The notes under the pieces: model-generated
The model's database searches: none
Told to the model about the DNA's origin: nothing
What the model saw: the letters and a program-made list of their open reading frames with translations, nothing else
Part shown: piece after piece, positions 1 through 64,000 of the stretch
Position numbering within the stretch: position 1 is the stretch's first letter
Layout: each line of letters opens with the position of its first letter
DNA from: Deltaproteobacteria bacterium
GTDB taxonomy: Bacteria > Myxococcota_A > UBA9160 > UBA4427
Length of the DNA stretch: 64,000 bases
Direction: 5' to 3'
NCBI GenBank assembly: GCA_002719955.1
Contig: PBFW01000016.1
Coordinates: 124,001-188,000, forward strand
Made by a program: the position numbers and the translations under genes

Positions 1-154
1 CGATCCCATTCGCGGTGTATTCGCCCTTGTTGTAGGCCGCGTCCGCGTCGTCGGTGAAGACTTCGCGCAACTCCTTCCAGAGCTTGCTGTCGATGCAGCG
101 AATATATTTGTACTTGAGTCGCTTGATGGCTTCGAGTTCTTCGAGCTGGGACAT
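1..154 (-). CDS. SnoaL-like/NTF2-fold protein, C-terminus beyond window edge
   Basis: Only the first 51 codons are present; the gene runs off the left edge. The N-terminus contains EAIKRLKYKYIRCID followed by a short helix and FTDDADA. That is the usual opening of SnoaL-like proteins, a cone-shaped alpha+beta fold shared by ketosteroid isomerases, polyketide cyclases and small dehydratases. The ATG lies at 152-154, preceded on the minus strand by a purine-rich GAGGAGCC stretch that can serve as the ribosome binding site. It diverges from the acyl-CoA dehydrogenase operon, with about 150 bases between the starts. Two further SnoaL-like genes occur in the window (43943 and 60218). The reaction cannot be assigned because the pocket residues are outside the window. 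Confidence 0.7.
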   Translation of the reverse strand, partial: MSQLEELEAIKRLKYKYIRCIDSKLWKELREVFTDDADAAYNKGEYTANGI

Positions 155-307
155 GAGGCTCCTCGATCTCGCAACGGATCCTGGCTGCGATCGCCAACGC
201 TAGCCCGATTTTGGCTCCCGGTCCTCGCCCGACTCATTCGGAAAACGGATCGGTGTCCTCGCGGATCACACCGTGAATCCACCCGAGAGGAGCTATGCTG
301 CGCCTCC

Positions 308-1516
308 ATGGAACTCGGATACGGTACAGAGCACGAAGCCTTTCGCGAGCGGGTACGCACCTTTCTCGACGCGCAGTGGCCGCCTCCGGATACACAGGCC
401 AGGAACGCGACCCCCGATCAGATTCGATGCTTCCGACGGGCCGCGATCGATGCCGGTTACCTGTACCGAAATATCCCGCGTCGCTATGGGGGCTCGGAGC
501 AGGAACCGGATATTCTCGCGGCGCAGATCATCCGCGAAGAATTCGCCGCCCTTCGCGCCCCGACGGAACTCACCGGCCAGGGCCCGCAGATGCTGGCCCC
601 GACCCTGCTCGAACGGGGGAGCGAGTGGCAGAAGGAGCATTTCGTCCGCAAGGCCATCGAGGGTGAGCATATCTGGTGCCAGGGCTACAGCGAGCCCGGT
701 GCGGGCAGCGATCTCGCATCCCTGCGCACGACCGGGGTGCTCGAGGACGGGGAGTGGGTGATCACGGGCCAGAAGATCTGGACCAGCCACTGGAAACACG
801 CCCACTACATGTTCGCGTTGGTGCGCACAGAACCCGAGGCAAACAAACACGCGGGCATCTCCTACCTCCTCCTCGAGATGGACCAACCGGGGATCGAGGT
901 TCGCCCCCTCAAGCAGATCACCGGCGACAACGAGTTCGCCGAAGTATTCCTCGACGGCGCGCGTACACCGGCGGATTGGATCGTCGGCGAACGTGGAGAG
1001 GGCTGGAGCGTCTCGCGTTCACTGCTCAAACACGAGCGCAACATGATCGGCAGTGCGAACCGTTCGGCGGGGCTCTTCAAGAGTCTCTTGCGCCTGGCCC
1101 GCAAGGTCCAGATCGATGGACGTCCCGCGGTCGAGGATCGCGGGGTTCGTGAAGCGCTGGCCCACATCCATGGCTATGTCGAAACCCAGCGCTGTTCCTC
1201 CTATGTCCAGCTCACTCGCGAGCTCCAGGGTCGCGACGCCGGCACGCTACCGATGTTCAACAAGATCACGAATACGAATATCGGACAGGATATTTCGAGG
1301 CTGTCACATCGCCTGCTCGGCGCCGAGAGCGCGCTGGCTCCGCGTGGACAGCCGTCCGGCCGAAGCTCCGGCAACGAGAAATGGATGAACCAGTTCATGG
1401 GGTCCCTCGGCATGGCGATCGCGGGTGGGACCACGAATATCCAACGCAATATCATCGCTGAGCGCGGGCTCGGACTGCCGCGCGACAGCGCGGCGGCGAA
1501 GACCGACGAGTCATGA
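308..1516 (+). CDS. Acyl-CoA dehydrogenase, likely catalytic subunit of a heteromeric pair
   Basis: A 402-residue flavoprotein expected to introduce an alpha,beta double bond into an acyl-CoA, passing electrons to ETF. The family landmarks are present: YSEPGAGSD (127-135), WVITGQKIW (150-158) and a C-terminal GGTTNIQRNIIAER. The position of the catalytic Glu in isovaleryl-CoA-type enzymes (helix G, L-E-R) is filled by Glu243 in KHERNMIG. The C-terminal alternative position reads AGGT rather than YEGT. The start at 308 follows a GAGGAGC element about 14 bases upstream. The stop overlaps the next dehydrogenase by four bases (ATGA), indicating translational coupling. The arrangement resembles the alpha2beta2 FadE/ChsE pairs of actinobacterial cholesterol side-chain degradation. 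The function is sure at family level; the substrate is unknown. Confidence 0.9.
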   Translation: MELGYGTEHEAFRERVRTFLDAQWPPPDTQARNATPDQIRCFRRAAIDAGYLYRNIPRRYGGSEQEPDILAAQIIREEFAALRAPTELTGQGPQMLAPTLLERGSEWQKEHFVRKAIEGEHIWCQGYSEPGAGSDLASLRTTGVLEDGEWVITGQKIWTSHWKHAHYMFALVRTEPEANKHAGISYLLLEMDQPGIEVRPLKQITGDNEFAEVFLDGARTPADWIVGERGEGWSVSRSLLKHERNMIGSANRSAGLFKSLLRLARKVQIDGRPAVEDRGVREALAHIHGYVETQRCSSYVQLTRELQGRDAGTLPMFNKITNTNIGQDISRLSHRLLGAESALAPRGQPSGRSSGNEKWMNQFMGSLGMAIAGGTTNIQRNIIAERGLGLPRDSAAAKTDES

Positions 1517-2607
1517 ATTTCGATCTTTCCGACGACCAACGACTGCTCGAAGAAACGGTCGATCACTTCCTGGGCACGGAATGCCCGATGACGCGTGTGC
1601 GCGAACTCTTCGATGGCGAAGAGGGCTACGACGACAGGGTCTGGCAGGGACTGGGCGAGATGGGCATTCTCGGCTTGCATCTGCCAGAGGAGCTGGGCGG
1701 TGCAGGCCTCGAGATGCTCGAACTCTCGCTGGTCGCCGAAGCCATGGGGCGTCACGCGACCCCCGGTCCCTTCTTCGAACACGCGCTCGCGGGCATGGCG
1801 ATCGATCTGGGAGGCAGCGAGGCGCAGCGCGAGCAGTGGCTCCCGAAGCTCGCCACCGGCGAACTGCGCGCGAGCTTCGCGATCGCCGAACGGGGGGACG
1901 AGAGCGGAACCGAAGGGGCTTGGCGCCCAGAGCAGTGGCGATTGGGTGACGAATCCACGCTCACCGGCGAAAAGCAATTCGCGCCCCACGCGGACGGAGC
2001 CGATCTCCTCGTCATCGGCCTACGGGGGGGCGGCTTCGGGCTGGTCGAATCCGGTGCGCCGGGCCTCGCGACAGTACGCGTCGAGAGCCTCGATCGAACA
2101 CGTCGCCTCGATTCCGTCCTCTTCGACCAGACCCCCTGCGATCGTCTGCCCAAGGGCGCCGAAGTCGCGAGCCAAGTGCTCGATGCCGGCCTCGTGCTGC
2201 TCGCCGCGGACGCCTACGGCGGCGGAATGGCATGCATCGACGCGTCCGTCGAATACGCCAAGACACGCGAGCAATTCGGCGTGAAGATCGGCAGCTTCCA
2301 GGCGCTAAAACATCAACTGGCGGACATGGCGGTCGAGATCCATCCCACCCGCGGTCTCGTCTGGTTCGCCGCGCACGCCTTCGACCACCTTCCCGAAGAG
2401 GCGGCGGCCGCGGCGGCGAACGCAAAGGCGCATTTGACCGATCGCTTCGTCGACGTCGCCCGCGACACGGTCGAAGCCCATGGCGGAATCGGATACACAT
2501 GGGAATGCGACGTCCAATTCTGGTTCAAGCGCTCGCTCTTCGACTGGGCGATGCTGGGCGATCCGAACCTGCACCGTCGCCGCACGGCCGACCTCATGGG
2601 CTGGTAG
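1513..2607 (+). CDS. Acyl-CoA dehydrogenase, likely non-catalytic partner subunit
   Basis: A 364-residue acyl-CoA dehydrogenase homologue, shorter than the usual 380-400. It keeps the FAD-contacting TREQFG (251-256) and the HGGIGYTWE block (323-331). The SEPxxGSD substrate loop is degenerate (AERGDESGTE), and the helix-G segment around 223-237 has no Glu, so the usual catalytic bases appear missing. In characterised heteromeric steroid acyl-CoA dehydrogenases one subunit supplies the base and the other supplies FAD contacts; this gene fits the second role. It starts inside the stop of the preceding dehydrogenase and is followed after 32 bases by a MaoC-like gene with its own AGGAGA. The partner-subunit role is inferred from residues and gene order. 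Confidence 0.87.
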   Translation: MNFDLSDDQRLLEETVDHFLGTECPMTRVRELFDGEEGYDDRVWQGLGEMGILGLHLPEELGGAGLEMLELSLVAEAMGRHATPGPFFEHALAGMAIDLGGSEAQREQWLPKLATGELRASFAIAERGDESGTEGAWRPEQWRLGDESTLTGEKQFAPHADGADLLVIGLRGGGFGLVESGAPGLATVRVESLDRTRRLDSVLFDQTPCDRLPKGAEVASQVLDAGLVLLAADAYGGGMACIDASVEYAKTREQFGVKIGSFQALKHQLADMAVEIHPTRGLVWFAAHAFDHLPEEAAAAAANAKAHLTDRFVDVARDTVEAHGGIGYTWECDVQFWFKRSLFDWAMLGDPNLHRRRTADLMGW

Positions 2608-2639
2608 AGACGCATGCCACCCGCGTCTAGGAGATTGGG

Positions 2640-3917
2640 ATGAGTCGAAACGAAGGAGCTGCGCTCGGCGAAGGCCAGATCACCGACGAGGGCATCGAGA
2701 AGCTTCGCCAGCGCATCGGCGTCCCGAAACCCCTGCCCCAGCCGCCGCATTATCGCTGCCCCAATGAAGATATCTTCCGCAACCTTTCCCACAGCATGGG
2801 CGACGACAACCCTCTCTATTGCGACCCCGACTACGCCGAGAAGACGCGCTGGGGCGGGATGATCCTCCACCCGGCGTTCGTGGGCTGTGACACCCTGATC
2901 GGCATCGACGAAGTCGAAGCTGTCCCGCCGGATAAACTCGACATCATGCGCGGTGATCCGCTGCGCGGCGTGCATTCCTTCTACTCGAGTGGTGTTCGAG
3001 AATGGTGGCGCCCCCTGCGGCCGAATCGCAAGGTCTACCGTCGCAATGCGATCGTGGGCGTGCTCGACAAACAGAGCGAATTCGCGAAGCGCTCCGTCCA
3101 CGAGTGGACCGCCAACGTCTTCGGAGACGATCAGGGCGATCTCCTCTCGACCCAATATCGCCTGATGATCCGTACCGAGCGCCACAGCGCCCGCAAAGAA
3201 AAGAAATATGAAGACAAAGGACCCGTCCCCTACACCCCCGAGCAACTCGAGGAGATCGATGCACAATACCGATCCGAGGAACCCCGAGGTGCCGAGCCGC
3301 GCTATTTCGAGGATGTCGAAGAAGGGGATGAGCTGCGCCCCCTCGTGAAGGGTCCGCTCACCGTCACCGATATCGTGACCTGGCACGTCGGGGTCGGCAT
3401 GGGGTATTACGGTGTCAAACCGCTGCGCCTGGGATTCAAAAACCGACAGCGGATTCCCGGCTTCTACCGACCCGATCCCCTCGGCATTCCCGATCAGATG
3501 ATGCGCGTGCATTGGGACGAGAAATACGCCCACGTCGCGGGTGCACCGACGATGTACGATTACGGCCGCATGCGCGAATGCTGGCTCGTACATCTCTGTA
3601 CCGATTGGATGGGCGACGGCGGGTGGCTCTGGAAGCTCGACTGTGAATTCCGGCGCTTCAACTTCGTGGGCGACACCCAGTGGATGCGTGGAAAGATCGT
3701 GCGCAAATATCTCGCGGAGGGTGATCGGCCGGCCGTGGACCTCGACATCTGGGGTGAAAACCAATACGGTGACATCACGACTCCCGGACACGCAACGATC
3801 CTGCTCCCGAGCCGGGAGCACGGCGAGGTGCGCCTTCCCGACCCGCCGGGTGGCGCGAGCGATCTTCAAAGCGCACTCGGCGCTCTGGCGGACCGCTTCG
3901 CCGAAGGCGACAGCTAG
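2640..3917 (+). CDS. MaoC-like double-hotdog enoyl-CoA hydratase/dehydratase
   Basis: A 425-residue protein with two hotdog halves joined by a charged linker near 180-220. The N-terminal half (about 40-180) carries GDDNPLYCD at 54-62, the place where MaoC hydratases have GDxNPxHxD; the catalytic His is replaced by Tyr60. The C-terminal half carries HWDEKYAHVAG from 291, which keeps His and Asp. Only the second half therefore looks catalytic, as in eukaryotic-type and steroid-type double-hotdog hydratases where one half binds the CoA chain and the other hydrates. ATG 2640 is preceded by TAGGAGA. It sits between the dehydrogenase pair and the acyl-CoA ligase, in the right order for beta-oxidation of a bulky acyl-CoA. 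Confidence 0.82.
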   Translation: MSRNEGAALGEGQITDEGIEKLRQRIGVPKPLPQPPHYRCPNEDIFRNLSHSMGDDNPLYCDPDYAEKTRWGGMILHPAFVGCDTLIGIDEVEAVPPDKLDIMRGDPLRGVHSFYSSGVREWWRPLRPNRKVYRRNAIVGVLDKQSEFAKRSVHEWTANVFGDDQGDLLSTQYRLMIRTERHSARKEKKYEDKGPVPYTPEQLEEIDAQYRSEEPRGAEPRYFEDVEEGDELRPLVKGPLTVTDIVTWHVGVGMGYYGVKPLRLGFKNRQRIPGFYRPDPLGIPDQMMRVHWDEKYAHVAGAPTMYDYGRMRECWLVHLCTDWMGDGGWLWKLDCEFRRFNFVGDTQWMRGKIVRKYLAEGDRPAVDLDIWGENQYGDITTPGHATILLPSREHGEVRLPDPPGGASDLQSALGALADRFAEGDS

Positions 3918-3923
3918 GCGCCG

Positions 3924-5489
3924 GTGCTGATCCACGACCACTTCGAATATTGGGCGCGCATCGCGCCGGACCGCGAGTTCGGCGTGGATGCCCATCGTCG
4001 CCTCTCCTACGGCGGCGCGGCCACCGAAGTAGCGCGCCTAGCCTCGGCGCTGAGAGGCGCCGGTATCGCGACCGGCGACCGCGTCGCGATCGTCGCACGA
4101 AATCGCCTCGAATTCCCGATCGCGAGCTTCGCGATCTCGCGACTCGGCGCCATCGTGGTCCCCGTCAACGTGCGACTGGCTCCGGAGGAGCTTCAGTTCG
4201 TGATGGAGGATTCCGGGGCGCGACACGCTTTTGTCGACGCGCCCTTCGCCGAGAAGCTGCAAGGCGTGCGAAGCGGACTCTCAAAGCTCGGCGGGGTCGT
4301 GGGACTCACTGACACGACTAACGAAGTCCTTCCCGACGGGATCATCCCCTACGCGGATTTCCTCGAGACCGCAGCCGACGCGCTGCCCGAACAGCGCGCG
4401 GCCCCCGGTGACGAAGCCGTGCAGTTCTATACCAGCGGCACCACCGGACGCCCGAAGGGCGTCGTGCACACCCACCTGTCGCTTTCGGCCGCGACCTCCT
4501 ATTGGCGCACGGTCTTCCCGATTACGACCAACGAACGACAACTGCTGGTCTCGCCGGCTTTTCACTCCGGCGGATTCCTGAATTTCCTGCACACGACGCT
4601 ATGTGGCGCGTCGGTCTATCTGCTCGCAAAATTCGACCCGGGCGAGGTGCTTCGACTCATCAGCGAAGAGCGGCTGGTTCGCGCCAGCCTGGTCCCCGCG
4701 ACGCTGGATGCCTGCCTGGCAGAGGTCGGTGAGACGCGGCCCGATCGATTCGAGAGCCTTCGCTACCTGAGCTACGGGGCTTCGCCCATTTCGGCCTCCA
4801 GCATGCGTCGAGCCCTCGAAGTCTTCCCCTGCGAGCTCCACCAGCAATTCGGACAGACCGAAGCGCCGATCCTCACCCATCTCATGCCCGAGGATCATCT
4901 GCGCGGGATCGAGGAGCCCTCGCTGCTGCTCTCGACGGGGCGCGCCGTGGTGGGCTGCGAGATCCGTATCCTCGGAAGCGATGGCCAGCCGATCTCGACC
5001 GGCGAACGCGGCGAGATCTGCGCGCGCACCCCAACCGTGATGAAGGGCTATCACGGTCGCCCCGAGGCGACCGCCGAGACATTACGCGACGGCTGGATCC
5101 GCACGGGCGATATCGGCTTTCTCGATGAGGCCGGCTATCTCTCGATCGTCGATCGACTGAAAGACATGATCGTATCCGGCGGCGAAAACGTATTCGCCAA
5201 GGAGGTAGAAGAGCGCCTGCTCGCCCACCCGGCGGTGCGAGAGGCCGCGGTCATCGGCATCCCCAGCGATCGCTGGGGAGAAGAGGTGAAAGCGGTCATC
5301 GTTCTCGAGACGGGCACGGCAGCTAACGACGAAGATCTGATGGGCTTCTGCGGTAAGGGGCTGGCGGGCTACAAGCGGCCGCGCTCCATCGATTTCGTCG
5401 CCGAACTCCCACGCAACGCGAACGGCAAGGTGTTGAAGCGTGTGCTGCGTGAACCCTATTGGAAGGGACATTCGCGCAGCGTTTCGTGA
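3924..5489 (+). CDS. Acyl-CoA synthetase (AMP-binding, class I adenylate-forming)
   Basis: A 521-residue ATP-dependent carboxylate-CoA ligase. The AMP-binding P-loop YTSGTTGRPKG is at 169-179, the adenine-binding motif GQTEAP lies near 315, the hinge region reads VDRLKDMIVSGGENV, and the A10 catalytic Lys is in NANGK near residue 502. GTG 3924 begins only six bases after the hydratase stop, so the gene is co-translated with it. A competing ATG in frame is absent nearby. The protein would activate a free acid and feed the two dehydrogenases and hydratase upstream. The family includes short-, medium- and aryl-acid ligases; no signature visible here fixes the chain type. An electron-transfer or transport partner is not seen. 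Confidence 0.9.
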   Translation: MLIHDHFEYWARIAPDREFGVDAHRRLSYGGAATEVARLASALRGAGIATGDRVAIVARNRLEFPIASFAISRLGAIVVPVNVRLAPEELQFVMEDSGARHAFVDAPFAEKLQGVRSGLSKLGGVVGLTDTTNEVLPDGIIPYADFLETAADALPEQRAAPGDEAVQFYTSGTTGRPKGVVHTHLSLSAATSYWRTVFPITTNERQLLVSPAFHSGGFLNFLHTTLCGASVYLLAKFDPGEVLRLISEERLVRASLVPATLDACLAEVGETRPDRFESLRYLSYGASPISASSMRRALEVFPCELHQQFGQTEAPILTHLMPEDHLRGIEEPSLLLSTGRAVVGCEIRILGSDGQPISTGERGEICARTPTVMKGYHGRPEATAETLRDGWIRTGDIGFLDEAGYLSIVDRLKDMIVSGGENVFAKEVEERLLAHPAVREAAVIGIPSDRWGEEVKAVIVLETGTAANDEDLMGFCGKGLAGYKRPRSIDFVAELPRNANGKVLKRVLREPYWKGHSRSVS

Positions 5490-5596
5490 TCACCGATCAT
5501 CGCGCTGGACCGGGCGGGCCCCGACCGCCGCATCTTTCCTGCAACCCACTCCCCGACACTCTGCCAAGAGAGCGTCTGCCCAAAGGAAACCCGGAC

Positions 5597-6400
5597 ATGA
5601 GCTTCGAGACCGTGCTGTACGACGTGAGCGATCGCATCGCGACCATCACCCTCAATCGTCCCGATGTGCTGAACGCGATCTCGAAGCAGATGCAGCGAGA
5701 GCTCTACGAAGCTTTCACGAGCGCGGAGAAGGACGACGAGGTCTGGACCATCATCGTGACAGCGGCGGGGCGCGGCTTCTGTCCGGGCGCCGATGTCGGC
5801 TCGATCTCGGAGAGCGGAAAGGTGAGCTACGAGGAGACCTACCTCGGTTCCTATCCCCAGTGGGAACCGCCGCGCGAAGCCACCCCACCCTTTCGCGAGA
5901 TGGCCAAGCCCATCGTCTGTGCCGTCAACGGTGTCTGCTGCGGTGCGGGCCTCGACCTCATCACGACCAGCGATATCGTGATCGCTTCGGAAAAGGCGAC
6001 CTTCTTCGATCCCCACGTGACCATCGGCCTCGTCTCCGCCCGCGAGATGGCGCGACTCGCCCGGGTGCTGCCCTTCAATATCTGCATGCGCATGGCGCTC
6101 ATGGGTCGACACGAACGCATGGACGCGGAGCGGGCCTATCAGCTCGGACTGGTGAGCGAGGTCGTGGAGCACGAACGCCTGGGGGAACGCGCCCGGGAAA
6201 TCGCCAGCACCATCAACCAGAACGCTCCGCTCGCCGTGCGCGGCACGCGTCTGGCCCTGCGCAAGGGGCAGGGGCTCCCGCTCTACGAGGCGGAGCTCTT
6301 GGCCGAGATGTACCGCGAGCGGGTCACCAAGACCGAGGATGCGCTAGAGGGGCCGCGCTCCTTCAAGGAGAAGCGGCCGCCCGAGTGGAAGGCGCAGTAG
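5597..6400 (+). CDS. Crotonase-family protein (enoyl-CoA hydratase/isomerase-like) with altered active site
   Basis: A 267-residue crotonase-fold protein. The oxyanion-hole segments are present: GRGFCPGADV (59-68 region) and NGVCCGAGLDL (111-121). The two catalytic glutamates of hydratases (Glu144 and Glu164 of rat crotonase) correspond to Asp120 in GAGLDLIT and His140 in FFDPHV, so classical hydration by the Glu pair is unlikely. Crotonase relatives with such changes act as isomerases, thioesterases, C-C hydrolases or non-classical hydratases. I chose ATG 5597 because AAAGGA lies ten bases upstream; the open frame reaches back into the ligase gene but without homology. It is the last gene of the operon starting at 308 and converges on the next gene. 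Confidence 0.85.
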   Translation: MSFETVLYDVSDRIATITLNRPDVLNAISKQMQRELYEAFTSAEKDDEVWTIIVTAAGRGFCPGADVGSISESGKVSYEETYLGSYPQWEPPREATPPFREMAKPIVCAVNGVCCGAGLDLITTSDIVIASEKATFFDPHVTIGLVSAREMARLARVLPFNICMRMALMGRHERMDAERAYQLGLVSEVVEHERLGERAREIASTINQNAPLAVRGTRLALRKGQGLPLYEAELLAEMYRERVTKTEDALEGPRSFKEKRPPEWKAQ

Positions 6401-6429
6401 GGCCCGCAGGGGCGCCGCGAACCAGTAGC

Positions 6430-7749
6430 TCAGCCGATCGCAAACGCGTCGAGCTGATCCTTGACGAGAAGGCCGCCCTTCATGATCGCGAGGAGCTTGT
6501 CGCCGTCCTGCAGACAGGCCATGTCCGCGAGGGGATCCCCGTCCACCACCAGGAGGTCGGCGTATTTCCCCTCCGCGATCGTCCCGAGCTCGGCGCCACG
6601 ACCCATCAGCTCGGCGCCGTTGCGAGTCGCCCAGCGGATCACGTCCAGCGGCGCGATGCCCACGTCTTTGACGTAGAACTCGAGTTCCTTCGCATACTCA
6701 CCCTGCCCGAGCACCGCCGTTCCATAATCGTCACCGATCACCATCGGGACACCCGCCGCGTGGGCCTCGGGCACGATACTGCGGGTGTACTCGAAATCTT
6801 CGCGAACACCGCGAACACGCTCCACGGTTTGACGCGCAGACTCGATTCGGGGCATCCCGGTCATGGCCTGCGCCTCGTTCTCGAAGTCGATGGCCTCCAT
6901 CACCGAGAGGAAGCGCTGGGTATAGAGCATGCTGGGGACGACGATGCTCCCGGCTTCGAGGATCGCGTCGATGCATTCCGCATCCATCCGATCGGCGTGG
7001 TCGATGACATCGAAGCCCGCCCGGGCACATTCGAGCACCCCCTGCCGACTGGCCACATGAGCGCGCACCTTCTTGCCGCGCAGATGGGCTGCCTCCGCCG
7101 CAGCGCTCAACTCTTCGGGTGACATCGAAACCAACTCACCCGCTGGCGCGACACCATGGCCCCCGCTCACGTTCAGCTTCACGATATCCGCACCCCAGGC
7201 GATCTCTTCGCGCACCGCGGCCCGAAAGCCCTCCGGCCCATCCGCCTTGCGGGCCGTTCCTCCATTCCCGAGTTCGTAATGCCACAGGCGGTTCTGCGCA
7301 TCGACGACGTCACCGGAGCTGCAGAGTTCGCGACTCGCGGCCCACAGACGCGGCCCGGGAATCAGCCCGAGGTCGATGGCGTCGCGAATCGACGGATCGA
7401 TGCGATGTGGGCAGCTCGCGCTCACCACGCTCGTGAAGCCGCAATCGAGCGCGAGCTTCACGTGTTGTTCGGCGAAGAGCGTCAGGATGGCCGGCGTGTG
7501 CTCGAGACCGAGAGCCGGTGCTTTGCCGGTCGTGAAGTCATGGAAGGTGCCGTGGAAATGGCAGAGAATGAGTCCGGGCATCAGCGTGCGCCCCGCCAGA
7601 TCGATGACGCGATCCCCCGGCCGGGCGTCGGAGGCCGGGCCCTCGACGACGCTCGCGATGCGCTCGCCCTCGACGACGACGGTGACATCGCGACGGGCCG
7701 GCCCCTCCCCGTCGATCAGATTGGCGCCCGTAAAGATGCTGCGTTCCAT
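6430..7749 (-). CDS. Metal-dependent amidohydrolase (imidazolonepropionase/prolidase-like)
   Basis: A 439-residue TIM-barrel amidohydrolase of the imidazolonepropionase/Xaa-Pro-dipeptidase-like group. An N-terminal beta-sandwich segment precedes the metal motif HFH (64-66). A lysine fitting the carbamylated bridge is Lys191 in IVKLNVSGG; the following ligands are His231 (RAHVAS) and His251 (VIDHAD), and the catalytic Asp is in IGDDYG near 340. A C-terminal KYADLLVVDGDPL segment completes the composite domain. Start 7749 has GGAGAG just upstream on the minus strand. It converges with the acyl-CoA operon and is unrelated in sequence to the seven short amidohydrolases elsewhere in the window. 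Substrates in this group include N-acyl and cyclic amide compounds; the actual one is unknown. Confidence 0.85.
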   Translation of the reverse strand: MERSIFTGANLIDGEGPARRDVTVVVEGERIASVVEGPASDARPGDRVIDLAGRTLMPGLILCHFHGTFHDFTTGKAPALGLEHTPAILTLFAEQHVKLALDCGFTSVVSASCPHRIDPSIRDAIDLGLIPGPRLWAASRELCSSGDVVDAQNRLWHYELGNGGTARKADGPEGFRAAVREEIAWGADIVKLNVSGGHGVAPAGELVSMSPEELSAAAEAAHLRGKKVRAHVASRQGVLECARAGFDVIDHADRMDAECIDAILEAGSIVVPSMLYTQRFLSVMEAIDFENEAQAMTGMPRIESARQTVERVRGVREDFEYTRSIVPEAHAAGVPMVIGDDYGTAVLGQGEYAKELEFYVKDVGIAPLDVIRWATRNGAELMGRGAELGTIAEGKYADLLVVDGDPLADMACLQDGDKLLAIMKGGLLVKDQLDAFAIG

Positions 7750-7911
7750 GGTTCTCTCCGTTCGTCAGGCGAATCATACGCAAAACACGCCGGATTCAGG
7801 CCCCCGAAAGGGAATTCCCCGCCGCGATCCGTTTTATGGATGGATGCACCCGGGTGATTGCGAAAGAGGCTCGATCGGTGCGACAGTGTTTCACCCACCC
7901 GAGAGGAAACC

Positions 7912-10137
7912 ATGAATCTCGACCTGAGCGAGGAGCAGGAACTGCTCCGCACCACCTTCGCCGAGCTCTTCGCTGCCGAATCCAACTGCGAGCGCGTGCG
8001 AGCGGCTGAACCGCTGGGACACGACCCCGCCCTGTGGGAGACGCTGGTCGAAACCGAGGTCGTGGGCATGCGAGTGCCCGAGGCCCAGGGCGGTACGGAG
8101 GCGAGCCTGCTCGACGCCGCGCTCGTCGCCGAAGAGGCGGGACGCCACCTGGCCTCGGCGCCCATCCTCGAAGCCATCGTCGCCAGCCATCTAATTTCGG
8201 GCCTCTCGGGTCCCGAAGCGCAGAAATGGCTCGCGCGTGCCCTGTCCGGATCGAGCCTGGTGAGCTTCGCGCTCTTCGCGGGAGCCGAATCCCAACTCGT
8301 CCCGGGCGGGGCGGTCGCAGATGCGGTGGTGGGGCTCGATGGCGACGAACTCGTCCTCGTCGAGAAGGATCCGGACGCTATGCCAACTGCGAATCTCGGC
8401 TCGAGCCCCCTGGCCCGCTGGAACCTCTCGAGCGGAACGGGCCGAGTGGTGCTGGCCGGTGGGGACGAGGCCGTGCGCGCCTGGACCGCCGCCAAGGAGG
8501 AATGGAAGGTTCTCACCGCCGCTGCGCTGGGCGGGCTCGCTCATCGCGCGCTCGAGATCGCGGCCGAATACGCCTCGGAGCGGACCCAATTCGACCGCCT
8601 GATCGGCGCCTTCCAGGGCATCGCCCATCCGCTCGCGGACTCCGCCGCGGCCGTCGAAGGGGGACAGCTCCTCCTTCAGCGGGCGATCTCCGCCATCGCC
8701 AAGGAGGAACCCCACGCGGCGGCATTCGTCTCGATGGCCTTCGCCTGGGCGGCCGACTCCGCCACGCCCGCGGTGGCCAAATCGCTCCACGCCTTCGGCG
8801 GCTACGGGCTCGCCCTGGAATACGACATCCAGCTCTATTACCGCCGGGCCAAGACCTGGGCGCTGATGGCCGGCGACCCGCGCGACGAGCTGCAGCGCGT
8901 GGCCGAGCGCCACTGGGAGAACGCCGAGGTGGCACTGCCCAGCGCGGGCGACGTCGGCCTCGACTTCGGGCTCGGTGAGAACGCGGAGGCCTTCCGGCTG
9001 ACCGCACGAAAATTCTTCGAAGAGAACCTCACGAGCGAATTGCGGGCGTTCGCACGCTACGACTGGGACGGCCACCACCCGGAATTCCACCGTCAGCTCG
9101 CGGAGGCCGGACTCGCCTTCGCCTCCTGGCCCGAACAATACGGTGGTCAGGGACGCGATCCCTACGAGATGACGGCGCTTGGCCAGGAGTTCCACGACGC
9201 CGGCTGGACGACTCACCCGATCGGGACGACCCGCATCATCGGCGAGACCCTGCTGCATTTCGCCAGTGACGAGATCAAGGACGAGGTCATTACGAAGGTC
9301 TGCGCTGGAGAAGCCGTCATCAGCATGGGGTACTCGGAGCCGGGCTCCGGATCCGACGTGGCAGCAGCTCAGACGCGCGCCGTGCGCGACGGCGACGAGT
9401 GGGTGATCAATGGGCAGAAGATGTTCACGAGTGGCGCCAACAAGGCGCAATATGTGTTTCTGCTAACCCGAACCGATCCCGATGCCAAGAAGCATCGCGG
9501 GCTCACGATGTTCCTGGTGCCACTGGACAGCCCCGGAATCGATATCCAGGCGATTCATACCATCGGCGACGAGCGCACCAACGCCACCTATTACACGGAC
9601 GTGCGCGTGCCGGATAGCTTCCGGGTGGGCGACCTGAACGGCGGCTGGGCGGTGCTCGCCCACGCCCTCGAACTCGAACACGGCGGCGGTGGCCTCGGCG
9701 CCTTCTACGAGGAACACCTCGAGGTGGTCGAACACGCGGCCAGCTGGGCTCGCTCGACGTCGCGCAACGGGCGACCCGCCTTCGAGGACCCGCGCGTGCG
9801 CGACCGTCTGGCCTACGCATTGGTACGGGCGGAGGTGGCCCTCAGCCTGGGTCTGCGCGGGCTCTGGGTGGGCGTCGACGGGGAGGCGAAGGGCGCCGAA
9901 GGACCCATGACGAAGTTGTTCGGCGCGGAGAGCTTCATCGCGGACAGCGCGGACCTCCTGGATCTGGCCGCACCCGATTCGCTCCTGGACGCCTGCGAGG
10001 GCGACGCGGCCGGAAGCGGGGGGATCGAACTCGCCTATCGCCTCTCGGCGGGGACCAGCGTGTACGCCGGTACGAGCGAGATCATGCGCAGCATCATCGC
10101 GCAGGTGGGACTCGGAATGCCGAGAAGTCGTTCTTAG
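7912..10137 (+). CDS. Fused two-domain acyl-CoA dehydrogenase
   Basis: A 741-residue natural fusion of two acyl-CoA dehydrogenase modules. The N-terminal module (about 1-335) ends with HAFGGYGLALEYD and has SERTQFDRL at 222-230, like the non-catalytic partner subunit at 1513. The C-terminal module (about 352-741) has YSEPGSGSD (474-482), WVINGQKMFTS (497-507) and Glu589 in LELEHGG at the helix-G catalytic position. The same two roles are split over two genes at 308 and 1513. Mycobacterial FadE34 (ChsE3) of cholesterol side-chain degradation has a comparable fused layout. I chose ATG 7912 because GAGAGG lies six bases upstream; an in-frame extension to 7858 lacks a site. It diverges from the amidohydrolase at 7749. 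Confidence 0.88.
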   Translation: MNLDLSEEQELLRTTFAELFAAESNCERVRAAEPLGHDPALWETLVETEVVGMRVPEAQGGTEASLLDAALVAEEAGRHLASAPILEAIVASHLISGLSGPEAQKWLARALSGSSLVSFALFAGAESQLVPGGAVADAVVGLDGDELVLVEKDPDAMPTANLGSSPLARWNLSSGTGRVVLAGGDEAVRAWTAAKEEWKVLTAAALGGLAHRALEIAAEYASERTQFDRLIGAFQGIAHPLADSAAAVEGGQLLLQRAISAIAKEEPHAAAFVSMAFAWAADSATPAVAKSLHAFGGYGLALEYDIQLYYRRAKTWALMAGDPRDELQRVAERHWENAEVALPSAGDVGLDFGLGENAEAFRLTARKFFEENLTSELRAFARYDWDGHHPEFHRQLAEAGLAFASWPEQYGGQGRDPYEMTALGQEFHDAGWTTHPIGTTRIIGETLLHFASDEIKDEVITKVCAGEAVISMGYSEPGSGSDVAAAQTRAVRDGDEWVINGQKMFTSGANKAQYVFLLTRTDPDAKKHRGLTMFLVPLDSPGIDIQAIHTIGDERTNATYYTDVRVPDSFRVGDLNGGWAVLAHALELEHGGGGLGAFYEEHLEVVEHAASWARSTSRNGRPAFEDPRVRDRLAYALVRAEVALSLGLRGLWVGVDGEAKGAEGPMTKLFGAESFIADSADLLDLAAPDSLLDACEGDAAGSGGIELAYRLSAGTSVYAGTSEIMRSIIAQVGLGMPRSRS

Positions 10138-10161
10138 GCGTAAGGGGGGCGATGGGGTCGT

Positions 10162-11379
10162 TCAGGATCCGATCGTCACCGGAAGCTGCTCCGGCCCATA
10201 TTCCTGGATATGGTCGACGCAGACCCACTCGAATCCGTCGGGCAAGCGAATCCGATCCGGGCCGAAGCGAGCGAGAACCTCTTCGAGTGCGACCCGCCCG
10301 ATCATCCAGGTCAGATGATTGCCCAGGCAAACGTGGGGGCCGACCCCGAAAGCGAGATGGGCCTTCGGAAGCTCTCGGTCGAGGCGAAAACTCTCCGCAT
10401 CCGGATAGATGCTCTCATCTCGATTCGCAGCCGCCATACCGAGCATGACCTGCTCTCCAGCATGCACAGGGCATCCCCCGAGCTCGGTGTCGACACGCGC
10501 TCTTCGAAAGAGGAAGCTGACCGGTGCCTCGAGGCGGAGCGATTCGTCGACGGCGACGGGAATCTTGTCGGGATCGGCGCGCAGCGTCGCGTCGAAAGCT
10601 TCATCCGAAAGCAAGCGATAGAGAAGATTGCCGAGCATGAAGCTCGCCGAGAGGGATCCGGCGAGCATATTCACGACCAGGGTGCGGGCATGGTGCGCAC
10701 TGATGACCCGGCCCTCGTCGTCGCACGCCTGAACCATGGCCGTGAGCAGCCCGGGAGGCGCGTCCTCTCCCGCCTCTTCACGCGCCCGGATCAAGCCATC
10801 GACGCAGGCGGTGAGCTCCGGGAAGCAAGCGGCGATCCCCTCGCCGCGCTCCGTCTTGCCGGTCGCGGGCCAGCTGCTGTGCAGCAGCTCGTTGGACCAC
10901 TCCATGAGCGGGTCGTGCAGCTCCTCGGGAATCCCCATCACATGAGCCGCGACCGATCCCGGCACCGGGATCGCGAAATCCTTCATCAGGTCGCCCTCGC
11001 CGCGATCCTCCAGGAGACTCAATCGCCGCCTGACCTCGGCGCGCGTCCAGGACTCCGACGCGAGCGCGCCGCGGCGCGTAAAGATCCTGTGGAGCACGCG
11101 GCGAATCCGGGTGTGAAGCGGCGCATCGAGCTCGCCCATGAAGCTCTCTTCGAGGGGCACCACGATCCCCGGCGCGCGCATATCACCGACGGAGGAAAAA
11201 GTCTTGGCCTCACAAAAAGCCTCGGTCGTGTCCTCGTAGCGCGTGGTCAGGACGACCCCGTCCATGGGCCGACAAACGGGCTTCTCCCTGCGGATCTCCG
11301 CCATCAGCCCGAAATCCTGCGTCTTCGACTGATCGGTCGGATCGAAGGCGAACTCCTCGTCGATGGGCGGCTTGCTCAT
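10162..11379 (-). CDS. Cytochrome P450 with atypical I-helix
   Basis: A 405-residue soluble bacterial P450. The haem-ligand loop is FGVGPHVCLG (344-353) with Cys351, and the K-helix ExxR is ESLR (279-282). The I-helix oxygen-activation motif, normally A-G-x-E/D-T, reads A240-G-S-L-S244: the acid is replaced by Leu and the Thr by Ser. That is unusual for a monooxygenase and suggests substrate-assisted proton delivery or a different reaction. ATG 11379 is set by a strong AGGAGGAG eight bases upstream. It lies 25 bases downstream of another P450 on the same strand, so the two are probably co-transcribed. No ferredoxin or reductase gene is adjacent. Confidence 0.9.
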   Translation of the reverse strand: MSKPPIDEEFAFDPTDQSKTQDFGLMAEIRREKPVCRPMDGVVLTTRYEDTTEAFCEAKTFSSVGDMRAPGIVVPLEESFMGELDAPLHTRIRRVLHRIFTRRGALASESWTRAEVRRRLSLLEDRGEGDLMKDFAIPVPGSVAAHVMGIPEELHDPLMEWSNELLHSSWPATGKTERGEGIAACFPELTACVDGLIRAREEAGEDAPPGLLTAMVQACDDEGRVISAHHARTLVVNMLAGSLSASFMLGNLLYRLLSDEAFDATLRADPDKIPVAVDESLRLEAPVSFLFRRARVDTELGGCPVHAGEQVMLGMAAANRDESIYPDAESFRLDRELPKAHLAFGVGPHVCLGNHLTWMIGRVALEEVLARFGPDRIRLPDGFEWVCVDHIQEYGPEQLPVTIGS

Positions 11380-11404
11380 TCTCGCTCCTCCTGAATCGGT
11401 CGCC

Positions 11405-12592
11405 CTAGAAGACGACTCTCGCCTGACCAATCCCACGAGTCGGCACCAGCTGATTGCGCACGATGCTCGTCTCTTCGACCTCGTACTCGGGGATGCGCTC
11501 GAAAAGGGTCTCCAGCGCGATTCGGGTCTCGAGACGAGCGACCGCATTCCCCAGGCAGAAGTGGATGCCGTTGCCGAAGGTCCAATGGGATTTCACATCG
11601 CGATCGACATCGAGTTCCTCGGGGCGGTCGAAAACGGACGGATCGTGATTCGCGGAGCCGTAGAGGAGTAGGACCTGGTCCCCCTCCGGAATCGTCTCGT
11701 CCCCGATGTCGACGTCCCGGGTCGTCACCCGCGCGAGACCCTGCACGGGGGAGATGAATCGCAGGACCTCGTCCACGGCGCGAGGCCAGCGTTCGGGTGC
11801 GGAGACGAGCTTCTGGCGCTGATCGGGACATCGCGAGAACGAGATGATTCCATTGGCGATCGTGTTCATGGTCGTGTTCTGGGAGCCGTCATGGAGCAGG
11901 GAACAGAAACCGGCGACCTCCTCATCGGAGAGTTCCTGGCCCTCGGTCTGGCTGTGGAGGATCTGGGAGATCAGATCCTCCGAGCGGTGCTTCCGGCGCT
12001 CGACGACGAGATCCTTCCAGTAGTCCGCCATTTCCGCATAGGCGGCCAGCGCCCCCTCGCTGGTAAAATCCGAGCCCGCGAGGGTGTCCAGATTCCATTT
12101 CAGGAATTGCTCACGATCGGAGGTCGGCAGGTCGAGCAGCTCGCACATCGTCAGCGTCGGGATCAACTGCGCATAATCCTTCGCCGCATCGAAGCTTCCG
12201 GAATCGAGGAGTCCGTCGAGGATCCCCGCCGACATCTCTCGCAGGTGGGGTTCGAGGGCAGCCACCCGCTTCGGGGTCAGCACCCGCGCGAGAATCTCGC
12301 GGTGCTCGTCGTGGCGCGGTGGATCCATGTTGAACATGTTGATCGGAATCAGACTGATATCCGTATCGATCAACGTGCCTCGCGCGGACGAAAACGTCTG
12401 CCAATCCGCCAGGGCGTCATTCACGTCCTGCGCCCGGGAGATCATCCAGTAATGGGGCCAGACCCGCCCTTCCGCGGTGGGCCGCCTGTAGGCCGGCGCC
12501 CTCTCTCTCAGAATCGAGTAATAGGGGTAGGGATCTCCGAAGAAGCGTTCGTCGAAGGGGTCGAAATCGAAGTCGGAATCGAGGGAGTTCAA
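11405..12592 (-). CDS. Cytochrome P450
   Basis: A 395-residue P450 if it starts at TTG 12592, whose product begins just before DFDFDPFDERFF and has an AGGAC element upstream. The open frame extends further with low-complexity, non-homologous residues, and no ATG lies close to the conserved start. The haem loop is FGNGIHFCLG with Cys346, and ExxR is EVLR (275-278). The I-helix reads D-G-S-Q-N-T-T (235-241): the Thr is kept but the preceding acid is Asn239. SPVQGLARVTTRDV before strand beta1-4 is strikingly like SPVPGLSRVTTRDV in the P450 at 49036, so the two are paralogues. Its substrate is unknown. It leads a two-P450 operon and diverges from a third P450 at 12936. Confidence 0.87.
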   Translation of the reverse strand: MNSLDSDFDFDPFDERFFGDPYPYYSILRERAPAYRRPTAEGRVWPHYWMISRAQDVNDALADWQTFSSARGTLIDTDISLIPINMFNMDPPRHDEHREILARVLTPKRVAALEPHLREMSAGILDGLLDSGSFDAAKDYAQLIPTLTMCELLDLPTSDREQFLKWNLDTLAGSDFTSEGALAAYAEMADYWKDLVVERRKHRSEDLISQILHSQTEGQELSDEEVAGFCSLLHDGSQNTTMNTIANGIISFSRCPDQRQKLVSAPERWPRAVDEVLRFISPVQGLARVTTRDVDIGDETIPEGDQVLLLYGSANHDPSVFDRPEELDVDRDVKSHWTFGNGIHFCLGNAVARLETRIALETLFERIPEYEVEETSIVRNQLVPTRGIGQARVVF

Positions 12593-12935
12593 TTTTTCGC
12601 TGTCCTGACCAGGCCGTCGAAAGAGCCGCCTGGACTCCTCGAAATGATCGACCAATGGCGAGTCGAGACTGAAAATCCGGTCGCGATCGAAGGTGGCAGA
12701 CTCGCTCACCCCACGCCAGAAAATCGAGCCGGTCGCATCCGCCAGGCCCCGCCATCGTGCCGCCCGTCCATCGACTCCGCCCCGACGAGGCTGAAGCGAT
12801 GGCCCCGAAGAATGCGCAACCCGTCGCTGCACCCCGCCGAGGAGTTCTGTTGAAGATGGAGGCCCGATCGCCCAGTATCGATCACTGGCATCGCAGCCCG
12901 GTTGAGGACCCTCTCGATCCGCAGCGGAGAAACCC
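12593..12935. other. Intergenic region between divergent P450 genes
   Basis: This 343-base stretch separates the P450 starts at 12592 (minus) and 12936 (plus). The open frame of the minus-strand P450 continues through it, but the translation has no P450 homology and is rich in Arg, Gly and Ser. It should contain two divergent promoters; I cannot point to convincing -35/-10 pairs or an operator. A CGGAGA element at about 12924-12929 serves the plus-strand gene. Confidence 0.4.
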
Positions 12936-14198
12936 ATGGCCACCGAGGAAGAAACCAGCTCCCCCCCCGATCCGGAATCGCTCCGGGATCCCGTCGAAAT
13001 TCTCGACGTCATCCTCGATCCGCGTCGACGCGGATCGCTCTACCCCTACTTCGCGCGCATGCGCGAGATCGATCCGGTGCACTCGACCGAGGTCCTGCAC
13101 GGTCGGCCGGGCTGGGTGATCACCCGTTATCCCGAAGCGCGCAGCCTGCTCTCGGATACCGAGATGATCAGCGACCGTCGCAACGCGGATGTCTTCGATA
13201 CCGGGCCGAGCGGACAGCTCTTCTTCGAGTTGATGAAGCGCACGCTCCTCTACCTCGATCCCCCGGAACACCGACGCATCCGTCGTTTCTTGTCGAAGCA
13301 TTTCACGTTGCGCGCGATCATGCAGCGACGATCGAGCATCGAGGCGATCGTGGGCGACCTGCTCGACCGAGCCGAGGAGGTCGGCAAGATGGATCTGGTG
13401 AAGGATTTCGCCTATCCCGTACCGACCTCCGTCATTCTCGAAATGCTCGGCGTCCCGCGCGAAGACCTGCCGATCTTCCACCGTTGGTTGAACGATTTCG
13501 CCCGTCGCGGCGACATTTCTGGGGTCACGCCGGAAGTGGAGCGGAAGGGTGAGGAGTCCGTCGAGGGCTTCACCGACTATTTCATGGGCCTGATTCGAGA
13601 GCGTCGCAAGCAGCCTCGGGAGGACCTGATGACGATTCTGGTCCAGCCCGACGAGGGCCGCGGCGAGCTCAGCGATGACGAATTGGTGGCGGCCTGCGTA
13701 TTGCTGATTCAGGGCGGGCACGAGACGACCGCGGACATGATCGGCCTCAGCGTCAACTCGCTGCTGCACAATCCCGACCAGCTACAGCTCCTGCAGCGCG
13801 AACCGGAGCGCATTCAGACCGGTGTCGACGAGCTGATCCGATACGATAGCTCCGTGCACGTCGTGCAGCGCGTCGGGGCGAAGGATATCGAGCTACGCGG
13901 CAAGACGATTCCGGCCGGAGAGGTTTCGCTCGTCTTGATCGGAGCGACGAATCGCGATCCCGCTGGCTTCGAAAACCCGGACACACTCGACCTCACTCGC
14001 GAAAAAGTTCAACACCTGAGCTTTGGACTCGCGAATAATATCTGCCTCGGAGCGCAGTTGGCTCGCGCCGAGCTTCGAATCGCAGTGGGCTCCATCGTCT
14101 CCCGATTTCCCGGACTGCGCTTGGCCGATGACGAAGAGCCCGTCTACCGCGACAGCCTCTTCCTGCGTGGATTGAGGCATCTGAATGTCACCTGGTAG
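12936..14198 (+). CDS. Cytochrome P450 with altered haem-binding loop
   Basis: A 420-residue P450. The I-helix is canonical (G-G-H-E-T-T, 260-265) and ExxR is ELIR (299-302). The cysteine loop reads F363-G-L-A-N-N-I-C370-L-G. Against the consensus FxxGxH/RxCxG, the Gly is Ala366 and the His/Arg that contacts a haem propionate is Asn368. The N-terminus (DPVEILDVILDPRRRG) and the C-terminus (YRDSLFLRGL) match the P450 at 45781, so the two form a subfamily. ATG 12936 follows CGGAGA. The next gene, an SDR, overlaps its end by 14 bases, so the pair may oxidise an alcohol made by this enzyme. Loop changes can alter redox potential; activity is not assured. Confidence 0.88.
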   Translation: MATEEETSSPPDPESLRDPVEILDVILDPRRRGSLYPYFARMREIDPVHSTEVLHGRPGWVITRYPEARSLLSDTEMISDRRNADVFDTGPSGQLFFELMKRTLLYLDPPEHRRIRRFLSKHFTLRAIMQRRSSIEAIVGDLLDRAEEVGKMDLVKDFAYPVPTSVILEMLGVPREDLPIFHRWLNDFARRGDISGVTPEVERKGEESVEGFTDYFMGLIRERRKQPREDLMTILVQPDEGRGELSDDELVAACVLLIQGGHETTADMIGLSVNSLLHNPDQLQLLQREPERIQTGVDELIRYDSSVHVVQRVGAKDIELRGKTIPAGEVSLVLIGATNRDPAGFENPDTLDLTREKVQHLSFGLANNICLGAQLARAELRIAVGSIVSRFPGLRLADDEEPVYRDSLFLRGLRHLNVTW

Positions 14199-15090
14199 TG
14201 CAGCCCTGCAGATGAAGGACAAGGTCGTCGCCATCACGGGTGCGGGACGCGGCATCGGCCGGGCGATCGCAATCGCGATGGCCGCCGAGGGGGCCAGCGT
14301 CATCGTGAACGATCTCGGTAGCGACGACCATGGTCGGGGTTCGAACCCGTCTCCCGCCGACGAGGTCGTGAAGGAGATTCGAGCCGCCGGCGGCTCAGCG
14401 GTGGCCAACCACAGAGACGTCGCAGATTTCGACGAGGCCGCGGAGATCATCGGCAGCGCGGTCGAGCATTTCGGCCGTCTGGATGTCCTGGTCAACAACG
14501 CTGCGGTGCATTTTCACGCGACCGTCGAGGACCACAGCTCCGAGGACTGGGATCGCGTATTGGCGGTGAACGCCAAGGGCGCTTTCAATTGTGCCCATCA
14601 CGCGCTTCCCGTGATGCGCGAGGGAGGCTGGGGTTCCATCATCAACATGGTCTCCGGCGCTTTCTGGGAGGGCACCGCCCACCTCGCATCCTACGGAGCG
14701 TCCAAGGGCGCATCGATGGGGCTGATGCTCACGCTCGACACCGAGTTCCGGGAACACAACATCAATTCCAACTGCATCTCGCCGAGCGTGACCCACACCC
14801 GTCTGGTGGATCGCTGGCTCGCCGACCTTTCCGAGAGTTCGGAGACGACAGAGGAAGACGTCAAGCAGCAGTGGGGGGTCCAGACGCCCGAAAATCTCGC
14901 GCCCTTGGCGATCTATCTCGCTAGCGACCGGGGTCACGCCATCTCGGGCCAGATCTTCGAGGTCCAGGACGACCAGATCATCGCGGTCTCGCCGCCAACG
15001 CGAGGGAACCGGATCCAGCGAAGCGGCGAGCATTGGGAGCTGGAAACACTCGCCTCGGCCATTCCCGGGATCAGCGGCCACACGCCCTGA
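14185..15090 (+). CDS. Short-chain dehydrogenase/reductase
   Basis: A 301-residue SDR with a Rossmann fold. The cofactor motif TGAGRGIG follows KVVAI, NNAA sits in the middle and the catalytic Tyr-Lys pair is in SYGASKG. The VIVNDLG segment after the second strand resembles the (3R)-hydroxyacyl-CoA dehydrogenase domain of peroxisomal multifunctional enzymes, which favours NAD. I took ATG 14185, preceded by TTGAGG and overlapping the P450 stop; ATG 14212 is a shorter alternative that starts directly before KDKVV. The C-terminus has an extra 40 residues after the usual end, of unknown role. Its likely job is oxidation of an alcohol or hydroxyacyl-CoA produced by the neighbouring P450. Confidence 0.87.
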   Translation: MSPGSAALQMKDKVVAITGAGRGIGRAIAIAMAAEGASVIVNDLGSDDHGRGSNPSPADEVVKEIRAAGGSAVANHRDVADFDEAAEIIGSAVEHFGRLDVLVNNAAVHFHATVEDHSSEDWDRVLAVNAKGAFNCAHHALPVMREGGWGSIINMVSGAFWEGTAHLASYGASKGASMGLMLTLDTEFREHNINSNCISPSVTHTRLVDRWLADLSESSETTEEDVKQQWGVQTPENLAPLAIYLASDRGHAISGQIFEVQDDQIIAVSPPTRGNRIQRSGEHWELETLASAIPGISGHTP

Positions 15091-15138
15091 CAGGCCACAA
15101 CCACAGCACGCTGACTGAACGGCGGCGGGGAGCGGGGG

Positions 15139-16023
15139 CTAGTCCCCGGTCTTCGACCCCTCGCCCACGCCGAATTCTTTTTGCAACACTTCGTTGCCGG
15201 CCATGCCTTCCATACGCGGCGAGGCGAAGGCGGTGTCGGCCATACGCGCTTCACCGAGCACCGCTCCCGGACTGGCCCCGTCGATATGTCCCATGATGCC
15301 CTTATAGAGGCTGTAGCCGCAGAGTTCGAGCAATCGATCGGAGAAAGTGCGGGTCACCTCGGGCGGGATCCCCATATAGGCGTTCTGCTGAGTACGCGCC
15401 CACCCGACGCAATATTGGACGTGGATACCGAGACGCCAATCGTTCTCGGTGACGTTGGCGCCACCGCTATGCCAGAGGGCGCCGTCGAAGATCATGATGC
15501 TGCCAGCGGGCATTTCCGCCGGCAGGGTCTCGTACTCTTTCGAGTAGTCCGGCCCATGATCGATCTTGTGAGAGCCGGGCACATAGCGCGTGGCGCCGTT
15601 GGCGTCGGTGAAATCGGTGAACGCCCACATGCTCACGCACATCAGCGGCGCGTGGGGGCGGGGCACGTCCATCAGACCATCATCGGCGTGAAGGGGCTGC
15701 TGTTTCTCGCCGGGGCCGATATGCATGGCCGTCATTCCCGAGAGCAGGCAATGCTCGTCCAGCAGGCGCTCCGCCAACGGCAACACGTTCGCGTGGACCG
15801 GCATTTTCTGGAATACCGAACCCTTGGCGAGCAGGTTGTAGTTGCGCAGGGTCGCGTAGCCCTCTGCTGGATTGCCTCGGGGCGCGCTGGCGCGCTCCTT
15901 CTCCGTCCGACGAACCTGGGAGACGACCTCGTCCACCAGAGCGGGCTCGATCGCATTCTCGATGATCGTGAAGCCCTGATCCTCTATCTCAGCAAGGCGT
16001 CGGTCGATTTCGCTTGAATTCAT
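15139..16023 (-). CDS. Phytanoyl-CoA dioxygenase (PhyH) family protein
   Basis: A 294-residue non-haem Fe(II)/2-oxoglutarate dioxygenase-like protein. The facial triad is visible: His112 and Asp114 in PLHADDG, and the distal His185 in LWHSGG. Arg197 (NDWRLG) fits the 2-oxoglutarate carboxylate contact. PGSHKIDHGP is the typical PhyH lid. The usual reaction is hydroxylation of a hydrophobic acid or acyl-CoA next to the carboxyl group, or of a natural product. Start 16023 has GAGGG upstream on the minus strand. It converges on the SDR. Two TauD-type dioxygenases elsewhere in the window use the same chemistry but belong to another branch. Confidence 0.86.
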   Translation of the reverse strand: MNSSEIDRRLAEIEDQGFTIIENAIEPALVDEVVSQVRRTEKERASAPRGNPAEGYATLRNYNLLAKGSVFQKMPVHANVLPLAERLLDEHCLLSGMTAMHIGPGEKQQPLHADDGLMDVPRPHAPLMCVSMWAFTDFTDANGATRYVPGSHKIDHGPDYSKEYETLPAEMPAGSIMIFDGALWHSGGANVTENDWRLGIHVQYCVGWARTQQNAYMGIPPEVTRTFSDRLLELCGYSLYKGIMGHIDGASPGAVLGEARMADTAFASPRMEGMAGNEVLQKEFGVGEGSKTGD

Positions 16024-16157
16024 GGTGCCCTCGATTCTACAGGGTTTTCCGCCGGCCCGGACGCCCCTCGATAAGCCACCCGCTCCCGACGATTCATCTC
16101 GCGAGCCCTCCAGAACTCTTCCGCGAGCGGAATCCCTTCCAAAAGCGCTCGGAATTC

Positions 16158-17393
16158 CTAACGCTTCATGCGAATGGGCAGCTCTTTCAGAGCGACCGTA
16201 ATCGGGTTTCCGATCCCCTGAACGCCGTATTTCAGATCCCCGACGAGCTCGAAATCGCTGACTCGCGCCAATAGCTCCTCGAACATGATCGTGATCTCGC
16301 GCCGCGCCAGGTTCGCCCCCAGGCAGAAATGGGGTCCGCCACCGCCGAAAGCGATGTGTTCGTTCCCGGAACGTGTGACGTCGAATTGATACGGATCGTC
16401 GAACGCCGCTGAGTCGCGATTGCCCGACGGATACCAGAGCGAAATGCGATCTCCCTCCACCATCTTCACACCCCCGAATTCCGTGTCCCGCGTCACCGTG
16501 CGTCGGAAATAGGCCACCGGTGAAGTCCAACGCAGGATCTCGTCGGTCGCCGTCTTCATCAGCCCGGGGTTCGCGCGCAACGCGGCGAATTGATCCGGCC
16601 GTTCGAGCAATGCCTGCAGGCCTCCGGCGATCGCGCTGCGGGTCGTCTCGCTTCCCGCTGCAGCGAGCAGCACGAAGAACCCGTCCAACTCGACGGACTG
16701 GAGCCGAGAGAACTCGCCATCTTCGCCCTCGATTTCGGCTGCGGTCAGCAAGCTCCACACGTCGTCCACTGGCTGTGCGCGCTTCGCTTCACTGAGGCTC
16801 GCTCCATAGCTGAAGATCTCTCTCATCAGATCCTGACCCTTTTCCGCGGGAATCGGGTGTTCCGGATCGCTGCAAGTCAACATATCGTTCACGATATTGA
16901 AGATGTATTCTCGGTCTTCGATCGGGATACCGACGATATCGGCGATCATGTGCATCGGGAGTTGATAGGCGACATCCTGGACGAAGTTCACGGTCTCACG
17001 CTCGAGTGCGTCTTCGATGATGCGTATGGCCCAACCGCGCGCTTGATCTTCGAGGCGCTTCGTCATGCGGGGCGTGAACCCTGCGCTGATGAGCTTTCGA
17101 AGCCGCACGTGTCGCGGCCCATCCATGTGGGTGATCATCAACGCCGAACCAGGCATGCTCGCAACCAGCGTTGGGCCATCCCCGGCGCTGAAGGTCTCGG
17201 TGTCGCGATCCGCGGCCTGGATGTCGGTATGACGGGACAAGACCCAGAAGCCCTCTTCCGTAGCTTCGGTCCCGGGGCTCGGCGGGTGCCACCACACCGG
17301 CGCCTCTTCGCGCAATGTGTCGAATACGTGGTGTGGAAAACCCTGGCGGTAGAGGTCGATCTGCGAGAGATCGATTTCGTCTAGCTTCGGCAT
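16158..17393 (-). CDS. Cytochrome P450, CYP125/CYP142/CYP124-like
   Basis: A 411-residue P450 with a full set of canonical motifs: I-helix A-A-G-S-E-T-T (245-251), ExxR EILR (285-288) and haem loop FGGGGPHFCLG with Cys357. The glycine-rich loop, the SPVAYFRRTVTRD segment and the MITHMDGPRHVRLR region resemble CYP125, CYP142 and CYP124 enzymes, which oxidise the terminal methyl of sterol or isoprenoid side chains to an acid. If so, it could provide the acid for the acyl-CoA ligase at 3924; this is inference from similarity recalled by eye. ATG 17393 is chosen because conserved sequence begins there. It diverges from the amidohydrolase at 17772. Confidence 0.88.
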   Translation of the reverse strand: MPKLDEIDLSQIDLYRQGFPHHVFDTLREEAPVWWHPPSPGTEATEEGFWVLSRHTDIQAADRDTETFSAGDGPTLVASMPGSALMITHMDGPRHVRLRKLISAGFTPRMTKRLEDQARGWAIRIIEDALERETVNFVQDVAYQLPMHMIADIVGIPIEDREYIFNIVNDMLTCSDPEHPIPAEKGQDLMREIFSYGASLSEAKRAQPVDDVWSLLTAAEIEGEDGEFSRLQSVELDGFFVLLAAAGSETTRSAIAGGLQALLERPDQFAALRANPGLMKTATDEILRWTSPVAYFRRTVTRDTEFGGVKMVEGDRISLWYPSGNRDSAAFDDPYQFDVTRSGNEHIAFGGGGPHFCLGANLARREITIMFEELLARVSDFELVGDLKYGVQGIGNPITVALKELPIRMKR

Positions 17394-17771
17394 GATCGTC
17401 GTTGCGGCTCCGGGCGCGTGGTGCCCATTCGATGGTTTCGGATGCCGCGGAGCCTCCGATGAGAGAGGGGCCTCTCTGTGCCTCCGTCGACACGCAATAT
17501 TCTCGCAGATGAACGGGCAGCGGGCGAGCGCGACGCTGAAAGTACCGCGATCCCCCGCCCGAGCCGGCCGCGGTGGGTCCGTTTTTCGCTGGATCGACCC
17601 GCCTACCCGGCGCCTGGACACCCCGAATCGCCGATTCCCGCTCCACGTTGCCCCAACGAAGTCGGGTTTCATTGGTGTAGTATCGATGGAGGCGCCAGAA
17701 ACGGTCAGGGAAGGCTGAAGGACGGCTAGGTGCGGGCCCGGCTGGGCACCGACCGATCGAGGAGGGTGAGT
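17394..17771. other. Divergent intergenic region with a 7-bp inverted repeat
   Basis: A 378-base region between the P450 start (minus) and the amidohydrolase start (plus). It holds an inverted repeat AGAGAGG-GG-CCTCTCT at 17462-17477, about 70-85 bases upstream of the P450 start, which could be an operator. GGAGGG at 17761-17766 is the ribosome binding site of the amidohydrolase. No convincing coding sequence or promoter pair was recognised. Confidence 0.4.
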
Positions 17772-18893
17772 ATGTCTGCGTTGCAAACCTATATCTCGGC
17801 CGATTCCCATGTTTCCGAGATCGACGAGACCTTCGCCGAGATCGATCCAAAATTCCGAGAGGATCGGCCCCGTGCCATCTTCGACGAAGCGCTCGGTGGG
17901 GCCGTTTTCATGGTCCCCAACCTGGGCGTTCCGGTGAACGTGCCGATGGGCCTCGTATGCGCAGCTGGGCGTCCTGCGGAGGATTTCGGTCGCGTCGTGA
18001 ATTGGGAGGAGCTGCACCCGGCGGGACACGACGGCAAAGAGCGCCTCGCCCTCCAGAAAGAGGAGAATGTCGCCGCCGAGATCATGTACCCCAGCATGGG
18101 CATGGTGCTCTGCAATCATCCCGACCCCGACTACAAGAAGGCCTGCTTCGAGGCCTATAATCGTTGGCTGCTGAAATTCTGTGAAGCCGATCCCGAGCGT
18201 CTCGTCAGCCTGCCGATCATCAGCCTGCGCACGATCGAGGAGGGCATCGCGGAACTGGAGGAGGCCGCGGCGCTCGGCCAGAAGGGCGTGATGCTCTCCG
18301 GGAATCCCGTGTTCGAGGATTTCGACCACCCCTCTTATGACCCCTTCTGGCAGGCTTGTGTCGATCTGGGCCTGCCCGTCAGCTTCCATATTCTCACGAC
18401 CCGCGGAGATATCACCGACACGCAGCGAGGCGCCAAGATCATCCAGCACCTCATCACCATCCGCGGGAACCAGGACATCATGGCGCTGCTGATCTTTGGC
18501 GGCGTATTCGAGCGACACCCCCAGTTGAAGGTGGTGTGCGTCGAGGCCGATGCCGGCTGGATTCCCCACTTCAATTTCCGAATGGACCACACCTTCAAGC
18601 GACATCGGCACTGGCACAAATACGATGCGATCAGCCGAAATCCCAGCGATTACATGAACGAGAATATCTACGTGACGTTTCAGGACGATTACAGCGTCGG
18701 GCACGTGATCGATGCCATGAACCACGAACGAATTCTCTGGGCGAGCGATTTTCCGCATAGCGACGGCACCTATCCGCGCTCTCGCGAGGTGATCGACTCC
18801 CTGAGCGCCATGATGACGGACGAACAGGCCCGCCGTATCTTTAGCGATAACGTGGCGGCACTCTACGGGCTGGGCGACTACAAGAAAGCATGA
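17772..18893 (+). CDS. Amidohydrolase-2 family TIM-barrel hydrolase/decarboxylase-like
   Basis: A 373-residue ACMSD-like metal-dependent enzyme. The N-terminal metal motif is SADSHVSE, so the usual HxH is D-x-H. A mid-barrel His is in SFHILT, an acidic/aromatic block is EADAGWIPHF, and the C-terminal catalytic Asp is in WASDFPHSDGTYP. Members decarboxylate or hydrolyse cyclic and aromatic acids, commonly with Zn or Mn. ATG 17772 follows GGAGGG. A D-aminoacylase-like gene begins ten bases after its stop, so both are in one operon. The closest relative in the window is the protein at 50223, which shares NIYVTFQDDY and has the same partners. The substrate is unknown. Confidence 0.87.
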   Translation: MSALQTYISADSHVSEIDETFAEIDPKFREDRPRAIFDEALGGAVFMVPNLGVPVNVPMGLVCAAGRPAEDFGRVVNWEELHPAGHDGKERLALQKEENVAAEIMYPSMGMVLCNHPDPDYKKACFEAYNRWLLKFCEADPERLVSLPIISLRTIEEGIAELEEAAALGQKGVMLSGNPVFEDFDHPSYDPFWQACVDLGLPVSFHILTTRGDITDTQRGAKIIQHLITIRGNQDIMALLIFGGVFERHPQLKVVCVEADAGWIPHFNFRMDHTFKRHRHWHKYDAISRNPSDYMNENIYVTFQDDYSVGHVIDAMNHERILWASDFPHSDGTYPRSREVIDSLSAMMTDEQARRIFSDNVAALYGLGDYKKA

Positions 18894-18903
18894 GGTTTAT
18901 GGG

Positions 18904-20634
18904 ATGCTCGACACACTGATCAAGAACGGAACTCTGATCGATGGAAGCGGCGGCACCAGGCGACGCGCCGATCTGGGCCTGCGCGACGGTCGCATCGTCG
19001 CGGTCGGCGAGATCTCCGAGGCAAGAGCGGAGACGATCGATGCCGAGGGCCGCATCGTCTGCCCCGGCTTCGTCGACGCCCATACCCATTACGACGCCCA
19101 GGTCTTCTGGGATCCGGCACTCACGCCCTCCTCCAATCACGGGGTCACCTCGATCGTCGCGGGAAATTGCGGCTTCACGATCGCGCCCCTCTCGGGCGAC
19201 CCGGCCGACGCCGACTACCTGATTCGCATGTTGGCGAGGGTGGAGGGCATGCCGCTCGGGAGTCTCCAGAAGGGTGTTCCGTGGGGAAGCTGGGAATCCT
19301 TCGGCGAATATCTGGGCGTGCTCACGGGCAAACTGGCGATCAATGCGGCCTTCCTGGTCGGCCATACCGCCCTGCGCCGCATGGTGATGGGCAAACGCGC
19401 GGTGAATCACGAAGCGACGCCCGAGGAGATCGAGGCGATGCAGGAGCTGCTTCGCGTCTGCATCCGCGAGGGCGGGCTCGGCTTTTCGACGACTCTCTCA
19501 CTCACGCATAACGACGCCGCCGGCGATCCCGTTCCGTCGCGAGCCGCCTCGGATGAAGAGCTCTACGCGCTGGCCGATGTCGTGAGCGAGTTCCCAGGCA
19601 CTTCGATCATGTTGATCCCCGGCGTCGGGGCCTTTGACGAAGAAACGCGGGAGCGAATGACGAATCTCTCGTTGCGCGCGAAGCGGCCGATCAACTGGAA
19701 TCTCCTCAACCCCGTGTCCGGTCAGCGCGAGGTCATCGAAGCCCAGCTCGCCGTGAGCGACTACGCAGCCGAACGTGGCGCCCGCATCCTGGCGCTGACG
19801 GTTCCACAAGCGATGTCGGTCCGTCTCAATTTCCTCGGCGGCTTCGCGCTCGATGCGCTTCCCGGCTGGTCCTCTGTGATCGGGCTCCCGGTCGAGGAGC
19901 GCAAGAAGGCGCTCACCGATCCCGAGACACGAAAATGGATGAATGAAGCGGCCAGCTCCAAGGACGCGGGGCCCATGGCGGGGCTGGCCAATTGGGGTGT
20001 GATGACCATCGTCGAGGTGTTCAAGGAAGAGCATCGGCGCTTCGTGGGCATGACCGTCGCGGAGATTGCCGACGAAGAGGGGAAGCAGCCCTTCGACGCC
20101 TTGTTGGATCTGGTGGTCGCCGACGATCTGAAGACCTTCTTCAAGCCGCCGATCTTCGGGGATGACGATGAGAGCTGGCAGATGCGCGGGGAGTCGTGGA
20201 CGGATGAACGAACCATCGTGGGGGCCTCGGATGCCGGCGCCCATCTGGACATGATCGACACCTTCGCCTTCAGTACCCAGATCCTCGGCGAAGGGCGCCG
20301 GCGTACTTCGATCACGACGGAGGAAGCGGTGCATCAACTGACCGAGGTCCCGGCCAAGCTCTTCGGGCTGCGCGAACGAGGCCTGATCGCGGAGGGCTAT
20401 CATGCGGACATCGTGATCTTCGACGAAGAGACGATCGAGACAGGCCCGATTCATCTCCGGTACGATCTGCCCTGCGGCTCACCGCGCCTCTTCGCGGAAG
20501 CGGTGGGCATCGAGCACGTTTTCGTCAACGGACGGGAGATCGTGCGCGGAACGGATCTCACCGGAGAGTTCCCCGGCAAGATCATCCGCCCCGGAATCGA
20601 CACCGATACGGTGACGATTCCAGCGGAGGCATGA
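18904..20634 (+). CDS. D-aminoacylase-like amidohydrolase
   Basis: A 576-residue member of the N-acyl-D-amino-acid deacylase group. The metal motif HTHYD begins at His60, Cys89 in GNCG matches the metal-ligating Cys of D-aminoacylases, a His occurs in LVGHTALR, and the catalytic Asp is in VGASDAGAHLD. A C-terminal segment (ADIVIFDEE) completes the beta-sandwich. It is longer than the classical enzymes of about 480 residues because of an insert between the barrel strands. The family hydrolyses N-acyl amide bonds and related compounds. It is translationally close to the amidohydrolase at 17772. A paralogue at 47225 aligns without gaps over the first 90 residues. The natural substrate cannot be read from sequence. 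Confidence 0.87.
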   Translation: MLDTLIKNGTLIDGSGGTRRRADLGLRDGRIVAVGEISEARAETIDAEGRIVCPGFVDAHTHYDAQVFWDPALTPSSNHGVTSIVAGNCGFTIAPLSGDPADADYLIRMLARVEGMPLGSLQKGVPWGSWESFGEYLGVLTGKLAINAAFLVGHTALRRMVMGKRAVNHEATPEEIEAMQELLRVCIREGGLGFSTTLSLTHNDAAGDPVPSRAASDEELYALADVVSEFPGTSIMLIPGVGAFDEETRERMTNLSLRAKRPINWNLLNPVSGQREVIEAQLAVSDYAAERGARILALTVPQAMSVRLNFLGGFALDALPGWSSVIGLPVEERKKALTDPETRKWMNEAASSKDAGPMAGLANWGVMTIVEVFKEEHRRFVGMTVAEIADEEGKQPFDALLDLVVADDLKTFFKPPIFGDDDESWQMRGESWTDERTIVGASDAGAHLDMIDTFAFSTQILGEGRRRTSITTEEAVHQLTEVPAKLFGLRERGLIAEGYHADIVIFDEETIETGPIHLRYDLPCGSPRLFAEAVGIEHVFVNGREIVRGTDLTGEFPGKIIRPGIDTDTVTIPAEA

Positions 20635-20816
20635 AGGTCCGAAGGGCCACGACCGAGCGCCGGAGCACCCCTTCGGCCACTCACCGGGTTTCTGGCTGGA
20701 AAATGCCGTTGGGATGTCCAATGCTCTCAGTGTCCCGTCACCCCTGACGACACCATCGCTCTGGCCGAGTCCTCGATCGCAAAAATGTGCCGTGAACCCC
20801 TGGAAGGAGAAACAAC

Positions 20817-21995
20817 ATGACCGAGAAGAGCGCGCAACCTTCGTCGGACTCATTCGCCCTTCCCTGGATCATCTCCTCCGATTCCCACATCATCGAACCC
20901 CCTGATTTATGGGCGCGTCGCGCCGGCAGCGATGGCCGACTTCCCAAGGTGGTGTCGGAGGACGATGGGGATTGGTGGTACGTCGACGGTCGCAAGACGA
21001 TGTCCTTCCTCGGGATCCAGACCGGTGTGCGCTTCGAACGGGACCCTGAAAAACTGCGCACCTCCGCCTCCTTCGAGGAAGTCCCCAACGCCACCTACGA
21101 TCCCGCTGCCTTCCTCAGCGCCAACGAGCGTGACGGCATCTGGGGATCCGTGATCTACCCCTCCCAGGGTCTCGTTCTCTACTCGATTCCCAACCAGGAA
21201 GTCGTCACGACCTCGTTTCGGATCTACAACGACTGGATCGCAGAATTCTGCAGTCACGATCCCTCGCGCCTCAAGGGCCTCGCCATGCTCAACCTCGACG
21301 ATCCCAAGGAAGCGATAGCGGAACTCCAACGCTGTCGAGAGCGGGGCCTCGTGGGAGCCTTGATCACGGTTCGCCCGCCCGACTGGCAGCCCTTCCGCTC
21401 GGATGTCTTCGAAGATCTGTGGGCCGCGGCGGTCGACTTGCAGATGCCTCTCTCTCTCCACGTCGCAACGGATAGAGCGGATCCGAAAACCGATGAATAC
21501 AGACTCTCGGTCCAGGAGGTCCCTCCTTCGGCCTTTATCAACAAGGACTATCAGATCCGCGGTGCCCTCTGCGACCTGATCTTTGCCAAGGTCTTCGAGC
21601 GTCACCCCGATCTGCGAATCGGAAGCATCGAGCACGAGACCTCGTGGATCCCCTTCTTCCTCGGGCAGTTGGACTACACCTATACCGACCGGCCCCCTCG
21701 CGGCAAAGGCTGGGAACGTTTCGCTGACCCGGATCGGCTTCCGTCTGATTTCTTCCGCAGCAATTGCTTTGTCAGTTTCCAGGAGGACCCGGTCGGAATC
21801 CGACTTCGAGATCTGATCGGGATGAAATCGCTGCTCTTTGGAAGCGACTACCCCCACACCGAATCGACTTTCCCACGCTCTCGAGAGATCCTTGTGGACA
21901 TGATGAAGGGTGTACCCGCCGATGAAGTCAAACAGATCGTCTCGACCAATACGGCAGAACTCTACGGATTCGATCTCCCTCTAGAGATCCGTTAG
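20817..21995 (+). CDS. Amidohydrolase-2 family protein
   Basis: A 392-residue TIM-barrel amidohydrolase. It has SSDSHIIEP near the N-terminus (D-x-H-x-x-E), a mid-barrel His in SLHVAT, HETSWIPFF in place of the more common E-x-x-x-GW, and FGSDYPHTESTFP with the catalytic Asp near the C-terminus. GGAGAAA lies eight bases before ATG 20817. It follows the D-aminoacylase-like gene by 182 bases on the same strand. It is the most divergent of the seven such proteins in the window, with extra residues around 215-235. Role: probably hydrolysis or decarboxylation of a cyclic, hydrophobic acid derivative; this is a family-level inference. Confidence 0.86.
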   Translation: MTEKSAQPSSDSFALPWIISSDSHIIEPPDLWARRAGSDGRLPKVVSEDDGDWWYVDGRKTMSFLGIQTGVRFERDPEKLRTSASFEEVPNATYDPAAFLSANERDGIWGSVIYPSQGLVLYSIPNQEVVTTSFRIYNDWIAEFCSHDPSRLKGLAMLNLDDPKEAIAELQRCRERGLVGALITVRPPDWQPFRSDVFEDLWAAAVDLQMPLSLHVATDRADPKTDEYRLSVQEVPPSAFINKDYQIRGALCDLIFAKVFERHPDLRIGSIEHETSWIPFFLGQLDYTYTDRPPRGKGWERFADPDRLPSDFFRSNCFVSFQEDPVGIRLRDLIGMKSLLFGSDYPHTESTFPRSREILVDMMKGVPADEVKQIVSTNTAELYGFDLPLEIR

Positions 21996-22202
21996 AGTGG
22001 GGGCGATTCAGCGCCGAAAACACGCACAAGCACTTGGGTCGATCTAGATCCCAAATACAGGCCACACGAAAAGCGCGGCCGTTTCGGCGAAAGATCAACT
22101 CGCAACGCTCCGTTCGGGCGGCAGCCGGATATCTGGCGACGGACGGGACGATGAGACGGATTTCAGGGTTCCCACGCCCTGGCAGCGACCTCGAAGGCAG
22201 CG

Positions 22203-23666
22203 TCAGGCGGACATAAACTCGTAGTCCTCGAACTCTGGGCTCCGCATCACATCGTGAAAGCGCCGAGCGCTCCAGGGCCAGAGGACCGGGAAACCGTCGC
22301 CGTCCAGATACCAGCTATTGCACCCGCTCACCCAGATCGTGCCCTTCATGGCGCCGATCAGCTCTGCGTGGAAGGCCTCCGCGGCAGCACGCTTCGGGAC
22401 CATCACCCTGCCCGGTTCGCGCTTCAATCTTCGGATGCAATCGACGATATATCGCGACTGCGTTTCGGCCACGTCGATCACCGAGATATTGCCGAGAGGG
22501 CTATTCGGGCCCGCCAGCATGAAGAAGTTGGGAAAATCGGGAATCGTGATCGCACGATAGGTTCGCGTTCCCTGCGCCCAGGCGTCTTTGAGGCTTCGGC
22601 CCCCGATGCCGGTCACCTGCTCGACCCCCCAGGCATGCGCGTTGAAACCCGTCGCGAGGACGAGTACATCGAGTTCGTGGAGGGCACCGTCGCTCGTGAC
22701 CACGCCGCGTGGCTCGATTCGCGCAATATCCTCCGTCACGAGATCGACGTGTTCTTTGGCCATGGTCGGGTAGAAATCGGTCGAGAGGATCAGCCTCTTG
22801 CAGCCGGGCTCGTAATCGGGCGTGAGTTTGGCGCGCAGCTCCGGATCCTCGATCGTCATCACATGATCCCGACATCCCTTCGCCATCCGGCGACGGAAAT
22901 AGCCCTCCTCCACGACACCGACGGAAGACATCTCGAAGAGACGCTTGTAGAACTCACGCGTAATCCGCGCCAGGATCGGCAGCCGCCGCTTCCACTTTCG
23001 GGCGCCCTCGCTGTAGGGCTTGTTCCCGATCGGGAAGACCCATTGTGCGGTGCGCTGAAACATCGTGAGCTGACTGGCCTTCTCGGAGAGCGGACGCATC
23101 ATCTGAACGCCGGTCGAGCCGTTGCCGATCACACCGATGCGCTTATCGTTGAGATCGAGATCGTCGTCCCAATCGGCAGAATGGAACTGGGCGCCCTCGA
23201 AGCTGTCGAGCCCCTCGATTTCCGGATAATTCTTGTGGTGGAGCGGTCCGGTCGCCGCGACCAACACCTCGGCGCGACATCGATTGCCCGCACTCGTCTC
23301 GATCGTCCAGGCGCCGTCCTCATAGCTCGCACGCTCGACGGATTCGCCGAAAGAGATGGATCGCAGCAGGTCGCATTTCTCGGCGACGCGTTTGAAATAC
23401 GCCAGGATCTCGTGACCCGGTGAGAATCGGTGCGTCCAGTCGAGGTTCGGCTCGAAACTGTACGAGTAGAAAAAGGAGGGCACATCGCAGCTGAGTCCGG
23501 GATAGCGGTTTTCGCGCCAGGTCCCACCGATGGAATCCGCTTTCTCGAAAATTCGAAAATTCTCGATCCCGGCCTTCCTGAGTTCGATGGCCATCGCCAT
23601 GCCCGACATGCCAGCACCGACGATCGCGACCTCGAGTTCGGGTCGGTCTCCATTCTGCTCTTCCAT
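22203..23666 (-). CDS. Flavin-containing (Baeyer-Villiger-type) monooxygenase
   Basis: A 487-residue NAD(P)H-dependent flavoprotein. It shows the FAD motif GAGMSG (17-22), the NADP motif GNGSTG (181-186) and, between them, FEGAQFHSADW (156-166), which fits the Baeyer-Villiger fingerprint FxGxxxHxxxW. Such enzymes insert oxygen next to a ketone to give esters or lactones. The start at 23666 is placed by GAGAGG eight bases upstream and by homology beginning at ELEVAIVGAG. It diverges from a TetR-family gene at 23801, its probable regulator. A second member is at 60834. No hydrolase is adjacent on the same strand, though many hydrolases are nearby. Confidence 0.88.
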   Translation of the reverse strand: MEEQNGDRPELEVAIVGAGMSGMAMAIELRKAGIENFRIFEKADSIGGTWRENRYPGLSCDVPSFFYSYSFEPNLDWTHRFSPGHEILAYFKRVAEKCDLLRSISFGESVERASYEDGAWTIETSAGNRCRAEVLVAATGPLHHKNYPEIEGLDSFEGAQFHSADWDDDLDLNDKRIGVIGNGSTGVQMMRPLSEKASQLTMFQRTAQWVFPIGNKPYSEGARKWKRRLPILARITREFYKRLFEMSSVGVVEEGYFRRRMAKGCRDHVMTIEDPELRAKLTPDYEPGCKRLILSTDFYPTMAKEHVDLVTEDIARIEPRGVVTSDGALHELDVLVLATGFNAHAWGVEQVTGIGGRSLKDAWAQGTRTYRAITIPDFPNFFMLAGPNSPLGNISVIDVAETQSRYIVDCIRRLKREPGRVMVPKRAAAEAFHAELIGAMKGTIWVSGCNSWYLDGDGFPVLWPWSARRFHDVMRSPEFEDYEFMSA

Positions 23667-23736
23667 CTTTGGACCTCTCTTGGCGTTTCCCTGGATCCCG
23701 CTCTGATCTCGGGGGCGACCCATGCCGTTTGACTAT

Positions 23737-23754
23737 TTTTATCGACCGGTAAAT
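23737..23754. promoter_or_regulatory. Candidate TetR operator/promoter between monooxygenase and regulator
   Basis: The 134-base divergent spacer is locally AT-rich (TATTTTTATCG) and contains ACCGGT at 23745-23750, inside TTTATCGACCGGTAAA, whose ends TTTA and TAAA are inverted. This partial dyad lies between the two starts, as expected for an autoregulating TetR operator. It is a suggestion only: the dyad is imperfect and no second copy was found. Confidence 0.35.
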
Positions 23755-23800
23755 ACTGTGATCGATTGGCGAATGATCCGCAAGGGGGGCGAAAGGAGAG

Positions 23801-24454
23801 ATGGCCGCGACACGGACGCCCCACCCGCGCGAACGACAGCCTCGGCAGCAGCGCTCCGAGGAGACCCGCGCCCAGATTCTCGCCGCTGCCGAGCAGCTCT
23901 TCGCTCGGGAGGGTTATGCCGGCGCGAGCCTCTCGATGCTCGCCCGCGAAATCGGGATCCACAAGCCCGGTATCTTCTACTATTTTCCCACCAAGCGAGC
24001 GCTCTACGAGGCGGTCGTCAAGGAGGCCCTCGGCTCCATCGAAGAAAGCACGCTCGCCCTCCTCGCTTCCGAACGCGCCGCCAGAGACCGCATCCTCGCG
24101 GCCGCTGCCAATTGGGTCGACACGCTCGCAGATCGGCCGACCCTCGCTCGCCTCTTGCTCCACGAAGCAGCCAATCCGGATGCGACGAACACGCCCGCGG
24201 TCTTCGCCGAAGTCGGCCAGCGTCTACAGCTCCAGATCGGCGACGCCATGCGCGAGATCCAGCCCACGGCCCACGAGGGCGATATCTATCATTATTTCAG
24301 CATGCTGACCGGCGGCACACTCTTCTACGCTTCCGCGATGCAGCCGATGATGTCGGCCCACAGCGCCCCTGCTTCCGTCCATTCCATGGAGCACCACAAG
24401 AAGCTGCTTCTCGGAATGACACGTGATTTTCTGAGGCGTCTGAAGGCGGCTTGA
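23801..24454 (+). CDS. TetR-family transcriptional regulator
   Basis: A 217-residue one-component regulator. The N-terminal helix-turn-helix spans about residues 30-65, including LAREIGIHKPGIFYYF and then PTKRALYEAV, the typical TetR DNA-binding domain. The remaining 150 residues form the ligand-binding all-helical domain. ATG 23801 has AAAGGAGAG immediately upstream. It is divergent from the flavin monooxygenase at 23666 and 83 bases ahead of the CoA transferase pair, so it could control either. TetR proteins usually repress and are released by the pathway substrate or its CoA ester. An N-terminal Arg/Pro-rich arm precedes the HTH. Confidence 0.88.
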   Translation: MAATRTPHPRERQPRQQRSEETRAQILAAAEQLFAREGYAGASLSMLAREIGIHKPGIFYYFPTKRALYEAVVKEALGSIEESTLALLASERAARDRILAAAANWVDTLADRPTLARLLLHEAANPDATNTPAVFAEVGQRLQLQIGDAMREIQPTAHEGDIYHYFSMLTGGTLFYASAMQPMMSAHSAPASVHSMEHHKKLLLGMTRDFLRRLKAA

Positions 24455-24537
24455 TGCTCGCTCGGGATCCCGAGCGCTAAGGTTCGTCCAGCCGATGTGT
24501 CGTCTGACTGGCGAACCACAAGGAGGCGGTCGTTTCG

Positions 24538-25758
24538 ATGCTCGAAGGTTTTCGCATTCTCGACTGCTCGGGGGAATCCGGCTTCCTCGCGGGCAAGATC
24601 CTGGGTGATATGGGCGCGGATGTGGTGAAACTCGAGGCACCCAGCGGCGACAACGCCCGCCGCGGCCCCTATCTGGGCGGGATCGAGGATCCCGAACGAA
24701 GCCTCCTCTGGCTCTCACTCAATACCAGCAAGCGCGGAATCACGCTGGACCTCGAGTCCGGGCCGGGCCGCGACCTCTTCCGCCGTCTCGTTCCGTTCTT
24801 CGACGTGATCCTCGAGAGCACTCGACCCGGGACCTTCGAGCGACGGGGCATCGGCTTCGACTCCCTGCGCGAGACACATCCCGGCCTCGTCTGGTGCGCG
24901 ATCACTCCCTTCGGTCAGACGGGGCCCTACGCCGACTACCGCGCGAGTGATATCGGCATCGTCGCGATGGGGGGCAACTCGCATGCGACGGGCTGGCTCG
25001 ATCGCGCGCCGGTTCGCTGCACGATGCCGACCGGTGATTACCACGCGGCCCCGGAAGCGGCGCTCGGCATCGCGATGGCGCTCTACGGGCGCGAGGACAC
25101 CGGCCAGGGCCAATTCGTCGACGTCTCGATGCGGGAAGTGCAGCTCCAGGCGCTGCTCTCGGGCCCTGGTCAATTCGAAGCGAACCCAGAGCGTTATGCC
25201 GATCGACACCGCGCGGGCGACCGTATGGGCAAATCCCGTGAGATCTGGCAGGTCGAGGACGGATATGTGAGTTTCGGGCTGCGCGGTGGCCCTTCGCGCA
25301 TCCCGAATCTGAAGGCCACTGTCCAGTGGATGGACGAATGCGAGATGGCGCCACAGTGGCTACTCGACCACGATTGGGCCGAATACAACCACAACATCAT
25401 GAGCATCGAGGATTTCGCCCCCTTCGAGGAAGCATTCGGTGCCTTTTTCGCAAGCAAGACCATGCGCGAACTCTTCGAGGGGGCGGTCGACCGACGCATC
25501 CTGCTGGCGCCGTGCAACGACGCTCGCGAGATCAGCGAACATCAACAACTCCGCAGTCGCGACCTCTTCGTCACCCTCGACTACCCCGAACTCGGGGCAT
25601 CGATCGAACACCCGGCCTTTTTCGCCAAGACGAGCCGAAACGGCATACGCGTACGGAAGCGCGCACCCCGCATCGGCGAACACAACGCCGAAATCTACGC
25701 CGAAATCGGACTCGGCGCGGACGACATCAACGAATTGCAAGCGGGGGGGGTGCTGTGA
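24538..25758 (+). CDS. CaiB/BaiF-family (type III) CoA transferase
   Basis: A 406-residue type III CoA transferase. The catalytic Asp expected in the P-x-G-D-Y region is visible in MPTGDYHAAPEAALG, followed by the signature TGQGQFVDVSMRE. These enzymes form an aspartyl-CoA anhydride and move CoA between carboxylates without ATP. AAGGAGG lies eleven bases before ATG 24538. The stop overlaps the start of a second CaiB/BaiF gene by four bases, implying a heterodimer or a coupled pair. Some characterised family III enzymes (for example succinyl-CoA:benzylsuccinate CoA transferase) are heteromeric, which fits. The substrate is unknown. Confidence 0.88.
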   Translation: MLEGFRILDCSGESGFLAGKILGDMGADVVKLEAPSGDNARRGPYLGGIEDPERSLLWLSLNTSKRGITLDLESGPGRDLFRRLVPFFDVILESTRPGTFERRGIGFDSLRETHPGLVWCAITPFGQTGPYADYRASDIGIVAMGGNSHATGWLDRAPVRCTMPTGDYHAAPEAALGIAMALYGREDTGQGQFVDVSMREVQLQALLSGPGQFEANPERYADRHRAGDRMGKSREIWQVEDGYVSFGLRGGPSRIPNLKATVQWMDECEMAPQWLLDHDWAEYNHNIMSIEDFAPFEEAFGAFFASKTMRELFEGAVDRRILLAPCNDAREISEHQQLRSRDLFVTLDYPELGASIEHPAFFAKTSRNGIRVRKRAPRIGEHNAEIYAEIGLGADDINELQAGGVL

Positions 25759-26996
25759 GCGCCAAGAAAGAGGCAGGCCCGGGCCGAGGCGTCTGTGCGG
25801 GCATCAAAGTGCTCGAACTCGGCTCCGGTGCCGCTGGACCGGTCGCCACGAAATACCTTGCGGAACACGGCGCGGATGTCATCCGCATCGAATCGGCGAA
25901 GCGTCCCGACTTCCTGCGCATACTTTTCCTGACGCCCGATTCGAAACACGGTGTAGACGGTTCACCCATGTTCATCCTGCTCAATCCCAACAAGCGCAGC
26001 GTCGCGCTCAACATGAAGCACCCCGACGGCGTCGCGCTCGCCAAGCGCCTGGCGCTCGAGTGGGCCGATGTCGTGTGCGAGAACTTCGCACCCGGACCGA
26101 TGACACGTTTCGGTATGGACTACGAAACGCTGGTCGCTGAGAAGCCGGATCTCGTGATGGTCAGCGGGTGTCTCTTCGGGCAGACCGGGCCGAATCGCAG
26201 TTACCCGGGCTTCGGGGCTCAGGGCTCGGCCCTCTCGGGTTTCAACCATCTCACGGGCTGGCCCGATCGCGCCTCCGCCGGACCCAGTGGAACGATCACG
26301 GATTCGCTCGCTCCGCGATATGTCGCCTTGGCGATGGTCGCCGCCCTGCTCGAACACCGCCGCACCGGCGAGGGACAATACGTGGACGTGTCGCAGATCG
26401 AGACCGCTGTTTACAGCACTTCGGAAGTGCAGGTTCGCTATTCGGCGAGTGGTGAAGTCGTGACGCGGGATGGCAACCGCTCGGAGCAGGCCGCGCCCCA
26501 CGGCTCGTACCCGTGTAGCGGCAAGGACCGCTGGCTGGCGATCGCAGTCTGGAACGACGACGACTGGGAAAGACTTCGCGAGGAGATGGGCCGACCGGAA
26601 TGGTCCGACGACCCCGCCTACGCGACCAACGCCGGCCGCCTCGCTGCGGGCGACACGCTGGACGAAGCCATTTCGAGCTGGACGCGCGAGCACGATGCGC
26701 ATGAACTGATGAACCGCTTGCAATCGGTGGGGCTCGAAGCCTGCGTCTGTCAGGAATTCGGCGAGATCGTCGGCGACCCCCAGCTCGCACATCGCCAACA
26801 TTGGGTGCGGGTGGAGCACTCGAATGTGGGTTCGCTGCTGACGGAGCGCAGCGGCTTCAGGCTTTCGGAGACCGACGGTGAGCTCCGCACCGCGGGGCCG
26901 AATCTCGGCGAACACACGGACGCGATCCTGTCCCGGTGCCTGGGGCTCGAACTCGAAGAAATCGAGCGCCTGCGCGTTGACGAGGTCCTGATCTAG
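25755..26996 (+). CDS. CaiB/BaiF-family (type III) CoA transferase, second subunit
   Basis: A 413-residue CaiB/BaiF homologue starting at GTG 25755, which overlaps the previous stop (GTGA). The N-terminus reads GIKVLELGSGAAGPVATK, as in the family; TITDSLAPRY supplies an Asp at the catalytic position and TGEGQYVDVSQIE is the signature block. It is clearly related to the preceding gene but well diverged, so the pair is old and not a recent duplication. An upstream extension in frame lies wholly inside the first gene and is not used. It converges on the minus-strand amidohydrolase cluster. Role: CoA activation of a carboxylate intermediate, presumably together with the first subunit. Confidence 0.87.
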   Translation: MSAKKEAGPGRGVCAGIKVLELGSGAAGPVATKYLAEHGADVIRIESAKRPDFLRILFLTPDSKHGVDGSPMFILLNPNKRSVALNMKHPDGVALAKRLALEWADVVCENFAPGPMTRFGMDYETLVAEKPDLVMVSGCLFGQTGPNRSYPGFGAQGSALSGFNHLTGWPDRASAGPSGTITDSLAPRYVALAMVAALLEHRRTGEGQYVDVSQIETAVYSTSEVQVRYSASGEVVTRDGNRSEQAAPHGSYPCSGKDRWLAIAVWNDDDWERLREEMGRPEWSDDPAYATNAGRLAAGDTLDEAISSWTREHDAHELMNRLQSVGLEACVCQEFGEIVGDPQLAHRQHWVRVEHSNVGSLLTERSGFRLSETDGELRTAGPNLGEHTDAILSRCLGLELEEIERLRVDEVLI

Positions 26997-27060
26997 CTCC
27001 TTGACACACTCGGCGGTCCCGCCGCCGCCCATCCACGATTCCGCAGGGCCCGAGGAACGA

Positions 27061-28242
27061 CTACTCGTCTCCAAAGCGATCCGGCACGTAGTCGAGGTTG
27101 TAGAGATCCCTGCAATTGGTGTGGATCATCAACTTCACGTCTTCTGCGGGAATCCCACGAAAATTCCGCAACAGAGTCGCCCGCGAATTCGGCCAATCCG
27201 AGCCGCTATGCGGATAGTCGGTCGACCACAAGAGGTGATGTTTATTCATGTGATGCCGGTTCTCGATCCCGAAAGTGTCGATCATGAAGGCGGCGTAGAA
27301 ATGCTTGTGGAAGATCTCGCTCGGGGTGCTCTTCATCGTCTCGACCGCCTTCGTATACCAGCGGTAGCGTGAGAACATGTCATCGCTCTGCTCGAGCAGG
27401 GTCGGTATCCAACCGATATTGGCCTCGACCATCACGAGTCGAAGATCTGGAAAGCTGTCCCAGATCCCCGCGAAGATCAGGTCGCAGGCAACGGGCAAGG
27501 TATGGCCCCCGGATTTCACCAGACACGCATTCCCGACGAATTGGAGACTCTCCCAGTTCGGCGCTTGTGCCGACTTGACATCCCGGTGGAAGCTTCCGAT
27601 ATGGACGGAGACGGGCATCTTAGCCTCTGCGGCAAGGCCCCAGAAGGCATCATCCCCGGGCTCCGGATCGAAGTCGCCATTGGGAAAGCGGGTGATGATC
27701 ACGCCCTTGTGGCCATTCTCGATGCACCACTTGAGCTCCGCGACCGCGTCCTCGACGCCCGTGGTGGGAATGATTCCAAGCCCGACGAGACGACCGTTCG
27801 AGCCGTCGCAAAACTCTGCCATCCACTCGTTATAGGCGCGCACACACGCGAGCTGAAGATCTCGATCGTCGGTGTAGCTGCCCGCACCGCGCAGCGTGAT
27901 GCTCGGGTATTGGACGCCGAGGTAGATGCCGTCTGCGTCCATGTCCTCGAGCCGTGCCTTGGTCTCGAAATGCCCCGGACGCAGGTCCTCATACCGGAAC
28001 CCCCACGGCTTGAAGTCCAGATACCCCAGACCCGCGACACCGGTCAGGCCGACCGGAAAGACCCCCTTGCCCTCATCGAAATGCCAGAAATCGCCGTTCT
28101 CCGTATTGACGACGCGAGGGGCGCGATCCTTCCACTTCTTGGGCATGCGATCGAGCCAGAGATTGGGCGGCTCGTTGACGTGGGCATCGGCGTCCAGAAT
28201 CGGATAGTCGATGGACGCGACCTGGTGAAAGAGTTCTGACAT
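27061..28242 (-). CDS. Amidohydrolase-2 family protein
   Basis: A 393-residue TIM-barrel amidohydrolase and the last gene of a four-member tandem array. N-terminal DADAHVNEP gives D-x-H-x-x-E; the mid-barrel His is in SVHIGSF, the acidic block is VEANIGWIP, and the catalytic Asp is in WSTDYPHSGSDWP. ATG 28242 has AAGGAG upstream and lines up with the start of its near-duplicate at 30804; an in-frame extension to 28281 is not supported. By eye well over half of the residues are identical to the protein at 29620, with long identical runs around the EANIGW block. ACMSD-like enzymes decarboxylate or hydrolyse; the substrate is unknown. Confidence 0.87.
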   Translation of the reverse strand: MSELFHQVASIDYPILDADAHVNEPPNLWLDRMPKKWKDRAPRVVNTENGDFWHFDEGKGVFPVGLTGVAGLGYLDFKPWGFRYEDLRPGHFETKARLEDMDADGIYLGVQYPSITLRGAGSYTDDRDLQLACVRAYNEWMAEFCDGSNGRLVGLGIIPTTGVEDAVAELKWCIENGHKGVIITRFPNGDFDPEPGDDAFWGLAAEAKMPVSVHIGSFHRDVKSAQAPNWESLQFVGNACLVKSGGHTLPVACDLIFAGIWDSFPDLRLVMVEANIGWIPTLLEQSDDMFSRYRWYTKAVETMKSTPSEIFHKHFYAAFMIDTFGIENRHHMNKHHLLWSTDYPHSGSDWPNSRATLLRNFRGIPAEDVKLMIHTNCRDLYNLDYVPDRFGDE

Positions 28243-28296
28243 TTCACTGCTCCTTACGGGTTTGGCGGGCTCGTGCGTCACTGGCGACGTCGAACG

Positions 28297-29514
28297 TTAG
28301 GGGAGACATACCTTCGGTAGCGGATGACGATAGAGATGGGCCGCATTCTCGTGCGAAATCATGCGGATCTCCTCTACGGGCAGATCGCCGAGCACGTCTT
28401 CCATCACCTCCTGTGTATCGGGCCAGGTCCCATCGCCGTGCGGATAGTCGGACTCGAAGAGAATATTCTCGACGCCGATCCGATAGCGCGTTCCAATGGT
28501 CGATTTGTCCTCGAGTGCGGTGAACCAGAAATTTCGCCGCAGGACGTCGCTCGGTGAGTTCTTGCTGTCCGGCCAGCCCTGTCCGTAACCCGACCGGCTC
28601 ATGATATTGTCGAGCCGATCCATCAACATGGCGACCCAGCCGATGCCCCCCTCCGACATCGCGATCTTGAGGTCGGGATATTTCGCGGGATAGGTGCTCC
28701 ATAGCCATTCTGCACACGCTGAGAGGGCCAGCGCTTCGAACATGGTCGCACCCAGCTCGAGCTGCGGCGCCTCGGGCGGAAGCGGCACGAAGCCCGCCGC
28801 GCCGACATGCAGGTTGAGCACCGTACCGGTTTCCGCGCAGGCCCGAATGATGGGATCCCAATAGTCGTTGAAGATCGGGGGCAAACCCAGCCGATGCGGC
28901 TGTTCGGGGAGTGTCACGGCGGTGAAACCCCGAGCAGCGTTGCGACGAATCTCGGCCGCTCCCTGCTCCGGATCCGACAAGAGAGTGATCCCGAGCGGGA
29001 TGATGCGGTCGGGGTAGGCGCCATGCCATTCCTCGAAGAGCCAATCGTTCCACGCGCGCACACACGCGAGTCCCAGTTCCTGGTCCTTTGCTTCAGAGAA
29101 GAGATGTCCCGCGAAACCGGTCACGCCGGAGGGAAAATTCACCGACGCCCAGATGCCCCCGAGATCCATGTCCTTGATACGCTCATCGATGTCGTAACAA
29201 CCGGCGCGCACCTCCTCGTAACGCGAGGGTTCCATCCGGAAATCCTCTTTCGCCCGACCCGCGACGCACATGAACCCGATCTGGAAATAGGGGGTGTCCT
29301 CGAACATCCAGACCTGATGGCCCTCCTCGGTTTCGATCACACGGGGCGCCTGATCTTCGAATTTCCTGGGCATGCGCCCTTCGAAAGTATGCGGCGGTTC
29401 GAGGAGGTGATCATCGGAAGAGACGAATGTGTATTTGACCTCTCGCTTCTCGGGATCCGGAAGGAGCGGCCCCATGACGGGGCGCTTGATGCCGAGCTTC
29501 ACGACTTTCACCAT
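28297..29514 (-). CDS. Amidohydrolase-2 family protein
   Basis: A 405-residue TIM-barrel amidohydrolase inserted between two near-duplicate homologues. The motifs are SSDDHLLEP, LHVGAAGF (mid-barrel His), SEGGIGWVAM and FESDYPHGDGTWP. The N-terminus has an extra 25 residues (VKLGIKRPVMGP) before the first strand. The start is 29514, with CGGAG about 12 bases upstream; ATG at codon 14 is an alternative. Codon use and GC content match the neighbours. It diverges from the flanking pair at most positions outside the motifs, so it comes from a different branch. It is likely in the same operon, being 105 bases downstream of the 29620 gene. Confidence 0.85.
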   Translation of the reverse strand: MVKVVKLGIKRPVMGPLLPDPEKREVKYTFVSSDDHLLEPPHTFEGRMPRKFEDQAPRVIETEEGHQVWMFEDTPYFQIGFMCVAGRAKEDFRMEPSRYEEVRAGCYDIDERIKDMDLGGIWASVNFPSGVTGFAGHLFSEAKDQELGLACVRAWNDWLFEEWHGAYPDRIIPLGITLLSDPEQGAAEIRRNAARGFTAVTLPEQPHRLGLPPIFNDYWDPIIRACAETGTVLNLHVGAAGFVPLPPEAPQLELGATMFEALALSACAEWLWSTYPAKYPDLKIAMSEGGIGWVAMLMDRLDNIMSRSGYGQGWPDSKNSPSDVLRRNFWFTALEDKSTIGTRYRIGVENILFESDYPHGDGTWPDTQEVMEDVLGDLPVEEIRMISHENAAHLYRHPLPKVCLP

Positions 29515-29619
29515 GATGAGTGACTCCGATCTGGGGGGTGGACGCTCTTATTCGTCTCGGGGGTACGACCATCGGGAGGCAGCCGGAACCGACCGGTGCT
29601 GCCTATCGAGGCAGGCTCA

Positions 29620-30804
29620 TCAACGGCCCGGTTTCAAATCGGGAATACGATCGAGCTTGTAGAGCCGCTTGCAGTTGCCATGGATCATCTTCTTGACGTC
29701 GGCCTTGGGCACACCGCGAAAATTTCGCTCGATGGTCACACGGGAGTTCGGCCAGTCGGAGCCACTATGGGGGTAATCCGTCGACCACATCAGATGATCG
29801 AGATTCATCCTGTGTCTGAGTTCGACTCCCACGTTATCGATCATGAACGAGGCATAGAAGTTGTTGTGGAAGATCTCACTCGGCATGAGGTTCATCTTAT
29901 CGACGGCCTCGGTATACCACCGGTAGCGTGAGAACATATCGTCACTCTGCTCGAGCAGGGTGGGAATCCAGCCGATATTGGCCTCGACCAGAACGAGGCG
30001 AAGAGCGGGAAACCTCTCCCAGATTCCCGCGAAGATGAGATCGCACACGATGCCCAGCGTCTGGCCGCCGGCTTTCGTCCAACACGCGCTCCCTATGAAG
30101 CGAAGCGTCTTCCAGTCCATATCCTTGCTCGGGCCCCAATCCTCCGGCATGAAGCTCCCGATATGCACCGAGATCGGTACACCCATCTCCGCCGCCAGCC
30201 CCCAGAAGCGATCGTCTTCCGGCATCGGGTCGAGGCTCCCGTTCGGAAAGGAGGAGATCACGACCCCGACATGCCCCTGCTTCATGCTCCGCTCGAGCTC
30301 GGCCACGGCGTCGTCGACGCCGGTGGTGGGGATCAACCCGAGACCCAATAAACGTCCGTCGGATCCCTCGCAGAACTCGGCGAGCCAATCGTTGTAGGCG
30401 TGAACGCAAGCGAGTTGGAGGTCGCGATCGTCGCTATACATGCGCGCGCCCTTGAGCGTGATGCTCGGGTAATGGACCGCCGCATGAATACCATCGACGT
30501 CCATATCGCGCAGCCGCGCCTTCGGCTCGTAATTACCTGGACGGATCTCCTCGTAGTTGAGACCGTAGGGCAGAATATCGAGATAGCTCCGGCCGGAAAC
30601 CGCCGTCAGGCCCAGGGGCCAGACGCCCTTGCCGTCATCGAAGTTCCAGACATCTCCCTTGTCGGTCTTCACCACCCGCGGAGCACGCTGCTTGAAGCGA
30701 GCGGGAATACGGTCCTGCCACAGATTGGGCGGCTCATTGACATGCGCATCCGAGTCGATGACCGGATAGTCGATGCTCGCGACTTCGTGGAAGAGATCGG
30801 ACAT
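29620..30804 (-). CDS. Amidohydrolase-2 family protein (near-duplicate of the 27061 gene)
   Basis: A 394-residue TIM-barrel amidohydrolase. It has DSDAHVNEP, SVHIGSF, VEANIGWIP and WSTDYPHSGSDWP, all identical or nearly so to the protein at 27061. The DNA is also similar: both contain the block read on the plus strand as GGTAGCGTGAGAACAT. Start 30804 is fixed by CGGAGG seven bases upstream. The substrate-facing segments differ (for example residues 195-215), which suggests separate specificities after duplication. It probably shares an operon with the flanking amidohydrolases. Confidence 0.87.
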   Translation of the reverse strand: MSDLFHEVASIDYPVIDSDAHVNEPPNLWQDRIPARFKQRAPRVVKTDKGDVWNFDDGKGVWPLGLTAVSGRSYLDILPYGLNYEEIRPGNYEPKARLRDMDVDGIHAAVHYPSITLKGARMYSDDRDLQLACVHAYNDWLAEFCEGSDGRLLGLGLIPTTGVDDAVAELERSMKQGHVGVVISSFPNGSLDPMPEDDRFWGLAAEMGVPISVHIGSFMPEDWGPSKDMDWKTLRFIGSACWTKAGGQTLGIVCDLIFAGIWERFPALRLVLVEANIGWIPTLLEQSDDMFSRYRWYTEAVDKMNLMPSEIFHNNFYASFMIDNVGVELRHRMNLDHLMWSTDYPHSGSDWPNSRVTIERNFRGVPKADVKKMIHGNCKRLYKLDRIPDLKPGR

Positions 30805-30933
30805 GGGAACCTCCGTGCCGTGGGGGGAGCGGCGCTGATCCGTGGCCTCCCCGTTTGTTTTCGATTCTCGATTTCTACGGCGAAGACTCCGATCAGTGAA
30901 GCGTCGAGAACGATCGGATCCCGGAGGGAGGAA

Positions 30934-32088
30934 CTACGGCGTGTAGTAGACGCTCTCCGGCAGCACCGACTCATCCAGCTCGATCCGGAAGAGTTTCTCT
31001 GCATTGCCCTGGAGCATCAGGGCCTGCTCCTTCACAGGCACGCCCGAGAGCGACTCTTCGATCGCCTTGCGCGAGTTCGGATAAGTCGACGTCGGATGCG
31101 GGAAGTCCGCCTCCCACAGGATATTCTCGACGCCGATCAGATCTCGCTGCCTGATCCCGTTCGCCTCATACCAGAAATTGACATAACATTGCCGTCTGAA
31201 ATACTCGCTCGGTCGAATCGACATCCCCTCGTCCCAGAGATGCTGTGACTCGTATTGATGATCGGCCGTCTCGAGCAGATAGGGCACCCAGCCGAGTCCG
31301 CTCTCGACCGAGATGAAGCGAAGACCGGGGAAGCGCTCGAGTACTCCCGAGAAGATCAGGTTGGCCATCACCTGCACATTGCTCGTGATCGCGTTCACTG
31401 AGGTGAGGGAGATGCGCTTCATCGGGGTCCAACCATCCCATTGGTCGTGGTGTATTCCCGCGGAGCCGATGTGAAGCGAAACCGGCATGGAGAGCTCCTG
31501 CAGAGTCGCCCAGAGCGGATCCCAATAGCCGTCGTTGAAATGCGGAAATCCGAAATTCTGCGGAGCGGCCGTCCACACGAGCGCACGGTGGCCGAGCTCG
31601 AATGCGCGCTTCGCCTCGACGACCGCCAACTCGACGTCCCAGATGGGGATCAGACATTGCGAAACGAAGCGCGGGCTCAGATTGCTCCATTCCTCCGCCA
31701 GATAGTCATTATAGGCGCGCACGCAGGCCAGGCGCAGATCCTCGGGGCCTCTCGTCGTAACGAAGGGACCCCCACCAAAACCGGCGGCCTGCGGAAAGAG
31801 CACTTCAGCGGCGACGCCGTCGGCGTCCATGGTCTTGAGCCTCTCCGTGGCGTCGTAGGCGGCCAACGGAACCTCTTCCCAGGCCTTCACGATATCGCGT
31901 TCCGGGCGCATCGCCGCGCAACCCGTTCCAAGCGGACGGACCAGCTCACCCGCATACCACCAGACATCGCCATCGTCGGTGGTGCGAACCTGGGGACAGT
32001 CGTCTCGAAACTTCGCCGGGACACGCGACGTCCAGGTATCGGGCTTCTCCCAGCAGTGATCGTCTGTCGAAATCGGAAGGATCTTCAT
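30934..32088 (-). CDS. Amidohydrolase-2 family protein, first gene of the tandem array
   Basis: A 384-residue TIM-barrel amidohydrolase. The motifs are STDDHCWEK, SLHIGSAG, VESGLGWVPY and WEADFPHPTSTYP; here the usual SD before PH is AD, still giving the catalytic Asp. The start at 32088 is chosen because GAGAGGA precedes it and because MKILPISTDDH matches the family N-terminus; the in-frame ATG at 32139 adds residues without homology. It lies downstream of an AT-rich patch around 32139-32156 that is a probable promoter for the whole array. The product is the shortest of the four. Confidence 0.86.
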   Translation of the reverse strand: MKILPISTDDHCWEKPDTWTSRVPAKFRDDCPQVRTTDDGDVWWYAGELVRPLGTGCAAMRPERDIVKAWEEVPLAAYDATERLKTMDADGVAAEVLFPQAAGFGGGPFVTTRGPEDLRLACVRAYNDYLAEEWSNLSPRFVSQCLIPIWDVELAVVEAKRAFELGHRALVWTAAPQNFGFPHFNDGYWDPLWATLQELSMPVSLHIGSAGIHHDQWDGWTPMKRISLTSVNAITSNVQVMANLIFSGVLERFPGLRFISVESGLGWVPYLLETADHQYESQHLWDEGMSIRPSEYFRRQCYVNFWYEANGIRQRDLIGVENILWEADFPHPTSTYPNSRKAIEESLSGVPVKEQALMLQGNAEKLFRIELDESVLPESVYYTP

Positions 32089-32949
32089 CGCTCGGTTCCT
32101 CTCGTCCGCGTCGCCCAAGCGCGACACCGGGAAGACCAATACTAGTAAAATTCATACGACGGGGGACCGGATTCGCGCTTCAATCGGAGGGTCGCGGATG
32201 GGCCGTGAGCGGCCGATGAGAGGATCTGAACCCGCTCTCGTCCCCGCGACGTCGATCACCTTGGCGTCGAAATCACCTGTCGCCTCTCCGCTCGAGACCC
32301 GCGCTCCGAGTCGCATCGAACGCTGCAGGCGACCTCGGCCGGCATGCCCATTCGGCATGAGCCGCCTCGCAGCGGGACGATCGTGGATGGGCGCTGAGCG
32401 CTCGGCTGCACCCGAGCGTGCGCCCGGGCCCTGCTTGCGCGAAACATCAATATCACGAATAGACCCTCAACCCACATACTAGAGCCCATTATGCAAAAAA
32501 CCGCTTGCACACGGACCCGACCCGATCGTCGATCTCACGCCGGGCGGAACGCGCACGGGGCCCTACGTTCCGACACCGCTTCGAGTCGTCCCCGATCCCT
32601 CTCGCCCCCGAAAGGAGTCGATGTTCCGAGCGTGGGCTGGAAATTGGGACTCCGTCTCGCTGCAGCCCGGAGCCAAGACCCTCAGGGAGCGACGCCGCGA
32701 GGGGCGATCTCTTCCACCGACCCCTTGCCTATCATTTTTTCTGATGGGACGCGTTTGGGATCGATGATCCGCCGGTCGATCATCTGGTTTCCGAGGACGC
32801 AAATCTGAAATCGAGAGCCATCCCTTCGGGCCTCGGCATTGGCGTATCCTCGAGGGGGGGGGCCAGGAAGAATCATGAGAACCCCGAGGGCTATCTCTCC
32901 TCACGCAGCAGTGGACGGGAAGAGCCAATTCGATGAAGAGGACAAGAGC
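32089..32949. other. 861-base intergenic region between amidohydrolase array and bicupin
   Basis: The longest gap of the window. Two AT-rich patches stand out against the GC-rich background: around 32139-32156 (contains ACTAGT) and 32446-32510 (contains a run of six A). They are likely promoter regions for the minus-strand array and possibly for the plus-strand gene. A 47-codon frame from ATG 32621 has AAAGGAG before it but no recognisable product. A minus-strand frame at 32682-32810 reads plausibly (QMIDRRIIDPKR) yet has unusual codon use. I support no gene here; degraded gene remnants are possible. Confidence 0.4.
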
Positions 32950-34044
32950 ATGACTCGACAGGTACGACGCGTCGTGACCGGCCGCGACGCCGACGGTCGC
33001 TCGGTGGTCATCAGCGACGGCGAACCCCCCGCAGCCGTGTGGGCGGACGGCATGGGTCGCGCTGAGCTCTGGTCGCTGCCTGCTGGCCCCCTCCACCCGG
33101 AATCCGGTGGTGAATGGATCCCTGCGGAGGACGATCTTGAGCCGCTTCCCGGTGCCATCGCTTGGCGTGCCATGCGAATTGCGCCCACCGGTCGTCCGGC
33201 CCATCCACCGCTGGAGCAGATGCAGAGCGATGCCCGCTTCGATCCCGAGCGTCCGGGCATGCACCGTACCGACACGCTCGACTGGATCACCCTCTTCGAG
33301 GGTGAGATCGAGCTGATCCTCGACGACGAAACGCTTCGTCTGGGTCCGGGCGATTGTGTGGTTCAGCGCGGCACCTCTCATGCGTGGCGCGTCGTAGGAA
33401 ACGAGGATTGTGTTTTCGGAGGGTTGATGCTGCGTGCGGCCGAACACGGTCGCCCCGCCACCCCGCACCCGGGGCCCCGCCGGCCGGGAGAAAGCCAGGG
33501 GGTCGGACCACGCCGTGTGGTCACGCAGACCGATGACGACGGCTATTCCAGGGTCGCTTTCGACGGCGAACCTCCGAACGTGCTGCGCTTCGAAAACGGT
33601 GCGGGGATGGCGTACTCGGATATCTGGCAGACGCTGGGCCCAGTGGTCCTGCCCGAAGCCGGTGGCGATGCGTCACCCGGCCCCTTCGAGTTCTATGCGC
33701 TCGGCGGCGGCGCCGCGTGGAAGCATATGGTGATCCCGCCCGACGCCGCCCTCGCAGGCGTCGATGCTGAGGCCCTGGCGGCCGAATACACAGAGCGAGC
33801 TCCGGGAATGGCCACCGGGGGCGAACACGATCCGGACCGGCCGGGTCGACACCGCACCAACTCGATCGACCTCGTGCATATCCTCGCGGGCCGAATCACC
33901 CTGATGCTCGACGAGGACGAGGTCGATCTCGGGCCCGGGGATTTTGTCGTCCAACGAGGCACATGGCACGCCTGGAGCAATCGCGGCGACGAACCCTGCG
34001 TGTTCCAGGCGATGATGATCACTACACAGCCGTTCCCGGACTGA
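32950..34044 (+). CDS. Bicupin (tandem cupin-domain protein)
   Basis: A 364-residue protein made of two homologous cupin halves. Residues about 4-185 start with RRVVTGRDADGRS and residues about 195-364 start with RRVVTQTDDDGYS. Each half carries PG-x-HRT-x-S/T-x-D, and then PGDxVVQRGTxHAW, which is cupin motif 2 with its His. The classical first motif HxHxxxE is altered, so metal binding is uncertain. Small single-cupin relatives occur near dioxygenase and hydrolase genes; the function is not established. ATG 32950 follows GAGGA; ATG 32875 is an in-frame alternative with AGGAAG upstream. The GC-rich linker between halves contains several Pro residues. Confidence 0.8.
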   Translation: MTRQVRRVVTGRDADGRSVVISDGEPPAAVWADGMGRAELWSLPAGPLHPESGGEWIPAEDDLEPLPGAIAWRAMRIAPTGRPAHPPLEQMQSDARFDPERPGMHRTDTLDWITLFEGEIELILDDETLRLGPGDCVVQRGTSHAWRVVGNEDCVFGGLMLRAAEHGRPATPHPGPRRPGESQGVGPRRVVTQTDDDGYSRVAFDGEPPNVLRFENGAGMAYSDIWQTLGPVVLPEAGGDASPGPFEFYALGGGAAWKHMVIPPDAALAGVDAEALAAEYTERAPGMATGGEHDPDRPGRHRTNSIDLVHILAGRITLMLDEDEVDLGPGDFVVQRGTWHAWSNRGDEPCVFQAMMITTQPFPD

Positions 34045-34070
34045 CCGCAGGCAATCGGGGAAGGGCCGAC

Positions 34071-34652
34071 CTAACGATCCTCGAGATGTAGGACGATCCG
34101 CTCCGCCAGATCTTCGGCGGTCGCGACCATGACGGGCTTGATCATCGCGTCGATCATGGGTGCCATCGTACCTTTGGGCGTCAGGCCCATCCTGAAAGTC
34201 AACCGCACGACAGCGGTGTCACCCGCCGCTCCCGCGCCACCGGGCCGCTCGGCGCGGCCTCGGCCGAGCACACGACGGACCAGCGCCGCCCAAAAACGTA
34301 CGAAGAAACCCGCCCCGGGCGCCTCGACGGAGGGCGCTTCGACGACTGTCTGCGAGGGACCGAGCATTTCCAGCTGGAAGGATCCATCGCCTTCCATCGG
34401 CTCTCCGATCCCCTCGAGCGTGAAACGTACGCGCTCGGGCTCCGTCCATTCCGTGATCAGCACACGGAAATTGACGATGCGCGTCAGGGTGCCGACGTCT
34501 CCCTTGATCGTCCAGATCGACTCGCTGTCGCTCTTCTTCTCGTGGGCCTGGTAACCCAGCAGGAAGGGCGCCCAGCGATCCATATCGCTCACGAAATCCC
34601 AAACGACGTCGGCCGCCACGGAAGTCGTCACGGTATGCGTGTGTTCGGCCAT
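34071..34652 (-). CDS. SRPBCC/CoxG-like lipid-binding-fold protein
   Basis: A 193-residue START/SRPBCC helix-grip protein. The N-terminus TVTTSVAADVVWDFVSDMDRW is typical for polyketide-cyclase-like and CoxG-like members, and a long C-terminal helix (TMAPMIDAMIKPVM) closes the cavity. It has an insert around 115-145 rich in Gly, Ala and Arg. Members bind hydrophobic ligands or help to assemble oxygenases; no catalytic residue can be assigned. It is the last gene of the luciferase-like operon (37669 to 34071), 39 bases after the F420-type enzyme. CGGAG lies upstream of start 34652. Confidence 0.8.
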   Translation of the reverse strand: MAEHTHTVTTSVAADVVWDFVSDMDRWAPFLLGYQAHEKKSDSESIWTIKGDVGTLTRIVNFRVLITEWTEPERVRFTLEGIGEPMEGDGSFQLEMLGPSQTVVEAPSVEAPGAGFFVRFWAALVRRVLGRGRAERPGGAGAAGDTAVVRLTFRMGLTPKGTMAPMIDAMIKPVMVATAEDLAERIVLHLEDR

Positions 34653-34691
34653 CTGAGAATCGAAACTCCGAGCTGCAGGGGCGGGTCGGGC

Positions 34692-35594
34692 TCAGCCGAA
34701 TTTCTGGATCACCGCTTCGGCGAAGCGTTCCATCGCAAATTTCTTGGAGTCGAGCTTGCCCGGATCGGCCTTCTCGTCGTACCACGATGTCGAACCCCAG
34801 GGCGACGGCACCCAGGGCGCGATCACACATAGACTGCCGACGCCCATCGCATCGAGCTCCGCCGTGTTCTCGGGCGTCTGAGGCTCGGCCAGCGAGATCG
34901 AAACCTCGTAGCCCTCCCAGGCCAATCCCGCGTCCTCGCGCTCCCGTTTCAACGTATCCAGGTAGGGATGCATCTGCTCCCGAGCCATCGGGACCCCGAA
35001 CCAACCATCGAGCCTGGCCGCCCGACGCATCGCCGGACCACTGGCACCCCCTCCCCAGATGGGGATCGGCTCGCTCGGCCCCGGACAGAGAATCGCGTGT
35101 TCTATATCGAAGAACTCACCGTGATGCTCTATTTCGCGACCGGTCCACAGCTTGCGCATCACCTCGATATGCTCGGCGAGACGACGGCCACGACTCGCAA
35201 AGTCGATCCCGGCCAACGCGTACTCTTCGGCGATCCAACCGGCGGCCACACCACACACGATCCGATTATCCGAAAGCACAGCCGCAGTGGCGGCCGCCTT
35301 AGCGGCGGTAAAGGGATCGCGCAGACCGGCCAGATAAATATTCGTCGCCAACCGGAGTTCGCTCGTCACCGCGCCCATCGCGCCCAGGGTCACCCATGGA
35401 TCGGGCCATGGGGCATCGAGTGGCCAAAAGATTTCGCCATCTTCGGTATAGGGGTAGGGGCTCGAAATCTGCGTAGGCATGACGAGGTGGTCGGCCACGC
35501 TGATCCCGTAGAAACCCACCTGCTCGGCGAAACGCGCAAGATCGACGAGCTGATCACTCTCCGGCACCTGCACGAGCGTGAGCCAGTACTTCAA
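34692..35594 (-). CDS. LLM-class (luciferase-like) F420- or flavin-dependent oxidoreductase
   Basis: A 300-residue TIM-barrel luciferase-like oxidoreductase. The sequence has KYWLTLVQVPESDQLVDLA at the N-terminus, DHLVMP, LATNIYLAGLRDP and GVAAGWIAEEY, the usual blocks of F420-dependent members. TTG 35594 is chosen as start because GGAGGGA sits five bases upstream and homologues begin at MKYWL; a GTG at 35609 lies in front of that site. It uses reduced F420 or FMN to oxidise alcohols or reduce C=C/C=N bonds; which cofactor is used cannot be seen. It lies between an alpha/beta hydrolase and an SRPBCC protein on the same strand. Confidence 0.84.
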   Translation of the reverse strand: MKYWLTLVQVPESDQLVDLARFAEQVGFYGISVADHLVMPTQISSPYPYTEDGEIFWPLDAPWPDPWVTLGAMGAVTSELRLATNIYLAGLRDPFTAAKAAATAAVLSDNRIVCGVAAGWIAEEYALAGIDFASRGRRLAEHIEVMRKLWTGREIEHHGEFFDIEHAILCPGPSEPIPIWGGGASGPAMRRAARLDGWFGVPMAREQMHPYLDTLKREREDAGLAWEGYEVSISLAEPQTPENTAELDAMGVGSLCVIAPWVPSPWGSTSWYDEKADPGKLDSKKFAMERFAEAVIQKFG

Positions 35595-35627
35595 ACCACT
35601 TCCCTCCACCCGCGCATTACGAGGGTT

Positions 35628-36416
35628 CTAGTCCGTCAGGAATTTCTCTATCGCCTGGGCCGAAGCGAGTGGGTCGTCGATCCATACCTGATGACCCGCT
35701 CCCGTGACGATATGCGTCTCGGACGGTCCGGCCAGCCCCGCGACGAAGCGCTTGGCATAGCTCTGCGGCACGATGCGATCCTGGTCGCCCCAGAGCAACA
35801 ACACGGGCACCCGAATTCGGTGCAGACGTGAAGCCAGCCCCTGCTCGCCAAAGGGCCACAGGATCCGCGCCGCCGCCTCGGAGGCTCGATACTGACGCAG
35901 CTGGAACTCGGCGTTCTCCTCCGGATCTGCGGGGCCTTCGAAGGCCTTGGCGAAGGCCTCGGGCTGGGTCGTTTGAAGCAGCGTCGCCTCTTCGGGTGTC
36001 GTCGAGAAGACGTCGGCGGTCGGATCGTCATTATCGTAGAGGCCATAGGGCGCCGTCAGCACCAGGCGTCGCACCAACCCCGGCGCGAGCGCCACGGCAT
36101 CGGCCGCCAGCATTCCGCCGACGGAGGCCGCGGCGAGATCGGCGCCTGCGAGCCCCGCCTCCTCGATCAGATCGAGGGTGCTCGCGATCCACATCAATTG
36201 CCCGTCGATCCGACGATGCTGTTCCCCGGCTCCTGCAAAACCGGGCAACGAGGGCACCACGACCCGACGCGTCTTCGCCAGTTCGTCCAGGAAGGGCGTC
36301 CAGACCGGGCAGCCGCCCAGACCGTGGAGCACTCCGAGCGTCTCCCCCTCGCCCTTTTCCCAGATCCGGCAAGGCCCCCCCGAAACCTGGACGACTCGCT
36401 CTCTCAGGCCGCTCAT
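35628..36416 (-). CDS. Alpha/beta-fold hydrolase
   Basis: A 262-residue alpha/beta hydrolase. The oxyanion segment is HGLGG (31-35), the nucleophile is Ser98 in AASVGG (first Gly of GxSxG is Ala), the acid is Asp213 in WGDQDRIVP and the base is His242 in GAGHQVW. ATG 36416 overlaps the stop of the upstream luciferase-like gene by four bases (ATGA), so both are made together. A monooxygenase coupled to such a hydrolase suggests ester or lactone formation followed by ring opening. An in-frame extension to 36479 lies inside the upstream gene. The substrate is unknown. Confidence 0.86.
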   Translation of the reverse strand: MSGLRERVVQVSGGPCRIWEKGEGETLGVLHGLGGCPVWTPFLDELAKTRRVVVPSLPGFAGAGEQHRRIDGQLMWIASTLDLIEEAGLAGADLAAASVGGMLAADAVALAPGLVRRLVLTAPYGLYDNDDPTADVFSTTPEEATLLQTTQPEAFAKAFEGPADPEENAEFQLRQYRASEAAARILWPFGEQGLASRLHRIRVPVLLLWGDQDRIVPQSYAKRFVAGLAGPSETHIVTGAGHQVWIDDPLASAQAIEKFLTD

Positions 36417-37669
36417 TGTGCCAACTCCTGGGGGCGGGCCGGGGACTCCATCTTCTTTGGCCACCAACGGTGTTCCCACTCGTTCGCAAAGATGCCCTCG
36501 ATCTGCGGTTTCACCTGCTTGCCCAGGAGCTCGGTATTGTATTCGGCGAGCTCGCGATTCATGTTGCCGAATTGCGGAATCAAGAGGAGATTCCCCACGT
36601 TCTGGGAGATGGCGATCTCCCGTAGTTTTTCAGCCACCTCGTCAGGGCTCCCGATCACCACGAAACCGCGGTCGACCATGTCTTCGAAGGTGTTCCCATG
36701 GAGTTCACTGAGCGCAGAGGTACTGAGTTGGCCGCGACGGGCCGCCTCCTGCACCTGGGAGAAAATCTTCTTGCGAGCGGTTTCCTCGGTGACATAACCA
36801 GGGGGTTGGGTCCAGCGCGGGTGGGTGTGCAAGCAGTTGTTGAAATAGTACTCGGCGGGCTCGGCGTACATTTTCAGCGCCTCCTCCCGAGTCTCGGCAA
36901 CACCGACGAACTGGACGATCCCCGTCTGGTAGGGATTCGGCTCCCGGCCGAGTTCTTTCATCTCATTCCAGAAACCCTGGATGATCTCCTGCCCGGAGAG
37001 GTATCCGAAATAAGTCAGATAGCAGTACACCCAATCATTCTCAGCGCATAGGCGCCAGGTCTCCACAGAGCCGCCCCCCGGCACCCAGACCGGCGGATGC
37101 GGGCGCTGTACCGGCCGCGGCGTGATATTGACGTTGCGCTGCTGATTGAAGCGACCGTGGAATGAAAAGCGCTCCGGCCGGGTCCAGGCCTGCATGATGA
37201 GTTCCTGGGCCTCGTAATGGCGATCCCGAAGCTCGCTCGGATTGGCACTGTAGGCATAACAAGTGTCCATGGGAGTGCCTACCGGGAAGCCAGCGATCAG
37301 GCGACCTCCGCTCATGCAATCGAGCATCGCGAACTCTTCGGCCACACGCTGCGCGGGGTTGTATAGAGCGAGGGTATTGCCGAGTACGAGCAGAGCGGCA
37401 TCAGTCGTGCGACGCGTGAGCGCCGCTGCCATCAGATTCGGCGAGGGCATCATTCCGTAGCCGTTACTGTGGTGTTCGTTCACGCCGAGCATGTCGAAAC
37501 CGACCGACTCGGCGAACTCGAGTTCGTCGAGCCATTCGTTGTAGTTCGCATTCATCAACTCGGAGTCGACCAGCTCCGAAGGAAGCTCGATGTAGATCGA
37601 ATCATGCTTCTCGGAGAAATCGTCCGGCAGATGCCGATAGGACATGAGGTTGAAGTTTCCGATCTTCAT
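36413..37669 (-). CDS. LLM-class (luciferase-like) flavin monooxygenase
   Basis: A 418-residue luciferase-like flavoprotein, longer than the F420 type. It has GVNEHHSNGYGMMPSPN, the bacterial-luciferase/alkane-monooxygenase-type block, and then LGNTLALYNPAQRVAEE. It needs reduced FMN from a separate reductase, none of which is adjacent. Known family reactions include hydroxylation, epoxidation and type II Baeyer-Villiger oxidation. Start 37669 has AAGGAGA seven bases upstream. It leads an operon with a hydrolase, an F420-type enzyme and an SRPBCC protein, and diverges from the thiolase-like gene at 37838. Confidence 0.86.
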   Translation of the reverse strand: MKIGNFNLMSYRHLPDDFSEKHDSIYIELPSELVDSELMNANYNEWLDELEFAESVGFDMLGVNEHHSNGYGMMPSPNLMAAALTRRTTDAALLVLGNTLALYNPAQRVAEEFAMLDCMSGGRLIAGFPVGTPMDTCYAYSANPSELRDRHYEAQELIMQAWTRPERFSFHGRFNQQRNVNITPRPVQRPHPPVWVPGGGSVETWRLCAENDWVYCYLTYFGYLSGQEIIQGFWNEMKELGREPNPYQTGIVQFVGVAETREEALKMYAEPAEYYFNNCLHTHPRWTQPPGYVTEETARKKIFSQVQEAARRGQLSTSALSELHGNTFEDMVDRGFVVIGSPDEVAEKLREIAISQNVGNLLLIPQFGNMNRELAEYNTELLGKQVKPQIEGIFANEWEHRWWPKKMESPARPQELAQ

Positions 37670-37837
37670 GTGTCTCCTTGAAGGGGCGAAATCGCAATGC
37701 CCGTCGCTTCTTCGATTTCTTGTTGCCGAGCGTTCCCAACGCTAGCCTCGCTTTCGAAGGTTTCGGGATGGATCACTTTTTTGCATCAACAGGTGCGCTG
37801 ATATCGACCAGAGCGCGTAACCCGGTAGGCTGCACGC

Positions 37838-38989
37838 GTGATTCGTGACAAATCTGCCATCGTCGGAATCGGCCATACGGAATACGTGCGCCGAATCGGA
37901 CGCAGCGAACGCGAGACGGCACACGAGGCCTCGCTCACAGCACTCGCCGACGCGGGACTCACCTCACGTGATGTCGACGGAATCTTCCATGTCGAGGGCC
38001 AGAGCGGCCAGGCGGCCGACCTCGCCCGCCGGCTCGGTGCACCTAACCTGCGCGCCTGGGCCGCGGCGGGCGGCGGTGGCGGCGCTGCCTGTGCTCCGGT
38101 CGTGCACGCCGCGATGGCGATCGCAACGGGAATGTGTGAAGTCGCGATCGCGTACCGCGCGCGCAATCGCGGCGCGGTCGGCGCACGGCCCTGGGCAAAG
38201 ACGAGCCACCTCGTTTCCGGGCAGGCAGCCTTCGAGAGTCCACACGGCTTCATCAACCCGGTCCACCAACAGGCGTTCATGGCGCGGCGCTACCTCTACG
38301 AATCAGGTGCGCCCCAGGAGACCTTCGCCCACATCTCGGTGGCGCAGAGACGCTACGCGAGCCGCAATCCTGTCGCGTATTTCCGGGATCTGATCACGAT
38401 CGACGACGTGCTCGGCTCGCGGATGATCGCTGACCCCCTGCACCTGCTCGAGTGCTGTCCGGAGAACGACGGTGCGTGCGCAGTCGTCGTCACGACCGCA
38501 GAGCGTGCTCGCGACTGCCCACAGATTCCGGCCTGGATCTCCGGAGTCGCTCAGGGTGTCGGCCCACGACACGTACCGATGACGAATTTCTACAACAAGG
38601 CCAACCCCTGGGACTGGCCGGGCGCCTACGCCGCACGTGACGTGTATGCCATGGCCGGCCTGGGCCCCGCCGACATCGACGTATTCCAGCTCTACGACAT
38701 GTTCGCGCCCGTCGTCGCATATGGCCTCGAGGCCTACGGCTTCTGCAAGACGCTCGAAGGCGGGCATTTCGTTGTCGACGGAAATACGGCGACCGTGAGC
38801 GCGACGATCCCGACCAATACCGCGGGGGGAAGCCTCTCCGAAGCTTATATTCACGGCTTCAACCATATCCTCGAAGGCGTCCGCCAGCTTCGGGGAACTT
38901 CCGGCAATCAGGTTCCCGGAGCGGAGGTTTCGCTGGTGGCTGCCGCCCCGGTCGTGCCCACTTCGGCGATCCTGCTGACGAGAAAGTAG
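37838..38989 (+). CDS. Thiolase-fold lipid-transfer-type protein (Ltp2/SCP2-thiolase-like)
   Basis: A 383-residue thiolase-superfamily protein starting at GTG 37838. The N-terminal AIVGIGHTEY and the C-terminal TNTAGGSLSEAYIHGFNH and YDMFAPVVAYGLEAYGF blocks place it with Ltp/SCP2-type thiolases and aldolases. In this group some proteins are thiolases, while others (Ltp2) are retro-aldolases that shorten steroid side chains and depend on a DUF35 partner. The glycine-rich GGGGGAACAP occupies the nucleophile region. The next gene is exactly such a DUF35 protein, nine bases downstream. This is the only thiolase-like gene in the window and could finish chain shortening for the CoA enzymes near the left end. 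Confidence 0.83.
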   Translation: MIRDKSAIVGIGHTEYVRRIGRSERETAHEASLTALADAGLTSRDVDGIFHVEGQSGQAADLARRLGAPNLRAWAAAGGGGGAACAPVVHAAMAIATGMCEVAIAYRARNRGAVGARPWAKTSHLVSGQAAFESPHGFINPVHQQAFMARRYLYESGAPQETFAHISVAQRRYASRNPVAYFRDLITIDDVLGSRMIADPLHLLECCPENDGACAVVVTTAERARDCPQIPAWISGVAQGVGPRHVPMTNFYNKANPWDWPGAYAARDVYAMAGLGPADIDVFQLYDMFAPVVAYGLEAYGFCKTLEGGHFVVDGNTATVSATIPTNTAGGSLSEAYIHGFNHILEGVRQLRGTSGNQVPGAEVSLVAAAPVVPTSAILLTRK

Positions 38990-38998
38990 GCAGGCCCC

Positions 38999-39424
38999 AT
39001 GGACGAACCCGGAATGGTCGCCGAAAGGCCCACACCCGAAATCGAGCCCCATACCGAACCCTTCTGGCGCGCCGCGAAGGAGCGCCGGCTGGTCTTGCCG
39101 CGCTGTACGGATTGCGGAGAGCTGCAATTTCCACCCGAACTCAGCTGCGTCCACTGCGGCTCGCCGAACCAGGAGTGGGTCCCGGCGAGCGGGCGGGCAA
39201 CGCTCTACACATGGACCTTATGCCACCCCCCACTGCTTCCCTATTTTGCGGCCCACGCGCCCTGGCCCGTCGTCGCGGTGACCCTCGAAGAGGGCGTGCG
39301 CATGGTCGCCCGTCTCGTCGGAATTCCGGAGAGCCAATACGAGATGGAAATGCCGCTCGTGGCCGACTACGAGGATCTCGATGACGAGCGCGCTCTGGTG
39401 GTTTTTCGGCCTGCTCTTTCGTAG
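38999..39424 (+). CDS. DUF35 (zinc-ribbon/OB-fold) acyl-CoA-associated protein
   Basis: A 141-residue DUF35 protein with an N-terminal rubredoxin-like zinc ribbon (Cys36, Cys39, Cys50, Cys53 in CTDCG and CVHCG) and a C-terminal OB-fold (RATLYTWTLCHPP). DUF35 proteins form complexes with thiolase-fold enzymes or MaoC hydratases and bind the CoA ligand. It is co-transcribed with the Ltp-like protein, nine bases apart. In ChsH2 the DUF35 domain is fused to a MaoC domain; here it is free. ATG 38999 is the first start; a second ATG is at codon 6. Confidence 0.87.
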   Translation: MDEPGMVAERPTPEIEPHTEPFWRAAKERRLVLPRCTDCGELQFPPELSCVHCGSPNQEWVPASGRATLYTWTLCHPPLLPYFAAHAPWPVVAVTLEEGVRMVARLVGIPESQYEMEMPLVADYEDLDDERALVVFRPALS

Positions 39425-39478
39425 CCCCAGACCAGGACGAGTTCAGTACCGGGATGAGGCAACCGGATGGCGGTCCGC

Positions 39479-40909
39479 TCATTCGGAGGGATGCGGCACT
39501 TTCCTGACGCGAAGTCGCTCCTGGATTTCGACCAGCTGATCCCGCGTCAGAGAATAACGGGATATTGCATAACATCCCATGAAGACAACGACGAGAACGA
39601 CAGGGCCATAGATGAACGCGAGACTTCTCAACGTCTCTTCCGGAACACCTCCCGGCACGGCGTCCGAAGGAAACTGGATCAAGTCGAGCACCAGGCCGGC
39701 GCCGAGATGACCGAGCCCCGAAGATGCCTTGCTCGAGAGAGAGATCGCCCCGAAGAACATTCCTTCTTGCCGCCGGCCGGTCGTCATTTCGTGTTCATCC
39801 GCAACGTCAGCGAGCATCGAACCGCTCGTGATCTGCGAGCCCTTGAAGAAGAGTGCCAATCCGCCGAACGCCACGATGAGTGGTAGAAAGAAGGGGCTCT
39901 CGTGCTCCGGAAACCAGCCCAGCAGATAGGCGAGTGGCGGCAGGCCCATGCAGGAGGTCCAGAGCATCAGCCCGGAGATGTAGGTGTACTTCTTGCTCAG
40001 ATAGCGGGCCACGTAGACCCACGCGAAGATGCCAGTGACGGAGCCGATGAGAACCGCCGTTCCCCAGGCGGCGATCTCGTCGGGGGCAAGCCGCCAAAAG
40101 AAGGTGAACATGTGCACGTTGAGGGCGTTCTGCGTGCCGCGCGCGACGGCGTACAAGAAGATTCCCAGGAAGAACCAACGAAAAGAGATGTTCTCGAGGC
40201 TCTCGACGACGTCGCTCAGGACATGGCCGAAGCTGAAGGTTTCCGGCGCGTGAACGGGTCGCGGCAGGTAGCGGATCCGGTCATGAGTCCCGACACCGGT
40301 CCCGATGATCGCGAGAACGATCAGGACGGCCAGCACGAGTGCGAAAGGCCCATAGGCCGCCGGATCGAACTGCCCGTTGGGAAAGGCTTCGCTCGCGCCG
40401 AAGAAGAGCCAGAAACTCAACGGGACCACGGCGGACATGGACGTGATCGAGAAGAAAGTGCGGTAGGCGACAATCGTCGTACGCTCGTCGTAGTCACTGG
40501 TGAGTTCCGCACCCAGGGCCAGATGTGGTATGACGAAAAAAGTCATCGCGACACGCACAAGGATCGAGAATCCGGTCAGCCACAGGAAGAGACCCCATTG
40601 TCCGAGACCATCCGGTGGCATGAAGACGACCACGAAAAAGAACGCCATGGGGATCGCCGACAAGTAGATGAAGGGATGGCGCCGACCGAGCCGCGAACTG
40701 TGATTGTCGGAGATGGAAGCGACCAGGGGATCGGTCACAGCGTCAGCGATCATCGCAATCAGCAGTGCCGCTCCGGACAATGTCCCCGACAGACCTAATA
40801 CCTGGACGTAGTAGAAGAAGAGAATGTACTCGAAAGCACCCGTCTTCAAGCCCTCTGCCGCCTGGCCAATGCCATATCCCAGCTTCGACCCCAATTCCAA
40901 TCTATTCAT
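39479..40909 (-). CDS. GPH/MFS-2-type membrane transporter
   Basis: A 476-residue polytopic membrane protein with about 12 predicted hydrophobic segments. Features of the glycoside-pentoside-hexuronide:cation symporter family are the N-terminal KLGYGIGQAAEG, AMIADAVTDPLVASISD in the second helix and the GRRHPFIYLSA loop. Members move sugars, but related proteins near catabolic clusters probably import other solutes, including steroids or lipids. Start 40909 has GGAGGAT upstream. It converges on the DUF35 gene and diverges from the Rieske oxygenase. It is the only obvious transporter in the window, so uptake of the pathway substrate is an attractive but unproven role. Confidence 0.87.
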   Translation of the reverse strand: MNRLELGSKLGYGIGQAAEGLKTGAFEYILFFYYVQVLGLSGTLSGAALLIAMIADAVTDPLVASISDNHSSRLGRRHPFIYLSAIPMAFFFVVVFMPPDGLGQWGLFLWLTGFSILVRVAMTFFVIPHLALGAELTSDYDERTTIVAYRTFFSITSMSAVVPLSFWLFFGASEAFPNGQFDPAAYGPFALVLAVLIVLAIIGTGVGTHDRIRYLPRPVHAPETFSFGHVLSDVVESLENISFRWFFLGIFLYAVARGTQNALNVHMFTFFWRLAPDEIAAWGTAVLIGSVTGIFAWVYVARYLSKKYTYISGLMLWTSCMGLPPLAYLLGWFPEHESPFFLPLIVAFGGLALFFKGSQITSGSMLADVADEHEMTTGRRQEGMFFGAISLSSKASSGLGHLGAGLVLDLIQFPSDAVPGGVPEETLRSLAFIYGPVVLVVVFMGCYAISRYSLTRDQLVEIQERLRVRKVPHPSE

Positions 40910-41191
40910 CGATCCTCCATTCGGGGACTACACCACGCATCCACCGCGGAGGCCACATCGAGGGCCGGGTGACTTCAGATTGGCAAATAGTCGCAGTGTC
41001 GAAACGCCTGCCCCCCCTCCGCGTGGATCTTCAGAGGTTGACTCGCGGCCACGCTCAGTGGACCCTGACTCCAAGGGAAAAGGTCGCCACGGTGCTCGAA
41101 TGGCGACCCCGAAATGCCCCGCGCACTGTCGCTCACACCCGCAGAACCAATCGTCAGCTGGCCGACTGGATGGCCTGAAAAGGGAATGGAC

Positions 41192-42583
41192 ATGAAAAGT
41201 GAAAAGGAAGTGCATCCTCACACGATCACCCGACCGGATCGGATCCCCGCCGCACGATACTACGATCGGGAATTCTACGAGCTCGAGTGCGAGCGACTGT
41301 GGCCACACGTATGGCAGATGGCTTGCCGACTGGAAGAGATCCCCGACACGGGCGACTTCGTCGAGTACGAGAACGTCGGCCAGGCGATCTTCGTCGTGCG
41401 ACAAGACGATGGTTCGGTCAAGGCCTTCCACAACAGCTGCCGCCACCGGGGGACACGCCTCGTCGAAGACCGCGGCAGCTGTCGGGACGGGATCGTCTGC
41501 CCCTTCCACGGCTGGTGTTGGGATCTGGACGGATCGAACCGTGAAGTCTATGCACCGACCCTCTTCGACATCTCCAATCTCGACCCCGTCCACCTGAAGC
41601 TTCGGGAATGCCGAGTGGAGCTGTGGGGTGGAAGCGCGTTCATCTGCATGGACGAAGATGCTCCCCCTCTTCGCGACTCGCTCGAACCCTTCGCGAGTTT
41701 TCATGAAGCGCGCGGCGTCGACCAGATGCGCACCGAATGGTGGTACTCGACCGTGCTTCCAGTGAACTGGAAACTCGCCATGGAGGCCTTCATGGAGAGC
41801 TATCACGTGGCGCAGACACATCCCCAGATGATCGCGCGCAGCAGCGGCGCGGGGGACGGCGCTCAGGATGGCCTGACAACCAGAAAGGTCGGAGAAGTGC
41901 TGACCCGCGCTGCCAGTTCCGACCAGGTGATCGAGAGTTCGCTCTATTTCATGCGCACTCTGAACAAGGGCATGTCCAGCATGGTGCACCAGAAGGATAT
42001 CCATGTAGCCGAAGGGCTGCGCGACACGAAGCTCCCCGACGATCCGACGGAGGCCTCCCAGGAGTGGAATCGCCGTCTAAACGATGCGATCACCAGTTGG
42101 AATCGGAGCTCGGGCATCGCCCTCCCGGATCAGAACGAACTGTCGGAGCGAGGTCTCATCTCGGTCGTCAACTACGGCTTCCCGAACTTCTTTCTGCTCC
42201 CCATGTACGGAAACGCCGCATCCTATCGTGTACGGCCCCTCGGCCCGGAGGAATGCCTCTTCGAAATTTGGGGCCTAACGATGTTTCCGGAGGGAGAAGC
42301 TCCCAAGAAGTCTCTGCGCACCCCCGTCCCGATGGCCCCCGATGATCCCCGCTGGCCAGATATCCCGCGCCAGGATTTCGCCAACCTCCCGCTCCAGCAG
42401 ACCGGACTGCATTCGGCGAGTTTCGAATTCATGCAATTGTCGAGCAGGATCGAGGGCATGATTTCAAACTACCAACGCTTGATCGATGGGTATATCGCTC
42501 GCCTGGGATTCGACAAACTGCTGCCCGCAGTCCAGAAGGTATCCGGCTCGATCGACGATTCGTCCAAGGATCTGGGCTTCTAG
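41192..42583 (+). CDS. Rieske non-haem iron oxygenase, alpha subunit
   Basis: A 463-residue ring-hydroxylating-type oxygenase. The [2Fe-2S] Rieske motif is Cys83-x-His85-x17-Cys103-x2-His106. The mononuclear iron site has His205 and His210 in ESYHVAQTHPQ. The residue at the bridging-Asp position of naphthalene dioxygenase reads Glu202. ATG 41192 is preferred because AGGGA lies six bases upstream; ATG 41186 overlaps that element, and the in-frame region back to 41114 has no homology. No beta subunit, ferredoxin or reductase is adjacent, so electrons must come from elsewhere. It may hydroxylate or demethylate an aromatic or alicyclic substrate imported by the neighbouring transporter. Confidence 0.88.
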   Translation: MKSEKEVHPHTITRPDRIPAARYYDREFYELECERLWPHVWQMACRLEEIPDTGDFVEYENVGQAIFVVRQDDGSVKAFHNSCRHRGTRLVEDRGSCRDGIVCPFHGWCWDLDGSNREVYAPTLFDISNLDPVHLKLRECRVELWGGSAFICMDEDAPPLRDSLEPFASFHEARGVDQMRTEWWYSTVLPVNWKLAMEAFMESYHVAQTHPQMIARSSGAGDGAQDGLTTRKVGEVLTRAASSDQVIESSLYFMRTLNKGMSSMVHQKDIHVAEGLRDTKLPDDPTEASQEWNRRLNDAITSWNRSSGIALPDQNELSERGLISVVNYGFPNFFLLPMYGNAASYRVRPLGPEECLFEIWGLTMFPEGEAPKKSLRTPVPMAPDDPRWPDIPRQDFANLPLQQTGLHSASFEFMQLSSRIEGMISNYQRLIDGYIARLGFDKLLPAVQKVSGSIDDSSKDLGF

Positions 42584-43074
42584 GTCAGCGCGAAAAACCA
42601 CTGGCAGAGGGATCTCCTCATCTAACGTCGGCTTCACAACCGAAGTAGAGGTTCTCGGAGAAGAGAACGCAGACGTCCTACCTGGATTTCGCGCCGAGAT
42701 GGAGGAAGTCGTTCGGCTCCTCCGGGGGCCTCAGATCGATGGCTTCCCGCGCGTATGCGGCCCTTTGCTCCTGCTCGTCGATCTTCGCGAAGGAGCCGCC
42801 AAGCGCACCACGAGCTCGTCGAGGGCGTCGAAATCGACCTGTGAGGGGTCGAGTCCGGCGAGTGCCTCGATGCGGCGCTTCTTCCAGCGTTCGATCGAAT
42901 CACGGCGCATCTGCGCAGCCCCGCTGACCCCACATTCCAGGAAGGCGAAGGGCTGGCGGGGACTAAAGAGGGAGCGCGAGGAGCCTCCCCGCGCGCACGG
43001 GGCAGCCCGGGCGGCGGGCGGCTAGCATTACACTTGGTTCTCGACCCTGCCCGAGCGATGCAAGAGGAGAGCGC
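42584..43074. other. Gap between Rieske oxygenase and TauD-like gene
   Basis: A 491-base region with no intact gene of normal size. It contains the minus-strand frameshifted small ORF described separately (42678-42910). The rest, 42911-43074, is GC-rich and includes AGAGGAGA at about 43061-43069, the ribosome binding site for the dioxygenase. No terminator or promoter was recognised with confidence. Confidence 0.4.
42678..42910 (-). pseudogene. Frameshifted small ORF of unknown family
   Basis: Read on the minus strand from ATG 42910, the frame begins MRRDSIERWKKRRIEAL and continues through DFDALDELVV with good GC-rich third positions, and then turns into Ser/Arg-rich nonsense ending at 42731. 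If one G is added at the GCGGCT near 42798, the reading continues as GSFAKIDEQEQRAAYAREAI and on to FLHLGAKSR, ending at TAG 42678-42680. Both halves look protein-like only on either side of the shift. A further in-frame upstream stretch (FAFLECGVSGAAQ, to about 42950) may belong too. I do not recognise the family. It could be a decayed gene or an assembly error in an intact gene of about 77-90 codons. Confidence 0.5.
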
Positions 43075-43899
43075 GTGACCTACGAACATATCCAGGTCGC
43101 CAAGATGACAGCACCGCTGGGTGCGGAGATCTCGGGGGTCGACCTCTCGAAACCTCTCGAGGAGCCGGTGCGGGACGAAATCGCGCGAGCGATGCTCGAT
43201 CATCTCGTCGTCTTCTTTCGCGGCCAGGACATCACGGTCGACGATCATTTCCGCTTCGCGTGCGGCTTCGGCGATCTCTACACCCATCCGATCTTCCAAC
43301 CCCTCAAAGACCAGGGGCGACCCGAGATATTCGAGCTCCAGAGCGATGCGAAGCGGCCTTTCGTAGCCGCCCTGTGGCATACGGATATCACCTTCGAGCC
43401 CGATCCCCCAAAGGCTTCCGTCTTGCGCGCAATCGAAGTCCCGGAGGCGGGTGGGGACACGATGTGGGCCAGCATGGAAGCCGCCTACGATGGCCTCTCC
43501 GACACGATGCAGCACCTGCTCTCGGGGCTTTCCGCGATCCACCAACCATCCTATTTCTATCAACTCGCCAACGACGAACAGCGCAAGCGATTCGATGACC
43601 GCGGCGACGTGATTCACCCCGTCGTCCGAACCCACCCCGTGAGCGGCCGCAAGGCGATTTTCGTGAACGGCGCCTTCACCTCACAGATCGTCGGGATGAA
43701 GGAGAAGGAAAGCGAGAAGGTCCTCGCCTTTCTCTACGAACACATCGATTCCTCCGAATTTCATTGCCGCTTCCATTGGACGAAGAACGCGATCGCGATG
43801 TGGGACAACCAGAATACACAGCACCGGGTGGTCGCCGACGACCCGACCGCCCGGCGAGTCATGCAGCGTCTCACACTGGCAGGCGACAAACCCTTCTGA
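43075..43899 (+). CDS. TauD/TfdA-family 2-oxoglutarate dioxygenase
   Basis: A 274-residue Fe(II)/2-oxoglutarate-dependent dioxygenase. Metal ligands are His102 and Asp104 in LWHTDITF and His250 in NTQHRVV; Arg residues near 261-265 (RRVMQR) bind 2-oxoglutarate. The family hydroxylates sulfonates, phenoxyacetates and other small acids, leading to their cleavage. It begins at GTG 43075 after AGAGGAGA. A SnoaL-like gene follows 43 bases later, then a glyoxalase-fold gene. The second TauD in the window (62415) is also near a SnoaL-like gene. Substrate unknown. Confidence 0.88.
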   Translation: MTYEHIQVAKMTAPLGAEISGVDLSKPLEEPVRDEIARAMLDHLVVFFRGQDITVDDHFRFACGFGDLYTHPIFQPLKDQGRPEIFELQSDAKRPFVAALWHTDITFEPDPPKASVLRAIEVPEAGGDTMWASMEAAYDGLSDTMQHLLSGLSAIHQPSYFYQLANDEQRKRFDDRGDVIHPVVRTHPVSGRKAIFVNGAFTSQIVGMKEKESEKVLAFLYEHIDSSEFHCRFHWTKNAIAMWDNQNTQHRVVADDPTARRVMQRLTLAGDKPF

Positions 43900-43942
43900 A
43901 ACCGGGGCCACATGCTGGGCGGCCCAATCGGGGAGATCGAAA

Positions 43943-44344
43943 ATGGCTCGAACGGCAGCAGAACTCGCATTCGAACGGCACGTGGCGGCGATCCATTCGG
44001 GCAACCGCGAGGCATTCCTCTCGAATTTTGCAGAGGATGCCATCGTGGAAGACCCGGTCGGTCCCTCCCCCCTCGACCCCTCTGGACAAGGGCACCACGG
44101 CCGTACCGCGATCGCCGCGTTCTGGGACAAGGTGATCGGCCCGGGCGCGGTCCGTTTCGAAATCGACCGCGCCTACGCTTGCGGCAACGAAATCGCCAAC
44201 GTCGGGACGATCTACAACGAATTGCCGGATACGGTGGGCGAGATCGCCGCCCACGGCGTCTTCGTCTATCGCGTGAACCTCGAGGGAAAGCTCGTTTCCC
44301 TCAAGGCCTATTGGGACTACGAAACGACGATGTCGGGTGGCTGA
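43943..44344 (+). CDS. SnoaL-like/ketosteroid-isomerase-fold protein
   Basis: A 133-residue cone-shaped alpha+beta protein. The N-terminal helix pair (LAFERHVAAIHSGNREAFLS) is followed by FAEDAIVEDPVG, where the Asp is in the pocket position used by delta-5-3-ketosteroid isomerase-like proteins, and the C-terminus ends in KLVSLKAYWDYE. Such proteins isomerise double bonds, cyclise or dehydrate. ATG 43943 has GGGAGA upstream. It is co-oriented with the TauD-like gene 43 bases upstream and likely co-transcribed. Whether it is a true isomerase cannot be told from sequence alone. Confidence 0.83.
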   Translation: MARTAAELAFERHVAAIHSGNREAFLSNFAEDAIVEDPVGPSPLDPSGQGHHGRTAIAAFWDKVIGPGAVRFEIDRAYACGNEIANVGTIYNELPDTVGEIAAHGVFVYRVNLEGKLVSLKAYWDYETTMSGG

Positions 44345-44459
44345 CACCCAGGACTCCCGGACCTCGATTTCGTCTCGTGATCAGGTCTGTGTTCGCGCGT
44401 TTCATCGCGAGCCCCGATCGACTCCAGAATGAACACGCCCCGCCATGGAGAGGACAGCG

Positions 44460-44918
44460 ATGAACAGCATCGACGCGATTTCCCATATTGCCGTCGGCGT
44501 GACCGATATGGATCGATCCCTCGCCTTCTATTGCGATGTACTCGGCCTCCACGTCTCGCTCGACACGGAGGAGGAGTTGCCCGCCTTCGGAGGCGGTGAT
44601 TCCCAGAAGCGCCGCGCCTGCTACCTGCGCTGGCGCGAGGGCGCGCACGAAACCTTCATCGTCCTCGATCAACAGCTCTCCCGAGCACCTTTCGGCGAAT
44701 GTCCGACCCTCTTTCAGGTGGGCACCCACCACTGGGGCTTCTGGGTCGAGAACATCGATGGCATCGTCGAGCGGGCGGAGGCCGCGGGCGTTCCGATCAT
44801 CGCCCGGCCGGGGGATGCCGACACCCTCCTCTACGGAGAACCGAGCGGCGGCACCTGCCGAAGCGCCTTCCTGCGCGATCCCGACGGAAATGTCGTCCAA
44901 CTCGACCAGCGCGGCTGA
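44460..44918 (+). CDS. VOC-superfamily (glyoxalase/bleomycin-resistance fold) protein
   Basis: A 152-residue vicinal-oxygen-chelate protein with two beta-alpha-beta-beta-beta units. The first begins ISHIAVGVTDMDRSLAFY with a potential metal His, the second contains HHWGFWVENIDG, and the end reads FLRDPDGNVVQL, the standard C-terminal signature with its metal-binding region. Functions range from dioxygenases to isomerases and resistance proteins. I chose ATG 44460 because GGAGAGGA sits five bases upstream; ATG 44445 lies in front of that element. It probably shares a transcript with the SnoaL and TauD genes. Confidence 0.85.
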   Translation: MNSIDAISHIAVGVTDMDRSLAFYCDVLGLHVSLDTEEELPAFGGGDSQKRRACYLRWREGAHETFIVLDQQLSRAPFGECPTLFQVGTHHWGFWVENIDGIVERAEAAGVPIIARPGDADTLLYGEPSGGTCRSAFLRDPDGNVVQLDQRG

Positions 44919-44957
44919 AGCGAACGATCGGTCGGCCCAAGAACGAAATTCAGGGTT

Positions 44958-45737
44958 TCAGACGGTGACCGCACCCGCGCTGAGATGAATCGTCTGCCCG
45001 GTGATCTGGCGACTTCCCGGAAGGCAGAGATAGAGGATCGCGTCGGCGACATCCCCGGGCAGGGAGGCGCGCTGCAGCAAGTTGGCCAGCGGGCCCTCTT
45101 CGACCATCGCCTGAAAGGCGGCCGCATCCCCGATCCCCTTCGTCATCGGGGTGATCGTCACGCCCGGGGCGACGGCGTTCACGTTGATGTCGTGCCGGCC
45201 GAGGTCGGCAGCAGCGGTCCGGGTGAGCTGGGCCAACCCCGCCTTCGCAGCGCCGTAGGGGGCGACGGACATCCGCGCACGGTGGGCCGAACTCGAAGTC
45301 ACATTGACGATCCGCCCACCCCCACCGCGCTCGACCATATGCCGCCCGACCTCCTGGATCAGCCGAAAGGGTGCCTTCAGGTTGATCCTCTGCACCCGGT
45401 CCCAATTCTCTTCCGACTGTTCGAGGATCTCTCCTGTCTCACCGGAGATCCCCGCGGCGTTCACGAGGAGATCGATGCGTCCATGGGCGGAGAGCACCTC
45501 GGCGACGACATCGGGAATCCCATCGATCTCGTGCAGATCGGTGACGTGCGCGCTGGCGCGCCCCCCCGCCTGCTCGACGTCAGCCACGACCCGTTTCGCG
45601 CCCTCGTGGTCGCGATCGAGCACGGCGACCGTGGCCCCCACGGCCGCAATCCGTCCGGCCGCGGCCTCGCCGATGCCCGACGCGCCGCCGGTGATCAGCG
45701 CCACCTGTCCAGAGAGCGGGAGTTCGTTCGTCGGCAT
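44958..45737 (-). CDS. Short-chain dehydrogenase/reductase
   Basis: A 259-residue classical SDR. The NAD(P) motif is TGGASGIG, VNAAG is in place, and the active-site Ser-Tyr-Lys lies in TSSSAHR and APYGAAK. An acidic residue after strand two (VLDRDHEG) favours NAD over NADP. The C-terminal IHLSAGA segment is typical. GAGGA lies upstream of start 45737, and the conserved N-terminus begins with LPLSGQVALITGG; the longer in-frame extension lies inside the next gene. It follows the P450 at 45781 on the same strand after 43 bases, so it likely oxidises the P450 product. Confidence 0.87.
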   Translation of the reverse strand: MPTNELPLSGQVALITGGASGIGEAAAGRIAAVGATVAVLDRDHEGAKRVVADVEQAGGRASAHVTDLHEIDGIPDVVAEVLSAHGRIDLLVNAAGISGETGEILEQSEENWDRVQRINLKAPFRLIQEVGRHMVERGGGGRIVNVTSSSAHRARMSVAPYGAAKAGLAQLTRTAAADLGRHDINVNAVAPGVTITPMTKGIGDAAAFQAMVEEGPLANLLQRASLPGDVADAILYLCLPGSRQITGQTIHLSAGAVTV

Positions 45738-45780
45738 AGCATGTTTCCTCGATGCAGCGGGGTTGAGCTTCGCAGCCGTC

Positions 45781-47055
45781 CTAGAATCGCAATGGAAGCG
45801 TGTCCAGGCCGCGCAGGAAGAGACTGTCGCGATAGGCGTGCGGAGCGTCCCCGTCGAGTCTGAGATCGGGAAGCCTACGCAGGATGGTTTCGAGGGCGGT
45901 GCGAATCTCGAGCCGGGCCAGAGAGGCACCGAGACAGGTATGCCGGCCGAGCCCGAAACTCAGATGGGCATTAGGTGTTCGGGCGATCTCGAGGCGATCG
46001 GGGTCGGCGAACATCGCGGGATCGCGATTGGCCGCACCGTTGAAGAGCACGCAGACCTCCCCCGCGCCGATCGTCGTGTCGCCGAGCTGGAAGGGTTCAT
46101 CGGAAACGCGCTGACTGATCTGGACCGAGGTGTCGAAGCGTAACAGTTCCTCGACGGCGGTCGGAATCGCTTCGGGTGTCTGGCGGAGGAACTCGAGTTG
46201 CTCGGGCCGTTGGAGGAGCGCCAAAATACCCATCCCCAGCAGATCCTGGGTCGTCCCGTGCCCCGCTTGCAGCAGGATATAGCAGCCGCCGACGAGATCT
46301 TCGTCGGAGAGACCGACCCCCTCCTCGTCCCGGGTGTCGATCAGGGCGGTCATCAGGTCGAAACGCGGCGCTCGCCGGTGGTCCTCGATGAGCTTCATGA
46401 AATAGTCCGCATAACCGAGAGTCGCCCGTTCACCGCGGCTTACGATCTCGTCGGTGATCCCGCCGATCTCGGCCCGACGGCTCGAGTCCTGTGCCCAATC
46501 GTAGAATTGCGGCAAATCGTCGGGGGGCACTCCGAGCATCTCGCAGATCACGGCCATCGGCAGTCGAAAGGCAAAATCGTGGACGAAATCCATCCGGCCG
46601 AGGGGGGCGAGACGATCGATCAACTCGTCGACGACTGTCTGAACGCGCTCCTGGCGAAGTTCGACCGCACGCGGTGTGAAGGCCCGCGAGATCAACTCGC
46701 GTACGTGGTCGTGCTTGCGGGGCGATAGAAAGAGCAGCGTGTTGCGCTGCATGTCGACGAAGTGGTGCCCCTCGGGCCCGACGTCGAAGAGATCGGCGCC
46801 GCGCTCATCGCTGCGCACGTCCGGGCGCCTAAGCACATCGCGGATCTCCGCGTAGCGAGTCAGAACCCAGGCGGGTCTTCCGGTCGCCTGGTCCGTGTGG
46901 AGGATCGGCGCGACCTCGCGCAGCCGATGCAGATAGGGGTGGAGTGTTCCCCGACGCTTGGGATCGAGAATCAACGCGAGGATCTCGTGCGGGTCCTCGA
47001 GATCCGCGGCGATCGCCGTGTCACGCGCTCTGTCGGCCTCGCTCATTTCTGTCAT
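45781..47055 (-). CDS. Cytochrome P450 with Gly at the I-helix acid position
   Basis: A 424-residue P450. The haem loop is canonical, FGLGRHTCLG with Cys374, and ExxR is EELLR around 302-306. The I-helix reads A264-G-H-G-T-T269: Thr is kept but the acid is Gly267. The N-terminus (DPHEILALILDPKRRG) and the C-terminus (YRDSLFLRGL) match the P450 at 12936, defining a shared subfamily; the two differ in which motif is altered. Start 47055 is supported by CGGAGA 12 bases upstream; ATG 47046 is an alternative. It is co-oriented with an SDR and diverges from the D-aminoacylase-like gene at 47225. Confidence 0.88.
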   Translation of the reverse strand: MTEMSEADRARDTAIAADLEDPHEILALILDPKRRGTLHPYLHRLREVAPILHTDQATGRPAWVLTRYAEIRDVLRRPDVRSDERGADLFDVGPEGHHFVDMQRNTLLFLSPRKHDHVRELISRAFTPRAVELRQERVQTVVDELIDRLAPLGRMDFVHDFAFRLPMAVICEMLGVPPDDLPQFYDWAQDSSRRAEIGGITDEIVSRGERATLGYADYFMKLIEDHRRAPRFDLMTALIDTRDEEGVGLSDEDLVGGCYILLQAGHGTTQDLLGMGILALLQRPEQLEFLRQTPEAIPTAVEELLRFDTSVQISQRVSDEPFQLGDTTIGAGEVCVLFNGAANRDPAMFADPDRLEIARTPNAHLSFGLGRHTCLGASLARLEIRTALETILRRLPDLRLDGDAPHAYRDSLFLRGLDTLPLRF

Positions 47056-47224
47056 TTCGGGAAAAATCTCCGAATCGGATCGATCTCCATCTTCTCCGAT
47101 CCCCGTCGACCGGTCAACCGCTGGCTCCCGAGCGCCCTCCCCTTGCAGCCGACGCTGCCGCACCCTCCTCCCCATCGGGATATGCTCGATCGGGGTATGC
47201 TCTCGGAGACGAAGGAGCGCCAGC

Positions 47225-49012
47225 ATGTTCGACACTCTGATCCGCGGTGGAATGCTAGTCGACGGCTGCGGTACCCCACCACGCCGTGCCGATATCGCCC
47301 TGCTCGATGGTCGCATCGCGGCGATCGGCTCGATCTCCGGCGCGGCCCGAGAGACGCTCGATGTCGAGGGCCGCTTCGTAGCGCCCGGCTTCATCGACGT
47401 CCATACTCACTACGACGCGCAAGCTTTTTGGGACCCGACCCTCTCGCCCTCGCTCTACCACGGCGTCACGACTGTCGTGGCAGGAAATTGCGGCTTCAGC
47501 ATCGCGCCGCTCAGCCCAGACGCCGGCGACTACTTGATGCGCATGTTGGCAAGGGTCGAGGGGATGCCGCTAGAGAGCCTGCGCGATGGCGTGCCCTGGG
47601 ATTGGACCAGCTTCGGCGATTACCTGGCGCGCCTCGACGGCACACTCGCGATCAACGCCGGTTTCATGGTGGGCCACTCGGCGCTGCGGCGCGTAGTCAT
47701 GGGCGAACGCGCCGTCGGTCACGAGGCGAAGGCCGGAGAGCTCGACGCGATGAATGCGCTGTTGCGGGCCTCGCTCGCGGAGGGGGGGCTCGGATTCTCG
47801 TCGACGCGGTCGGCCGCGCATAATGACGCGATGGGCCAACCCGTCCCGTCGCGACACGCAAGCCTCGACGAGCTCTACAGTCTTTGCCGAACCACGCGGG
47901 ACGCCCCGGGCACGGCGCTCGAGATGCTGCCAGGAACGACGACATTTTCTGACGAGGACAAGGAAATCCTTACCCAGATGTCGCTCTCCGCCAATCGACC
48001 TCTCAATTGGAATCTGATGGCGCCGCGCGCGGACATGCCAGAAGTCATGGAGAACCAGCTGAGCGCTTCGGATTATGCCGCTGAGCGAGGGGCCGTCGTG
48101 CTGGCCTTGACGGTGCCCCAGGAATTGAGTGGGCGCGTGAATCTGCTCTCGGGATTCGCCTTCGATGCGTTGCCACGCTGGGCCGAGGTGATCGGCCAGC
48201 CCCTCGACGCTCGCAAGAAGGCCCTCGCCGACCCGGGGATTCGCGAACAATTGCGTCTCGGCGGGGAGGAACAGGGCCCCGGACCGCTCAAGGGTCTCAC
48301 GCGATGGGCGGAGATTCGTGTCGAGGAGACCTTCGAACCAGAGAATGAAAAATGGCGCGGCGCCACGATCGGTGAGATCGCGAGCGCTCGCGATGTCGCC
48401 CCCCTCGATGCGCTGCTCGACCTCTCCCTCTCGGAGGGGTTGAGAACCTCCTTTGCATCGCCCACCGGCGGGCAGACGGATCCCGAGAGCTGGCGGATGC
48501 GCGCCGACTCCTGGACCGACCCACGCACCATCGTCGGTGCCTCCGATGCCGGCGCCCACCTGGACATGATGGACACTTTTGCATTCACGACCCAACTGCT
48601 CGGCCGCGGCGTACGGGAAATGGGACTGATCAGCCTCGAGGAAGCCGTCCGGCAATTATCCGAGGTCCCAGCGCGGCTCTACGGCTTGCGCGAACGTGGT
48701 CGGGTCGAGGAGGGATGGCACGCGGACCTCGTCGTCTTCGACCTCGAGCGGGTCGCGAAGGGTCCCACCTATACCCGCTTCGATCTACCCGCCGGCGCGC
48801 CCCGCCTCTACGCCGATGCCGAGGGAATCGATCACGTCTTCGTGAACGGCCAGGAGATCGTCCGCAGCGGCGAGGAAACGGGGAGGCGCCCGGGTACCGT
48901 GTTGCGGTCGGGGCGAGATACAAAAACCGTCGAAGTACCAGGCGGGTCCGCGTCCAACGAATCTCAACACGAGAATCTGCCATCCCCGGACACGAAGAGG
49001 CCCCGGCTCTAA
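47225..49012 (+). CDS. D-aminoacylase-like amidohydrolase
   Basis: A 595-residue paralogue of the protein at 18904. The metal motif HTHYD starts at His60, Cys89 is in GNCG, and VGASDAGAHLD provides the catalytic Asp; numbering is identical over the first 90 residues. The C-terminus is about 20 residues longer and rich in Ser, Glu and Pro. ATG 47225 has AAGGAG eight bases upstream; a longer frame to 46958 runs across the divergent P450 gene and has no homology. It is followed by a P450 after 23 bases and an amidohydrolase further on, which repeats the gene content of the 16-20.6 kb region. The family hydrolyses N-acyl amide bonds. Confidence 0.88.
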   Translation: MFDTLIRGGMLVDGCGTPPRRADIALLDGRIAAIGSISGAARETLDVEGRFVAPGFIDVHTHYDAQAFWDPTLSPSLYHGVTTVVAGNCGFSIAPLSPDAGDYLMRMLARVEGMPLESLRDGVPWDWTSFGDYLARLDGTLAINAGFMVGHSALRRVVMGERAVGHEAKAGELDAMNALLRASLAEGGLGFSSTRSAAHNDAMGQPVPSRHASLDELYSLCRTTRDAPGTALEMLPGTTTFSDEDKEILTQMSLSANRPLNWNLMAPRADMPEVMENQLSASDYAAERGAVVLALTVPQELSGRVNLLSGFAFDALPRWAEVIGQPLDARKKALADPGIREQLRLGGEEQGPGPLKGLTRWAEIRVEETFEPENEKWRGATIGEIASARDVAPLDALLDLSLSEGLRTSFASPTGGQTDPESWRMRADSWTDPRTIVGASDAGAHLDMMDTFAFTTQLLGRGVREMGLISLEEAVRQLSEVPARLYGLRERGRVEEGWHADLVVFDLERVAKGPTYTRFDLPAGAPRLYADAEGIDHVFVNGQEIVRSGEETGRRPGTVLRSGRDTKTVEVPGGSASNESQHENLPSPDTKRPRL

Positions 49013-49035
49013 CCAATGAGGAATAGGAGCAAGAA

Positions 49036-50190
49036 ATGGATTTTGATCCCCAGGCACTGAGTGCCGTCGACGATCCCTACCCGGTCTTCGACGAGCTGCG
49101 CGAAAATCATCCCGTCTTCCACAGCGCCGGACGAGATCTCTGGGTGGTCTCTCGCTACGAAGACGTACGCGCCATGTTGTTGGACGCGGAGACCTATGCG
49201 TCAGGCATGGGAACGGTGCCAACGGGGTTCGTGTCGCACAAGCCGATGTTGATCACCCAGGACGCGCCCTATCACACGCATCTGCGCGACGCCGTGCACA
49301 AAGCCTTCGCGCCGAGCCGGATGCGCGCCCTGAACGGCTTCATCCGATCGACGACCCAGTCGCTCCTCGACGCCATCGACCCCGAGGCCGAGACCGATCT
49401 CTTCGGGACACTGACGGATCCCCTCCCGGTCGCGGTCGTCACTGAAATCCTCGGCATCGGCTTCGAGGACCGCAAAGAATTCAGCAGCTATGCCGGGGCC
49501 GTGATTCACGCCGTGGAGGGACAGTCCCCGACCGCAGAAGAGGGCATGCTCTGGATCTACGCATATCTCGAGAAGATGCTGCCGGATCGAGAAGCAGAGC
49601 CAGGAAACGATCTCGTGAGCGAGCTCCTTCACCCGGCCCCCGGTGTGCCCCAGCTCGACCACGATGAAGTCGTCGGATTCTGCTCCCTGCTCCTGATGGC
49701 GGGCACGGAGACCACGACCAACGGTCTCGGCAATGCGGTGGCCCTACTGGAAAGGCACCCTGAGCTACGTCGCCGACTCGTGAAGGAGCCCAAGGCGATC
49801 CCCGGGGCCATCGAGGAGTTCCTGCGCCTCGAATCGCCCGTCCCCGGTCTGTCCCGCGTCACGACGCGAGACGTGGAGCTACAGGGGCAGGCGATCCCGA
49901 AGGGGTCGCGCGTGCACATGGCCTTCGCGGCGGCCAACCGCGATGAGCGCGCTTTTCCAGATGCCCAACTCCTCGACCCGAGCCGCAGCCCCAACCCCCA
50001 CCTCGCCTTCAGCCTGGGTGTCCACTTCTGTCTGGGGGCACGGCTGGCGCGTACCGAAATGCGGATCGTACTCGAGGAGCTGCTCGCGCGTTTCCCGGAA
50101 TACGAGGTGATTCCCGAACGCTGGGTGCGGCTGCAATCTGATGCGGCGCGGGGATTTTCCTTTCTTCCCTTTATTGGCCGACCGGGATAG
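49036..50190 (+). CDS. Cytochrome P450
   Basis: A 384-residue P450 with intact catalytic motifs: I-helix A-G-T-E-T-T (222-227), ExxR EFLR (261-264) and haem loop FSLGVHFCLG with Cys332 (Ser instead of the usual Gly at position two). SPVPGLSRVTTRDVEL closely resembles the P450 at 11405. AGGAGCAAGAA precedes ATG 49036. It lies 23 bases after the D-aminoacylase-like gene and 32 bases before an amidohydrolase, so the three are one operon. It is the smallest of the six P450s. No redox partner is encoded nearby. Confidence 0.9.
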   Translation: MDFDPQALSAVDDPYPVFDELRENHPVFHSAGRDLWVVSRYEDVRAMLLDAETYASGMGTVPTGFVSHKPMLITQDAPYHTHLRDAVHKAFAPSRMRALNGFIRSTTQSLLDAIDPEAETDLFGTLTDPLPVAVVTEILGIGFEDRKEFSSYAGAVIHAVEGQSPTAEEGMLWIYAYLEKMLPDREAEPGNDLVSELLHPAPGVPQLDHDEVVGFCSLLLMAGTETTTNGLGNAVALLERHPELRRRLVKEPKAIPGAIEEFLRLESPVPGLSRVTTRDVELQGQAIPKGSRVHMAFAAANRDERAFPDAQLLDPSRSPNPHLAFSLGVHFCLGARLARTEMRIVLEELLARFPEYEVIPERWVRLQSDAARGFSFLPFIGRPG

Positions 50191-50222
50191 AGTCGAAATA
50201 CACGATCAAAAGGAGGTCTGTC

Positions 50223-51332
50223 ATGGCTCCCAGAATCATCTCCGGAGACTCCCACGTCGCCGAACCCGAGGAGGCGTACAGGGAGATCGATCCCGCCTTC
50301 CGGGATCGCGCGCCCTATCTGGTCAACGATCCGGAGACGGGGGCGGGCATGCGCGTCGACGGGCTGGATGCGCCCGTGCCCATGGCCTTCATCCTGGCCG
50401 CCGGCCGAAAGCCCGAGGAGATCGGGACACCGGCTGCCTGGGAGACGCTGAATCCCGCTGGCTACGACCCGAAAGCCCGCATCGGTATCCAGGAGGAAGA
50501 GGGGATCGATGCGGAGGTGATCTTCCCGAGCGTCGGCATGATCCTCTGCCGCGTGAAGGACATCGACTATCGCAAGGCCTGTAACGATGCCTACAACCGT
50601 TGGCTCCAGGGTTTCTGCGAGCATTCCCCGGATCGACTCCTCGGGCTGGCCACGGTCACCCTGCGCACCATCGAGGAGGGGATCGAGGAATTGCGCGAAG
50701 CCAAGAGGATGGGCTTCATCGGTGTCATGTTGGCGGGTGATCCCAATGTCGAGGATTACGACCATCCCTGCTACGACCCCTTCTGGGAAGCCTGCGCGGA
50801 TCTCGGGCTCCCCGTCCATTTCCACATCCTCACCTCGGAAGCAGACGACCTCTCCACCATGATCGTGCGCAAGACGCGCGGCCCGAAGATCGCGCAATTC
50901 ATGTCGATCATCCGCGGTGTGCAGGACATCATGTTGATGCTGGTCTTTAGCGGTGTCTTCGAACGGCATCCGGGACTGAAAGTCGTGTGCGCCGAGGCCG
51001 ACGCGGGCTGGGTCCCGCATTTCTTGTACCGGATGGACCACGCCTACAAGCGACATCGGTATTGGCTCGAGGTCGCGTCCCTCTCGAAGCCACCGAGCGA
51101 GTATTTCGCGGGGAATATCTACGTCACATTTCAAGACGACTACGTGGCCACCCACATGACGCATCTCAATCCGACGAATCGGCTGTTATGGGCGAGCGAT
51201 TTCCCACATAACGATGGCACCTATCCAAATACGAAACAGGTCATCGCGAAGCTGACGGACGGGATGAGCGACCTCGATCGCGGCAGGATCATCGGCGGCA
51301 ACGTCGAGGAACTCTACGGGCTCTCATCCTGA
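50223..51332 (+). CDS. Amidohydrolase-2 family protein
   Basis: A 369-residue TIM-barrel amidohydrolase, closest in the window to the one at 17772. The motifs are SGDSHVAEP, HFHILTSEAD, EADAGWVPHF and WASDFPHNDGTYP. AAAGGAGG eleven bases before ATG 50223 is an excellent ribosome binding site. Both members of this pair sit beside a D-aminoacylase-like gene and near P450s, implying a conserved functional unit. Differences between the pair are concentrated in residues 40-75 and 215-235, likely at the substrate entrance. The reaction (hydrolysis or decarboxylation) cannot be decided. Confidence 0.88.
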   Translation: MAPRIISGDSHVAEPEEAYREIDPAFRDRAPYLVNDPETGAGMRVDGLDAPVPMAFILAAGRKPEEIGTPAAWETLNPAGYDPKARIGIQEEEGIDAEVIFPSVGMILCRVKDIDYRKACNDAYNRWLQGFCEHSPDRLLGLATVTLRTIEEGIEELREAKRMGFIGVMLAGDPNVEDYDHPCYDPFWEACADLGLPVHFHILTSEADDLSTMIVRKTRGPKIAQFMSIIRGVQDIMLMLVFSGVFERHPGLKVVCAEADAGWVPHFLYRMDHAYKRHRYWLEVASLSKPPSEYFAGNIYVTFQDDYVATHMTHLNPTNRLLWASDFPHNDGTYPNTKQVIAKLTDGMSDLDRGRIIGGNVEELYGLSS

Positions 51333-51350
51333 GGGCGCCATCGGCCCCTC

Positions 51351-52007
51351 TCATCGACTGGGATCCCCGCCGACCATCGCGCTGATCTCGCGCCCAGCAC
51401 CAGCCTCCGAGGGTGGGCCGGGGAGGCGAGGGGCGCTGTCGTGACGAGGTTCGTAGTGGATCAGGAAATCACCTTTGCCGCGGCCCTGGTCGAAGCTGCT
51501 CCCGTCGAGAAAGAATCGCGTCCTTGCTCTGGCTTCCTCGTTCGAGAATCCCTCGTATTCGATCCTGTAGATGGCGGAATAGATGACGGCGCGACCGTAG
51601 CCGTGAAAGCAGTGGATCAACACCGGATAGGAAGCGCTGTCATCCATCACCTCGAAGAACCTCTCTAGGTTCTCTTCGGTCGGGACCTGACCGGATGGAA
51701 TGTTGATATGCCTGACACCGGCAAGCTCCTCGATCGCCTGCCTCTCCAGATCGATCCCATCGCGCTCACCGGACTCCAGGCTTCCCTCGTCCTGGGGCTC
51801 GCGGAGATCGACGACGGTCCTGATACCGTAGCGATCGACAAAGCGGGCGATCTCTTCCGGCGGCATTCTCCCGGATTTGTAGACGGTGTCCCTGGAGATG
51901 ACCTCGAAACGATAGTTGAAGAACACGTACCAGACATGGAAGAGTCCGAGAAGAATGATGATCGACAGAAGAATCGATCGCGCGCATCTCCTTCTGTGAA
52001 GATTCAT
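51351..52007 (-). CDS. Membrane-anchored dual-specificity/tyrosine phosphatase-like protein
   Basis: A 218-residue protein with an N-terminal transmembrane helix (about 11-31, SILLSIIILLGLFHVWYVFF) and an extracytoplasmic or periplasm-facing phosphatase domain. The phosphatase loop is Cys133-F-H-G-Y-G-Arg139 after LIHC, matching C-x5-R. VVDLREPQDEG is the typical general region of DSP-like phosphatases. It is out of place among catabolic enzymes. Start ATG 52007 has GAGG eight bases upstream; a GTG at 52016 would add three residues. It converges on the amidohydrolase. Substrate (phosphoprotein, lipid phosphate or polysaccharide-linked) is unknown. Confidence 0.82.
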   Translation of the reverse strand: MNLHRRRCARSILLSIIILLGLFHVWYVFFNYRFEVISRDTVYKSGRMPPEEIARFVDRYGIRTVVDLREPQDEGSLESGERDGIDLERQAIEELAGVRHINIPSGQVPTEENLERFFEVMDDSASYPVLIHCFHGYGRAVIYSAIYRIEYEGFSNEEARARTRFFLDGSSFDQGRGKGDFLIHYEPRHDSAPRLPGPPSEAGAGREISAMVGGDPSR

Positions 52008-52254
52008 CCGATCCACCTCAGAGCGCGAAGTCGCGATCCGCGAATCCCTCCGAACTCACGGGAACGCGCCAGATCCGCGCACCGATCCCCGCACCTCGTC
52101 CCAATCGACCCGGCCGGGGAAAGTCGACGGCTCGGAGGCTAGCATCCGATCACCCCGGCATACGCTTCGCCGAGGGATGAGGGGGGAGAATCGATCGAGC
52201 CGGGTAGACTCCCCCCTCGTTCACGACTTGCCGCGCCCATGGGGAGAAAACGAG

Positions 52255-52626
52255 ATGATTGGATACGTAACGCTGGGAACCAACGACCTGGAGAGAGGGG
52301 GTGCTTTCTACGAGAGTTTGCTGGCAGTGGCCGGCGCAAAAAAAATCTCGACGACGGAACGAATGGTCGTCTTCGGGACTCGGCCCGATGCGCCCATGCT
52401 GATGATCTGCACCCCCTTCGACAAACAAGAGGCCACCTTCGGCAACGGCGTCATGGTCGCCCTCAAGGTCGATTCGCAAGAGATCGTGGATCAGATGCAT
52501 GCAAAGGCCCTCGAACTCGGCGGGACAGACGAGGGCGCACCTGGCCCGCGTGGAGACAGCGGCGCCTACTTCGCCTATTTCCGGGACCTGGACGGCAACA
52601 AGATTGCAGCGTTCCAGATGGGCTGA
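52255..52626 (+). CDS. VOC-superfamily (glyoxalase-fold) protein
   Basis: A 123-residue single-module VOC protein. It starts MIGYVTLGTNDLERGGAFY and ends with YFRDLDGNKIAAFQM, the conserved metal-binding C-terminal motif with its Asp-Gly-Asn-Lys. GGGGAGA lies eight bases before ATG 52255. At this size it would act as a domain-swapped dimer. Many such proteins are lactoylglutathione-lyase-like or of unknown function. It stands alone between divergent and convergent neighbours and ends facing an SDR. Confidence 0.85.
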   Translation: MIGYVTLGTNDLERGGAFYESLLAVAGAKKISTTERMVVFGTRPDAPMLMICTPFDKQEATFGNGVMVALKVDSQEIVDQMHAKALELGGTDEGAPGPRGDSGAYFAYFRDLDGNKIAAFQMG

Positions 52627-52681
52627 TCGACTCATCTCGATCCGTGGGGGGGGAGCGCAGCCATTCTCCACCGCCTCGCCT

Positions 52682-53473
52682 TCAGAGGGGTGCAACGGGC
52701 ACCGACATCGCCGGCGCTTCGGCCCCCCCGTCCACCTGAAAGACCTTGCCCGTGACCCAACCCGCCGCGGGCGACGCCAGAAAGAGCGCGCAGGCAGCGA
52801 TATCTTCCACCGTGCCCGGCCGATGCATCGGGGTATTTTCCTCGAATTGTGCGCGCAGCGCGTCGTTGGTGAGCACCACTTCGAGAGCATCGGTCGCGAT
52901 GCCGCCGACCCCGATGGCATTGACGCGAATCCTGGGGGCGATCTCTGCCGCCAGATTGCGCGTCATCATATTGAGCGCCGCCTTGCCCGCGCCGTAGGCC
53001 ACGAAGGAGGTCTGCACCATATCCCCGGAGCGAGACGAGATATTGACGATCGCGCCCTCACCCGCCGTTTCGACCATATGCGGGATACACAACTTCGAGA
53101 GCAGGAACGCCTGGGTCACGTTCATTCTCAGCGCTCGCTCGAAATATCCTTCACTGGTTTCGAGGGCCGCTCTCGGACCCGTGCCGCCCGCATTGTTGAC
53201 AAGAACGTCCAGACGACCAAATTCGGCGAGTGTCGCTTCGACCAGCGCCTCGAGATCCTCGGTCTCAGTCACGTCCGTCCGGACGGCGAGCGCACGACGT
53301 CCACGAGCCTCGACTTGCTTGACGGTGTCCTCGAGGTCTTCCTGAGTGCGTGCGGCGCAAACGATCTCAGCACCGGCTTCGGCAAAGGCGAGGGCGATCC
53401 CGCGGCCGATCCCCTTGCCGGCCCCGGTTACAATGGCGACCTTGTCCGTTAGTCTGAACCGGTCGAGAATCAT
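52682..53473 (-). CDS. Short-chain dehydrogenase/reductase
   Basis: A 263-residue classical SDR. The cofactor motif TGAGKGIG, NNAGG, and the catalytic SSRSG and YGAGK segments are present; the C-terminus reads FQVDGGAEAPA, typical of 7-alpha-hydroxysteroid-dehydrogenase-like and fatty-acid-type members. CAARTQ after strand two favours NADP. The stop of the upstream molybdopterin oxidoreductase gene lies 28 bases ahead of its start, so they are probably in one transcript. It likely reduces or oxidises a hydroxyl/keto group of the pathway intermediate. Confidence 0.87.
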   Translation of the reverse strand: MILDRFRLTDKVAIVTGAGKGIGRGIALAFAEAGAEIVCAARTQEDLEDTVKQVEARGRRALAVRTDVTETEDLEALVEATLAEFGRLDVLVNNAGGTGPRAALETSEGYFERALRMNVTQAFLLSKLCIPHMVETAGEGAIVNISSRSGDMVQTSFVAYGAGKAALNMMTRNLAAEIAPRIRVNAIGVGGIATDALEVVLTNDALRAQFEENTPMHRPGTVEDIAACALFLASPAAGWVTGKVFQVDGGAEAPAMSVPVAPL

Positions 53474-53501
53474 CTGAGGGCTCCCCTCCGGCGTGGCCCG
53501 A

Positions 53502-55715
53502 TCAAAGGGTCACGCGAACGGGAATCGAACTCAGGCGCGGAAGGCCGGTATAGGGCTCCTCGTAGTCGAGATCGGCGCTCGCGAGCGCACCCGTGTGATT
53601 GCCCATTGAAAAGGGCTGGGGCTCGCCCGGGTCGGAGCCGGTGGCCAATCTCTCGAGATCGATTCCATAGCTATGACTCATCGAGACGAGACCGCGGCGC
53701 AGATCTTCCGACTCCATCACCACTGCATGGACCGTATCTCGACGAGAGGTAATGGCCACGATCGCGCCCGGCGCGATGCCGATATCCTGCATGTCGGCCG
53801 GATGCATATGTGCGGGATGATGCGGCCGAGCGCGCACCAGCTTCGGTTGGTCTCGCCCCAGTGAGTTCAACGTATTCTCCTGACGCCGACAGATGAGGCG
53901 GAACGGAAATTCGTCGTCGCCCTCGAGCGAGCCGCTTTCCAGGGCTTCATCGAGTTGCGCCAACATCACTTCGTCGCCGAGTTCGAGAAAACCCTGGCTG
54001 TCGGGATCCCGCGCGAGCACCTGAGCGTTCGGATCCTCGTAGACCTGACCGGCATGATGTCTGCGGACCTCGGAAAGGGGAATCCGAGAGCCTTCCGTCA
54101 GCACGTCGAAGAGTTCATCGGTGGTCGGCGTATTCTGCATGTCGAGGGCCACCCGGCGTGCCGGCGGATCCCCCGGAGTGCGAATCGCTCCCACGTAGAG
54201 CTGCAGATCGAGCTCCATTTCGCGCGCCAGGAGATAAAAGAGTTCCCAATCCTCGAGCAGTTCGGAACCGTCGGGCGGATCAACGAGCGCCTCACGATAG
54301 GCTGCGTAGGGCAAGGCATAACCCCAGCCCGGTGCATGGCTCTCCAACTCTTCGAAATCGTAGGAGAGCGCCGGGATCTCCGGGACGAGCTTGGGCGGCA
54401 TGACGTAGTCCGCGAATTGACCGGTCTGGGTCTGCTTGGGATCCAACACCACGAGCAGGTCGAGACGCTCGAGCGCGGCTCGGGTCTTGGCCTGATCCGG
54501 CCACGACATCAGCGGGTTGCCCCCCAGGCAGATGAGCGCGCGAATCTGGCCCTCTCCCTCGAGCAGGATCTCGTCCGCCAGCGCGGAAGTCGGCAACCCG
54601 CATGCGGTATTCGAGAGGCCGCGCGTGCGAAGCTTCGGCGGGAACCCCCACGCTGGGGTCGGCGCCAGGGGCTGGGCGCGCCGCGGTCCACGGGGCACGA
54701 GCACACCGGGGTTCGGATCGAGATCCCCCTCGCGAGCCCGGAAACCACAGAGCGTCACGAGGCAGGCCAGCAGATATTCGGTGAGGGTGCCACGCGAGGA
54801 AAAATTCGCGCCGGTCCCCGCATTGGCGCCACCGGTTACCGAGGAGGCGAAGACGCGCGTCGCCTCGAGCAGGTCGGTCGCCGGAACGTCCGCCCTCCGC
54901 TCGACGAATTCCGGGGTAAAGGACTCGACGTGCTGACGCAGCACCTCGAGATTGCGCGTGTTCTCGTCGACGAAGTTCTTGTCGAAGAGTCCTTCCTCGA
55001 GAACGATCCGAACCATGCCCGCCAGCACGGCGGCATCCTCGCCGGGCACGGGCTGGAGATGGAGCAACGCCTTCTTCGCCGTCTCGCTTCGGCGCGGGTC
55101 GATGACGATGAGCTTGATTCCGCGCTTCAGGGCGCGATTGAGATGCCAGGCCGGGTTGAGGGTCGGAATCCCGCCCAGTCCCGACACCAGGGGATTCGTA
55201 CCCACGAAGAGCCACGTCTCCGCCGTCGCAAATGGCTGCCCTCCACCCTGCCATTGCCCGTGGAGGGCCCGCGCAAGGAATTTGCCCGGCTGATCGATCG
55301 AACCACAACTGAACGACATCGGGGAGCCCAGCGCGTTCATGAAGGCACCCGCCAGCAGGCTGGCCGGCGGAGCGAGCGCATAGGTCCCGGTGTAGAGCGC
55401 GACGGAGGCGGGCCCGTGCTCGTCCACCAGGACACGAAGTCGATCCGCGATCTCAGAGATCGCCGTCTCGGGGGAGGTCGACTCGAAATCACCGCTCGGC
55501 GCCTTGCGAAGCGGGCGCAGGAGACGATTCGGACCATAGAGCTGCGTCGTAACGTCTCGTCCCCGCGCGCAGGTATAGCCGTGGGACGCGGGATCGTCCT
55601 TGTCTCCGATCAGACCGACGACCCGTCCGTCCTCGATCTCCATGAAGACACCACAGGAAATCATGCAATTGCGACACACCGCGCGTGTCCGAATCTTGTT
55701 CGTCGAATCCGTCAT
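53502..55715 (-). CDS. Molybdopterin-dependent oxidoreductase (DMSO-reductase family)
   Basis: A 737-residue member of the complex iron-sulfur molybdoenzyme superfamily. A [4Fe-4S] cluster motif Cys14-x2-Cys17-x3-Cys21-x27-Cys49 is at the N-terminus. SCGSIDQPGK (136-145) contains Cys137, a candidate molybdenum ligand. ICLGGNPLMSWPD, FADYVMPP and the C-terminal RPHHPAHMHPADM match the pterin-binding domains. There is no Tat signal, so a cytoplasmic location is likely. The usual electron-transfer and membrane subunits are not adjacent, which is unusual. Start 55715 is used because MTDSTNKIRT precedes the cluster motif. Substrates of similar soluble members include formate and hydroxylated or unsaturated compounds; unresolved here. 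Confidence 0.86.
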   Translation of the reverse strand: MTDSTNKIRTRAVCRNCMISCGVFMEIEDGRVVGLIGDKDDPASHGYTCARGRDVTTQLYGPNRLLRPLRKAPSGDFESTSPETAISEIADRLRVLVDEHGPASVALYTGTYALAPPASLLAGAFMNALGSPMSFSCGSIDQPGKFLARALHGQWQGGGQPFATAETWLFVGTNPLVSGLGGIPTLNPAWHLNRALKRGIKLIVIDPRRSETAKKALLHLQPVPGEDAAVLAGMVRIVLEEGLFDKNFVDENTRNLEVLRQHVESFTPEFVERRADVPATDLLEATRVFASSVTGGANAGTGANFSSRGTLTEYLLACLVTLCGFRAREGDLDPNPGVLVPRGPRRAQPLAPTPAWGFPPKLRTRGLSNTACGLPTSALADEILLEGEGQIRALICLGGNPLMSWPDQAKTRAALERLDLLVVLDPKQTQTGQFADYVMPPKLVPEIPALSYDFEELESHAPGWGYALPYAAYREALVDPPDGSELLEDWELFYLLAREMELDLQLYVGAIRTPGDPPARRVALDMQNTPTTDELFDVLTEGSRIPLSEVRRHHAGQVYEDPNAQVLARDPDSQGFLELGDEVMLAQLDEALESGSLEGDDEFPFRLICRRQENTLNSLGRDQPKLVRARPHHPAHMHPADMQDIGIAPGAIVAITSRRDTVHAVVMESEDLRRGLVSMSHSYGIDLERLATGSDPGEPQPFSMGNHTGALASADLDYEEPYTGLPRLSSIPVRVTL

Positions 55716-55984
55716 CGTGCTGCTCCACACGGACCCGGCGGGCGGGCCGTCTCGTCATCTGGGTCCGGGCAGAAATCTACCTGTTTGGGTTCGAGTTGGG
55801 TACGCCGCTCGCCCCTGGGAAAGCGGGGGCTACCCCCTCTGAAAGCTATCTCCAGAGATCCCATCCGGCCTTCTCGCCGGCGCATTCTCAGGGGATCCCG
55901 GCGGATTCGAAACTTTCGGAATTCTGCTCGAGCGCCCCGGAAGGAATCGAGATTCCGCGACAGGCGCTCGATCTCTCCGCGGGC

Positions 55985-56689
55985 TCAGACGGACGCGGGC
56001 GGAAAGCTCCGCAGGATGAACTCGCTGGTCACCGTTAGGTCCAACGCCTCGTGGCCGATGAATCCCTCGACGCGTTCGTCCGAGCGTTCCTGCATCTCGA
56101 GCGGGACGTAGCGGTCCGGATCCAGGAAGTCTTCGAATTCGGGCCAATTCTCGATCACGATCCCCCGATAGGGTGGCGCACCGGGCGTCAACACGCGCGC
56201 GACGACATTGCGCTCGTAGCGCCAGCGCCGGGGATGGAACTCGAAACTGAAGGGCGTGTGCTGATCGTGCCAGAGGCGGAAGAATTCTTCGTCAGCGAGC
56301 CGATCCGGCTGCGGGAACGCGCAGACCTGCGAAATCCCGGTGCTCCGCTCGCCGTCGCACCAGTCGCGATCGGTGTAGGGCTGGGGCACCGACTCCGTCA
56401 CGAGATAGCCATCGATCGAACTCCCCGCGTCGCGCAATGCCTCTTCGAGGGATCCCCGATCGTCGAGGGATTCGAGCCAGACCGACACACTGGCCGAAAT
56501 CGATGCACCGCATCCGAAAAGCCGCTCGCGAGTGACGCGCGGATCGCTCGCCAGATCAGCTACCCGCAGGGTGAGCCCACTCACCCCGGTTTCCAGGATC
56601 CGTTTCGACACCTCGCCCAACAGTCGGTCGCGGAAATCCTCGATCGGATCACTCGCGTCCTTTCTCGCGATGTAGATGAGCTTTTCCAA
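55985..56689 (-). CDS. EthD/Dabb-type dimeric alpha-beta barrel protein
   Basis: The conserved part spans about residues 1-234 from TTG 56689, a start preceded by GGGGGTCG; no ATG lies near and the extended frame is non-homologous. The N-terminal half (LEKLIYIARKDASDPIEDFR) and the C-terminal half (FFRLWHDQHTPFSFE, VIENWPEFEDFLDPDRY) each look like an EthD module, so it is a tandem ferredoxin-like barrel. EthD proteins accompany P450s in ether degradation, or act as dehydratases and cyclases in polyketide pathways; none of these roles can be assigned. It is on the same strand as the small protein and DUF1214-like genes upstream. Confidence 0.72.
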   Translation of the reverse strand: MEKLIYIARKDASDPIEDFRDRLLGEVSKRILETGVSGLTLRVADLASDPRVTRERLFGCGASISASVSVWLESLDDRGSLEEALRDAGSSIDGYLVTESVPQPYTDRDWCDGERSTGISQVCAFPQPDRLADEEFFRLWHDQHTPFSFEFHPRRWRYERNVVARVLTPGAPPYRGIVIENWPEFEDFLDPDRYVPLEMQERSDERVEGFIGHEALDLTVTSEFILRSFPPASV

Positions 56690-56874
56690 ATATTCGACCC
56701 CCGCGACCAGCGTAGCGCGAAGTCGAATTCCGGATTCGCCCCACGTGGCTCCGCGGGGCGACACACGACAGAAAAATCCCCGGGGCCCATCGGATCCCGG
56801 GGAATTCGAAACCCGCCCAGCCTTCCATCGGCGATCGAGCCCGATGGGGCCGACACGATGGGGGCAGTCGAAGC

Positions 56875-57075
56875 TCAGGCGGAGACTTCGAATTCCTCGA
56901 GGATCGCATTCGACACGATCTCGCCCGCCGGATCGTTGGCGGATTCTCGTTCGAAGGCCTGATATTCGGCATTGCTCTCCGTCGCTTTCGCCGCCTTGGC
57001 CCAGGCGTCCCAATCATCCACGGTCGAAGAGAAGAGGACGGCTTCGCGGATCGGATCAGTCCACGTGCTATCCAC
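56875..57075 (-). CDS. Small conserved-looking protein, possible Dabb-domain remnant
   Basis: A 66-residue frame from GTG 57075, overlapping the stop of the DUF1214-like gene by eight bases, which suggests translational coupling. The sequence contains DDWDAWAKAAKATESNAEYQ, an acidic middle and ends with AILEEFEVS. It resembles the end of NIPSNAP/antibiotic-monooxygenase-type barrel proteins, so it may be a short family member or a truncated one. Codon use matches its neighbours. An EthD-like gene follows after 185 bases. I cannot name a function. Confidence 0.55.
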   Translation of the reverse strand: MDSTWTDPIREAVLFSSTVDDWDAWAKAAKATESNAEYQAFERESANDPAGEIVSNAILEEFEVSA

Positions 57076-58276
57076 GCAGCTCCGACAGGGGCACCACCCG
57101 GGCGCGGGGTGTCTCGATATCGCCCTCCGGGAGCAGAAAACGCCAATACACGAGACCGCTCGGCCGACCTTCCGTGTCGATCCAATTGGGAACGCCGGGA
57201 TCGCGGCCCGCGATCACGATGCGATAGCGTCCCTCCGAATCCAGCTTCGTCTGGGCACGGTTCAGCGAAATCTGGCGACTTCCGTAGTCGTAGGATTGGA
57301 GGAAACGATTCCAGAGCATGACGCTCGAGAAGCGACAAGTCGGGAAACGGCCCTCCATCACGAGTGCCTGGTCCGGACGCAGGACATAGGGCGCCGACGC
57401 GTACGCATTATCGGGCGCGGCGAACGCCATTCCAGCGGGCTTGGCGGGTGCATTGAAGCGATTGGGGATCAGGGAGACCCAGCTCGGCTGGTTCTCCGCC
57501 GCCCGCAGCGGCTGGTCGACAGTCGTTCCGCGCACATAGGAGATCACTCGCCGAATCGAACGCGCGATCGACGCATCGTCGGGGCTGGGCGCCGGACCCG
57601 GATCCTCGACGGGCGCAATCGCAATCGGCACGACCTTGAGCTGATCCGCCGCGACCGGCCGAAGGGTTTCGAAATAGCTCCGCGTCGTGACCGTCCGAGC
57701 GTCGGCGGGCAATTTCACCGTATTCGGCCCGGAGACGTCGGGGCCGAGAAGAAGCTCATAGCTACCATCCTTTGCGATCGCGAACTCCGAGTCGTTGATT
57801 GCGCCCTCCGTTCGCTCCGGATATCCCCCCTCCTCACCGCCCGCCTCGATGGTAAACGACGTGTAGACCGCACCCGCGGTATTGCCGCGGATGCGATAGC
57901 GACGGTCCCCGCGGATCGGTGCCTCGAAATAGACTGCATCGGGTTGATCCCCGAGCAGTTTCCGCGTGGGCGAGATGATCCGTCGAAAGCTCGGCCTCTC
58001 GGGATCGTATTCGAAACGCAGGAAGAGCCCCGTCTGCAGGACGTGCAGGAGGAAGCGATGGCCGTCGCTCACATCCCCAGGCCGGGTGATGCCGCGCTGG
58101 GCATTCAGATACCCGGCTTCGACCTCCTGGAGCGTCCGAGCGAGATCGGCATAGGCCTGACCGCTCTCGGTGGCTGGCCGAGAACCCTCCTCGCCGGCCA
58201 GCGCACGGTCTGCAAGGGGAAGTAAAGAAAGCGCTCCGGCGAGGCTCGCGCCCTTCATGAAATCACGTCGATCCAT
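57068..58276 (-). CDS. Exported DUF1214-domain protein with Tat signal
   Basis: A 402-residue protein. The N-terminus MDRRDFMKGASLAGALSLLP carries a twin-arginine motif (RRDFMK) followed by a hydrophobic core and a cleavage-like ALA, so it is probably exported folded. The C-terminal 200 residues contain PDNAYASAPYVLRPDQALVMEG and WRFLLPEGD, typical of DUF1214 proteins, which are linked to lipid or halogenated-compound metabolism without a known reaction. ATG 58276 follows CGAGGACGAG; an in-frame extension to 58306 would disrupt the Tat signal. It heads the cluster that runs to the molybdopterin enzyme. Confidence 0.82.
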   Translation of the reverse strand: MDRRDFMKGASLAGALSLLPLADRALAGEEGSRPATESGQAYADLARTLQEVEAGYLNAQRGITRPGDVSDGHRFLLHVLQTGLFLRFEYDPERPSFRRIISPTRKLLGDQPDAVYFEAPIRGDRRYRIRGNTAGAVYTSFTIEAGGEEGGYPERTEGAINDSEFAIAKDGSYELLLGPDVSGPNTVKLPADARTVTTRSYFETLRPVAADQLKVVPIAIAPVEDPGPAPSPDDASIARSIRRVISYVRGTTVDQPLRAAENQPSWVSLIPNRFNAPAKPAGMAFAAPDNAYASAPYVLRPDQALVMEGRFPTCRFSSVMLWNRFLQSYDYGSRQISLNRAQTKLDSEGRYRIVIAGRDPGVPNWIDTEGRPSGLVYWRFLLPEGDIETPRARVVPLSELRG

Positions 58277-58871
58277 CACTCGTCCTCGTTTCCGGCGTCT
58301 CGGCAACGCCTGCCGGATGCCCCGTTTATGTCTTTCGGATCACGAGCTGCCGATCCGGGCCGAGAAAGCTTACTGAATCGCTGCCGCCAGGAGGGAGAAG
58401 TTCCAGCTTCTTCTGCGCTTCGTCCCGGCGCGCATCCGACCGCTGATGGCCTCGCCCCCGACCGACGCCCATTCGGCCCCGCGATTGCCGGCGGCGACCG
58501 CGGAAGAGCCGCCTAAACTCTCCACGCCCGGAAGGGAGTTCGACGTGCCGTCCAAGAGGATCGATCCAGCCACAATTCCGCTCACGCGACGTGGGCTCCT
58601 CAGGCGTGGCGCGCAGGCTGCGGGGGGGGCTGGTACGAGAACGGGTTAGAATCGGTGCGAGCGGAGCGGTTTTTCGGGTTGTTACCCGGTGGGGCTCGGA
58701 AGGTCGCGAGCGATCGACGCGTTGAGCGACCCAATCGTGTGCCGACGCGCTTCTGCGTCCGCGTGGCCTGCTAGGCTCGGGGGAACGTGTACCGAGCCAG
58801 AAAAGATCGAGCATGCGCTGCCGATCGCAGCCCTTGCCCTCCCCCACTGAAGAGCAGCCACGGCCCCCACG
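58277..58871. other. 595-base gap without a supported gene
   Basis: The region between the DUF1214-like gene (minus) and the membrane protein gene (plus). A plus-strand frame near 58545-58649 encodes LTRRGLLRRGAQAAGG, resembling a Tat signal, but it ends after a run of eight G and lacks a start with a binding site. Beyond the G run another frame reads without stop for about 50 codons. A decayed exported-protein gene is possible but unproven. No tRNA or terminator was recognised. Confidence 0.35.
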
Positions 58872-59327
58872 ATGTATTCCGCCATCCTCATCGCACACTC
58901 GTGGCTGCGCTATCCCGTCCTGGTGGCGGGCATCGCCTTGTTGGCGCTGGCGCTCGGAGCCTGCCTGGGGCGCAGGACCGCGGCCCCGAAGATCGAGCGC
59001 GCGCATCTGATCTTTCTGAGCCTGCTCGATAGTCAGATGACGCTGGGGCTCCTGCTCTACTTCTGGCTCAGTCCCCTCACCGCGGCGGCGATGGTGGATC
59101 TAGCTGCCACCATGAAAGAACCCGAACTCCGCTTCTTCGGCATCGAACATATCTCCACGATGGTGATCGCCGTGACGGCTGCCCATCTCGGACGCGCACG
59201 CGCCAAACGCGTCCCGACCGAGGCCCGCGGAAAGATCGTGCTCCTCGCGCAGTTGGTCTGGCTCTTCCTGACGCTGCTGGCCATCCCCTGGCCCGAGTTC
59301 TACATCACCCGGCCGCTGTTGCGTTGA
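58872..59327 (+). CDS. Four-helix integral membrane protein of unknown function
   Basis: A 151-residue protein with four hydrophobic segments at about 5-33, 45-68, 87-109 and 120-141. His residues occur in the first (AHSWLRY) and third (EHISTMV) segments, which could bind haem or a metal, but this is speculative. A short cytoplasmic loop carries RARAKR. No close family was recognised. The start at 58872 is the first ATG of the frame; a clear ribosome binding site is not visible. It precedes the AT-rich region and the TetR gene, and may be regulated separately. Confidence 0.7.
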   Translation: MYSAILIAHSWLRYPVLVAGIALLALALGACLGRRTAAPKIERAHLIFLSLLDSQMTLGLLLYFWLSPLTAAAMVDLAATMKEPELRFFGIEHISTMVIAVTAAHLGRARAKRVPTEARGKIVLLAQLVWLFLTLLAIPWPEFYITRPLLR

Positions 59328-59382
59328 TGAGCCGAACGGCCGCCGACGGGGATCCGAGGCACCCGGACGATAGACCCAACTT

Positions 59383-59398
59383 CAAAACGAACGTTTTG
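59383..59398. promoter_or_regulatory. Perfect 7-bp inverted repeat, candidate TetR operator
   Basis: CAAAACG-AA-CGTTTTG is a perfect dyad with a two-base centre, too tight for a terminator stem. It lies 56 bases after the membrane-protein stop and about 130 bases upstream of the TetR start, at the edge of an AT-rich segment. Its size and symmetry fit a TetR-family operator. No second copy was found in the window. Confidence 0.5.
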
Positions 59399-59491
59399 AT
59401 GTCATTTCGTTCACGGACGACCCATTAATTATCAGTTAACTATTTGTTTTTACACAATTAAAATATATTCCCTGATCTGACTCAGTCATAA

Positions 59492-59520
59492 TTAAACTTT
59501 TTTAGCACTTTTTGTATACT
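59492..59520 (+). promoter_or_regulatory. Candidate promoter giving a leaderless TetR mRNA
   Basis: TATACT at 59515-59520 is a good -10 element with a TTAAAC at 59492-59497 as a poor -35 at 17-base spacing. The ATG of the TetR gene starts seven bases after the -10 box, so transcription would begin at or next to the start codon. No ribosome binding site precedes the ATG. The promoter sits in a 120-base stretch with 35 G or C, far below the surrounding GC content. Confidence 0.5.
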
Positions 59521-59527
59521 CAATCCG

Positions 59528-60169
59528 ATGTCGACCCCCTCCCCCCGCCTGCGTCGCGAACCGCCCGAAGGGTCCGCGAAATACCAGGCGATCCTGAATG
59601 CGGCCGAGGAACTCTTTGGCGTCCACGGCTTCAAGAAGGCGGGCGTCGAGGAGATCGCCGCGCAGGCCCAAGTCTCGAAGCCATTGATCTACCGCTATTT
59701 CACGAGCAAGAAGGACCTCTTCGAAGTCGTCGTCGCCCACGTCATCCACGAGTGGTGCGAGGTGATCAGCACCGAGGCCGCACGCATTACGCCGAGCCCC
59801 GTCCACAACCTTCACTTGATCATCCAGGCCTCGCTGGAATTCGCCCGCAACCGCGACGTCCTGGGCGGACTCCTGGCGAGTGAAAGCCAGCTCATGCTCG
59901 CCGATTACAGCGACGTGCTCGAGCGAGGGACGGCAACGCTTCGCCGGGTCATCACGGAGACGCTCGAACGCGGTGTCCGGACGGGTGATGTACGCACGGA
60001 TCTCGACCTGGCGCGCATGGCCGACGTCATCACAGAGGTCTGCGTGCGCTTTGGAGACCGTCTGCTCCTGAGCGCCCCTGATACGGGCGACACGGCGCTC
60101 CTCGATACCATCATCGAGACCCTCTTGCATGGTGTGATCGCACACCGTGAAGCGCGCGAAACCGCATAG
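59528..60169 (+). CDS. TetR-family transcriptional regulator
   Basis: A 213-residue TetR regulator. The N-terminal DNA-binding domain includes AAEELFGVHGFKKAGVEEIA and then AQAQVSKPLIYRYFTSKKDLF, the full helix-turn-helix. The C-terminal ligand domain is variable. It heads the cluster SnoaL (60218), flavoprotein (60834) and TauD (62415), and is therefore their likely regulator. ATG 59528 has no Shine-Dalgarno sequence and lies next to a -10 box, suggesting a leaderless message. The AT-rich upstream region and palindrome at 59383 are probable control sites. Confidence 0.88.
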   Translation: MSTPSPRLRREPPEGSAKYQAILNAAEELFGVHGFKKAGVEEIAAQAQVSKPLIYRYFTSKKDLFEVVVAHVIHEWCEVISTEAARITPSPVHNLHLIIQASLEFARNRDVLGGLLASESQLMLADYSDVLERGTATLRRVITETLERGVRTGDVRTDLDLARMADVITEVCVRFGDRLLLSAPDTGDTALLDTIIETLLHGVIAHREARETA

Positions 60170-60217
60170 CGGATCGCGTCCCGGTTCCATCCCATTGCGT
60201 TGCGCCAAGGAGAAAAT

Positions 60218-60772
60218 TTGCCTGACAAGGATGCCCGAAACGAAAAACGCCACGTCATGCAATACCGTGAGAGCCCAGCCCCACCCGCCTCGGATCCCGA
60301 GGGCACCCTCCGCTGGCTTCGCGACCGCGAACTCATCAAGAACCTCTATCGTCGTTATGCCTTCGGCGTGGATTCGATCGACTTCGAGATCGTCCGGTCG
60401 GTCTTCCATCCGGATTGCCGAGTCATCGGCACCGCCGAAGAAGGCGACCTCAATGGCTATCTGACGGGAATCGAGGAGGCCCTTCACCAATGGGATGCAA
60501 CGATGCATTTCGTGGGCAACCAATACATCGAAATCGATGGAGATCGGGGCCACGTCGAGAGTTGGGTCGTCGGCTACCACATGGAGGCCGAGGATAGTCC
60601 CCTCGAGCACCTCGTCCTGGGTCTGCGATACCAGGACGACCTCGTCCGAGATGGCGAGGACTGGAAGATCATCCGCCGGGAAACCGCCAAGCAATGGCAT
60701 ACGGGGACATTTCCGCGCCCCTTCGTCGGCCCGCCCCAATACCCGCGAAGGGGACGCGAGTCCCACAGCTGA
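60218..60772 (+). CDS. SnoaL-like/NTF2-fold protein
   Basis: A 184-residue cone-fold protein. Helical RDRELIKNLYRRYAFGVDS is followed by VRSVFHPDCRVIG, the typical SnoaL order, and the C-terminal WKIIRRETAKQW closes the sheet. His and Asp residues at the FHPDC position line the pocket. TTG 60218 is chosen because AAGGAG lies at 60207-60212, five bases upstream; ATG 60257 would remove 13 residues and lacks such a site. It is in the TetR-headed cluster and could act on the product of the flavoprotein or dioxygenase downstream. Confidence 0.8.
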   Translation: MPDKDARNEKRHVMQYRESPAPPASDPEGTLRWLRDRELIKNLYRRYAFGVDSIDFEIVRSVFHPDCRVIGTAEEGDLNGYLTGIEEALHQWDATMHFVGNQYIEIDGDRGHVESWVVGYHMEAEDSPLEHLVLGLRYQDDLVRDGEDWKIIRRETAKQWHTGTFPRPFVGPPQYPRRGRESHS

Positions 60773-60833
60773 GAGACCACCGGGATCCAGCGAATCACCG
60801 GCCCATCATCACTCATCACGAAGGACAACGACC

Positions 60834-62390
60834 ATGAGTGCGGCCCCACTCACCGACGAGGACGGCCCATCCATTCAGTCCGCCACCGCGATCGACCACG
60901 AGGTCGTGATCATCGGATCGGGTTTCTCCGGACTCGGCGCAGCCTTCTCTCTGCACAAGATGGGGATCGGAAATTTCGTGATCCTCGAACGCGAGGGCGA
61001 ACTCGGCGGAACCTGGGTCCAACACGACTATCCCGGGCTCGAGGTCGACATGCCCTTCTTCATCTACTCGTTTCCCTTCGAGATGAAGGGTGACTGGTCC
61101 CAGGTCTATCCGACCGGCCGAGAGATGAGGGAATACACGCTCCACTGCGCGGAGAAATACGATCTCCGTCGACGTACCCGGACGTCCACCACCGTCGAAC
61201 GGGCGGAGTACGATGTCGACTCGAATGTCTGGCGCGTCACCATCGTGGGCGGAGAGACGATCGTGTCGCGTTATCTCGTGAACGCAACCGGGCTCCTGGT
61301 GCTTCCAAAGATGCCCGACATCGAGGGAATCGAGGATTTTCAGGGCAAGATCTTTCATAGCGCGAGATGGGATTACGACTATGACTTGAAGGATAAGCGC
61401 GTCGCGATGATCGGGACCGGCGGGACCGGGATCCAGTTGATCCCAGCGATCGCGGACCGCGTCGAACGTCTCGACGTCTACCAGCGAACGGCGATCTGGC
61501 TTCTCCCGAAACCCAATCCGAAGCTCAGCCACGCGATGAAACGCGTCTTCACGACGGCGCCCTTCCTGCAGATCCTCGTTCGCTGGCTCACCAATCTCTT
61601 CGTGGAAATCTCGATGGGGCTCGGGCTGATCCGCTATGCGCGTTTCCCCTGGATTTTCGACTGGATCGAGAAGAAGGCCGCCGAGCGAATCCGAAACCAG
61701 GTCGACGATCCGGAGACCGCAGAGAAACTGATTCCGGACTACAGCTTTTTCTGCAAGCGGCCGAGCTTCTCGAATACGCTCTACCAGACGTTCAATCGTT
61801 CGAACGTCGAACTCATCACGGAGCCCATCGAGCGAATCACGAAGAGCGGGCTGCTCACGAAGAACGGCACCTTGCGAGAAGTCGACGCGCTCGTCTGCGC
61901 GACCGGTTATGATGTCTTCAATCGCAGATGCATGCCCGGCTACGAATTGATCGGGCTGGACGGCGTCGACCTCGGCGAGTTCTGGGAGACAAACCGCTAC
62001 CAGGCCTACGAAGGGGCCACGGTACCGGGGTTCCCCAACCTGTTCTTTTTCATGGGGCCCTACTCGGCCGCGGGCGCTTCGTATTTCACGATGATCGATA
62101 CCCAGAGCAAACACATGACGCGCTGCCTTCGGGAGGCGCGCAAGCGCGGAACGAATTACGTTGAAATCAAGCAGTCCGCACACGATCGCGACTTCAAGAA
62201 GGTGAATCGCCGCCGCTTGTCGACGGTCCATTTCAGCGGCAGCTGCGGCACCGCTAACAGCTACTATTTCGACGGGCACGGCGATACCCCGGGGCTCCGC
62301 CCGGTCACGGGATTCGAACATTGGCTCAAAAGCCGATTCTTCAGCCTCAAGAACTATCTATTCGCAAATCGTTCGTCGGGAAACGGCTGA
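60834..62390 (+). CDS. Flavin-containing (Baeyer-Villiger-type) monooxygenase
   Basis: A 518-residue NAD(P)H-dependent flavoprotein. FAD motif GSGFSG (28-33), the fingerprint FQGKIFHSARW (169-179) and NADP motif GTGGTG (194-199) are all present, as in Baeyer-Villiger monooxygenases. It is 31 residues longer than the one at 22203, with an extra amphipathic segment near 235-265 (FLQILVRWLTNLFVEI) that might touch membranes. AAGGACAA precedes ATG 60834. It lies between the SnoaL and TauD genes under the TetR regulator. It would insert oxygen into a ketone to give an ester or lactone. Confidence 0.88.
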   Translation: MSAAPLTDEDGPSIQSATAIDHEVVIIGSGFSGLGAAFSLHKMGIGNFVILEREGELGGTWVQHDYPGLEVDMPFFIYSFPFEMKGDWSQVYPTGREMREYTLHCAEKYDLRRRTRTSTTVERAEYDVDSNVWRVTIVGGETIVSRYLVNATGLLVLPKMPDIEGIEDFQGKIFHSARWDYDYDLKDKRVAMIGTGGTGIQLIPAIADRVERLDVYQRTAIWLLPKPNPKLSHAMKRVFTTAPFLQILVRWLTNLFVEISMGLGLIRYARFPWIFDWIEKKAAERIRNQVDDPETAEKLIPDYSFFCKRPSFSNTLYQTFNRSNVELITEPIERITKSGLLTKNGTLREVDALVCATGYDVFNRRCMPGYELIGLDGVDLGEFWETNRYQAYEGATVPGFPNLFFFMGPYSAAGASYFTMIDTQSKHMTRCLREARKRGTNYVEIKQSAHDRDFKKVNRRRLSTVHFSGSCGTANSYYFDGHGDTPGLRPVTGFEHWLKSRFFSLKNYLFANRSSGNG

Positions 62391-62414
62391 GACGCGAGAT
62401 CCAAGGAGAAGAAC

Positions 62415-63302
62415 ATGACCTTCGAAACCCAGCCGCTCAACACGGGTGTGGGGCTCGAGATCCTCGGCCTCGACCTTTCCCGACCCATCCCCGAAGCGAC
62501 TCGACGGGATCTCTACGACGCGTGGCTGGACGCTGGAATCCTGCTCTTTCGCGGATTGGGGACATCGCCCGAGCGACAACTCGCCCTGAGCCGCTGCTTC
62601 GGCGAACTCGATATCCACCCCGTCGAGAGCGTCCGAATCGAGGGGCGCCCCGAAATCATCCGGCTGGCGAATCGGGGCAATGTCGATCCGATCGTCCACT
62701 ATCTAGACGACCAGGAGATCGCGGGACTGATCCCCTGGCATACGGACATGATCTACATGACACGTCCCTGCCGCGGGGCCCTGCTGCGAATGATCGAAAC
62801 CCCCGGCCAACTCGGACAGACCGGCTGGATCGATACAGTTGCGGCCTACGACGCACTCTCCGAGGAAATGAAGCAGCGAATCCAGGGGCTCGAGGTGCGA
62901 TTCGACTTTGTGCTCGATATCTGCGATATGCGGTTCGGTCGTCCCGAAAACCTGCGACACGGAACGATGGGCACCGTGGAGTTCGGAGAGATCCCCCCGG
63001 TCGTCCACCCCATGGTCTGGGACCATCCCGAGAGCGGGCATAAGGCATTGATGCTCAGCCCGGTCCATCTGATCGAAGTCGTGGGAATGGATCGCGCTGA
63101 GGCGGACCCGCTGCTCGAAGAACTCGTCGCTCACTCGACCGAAGAACGCTTCCAATATATCCACGAGTGGGAAGTCGATGACATGGTGCTCTGGGATAAT
63201 TGGCGCACGCTGCATATGGCTGCCGGCACGGTGCTCGGCACCGACCGGGAGGTCCAGAGGACCTCGATCAGCGGCGACTACGAGATGGGCCGACTGCTCT
63301 AG
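62415..63302 (+). CDS. TauD/TfdA-family 2-oxoglutarate dioxygenase
   Basis: A 295-residue Fe(II)/2-oxoglutarate dioxygenase. His109 and Asp111 in PWHTDMIY and His267 in TLHMAAG bind iron; Arg282 in EVQRTS fits 2-oxoglutarate. AAGGAGAA lies six bases before ATG 62415. It follows the flavoprotein by 24 bases and ends ten bases before a strong hairpin, so it is the last gene of the transcript. Compared with the TauD at 43075 it has an insert around 195-215. The substrate is unknown. Confidence 0.88.
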   Translation: MTFETQPLNTGVGLEILGLDLSRPIPEATRRDLYDAWLDAGILLFRGLGTSPERQLALSRCFGELDIHPVESVRIEGRPEIIRLANRGNVDPIVHYLDDQEIAGLIPWHTDMIYMTRPCRGALLRMIETPGQLGQTGWIDTVAAYDALSEEMKQRIQGLEVRFDFVLDICDMRFGRPENLRHGTMGTVEFGEIPPVVHPMVWDHPESGHKALMLSPVHLIEVVGMDRAEADPLLEELVAHSTEERFQYIHEWEVDDMVLWDNWRTLHMAAGTVLGTDREVQRTSISGDYEMGRLL

Positions 63303-63630
63303 GCGCGCAGCGGCCCTAGCCCGTCGGCTAGGGCCAGCGTCCACCACCTGGGGAGCCAGCTGGTCGGGTCTTGCTCGATATTTCTCCCCACGCTCTGCTC
63401 GTGGGTATGTAGTCGCGTTAGGGCTTCGCCGCAGACGTGCTCTTTCGCTCTCCCCAGAAGTGAGGTCGAACCTCTGATCGAGGTGAGCGCCTGTCAACGC
63501 TGGGGTTCCGGGAGCGCCTCGAACTCCCGGGGCTCCAGCCACCCTCTCCTCCGCGTCATCGCAAGATCCGCCGCTGCACGGTGCTCGGCGAACGCCCCGA
63601 GGCGCCCTCTAGAGGCTGATGTGAGCGCCG
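63303..63630. other. Convergent intergenic region with several stem-loops
   Basis: A 328-base region between the TauD and trmJ genes, which converge. Besides the terminator-like hairpin at 63312-63335 it has stems at 63387-63405 (CCCACG/CGTGGG) and 63508-63530 (CCGGGAG/CTCCCGG). The last resembles a tRNA T-arm in outline (CTCGAACT), but the loop is nine bases and no cloverleaf can be built. No gene is supported. Confidence 0.45.
63312..63335 (+). terminator. Strong stem-loop after the TauD gene
   Basis: GGCCCTAGCC-CGTC-GGCTAGGGCC forms a perfect ten-base-pair stem with a four-base loop, starting ten bases after the dioxygenase stop. There is no downstream T run, so it is either a GC-rich intrinsic-like terminator or a stabilising 3-prime end of the TetR-cluster transcript. 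Confidence 0.6.
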
Positions 63631-64000
63631 CTACTCGCCCTCTCGATGGATGAAGCGCATGAGCGTGCGAAGCAGCTTGAGTTCCCCGGAATTGGGTCGC
63701 GAACGCCCAAAGAGGCGTCGCAATTTCATCATTGTCACTTCGCGCATCTCGCCGTCGAGAAAGCCACGCGAGTCGAGCGCGCGCTCGAGATGTTCGTAGA
63801 AATATTCCATCTCGGCCTGACTGCTCGGGCGCTCTGCGGGCGCCAGCACAACGGGCGCAACGGGCTCATGCGCCGCGAGGAAGATCTCGTAGCAGATCAG
63901 TTGAACTGCTGAGGCGAGATTCAGAGAAGAGAATGCCTCGTTCGCAGGAATCAGGACCTGATAGGTGCATCGATCGAGGTCCTGGTTGGCCAAGCCCGTG
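63631..64000 (-). CDS. trmJ: tRNA (Um32/Cm32) 2'-O-methyltransferase, SpoU class, 5' end beyond window
   Basis: The C-terminal part of a SPOUT methyltransferase; the gene runs past the right edge. GLANQDLDRC, then IPANEAFSSLNLASAVQLICYE, corresponds to the conserved knot and catalytic strand of TrmJ, which methylates the ribose at position 32 of several tRNAs using SAM. The following 80 residues (ERPSSQAEMEYFYEHLERAL) form the helical extension typical of bacterial TrmJ. The frame enters from beyond 64000; a TTG at 63993 is not the start because conserved residues precede it. Converges on the TauD-cluster terminator. It is the only housekeeping gene seen. Confidence 0.85.
   Translation of the reverse strand, partial: TGLANQDLDRCTYQVLIPANEAFSSLNLASAVQLICYEIFLAAHEPVAPVVLAPAERPSSQAEMEYFYEHLERALDSRGFLDGEMREVTMMKLRRLFGRSRPNSGELKLLRTLMRFIHREGE

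Follow-up and report, generated by a model that had tools for sequence, protein, structure and literature searches.

Predicted ARO-type dinuclear oxygenases and cytochromes P450 in a probable catabolic island of a Deltaproteobacteria genome

The amidohydrolase-related dinuclear oxygenases (AROs), namely AibH2, SfbO and PtmU3, bind their metals through the ligand pattern DxH, H, E, DxxH (PMC7782822, PMC10401708, PMC10811679). An adjacent small Rieske ferredoxin accompanies 90% of the AibH2-like genes (PMC10401708). Only recently recognised as an enzyme class, AROs have few characterised members and, because they are annotated as amidohydrolases in genomes, the pathways to which they belong are misread.

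Here we analyse a stretch of 64,000 nucleotides (hereafter, the window), which is part of contig C16 of genome G000 (assembly of 5.85 Mb in 77 contigs, 94% complete, 8.6% contaminated). The original prediction for this DNA was a duplicated module, in which a P450 oxidises a substrate and two amidohydrolases cut an N-acyl or cyclic amide. Our main finding is a different one: the genome is predicted to be rich in unrecognised ARO-type proteins and contains a conserved ten-gene cluster in which an ARO lies behind a P450.

Amidohydro_2 proteins of the window

The genes in question form two clusters. In cluster A, P450_A (16158..17393, minus strand; Pfam p450) is divergent from ARO_A (17772..18893, plus strand), an Amidohydro_2 protein by Pfam, in which the ligand alignment shows all six ARO ligands and, as the seventh residue, Asp. 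AH3_A (18904..20634, plus strand), a D-aminoacylase-fold protein according to Pfam and the paralog comparison, starts 10 bp after ARO_A. A further Amidohydro_2 gene of cluster A (20817..21995, plus strand; Pfam and ligand alignment), absent from the originally described gene list, encodes the six ARO ligands and, like PtmU3, has Glu as the seventh residue. Between cluster A and the next Amidohydro_2 genes, a tandem pair of CaiB-type CoA-transferases is encoded at 24538-26996, with a TetR regulator and an FMO alongside. Four Amidohydro_2 genes then follow in a row on the minus strand (27061..32139; starting at 27061, 28297, 29620 and 30934), each with the six ligands; among these four, the seventh residue is acidic only in 28297. 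The tandem proteins 27061-28281 and 29620-30804 are 67% identical, closer than ARO_A and ARO_B, and the seventh ARO residue is Gly in each of them. In cluster B, ARO_B (50223..51332, plus strand; Pfam PF04909) is a predicted dinuclear (Fe2 or Mn/Fe) oxygenase, as suggested by its sequence match to PtmU3 and by its model.

All seven Amidohydro_2 proteins of the window contain the six ARO metal ligands (D, H, H, E, D, H), which in ARO_B are predicted to be D9, H11, H201, E258, D326 and H329, with D331 in the second sphere. The position of AibH2 D342 and PtmU3 E313, where an acidic residue is characteristic of dinuclear centres, is acidic in four of the seven proteins, being Asp in both ARO_A and ARO_B. 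Compared with PDB sequences, ARO_B matches PtmU3 best (5.8e-49), and the two agree in every one of the six ligand columns; PtmU3 is also the nearest solved sequence to ARO_A, and DitZ is second. The AF2 model of ARO_B (pLDDT 90) has PtmU3 as its top Foldseek match (TM 0.84/0.87, ~32% identity), so that a PtmU3-like fold is predicted from the model, and a structural comparison with VIA-align, performed for ARO_B only, places DitZ at the top by VIA Z. From the ligand alignments we predict that the Amidohydro_2 proteins encoded in the window are ARO-type dinuclear oxygenases with a TIM barrel, PtmU3 being their closest counterpart, and that ARO_A and ARO_B are hydroxylases rather than amidases.

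Alternatively, these proteins could be mononuclear hydrolases or decarboxylases of the ACMSD or dihydroxybenzoate decarboxylase type that act on ring-cleavage products of the neighbouring oxygenases. ACMSD has HxH, whereas the window proteins have an N-terminal DxH and Glu at the fourth ligand position, with an acidic seventh residue in ARO_A and ARO_B; furthermore, PtmU3 is much closer in sequence, and PtmU3 and DitZ are closer in structure. We consider the mononuclear assignment unlikely.

Across the genome, there are 82 Amidohydro_2 (PF04909) matches (83 listed, one under the cut-off dropped), some of which are short pieces at contig ends; 75 P450 matches (85 listed, with nine pieces of already counted genes and one weak match of 23.9 bits dropped); and 22 D-aminoacylase-like (Amidohydro_3, hereafter AH3) genes (27 listed, with two pieces of one gene joined and four weak matches dropped). 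ARO ligands are detected in 56 of the 82 Amidohydro_2 matches, a count based on the seven window proteins and the 63 of the 75 fetched loci that were matched by a seven-sequence profile, with 12 loci unmatched. Fourteen odd or unmatched Amidohydro_2 loci include six with an HxH motif and eight with neither motif clearly present. At another site, on contig C73 (86528-88636), two Amidohydro_2 matches occur in a row (frames of 401 and 391 aa, or one open frame of 793 aa); this neighbouring pair is a candidate for comparison with the AibH1-AibH2 heterodimer.

Paralogs and gene neighbourhoods

Every gene named in the original prediction is present at both sites, as determined by Pfam with re-bounded coordinates, and the paralogous pairs are genuine. 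The ungapped alignment of the two D-aminoacylase-like proteins, claimed to span 90 residues, is considerably longer, with ~290 gap-free aligned columns, and AH3_A and AH3_B are 58% identical across 575 residues. ARO_A and ARO_B were correctly described as mutually closest in the window, given that they are 54.5% identical to each other and that their identity to any of the remaining five Amidohydro_2 proteins does not exceed 33%. Genome-wide, an Amidohydro_2 copy on contig C8 matches ARO_B about as well (54%) as ARO_A does (55%), and the closest genome paralog of AH3_B is a copy on contig C72 (59%, vs 58% for AH3_A).

The notion of a duplicated module does not survive this comparison. P450_A is only 28% identical to P450_B1 and 33% identical to P450_B2; among the P450s compared within the window, P450_B1 is most similar to that at 12936-14198 (48.5%), and the SDRs beside these two related P450s (12936 and 45781) fall below the 35% listing cut-off. 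The gene order differs as well, with P450 (minus), ARO (plus), AH3 (plus) in cluster A and P450 (minus), AH3 (plus), P450 (plus), ARO (plus) in cluster B. In a FastTree phylogeny of 89 Amidohydro_2 sequences, ARO_B pairs with a gene of the congener G001 (support 1.0), and the partner of ARO_A comes from G008 (0.993); in the corresponding tree of 64 AH3 sequences, AH3_A is placed within the clade of AH3_B at a support of 0.71. Because ARO_A and ARO_B pair with different sister species, the copies are old paralogs that have evolved separately. A recent duplication of the module is rejected on the P450 identities, the gene order and the ARO tree. Clusters A and B are probably pieces of one large catabolic island on contig C16 and are not copies of one module.

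When genes are assumed to be evenly spread, the association of these families appears strong: 8 of the 22 AH3 genes have an Amidohydro_2 gene within 2 kb (binomial tail 0.0005 under uniform density). P450s beside Amidohydro_2 genes show an equal excess (33 of 75 within 5 kb), and the uniform null was therefore replaced by label shuffling, whereby the three family labels were permuted 5000 times over their 179 positions. With this null, the six AH3 genes (of 22) that have both a P450 and an Amidohydro_2 gene within 5 kb compare with an expectation of 4.97 (P=0.38), and the 10 found when an Amidohydro_2 gene is the only partner required compare with 9.26. The co-occurrence exceeds that under an even gene spread, but not the clustering of the three expanded families, which explains it; an excess of the trio beyond such clustering is not supported.

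Cluster B itself is a unit. It consists of genes for an MFS transporter (39479..40909, minus; Pfam MFS_2); a Rieske oxygenase alpha subunit (41114..42583, plus; Rieske and Ring_hydroxyl_A); a TauD-family dioxygenase (43075..43899, plus; Pfam); a SnoaL-like protein (43943..44344, plus; SnoaL_2); a glyoxalase-superfamily protein (44445..44918, plus; Pfam); a short-chain dehydrogenase (SDR) adjoining P450_B1 (44958..45929, minus; adh_short_C2; an open frame with the true start inside); P450_B1 (45781..47055, minus; Pfam), divergent from AH3_B; AH3_B (47225..49012, plus; Pfam Amidohydro_3), a D-aminoacylase-fold protein of 595 aa; P450_B2 (49036..50190, plus; Pfam p450 1.2e-34), with the heme-Cys motif in its translation and located directly 5' of ARO_B; and ARO_B. 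The gaps between AH3_B and P450_B2 (23 bp) and between P450_B2 and ARO_B (32 bp) are operon-like. In G001 (contig C81, locus L139), all ten genes from the transporter to ARO_B are collinear (transporter, Rieske oxygenase, TauD, SnoaL-like, glyoxalase-like, SDR, P450, AH3, P450, ARO), the contig stopping just past the ARO_B ortholog. The ten gene pairs have dN/dS values of 0.07-0.19, the lowest for ARO_B, that is, cluster B is under purifying selection in one congener. Downstream of ARO_B, a molybdopterin oxidoreductase (742 aa; 53502-55730) adjoins an SDR (52682-53473) and a DSP-PTPase-like protein (51351-52016).

On the other side of the cluster, a thiolase-like protein is encoded (37838..38989, plus; Pfam Thiolase_C_1). 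Its 39-40% identical homologues lie close to C72-type AH3 genes and relatives of these in six loci of the genus (L143, L147, L150, L152, L153 and L154), a context that seems better conserved than the neighbourhood of P450, AH3 and Amidohydro_2. A Rieske oxygenase is present in four of the six (L147, L150, L152 and L153) and also in L148, and an FMO in L152 and L153.

Beyond G001, the association is rare. Among 40 genomes (G000 included), the nearest relatives of AH3_B are found in two congeners, G001 (87%) and G008 (77%), and there is no relative of AH3_A above 59%; the G008 locus (13 kb fetched) has a P450 just 32% similar to a window P450 and no Amidohydro_2 gene. A scan of GTDB genomes with AH3 alignment patterns containing HTH yielded 421 relatives, the best 80 of which were considered. 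Among these, 20 loci have AH3 homologues at least 44% identical, with a P450 within 5 kb in one, Amidohydro_2 in six and both in one, and the other 60 loci have a P450 within 5 kb in five, Amidohydro_2 in seven and both in one (profile matches of at least 60 bits, so that a 46-bit P450 within 5 kb in L038 is uncounted; flanks are short in some loci). AH3 relatives also occur in L032, L056 and L077, which stem from MAGs under the names Bifidobacterium breve, Klebsiella pneumoniae and Bordetella parapertussis; these look like mislabelled bins. Among ten loci around other ARO_B relatives, some of them short, a single one (L268, in G012, which belongs to a different genus) has the ARO and an AH3 gene as immediate neighbours. 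Conserved P450/AH3/Amidohydro_2 synteny is rejected on its rarity elsewhere and on the label shuffle within the genome. What remains of the proposed functional unit is cluster B, as kept in G001; the claim of conserved co-occurrence is not supported.

These results bear on the possibility that proximity is due to chance only, with three hugely expanded families gathered in islands and the genes of A and B not belonging to one pathway. The copy numbers in 5.85 Mb and the label shuffle are compatible with such a scenario, as is the closest AH3_B homologue among the best 80 of the 421 relatives (L028, 73%), which has neither a P450 nor an Amidohydro_2 gene in its 16 kb locus. The operon-like spacing and ten-gene collinearity of cluster B argue against it, and we deem chance alone an improbable explanation.

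The metal site of the AH3 proteins

The AF2 model of AH3_B (pLDDT 91) has D-aminoacylase 1m7j as the first-ranked Foldseek match (TM 0.64/0.79), and the HxH pair, Cys and Asp metal residues are kept in the alignment with 1m7j. H60, H62, C89, E112, D441 and H445 are invariant in all 131 aligned AH3 rows (2 from the window, 22 from the same genome, 84 from named loci and 23 from relatives; two rows are copies), the invariance of H60 and H62 being partly selected for because the named loci were found by patterns containing HTH. AH3_B M234 and L264/M265 align with a His of 1m7j (Ala in chain 1v4y) and with the first or second His of SHHK, respectively. We take these two 1m7j positions to be His220 and His250, which coordinate the tightly bound catalytic zinc. 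None of the 131 rows has His in these two columns, although 15 rows have a His nearby in the first short stretch and 16 in the second. Another ligand may possibly take the place of the missing zinc histidines, for example, H199 (120 of 131 rows) or H151 (122 of 131, and also present in D-aminoacylase). With two of the three catalytic-zinc ligands missing, the AH3 proteins should not be called D-aminoacylases, and such labels are unsafe for this Amidohydro_3 subfamily. In another PF07969 enzyme, alanine mutants at all six metal-site residues, including the two beta-site His, are reported to abolish activity (preprint PMC13081902).

The amide-cleaving module can now be assessed. Genuine paralog pairs, the retention of cluster B in one congener and an AH3 model closest to D-aminoacylases speak for it. 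Conversely, the P450s belong to different families in unlike gene orders, the trio is at the shuffled expectation and rare elsewhere, the Amidohydro_2 proteins carry ARO ligands, D-aminoacylase H220 and H250 have no counterpart in AH3, and the reported metal-site mutants of the PF07969 enzyme were inactive. Apart from the D-aminoacylase fold and the names of the families, we saw no pointers to an amide substrate. Amide-type hydrolysis is most likely wrong, and the module as a whole is very improbable.

Putative pathway and comparison with known systems

We favour, with a probability of roughly 0.6, one catabolic island in which ARO-type Amidohydro_2 proteins and P450s oxygenate CoA-activated, perhaps terpenoid-like compounds. 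The substrate would enter via the MFS transporter and be oxidised by the P450, Rieske and TauD enzymes; CoA activation might follow, after which the ARO would hydroxylate the thioester. Cleavage, either hydrolytic or of a C-C bond, could then take place at the altered metal site of the D-aminoacylase-fold protein, and the SDR, acyl-CoA dehydrogenases and thiolase-like proteins would complete degradation. Because of the analogy with PtmU3, the likeliest substrate class would be polycyclic terpenoid or steroid-like. A bolder extension, which we put forward tentatively and consider unlikely, is that catabolism in this genus is built on dozens of dinuclear oxygenases and P450s acting on CoA-linked polycycles, with the AH3 family re-tooled to a non-amidase function, for example, that of a C-C hydrolase opening rings made ready by the oxygenases.

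In the one literature library searched, we found no paper on an expansion of ARO-type enzymes with P450s or on this combination, on D-aminoacylases with P450 or terpene clusters, or on Myxococcota with amidohydrolase and P450. With its 56 genes showing ARO ligands, part of them closely grouped with P450s, a transporter and CoA enzymes, this one genome may offer leads to natural substrates.

Among the known systems, D-aminoacylase (1m7j) and N-acyl-D-glutamate deacylase (3gip) share with AH3_B the fold and the HxH, Cys and Asp metal residues; unlike these enzymes, AH3_B lacks H220 and H250 of 1m7j, has the extra conserved E112 and H199, and is about 80-110 residues longer. DitZ of Rhodococcus rhodochrous (PDB 8uyr), on which no paper was found in the literature searched, is the second nearest solved sequence and ranks first by VIA Z, but is only ~20% identical to ARO_B. 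AibH2 and SfbO have the same six ligands as ARO_B; the AibH1H2 and SfbO chains are about 20-21% identical to it, and no small Rieske ferredoxin was seen beside the AROs among the window ORFs scanned (small ORFs in part). The closest counterpart is PtmU3 of Streptomyces platensis (PDB 6omp), an enzyme of diterpenoid biosynthesis that has in common with ARO_B the fold, the six ligands and the acidic position 313. Unlike the biosynthetic PtmU3, to which it is ~32% identical, ARO_B is located in a catabolic-looking island, next to P450s and a D-aminoacylase-like gene.
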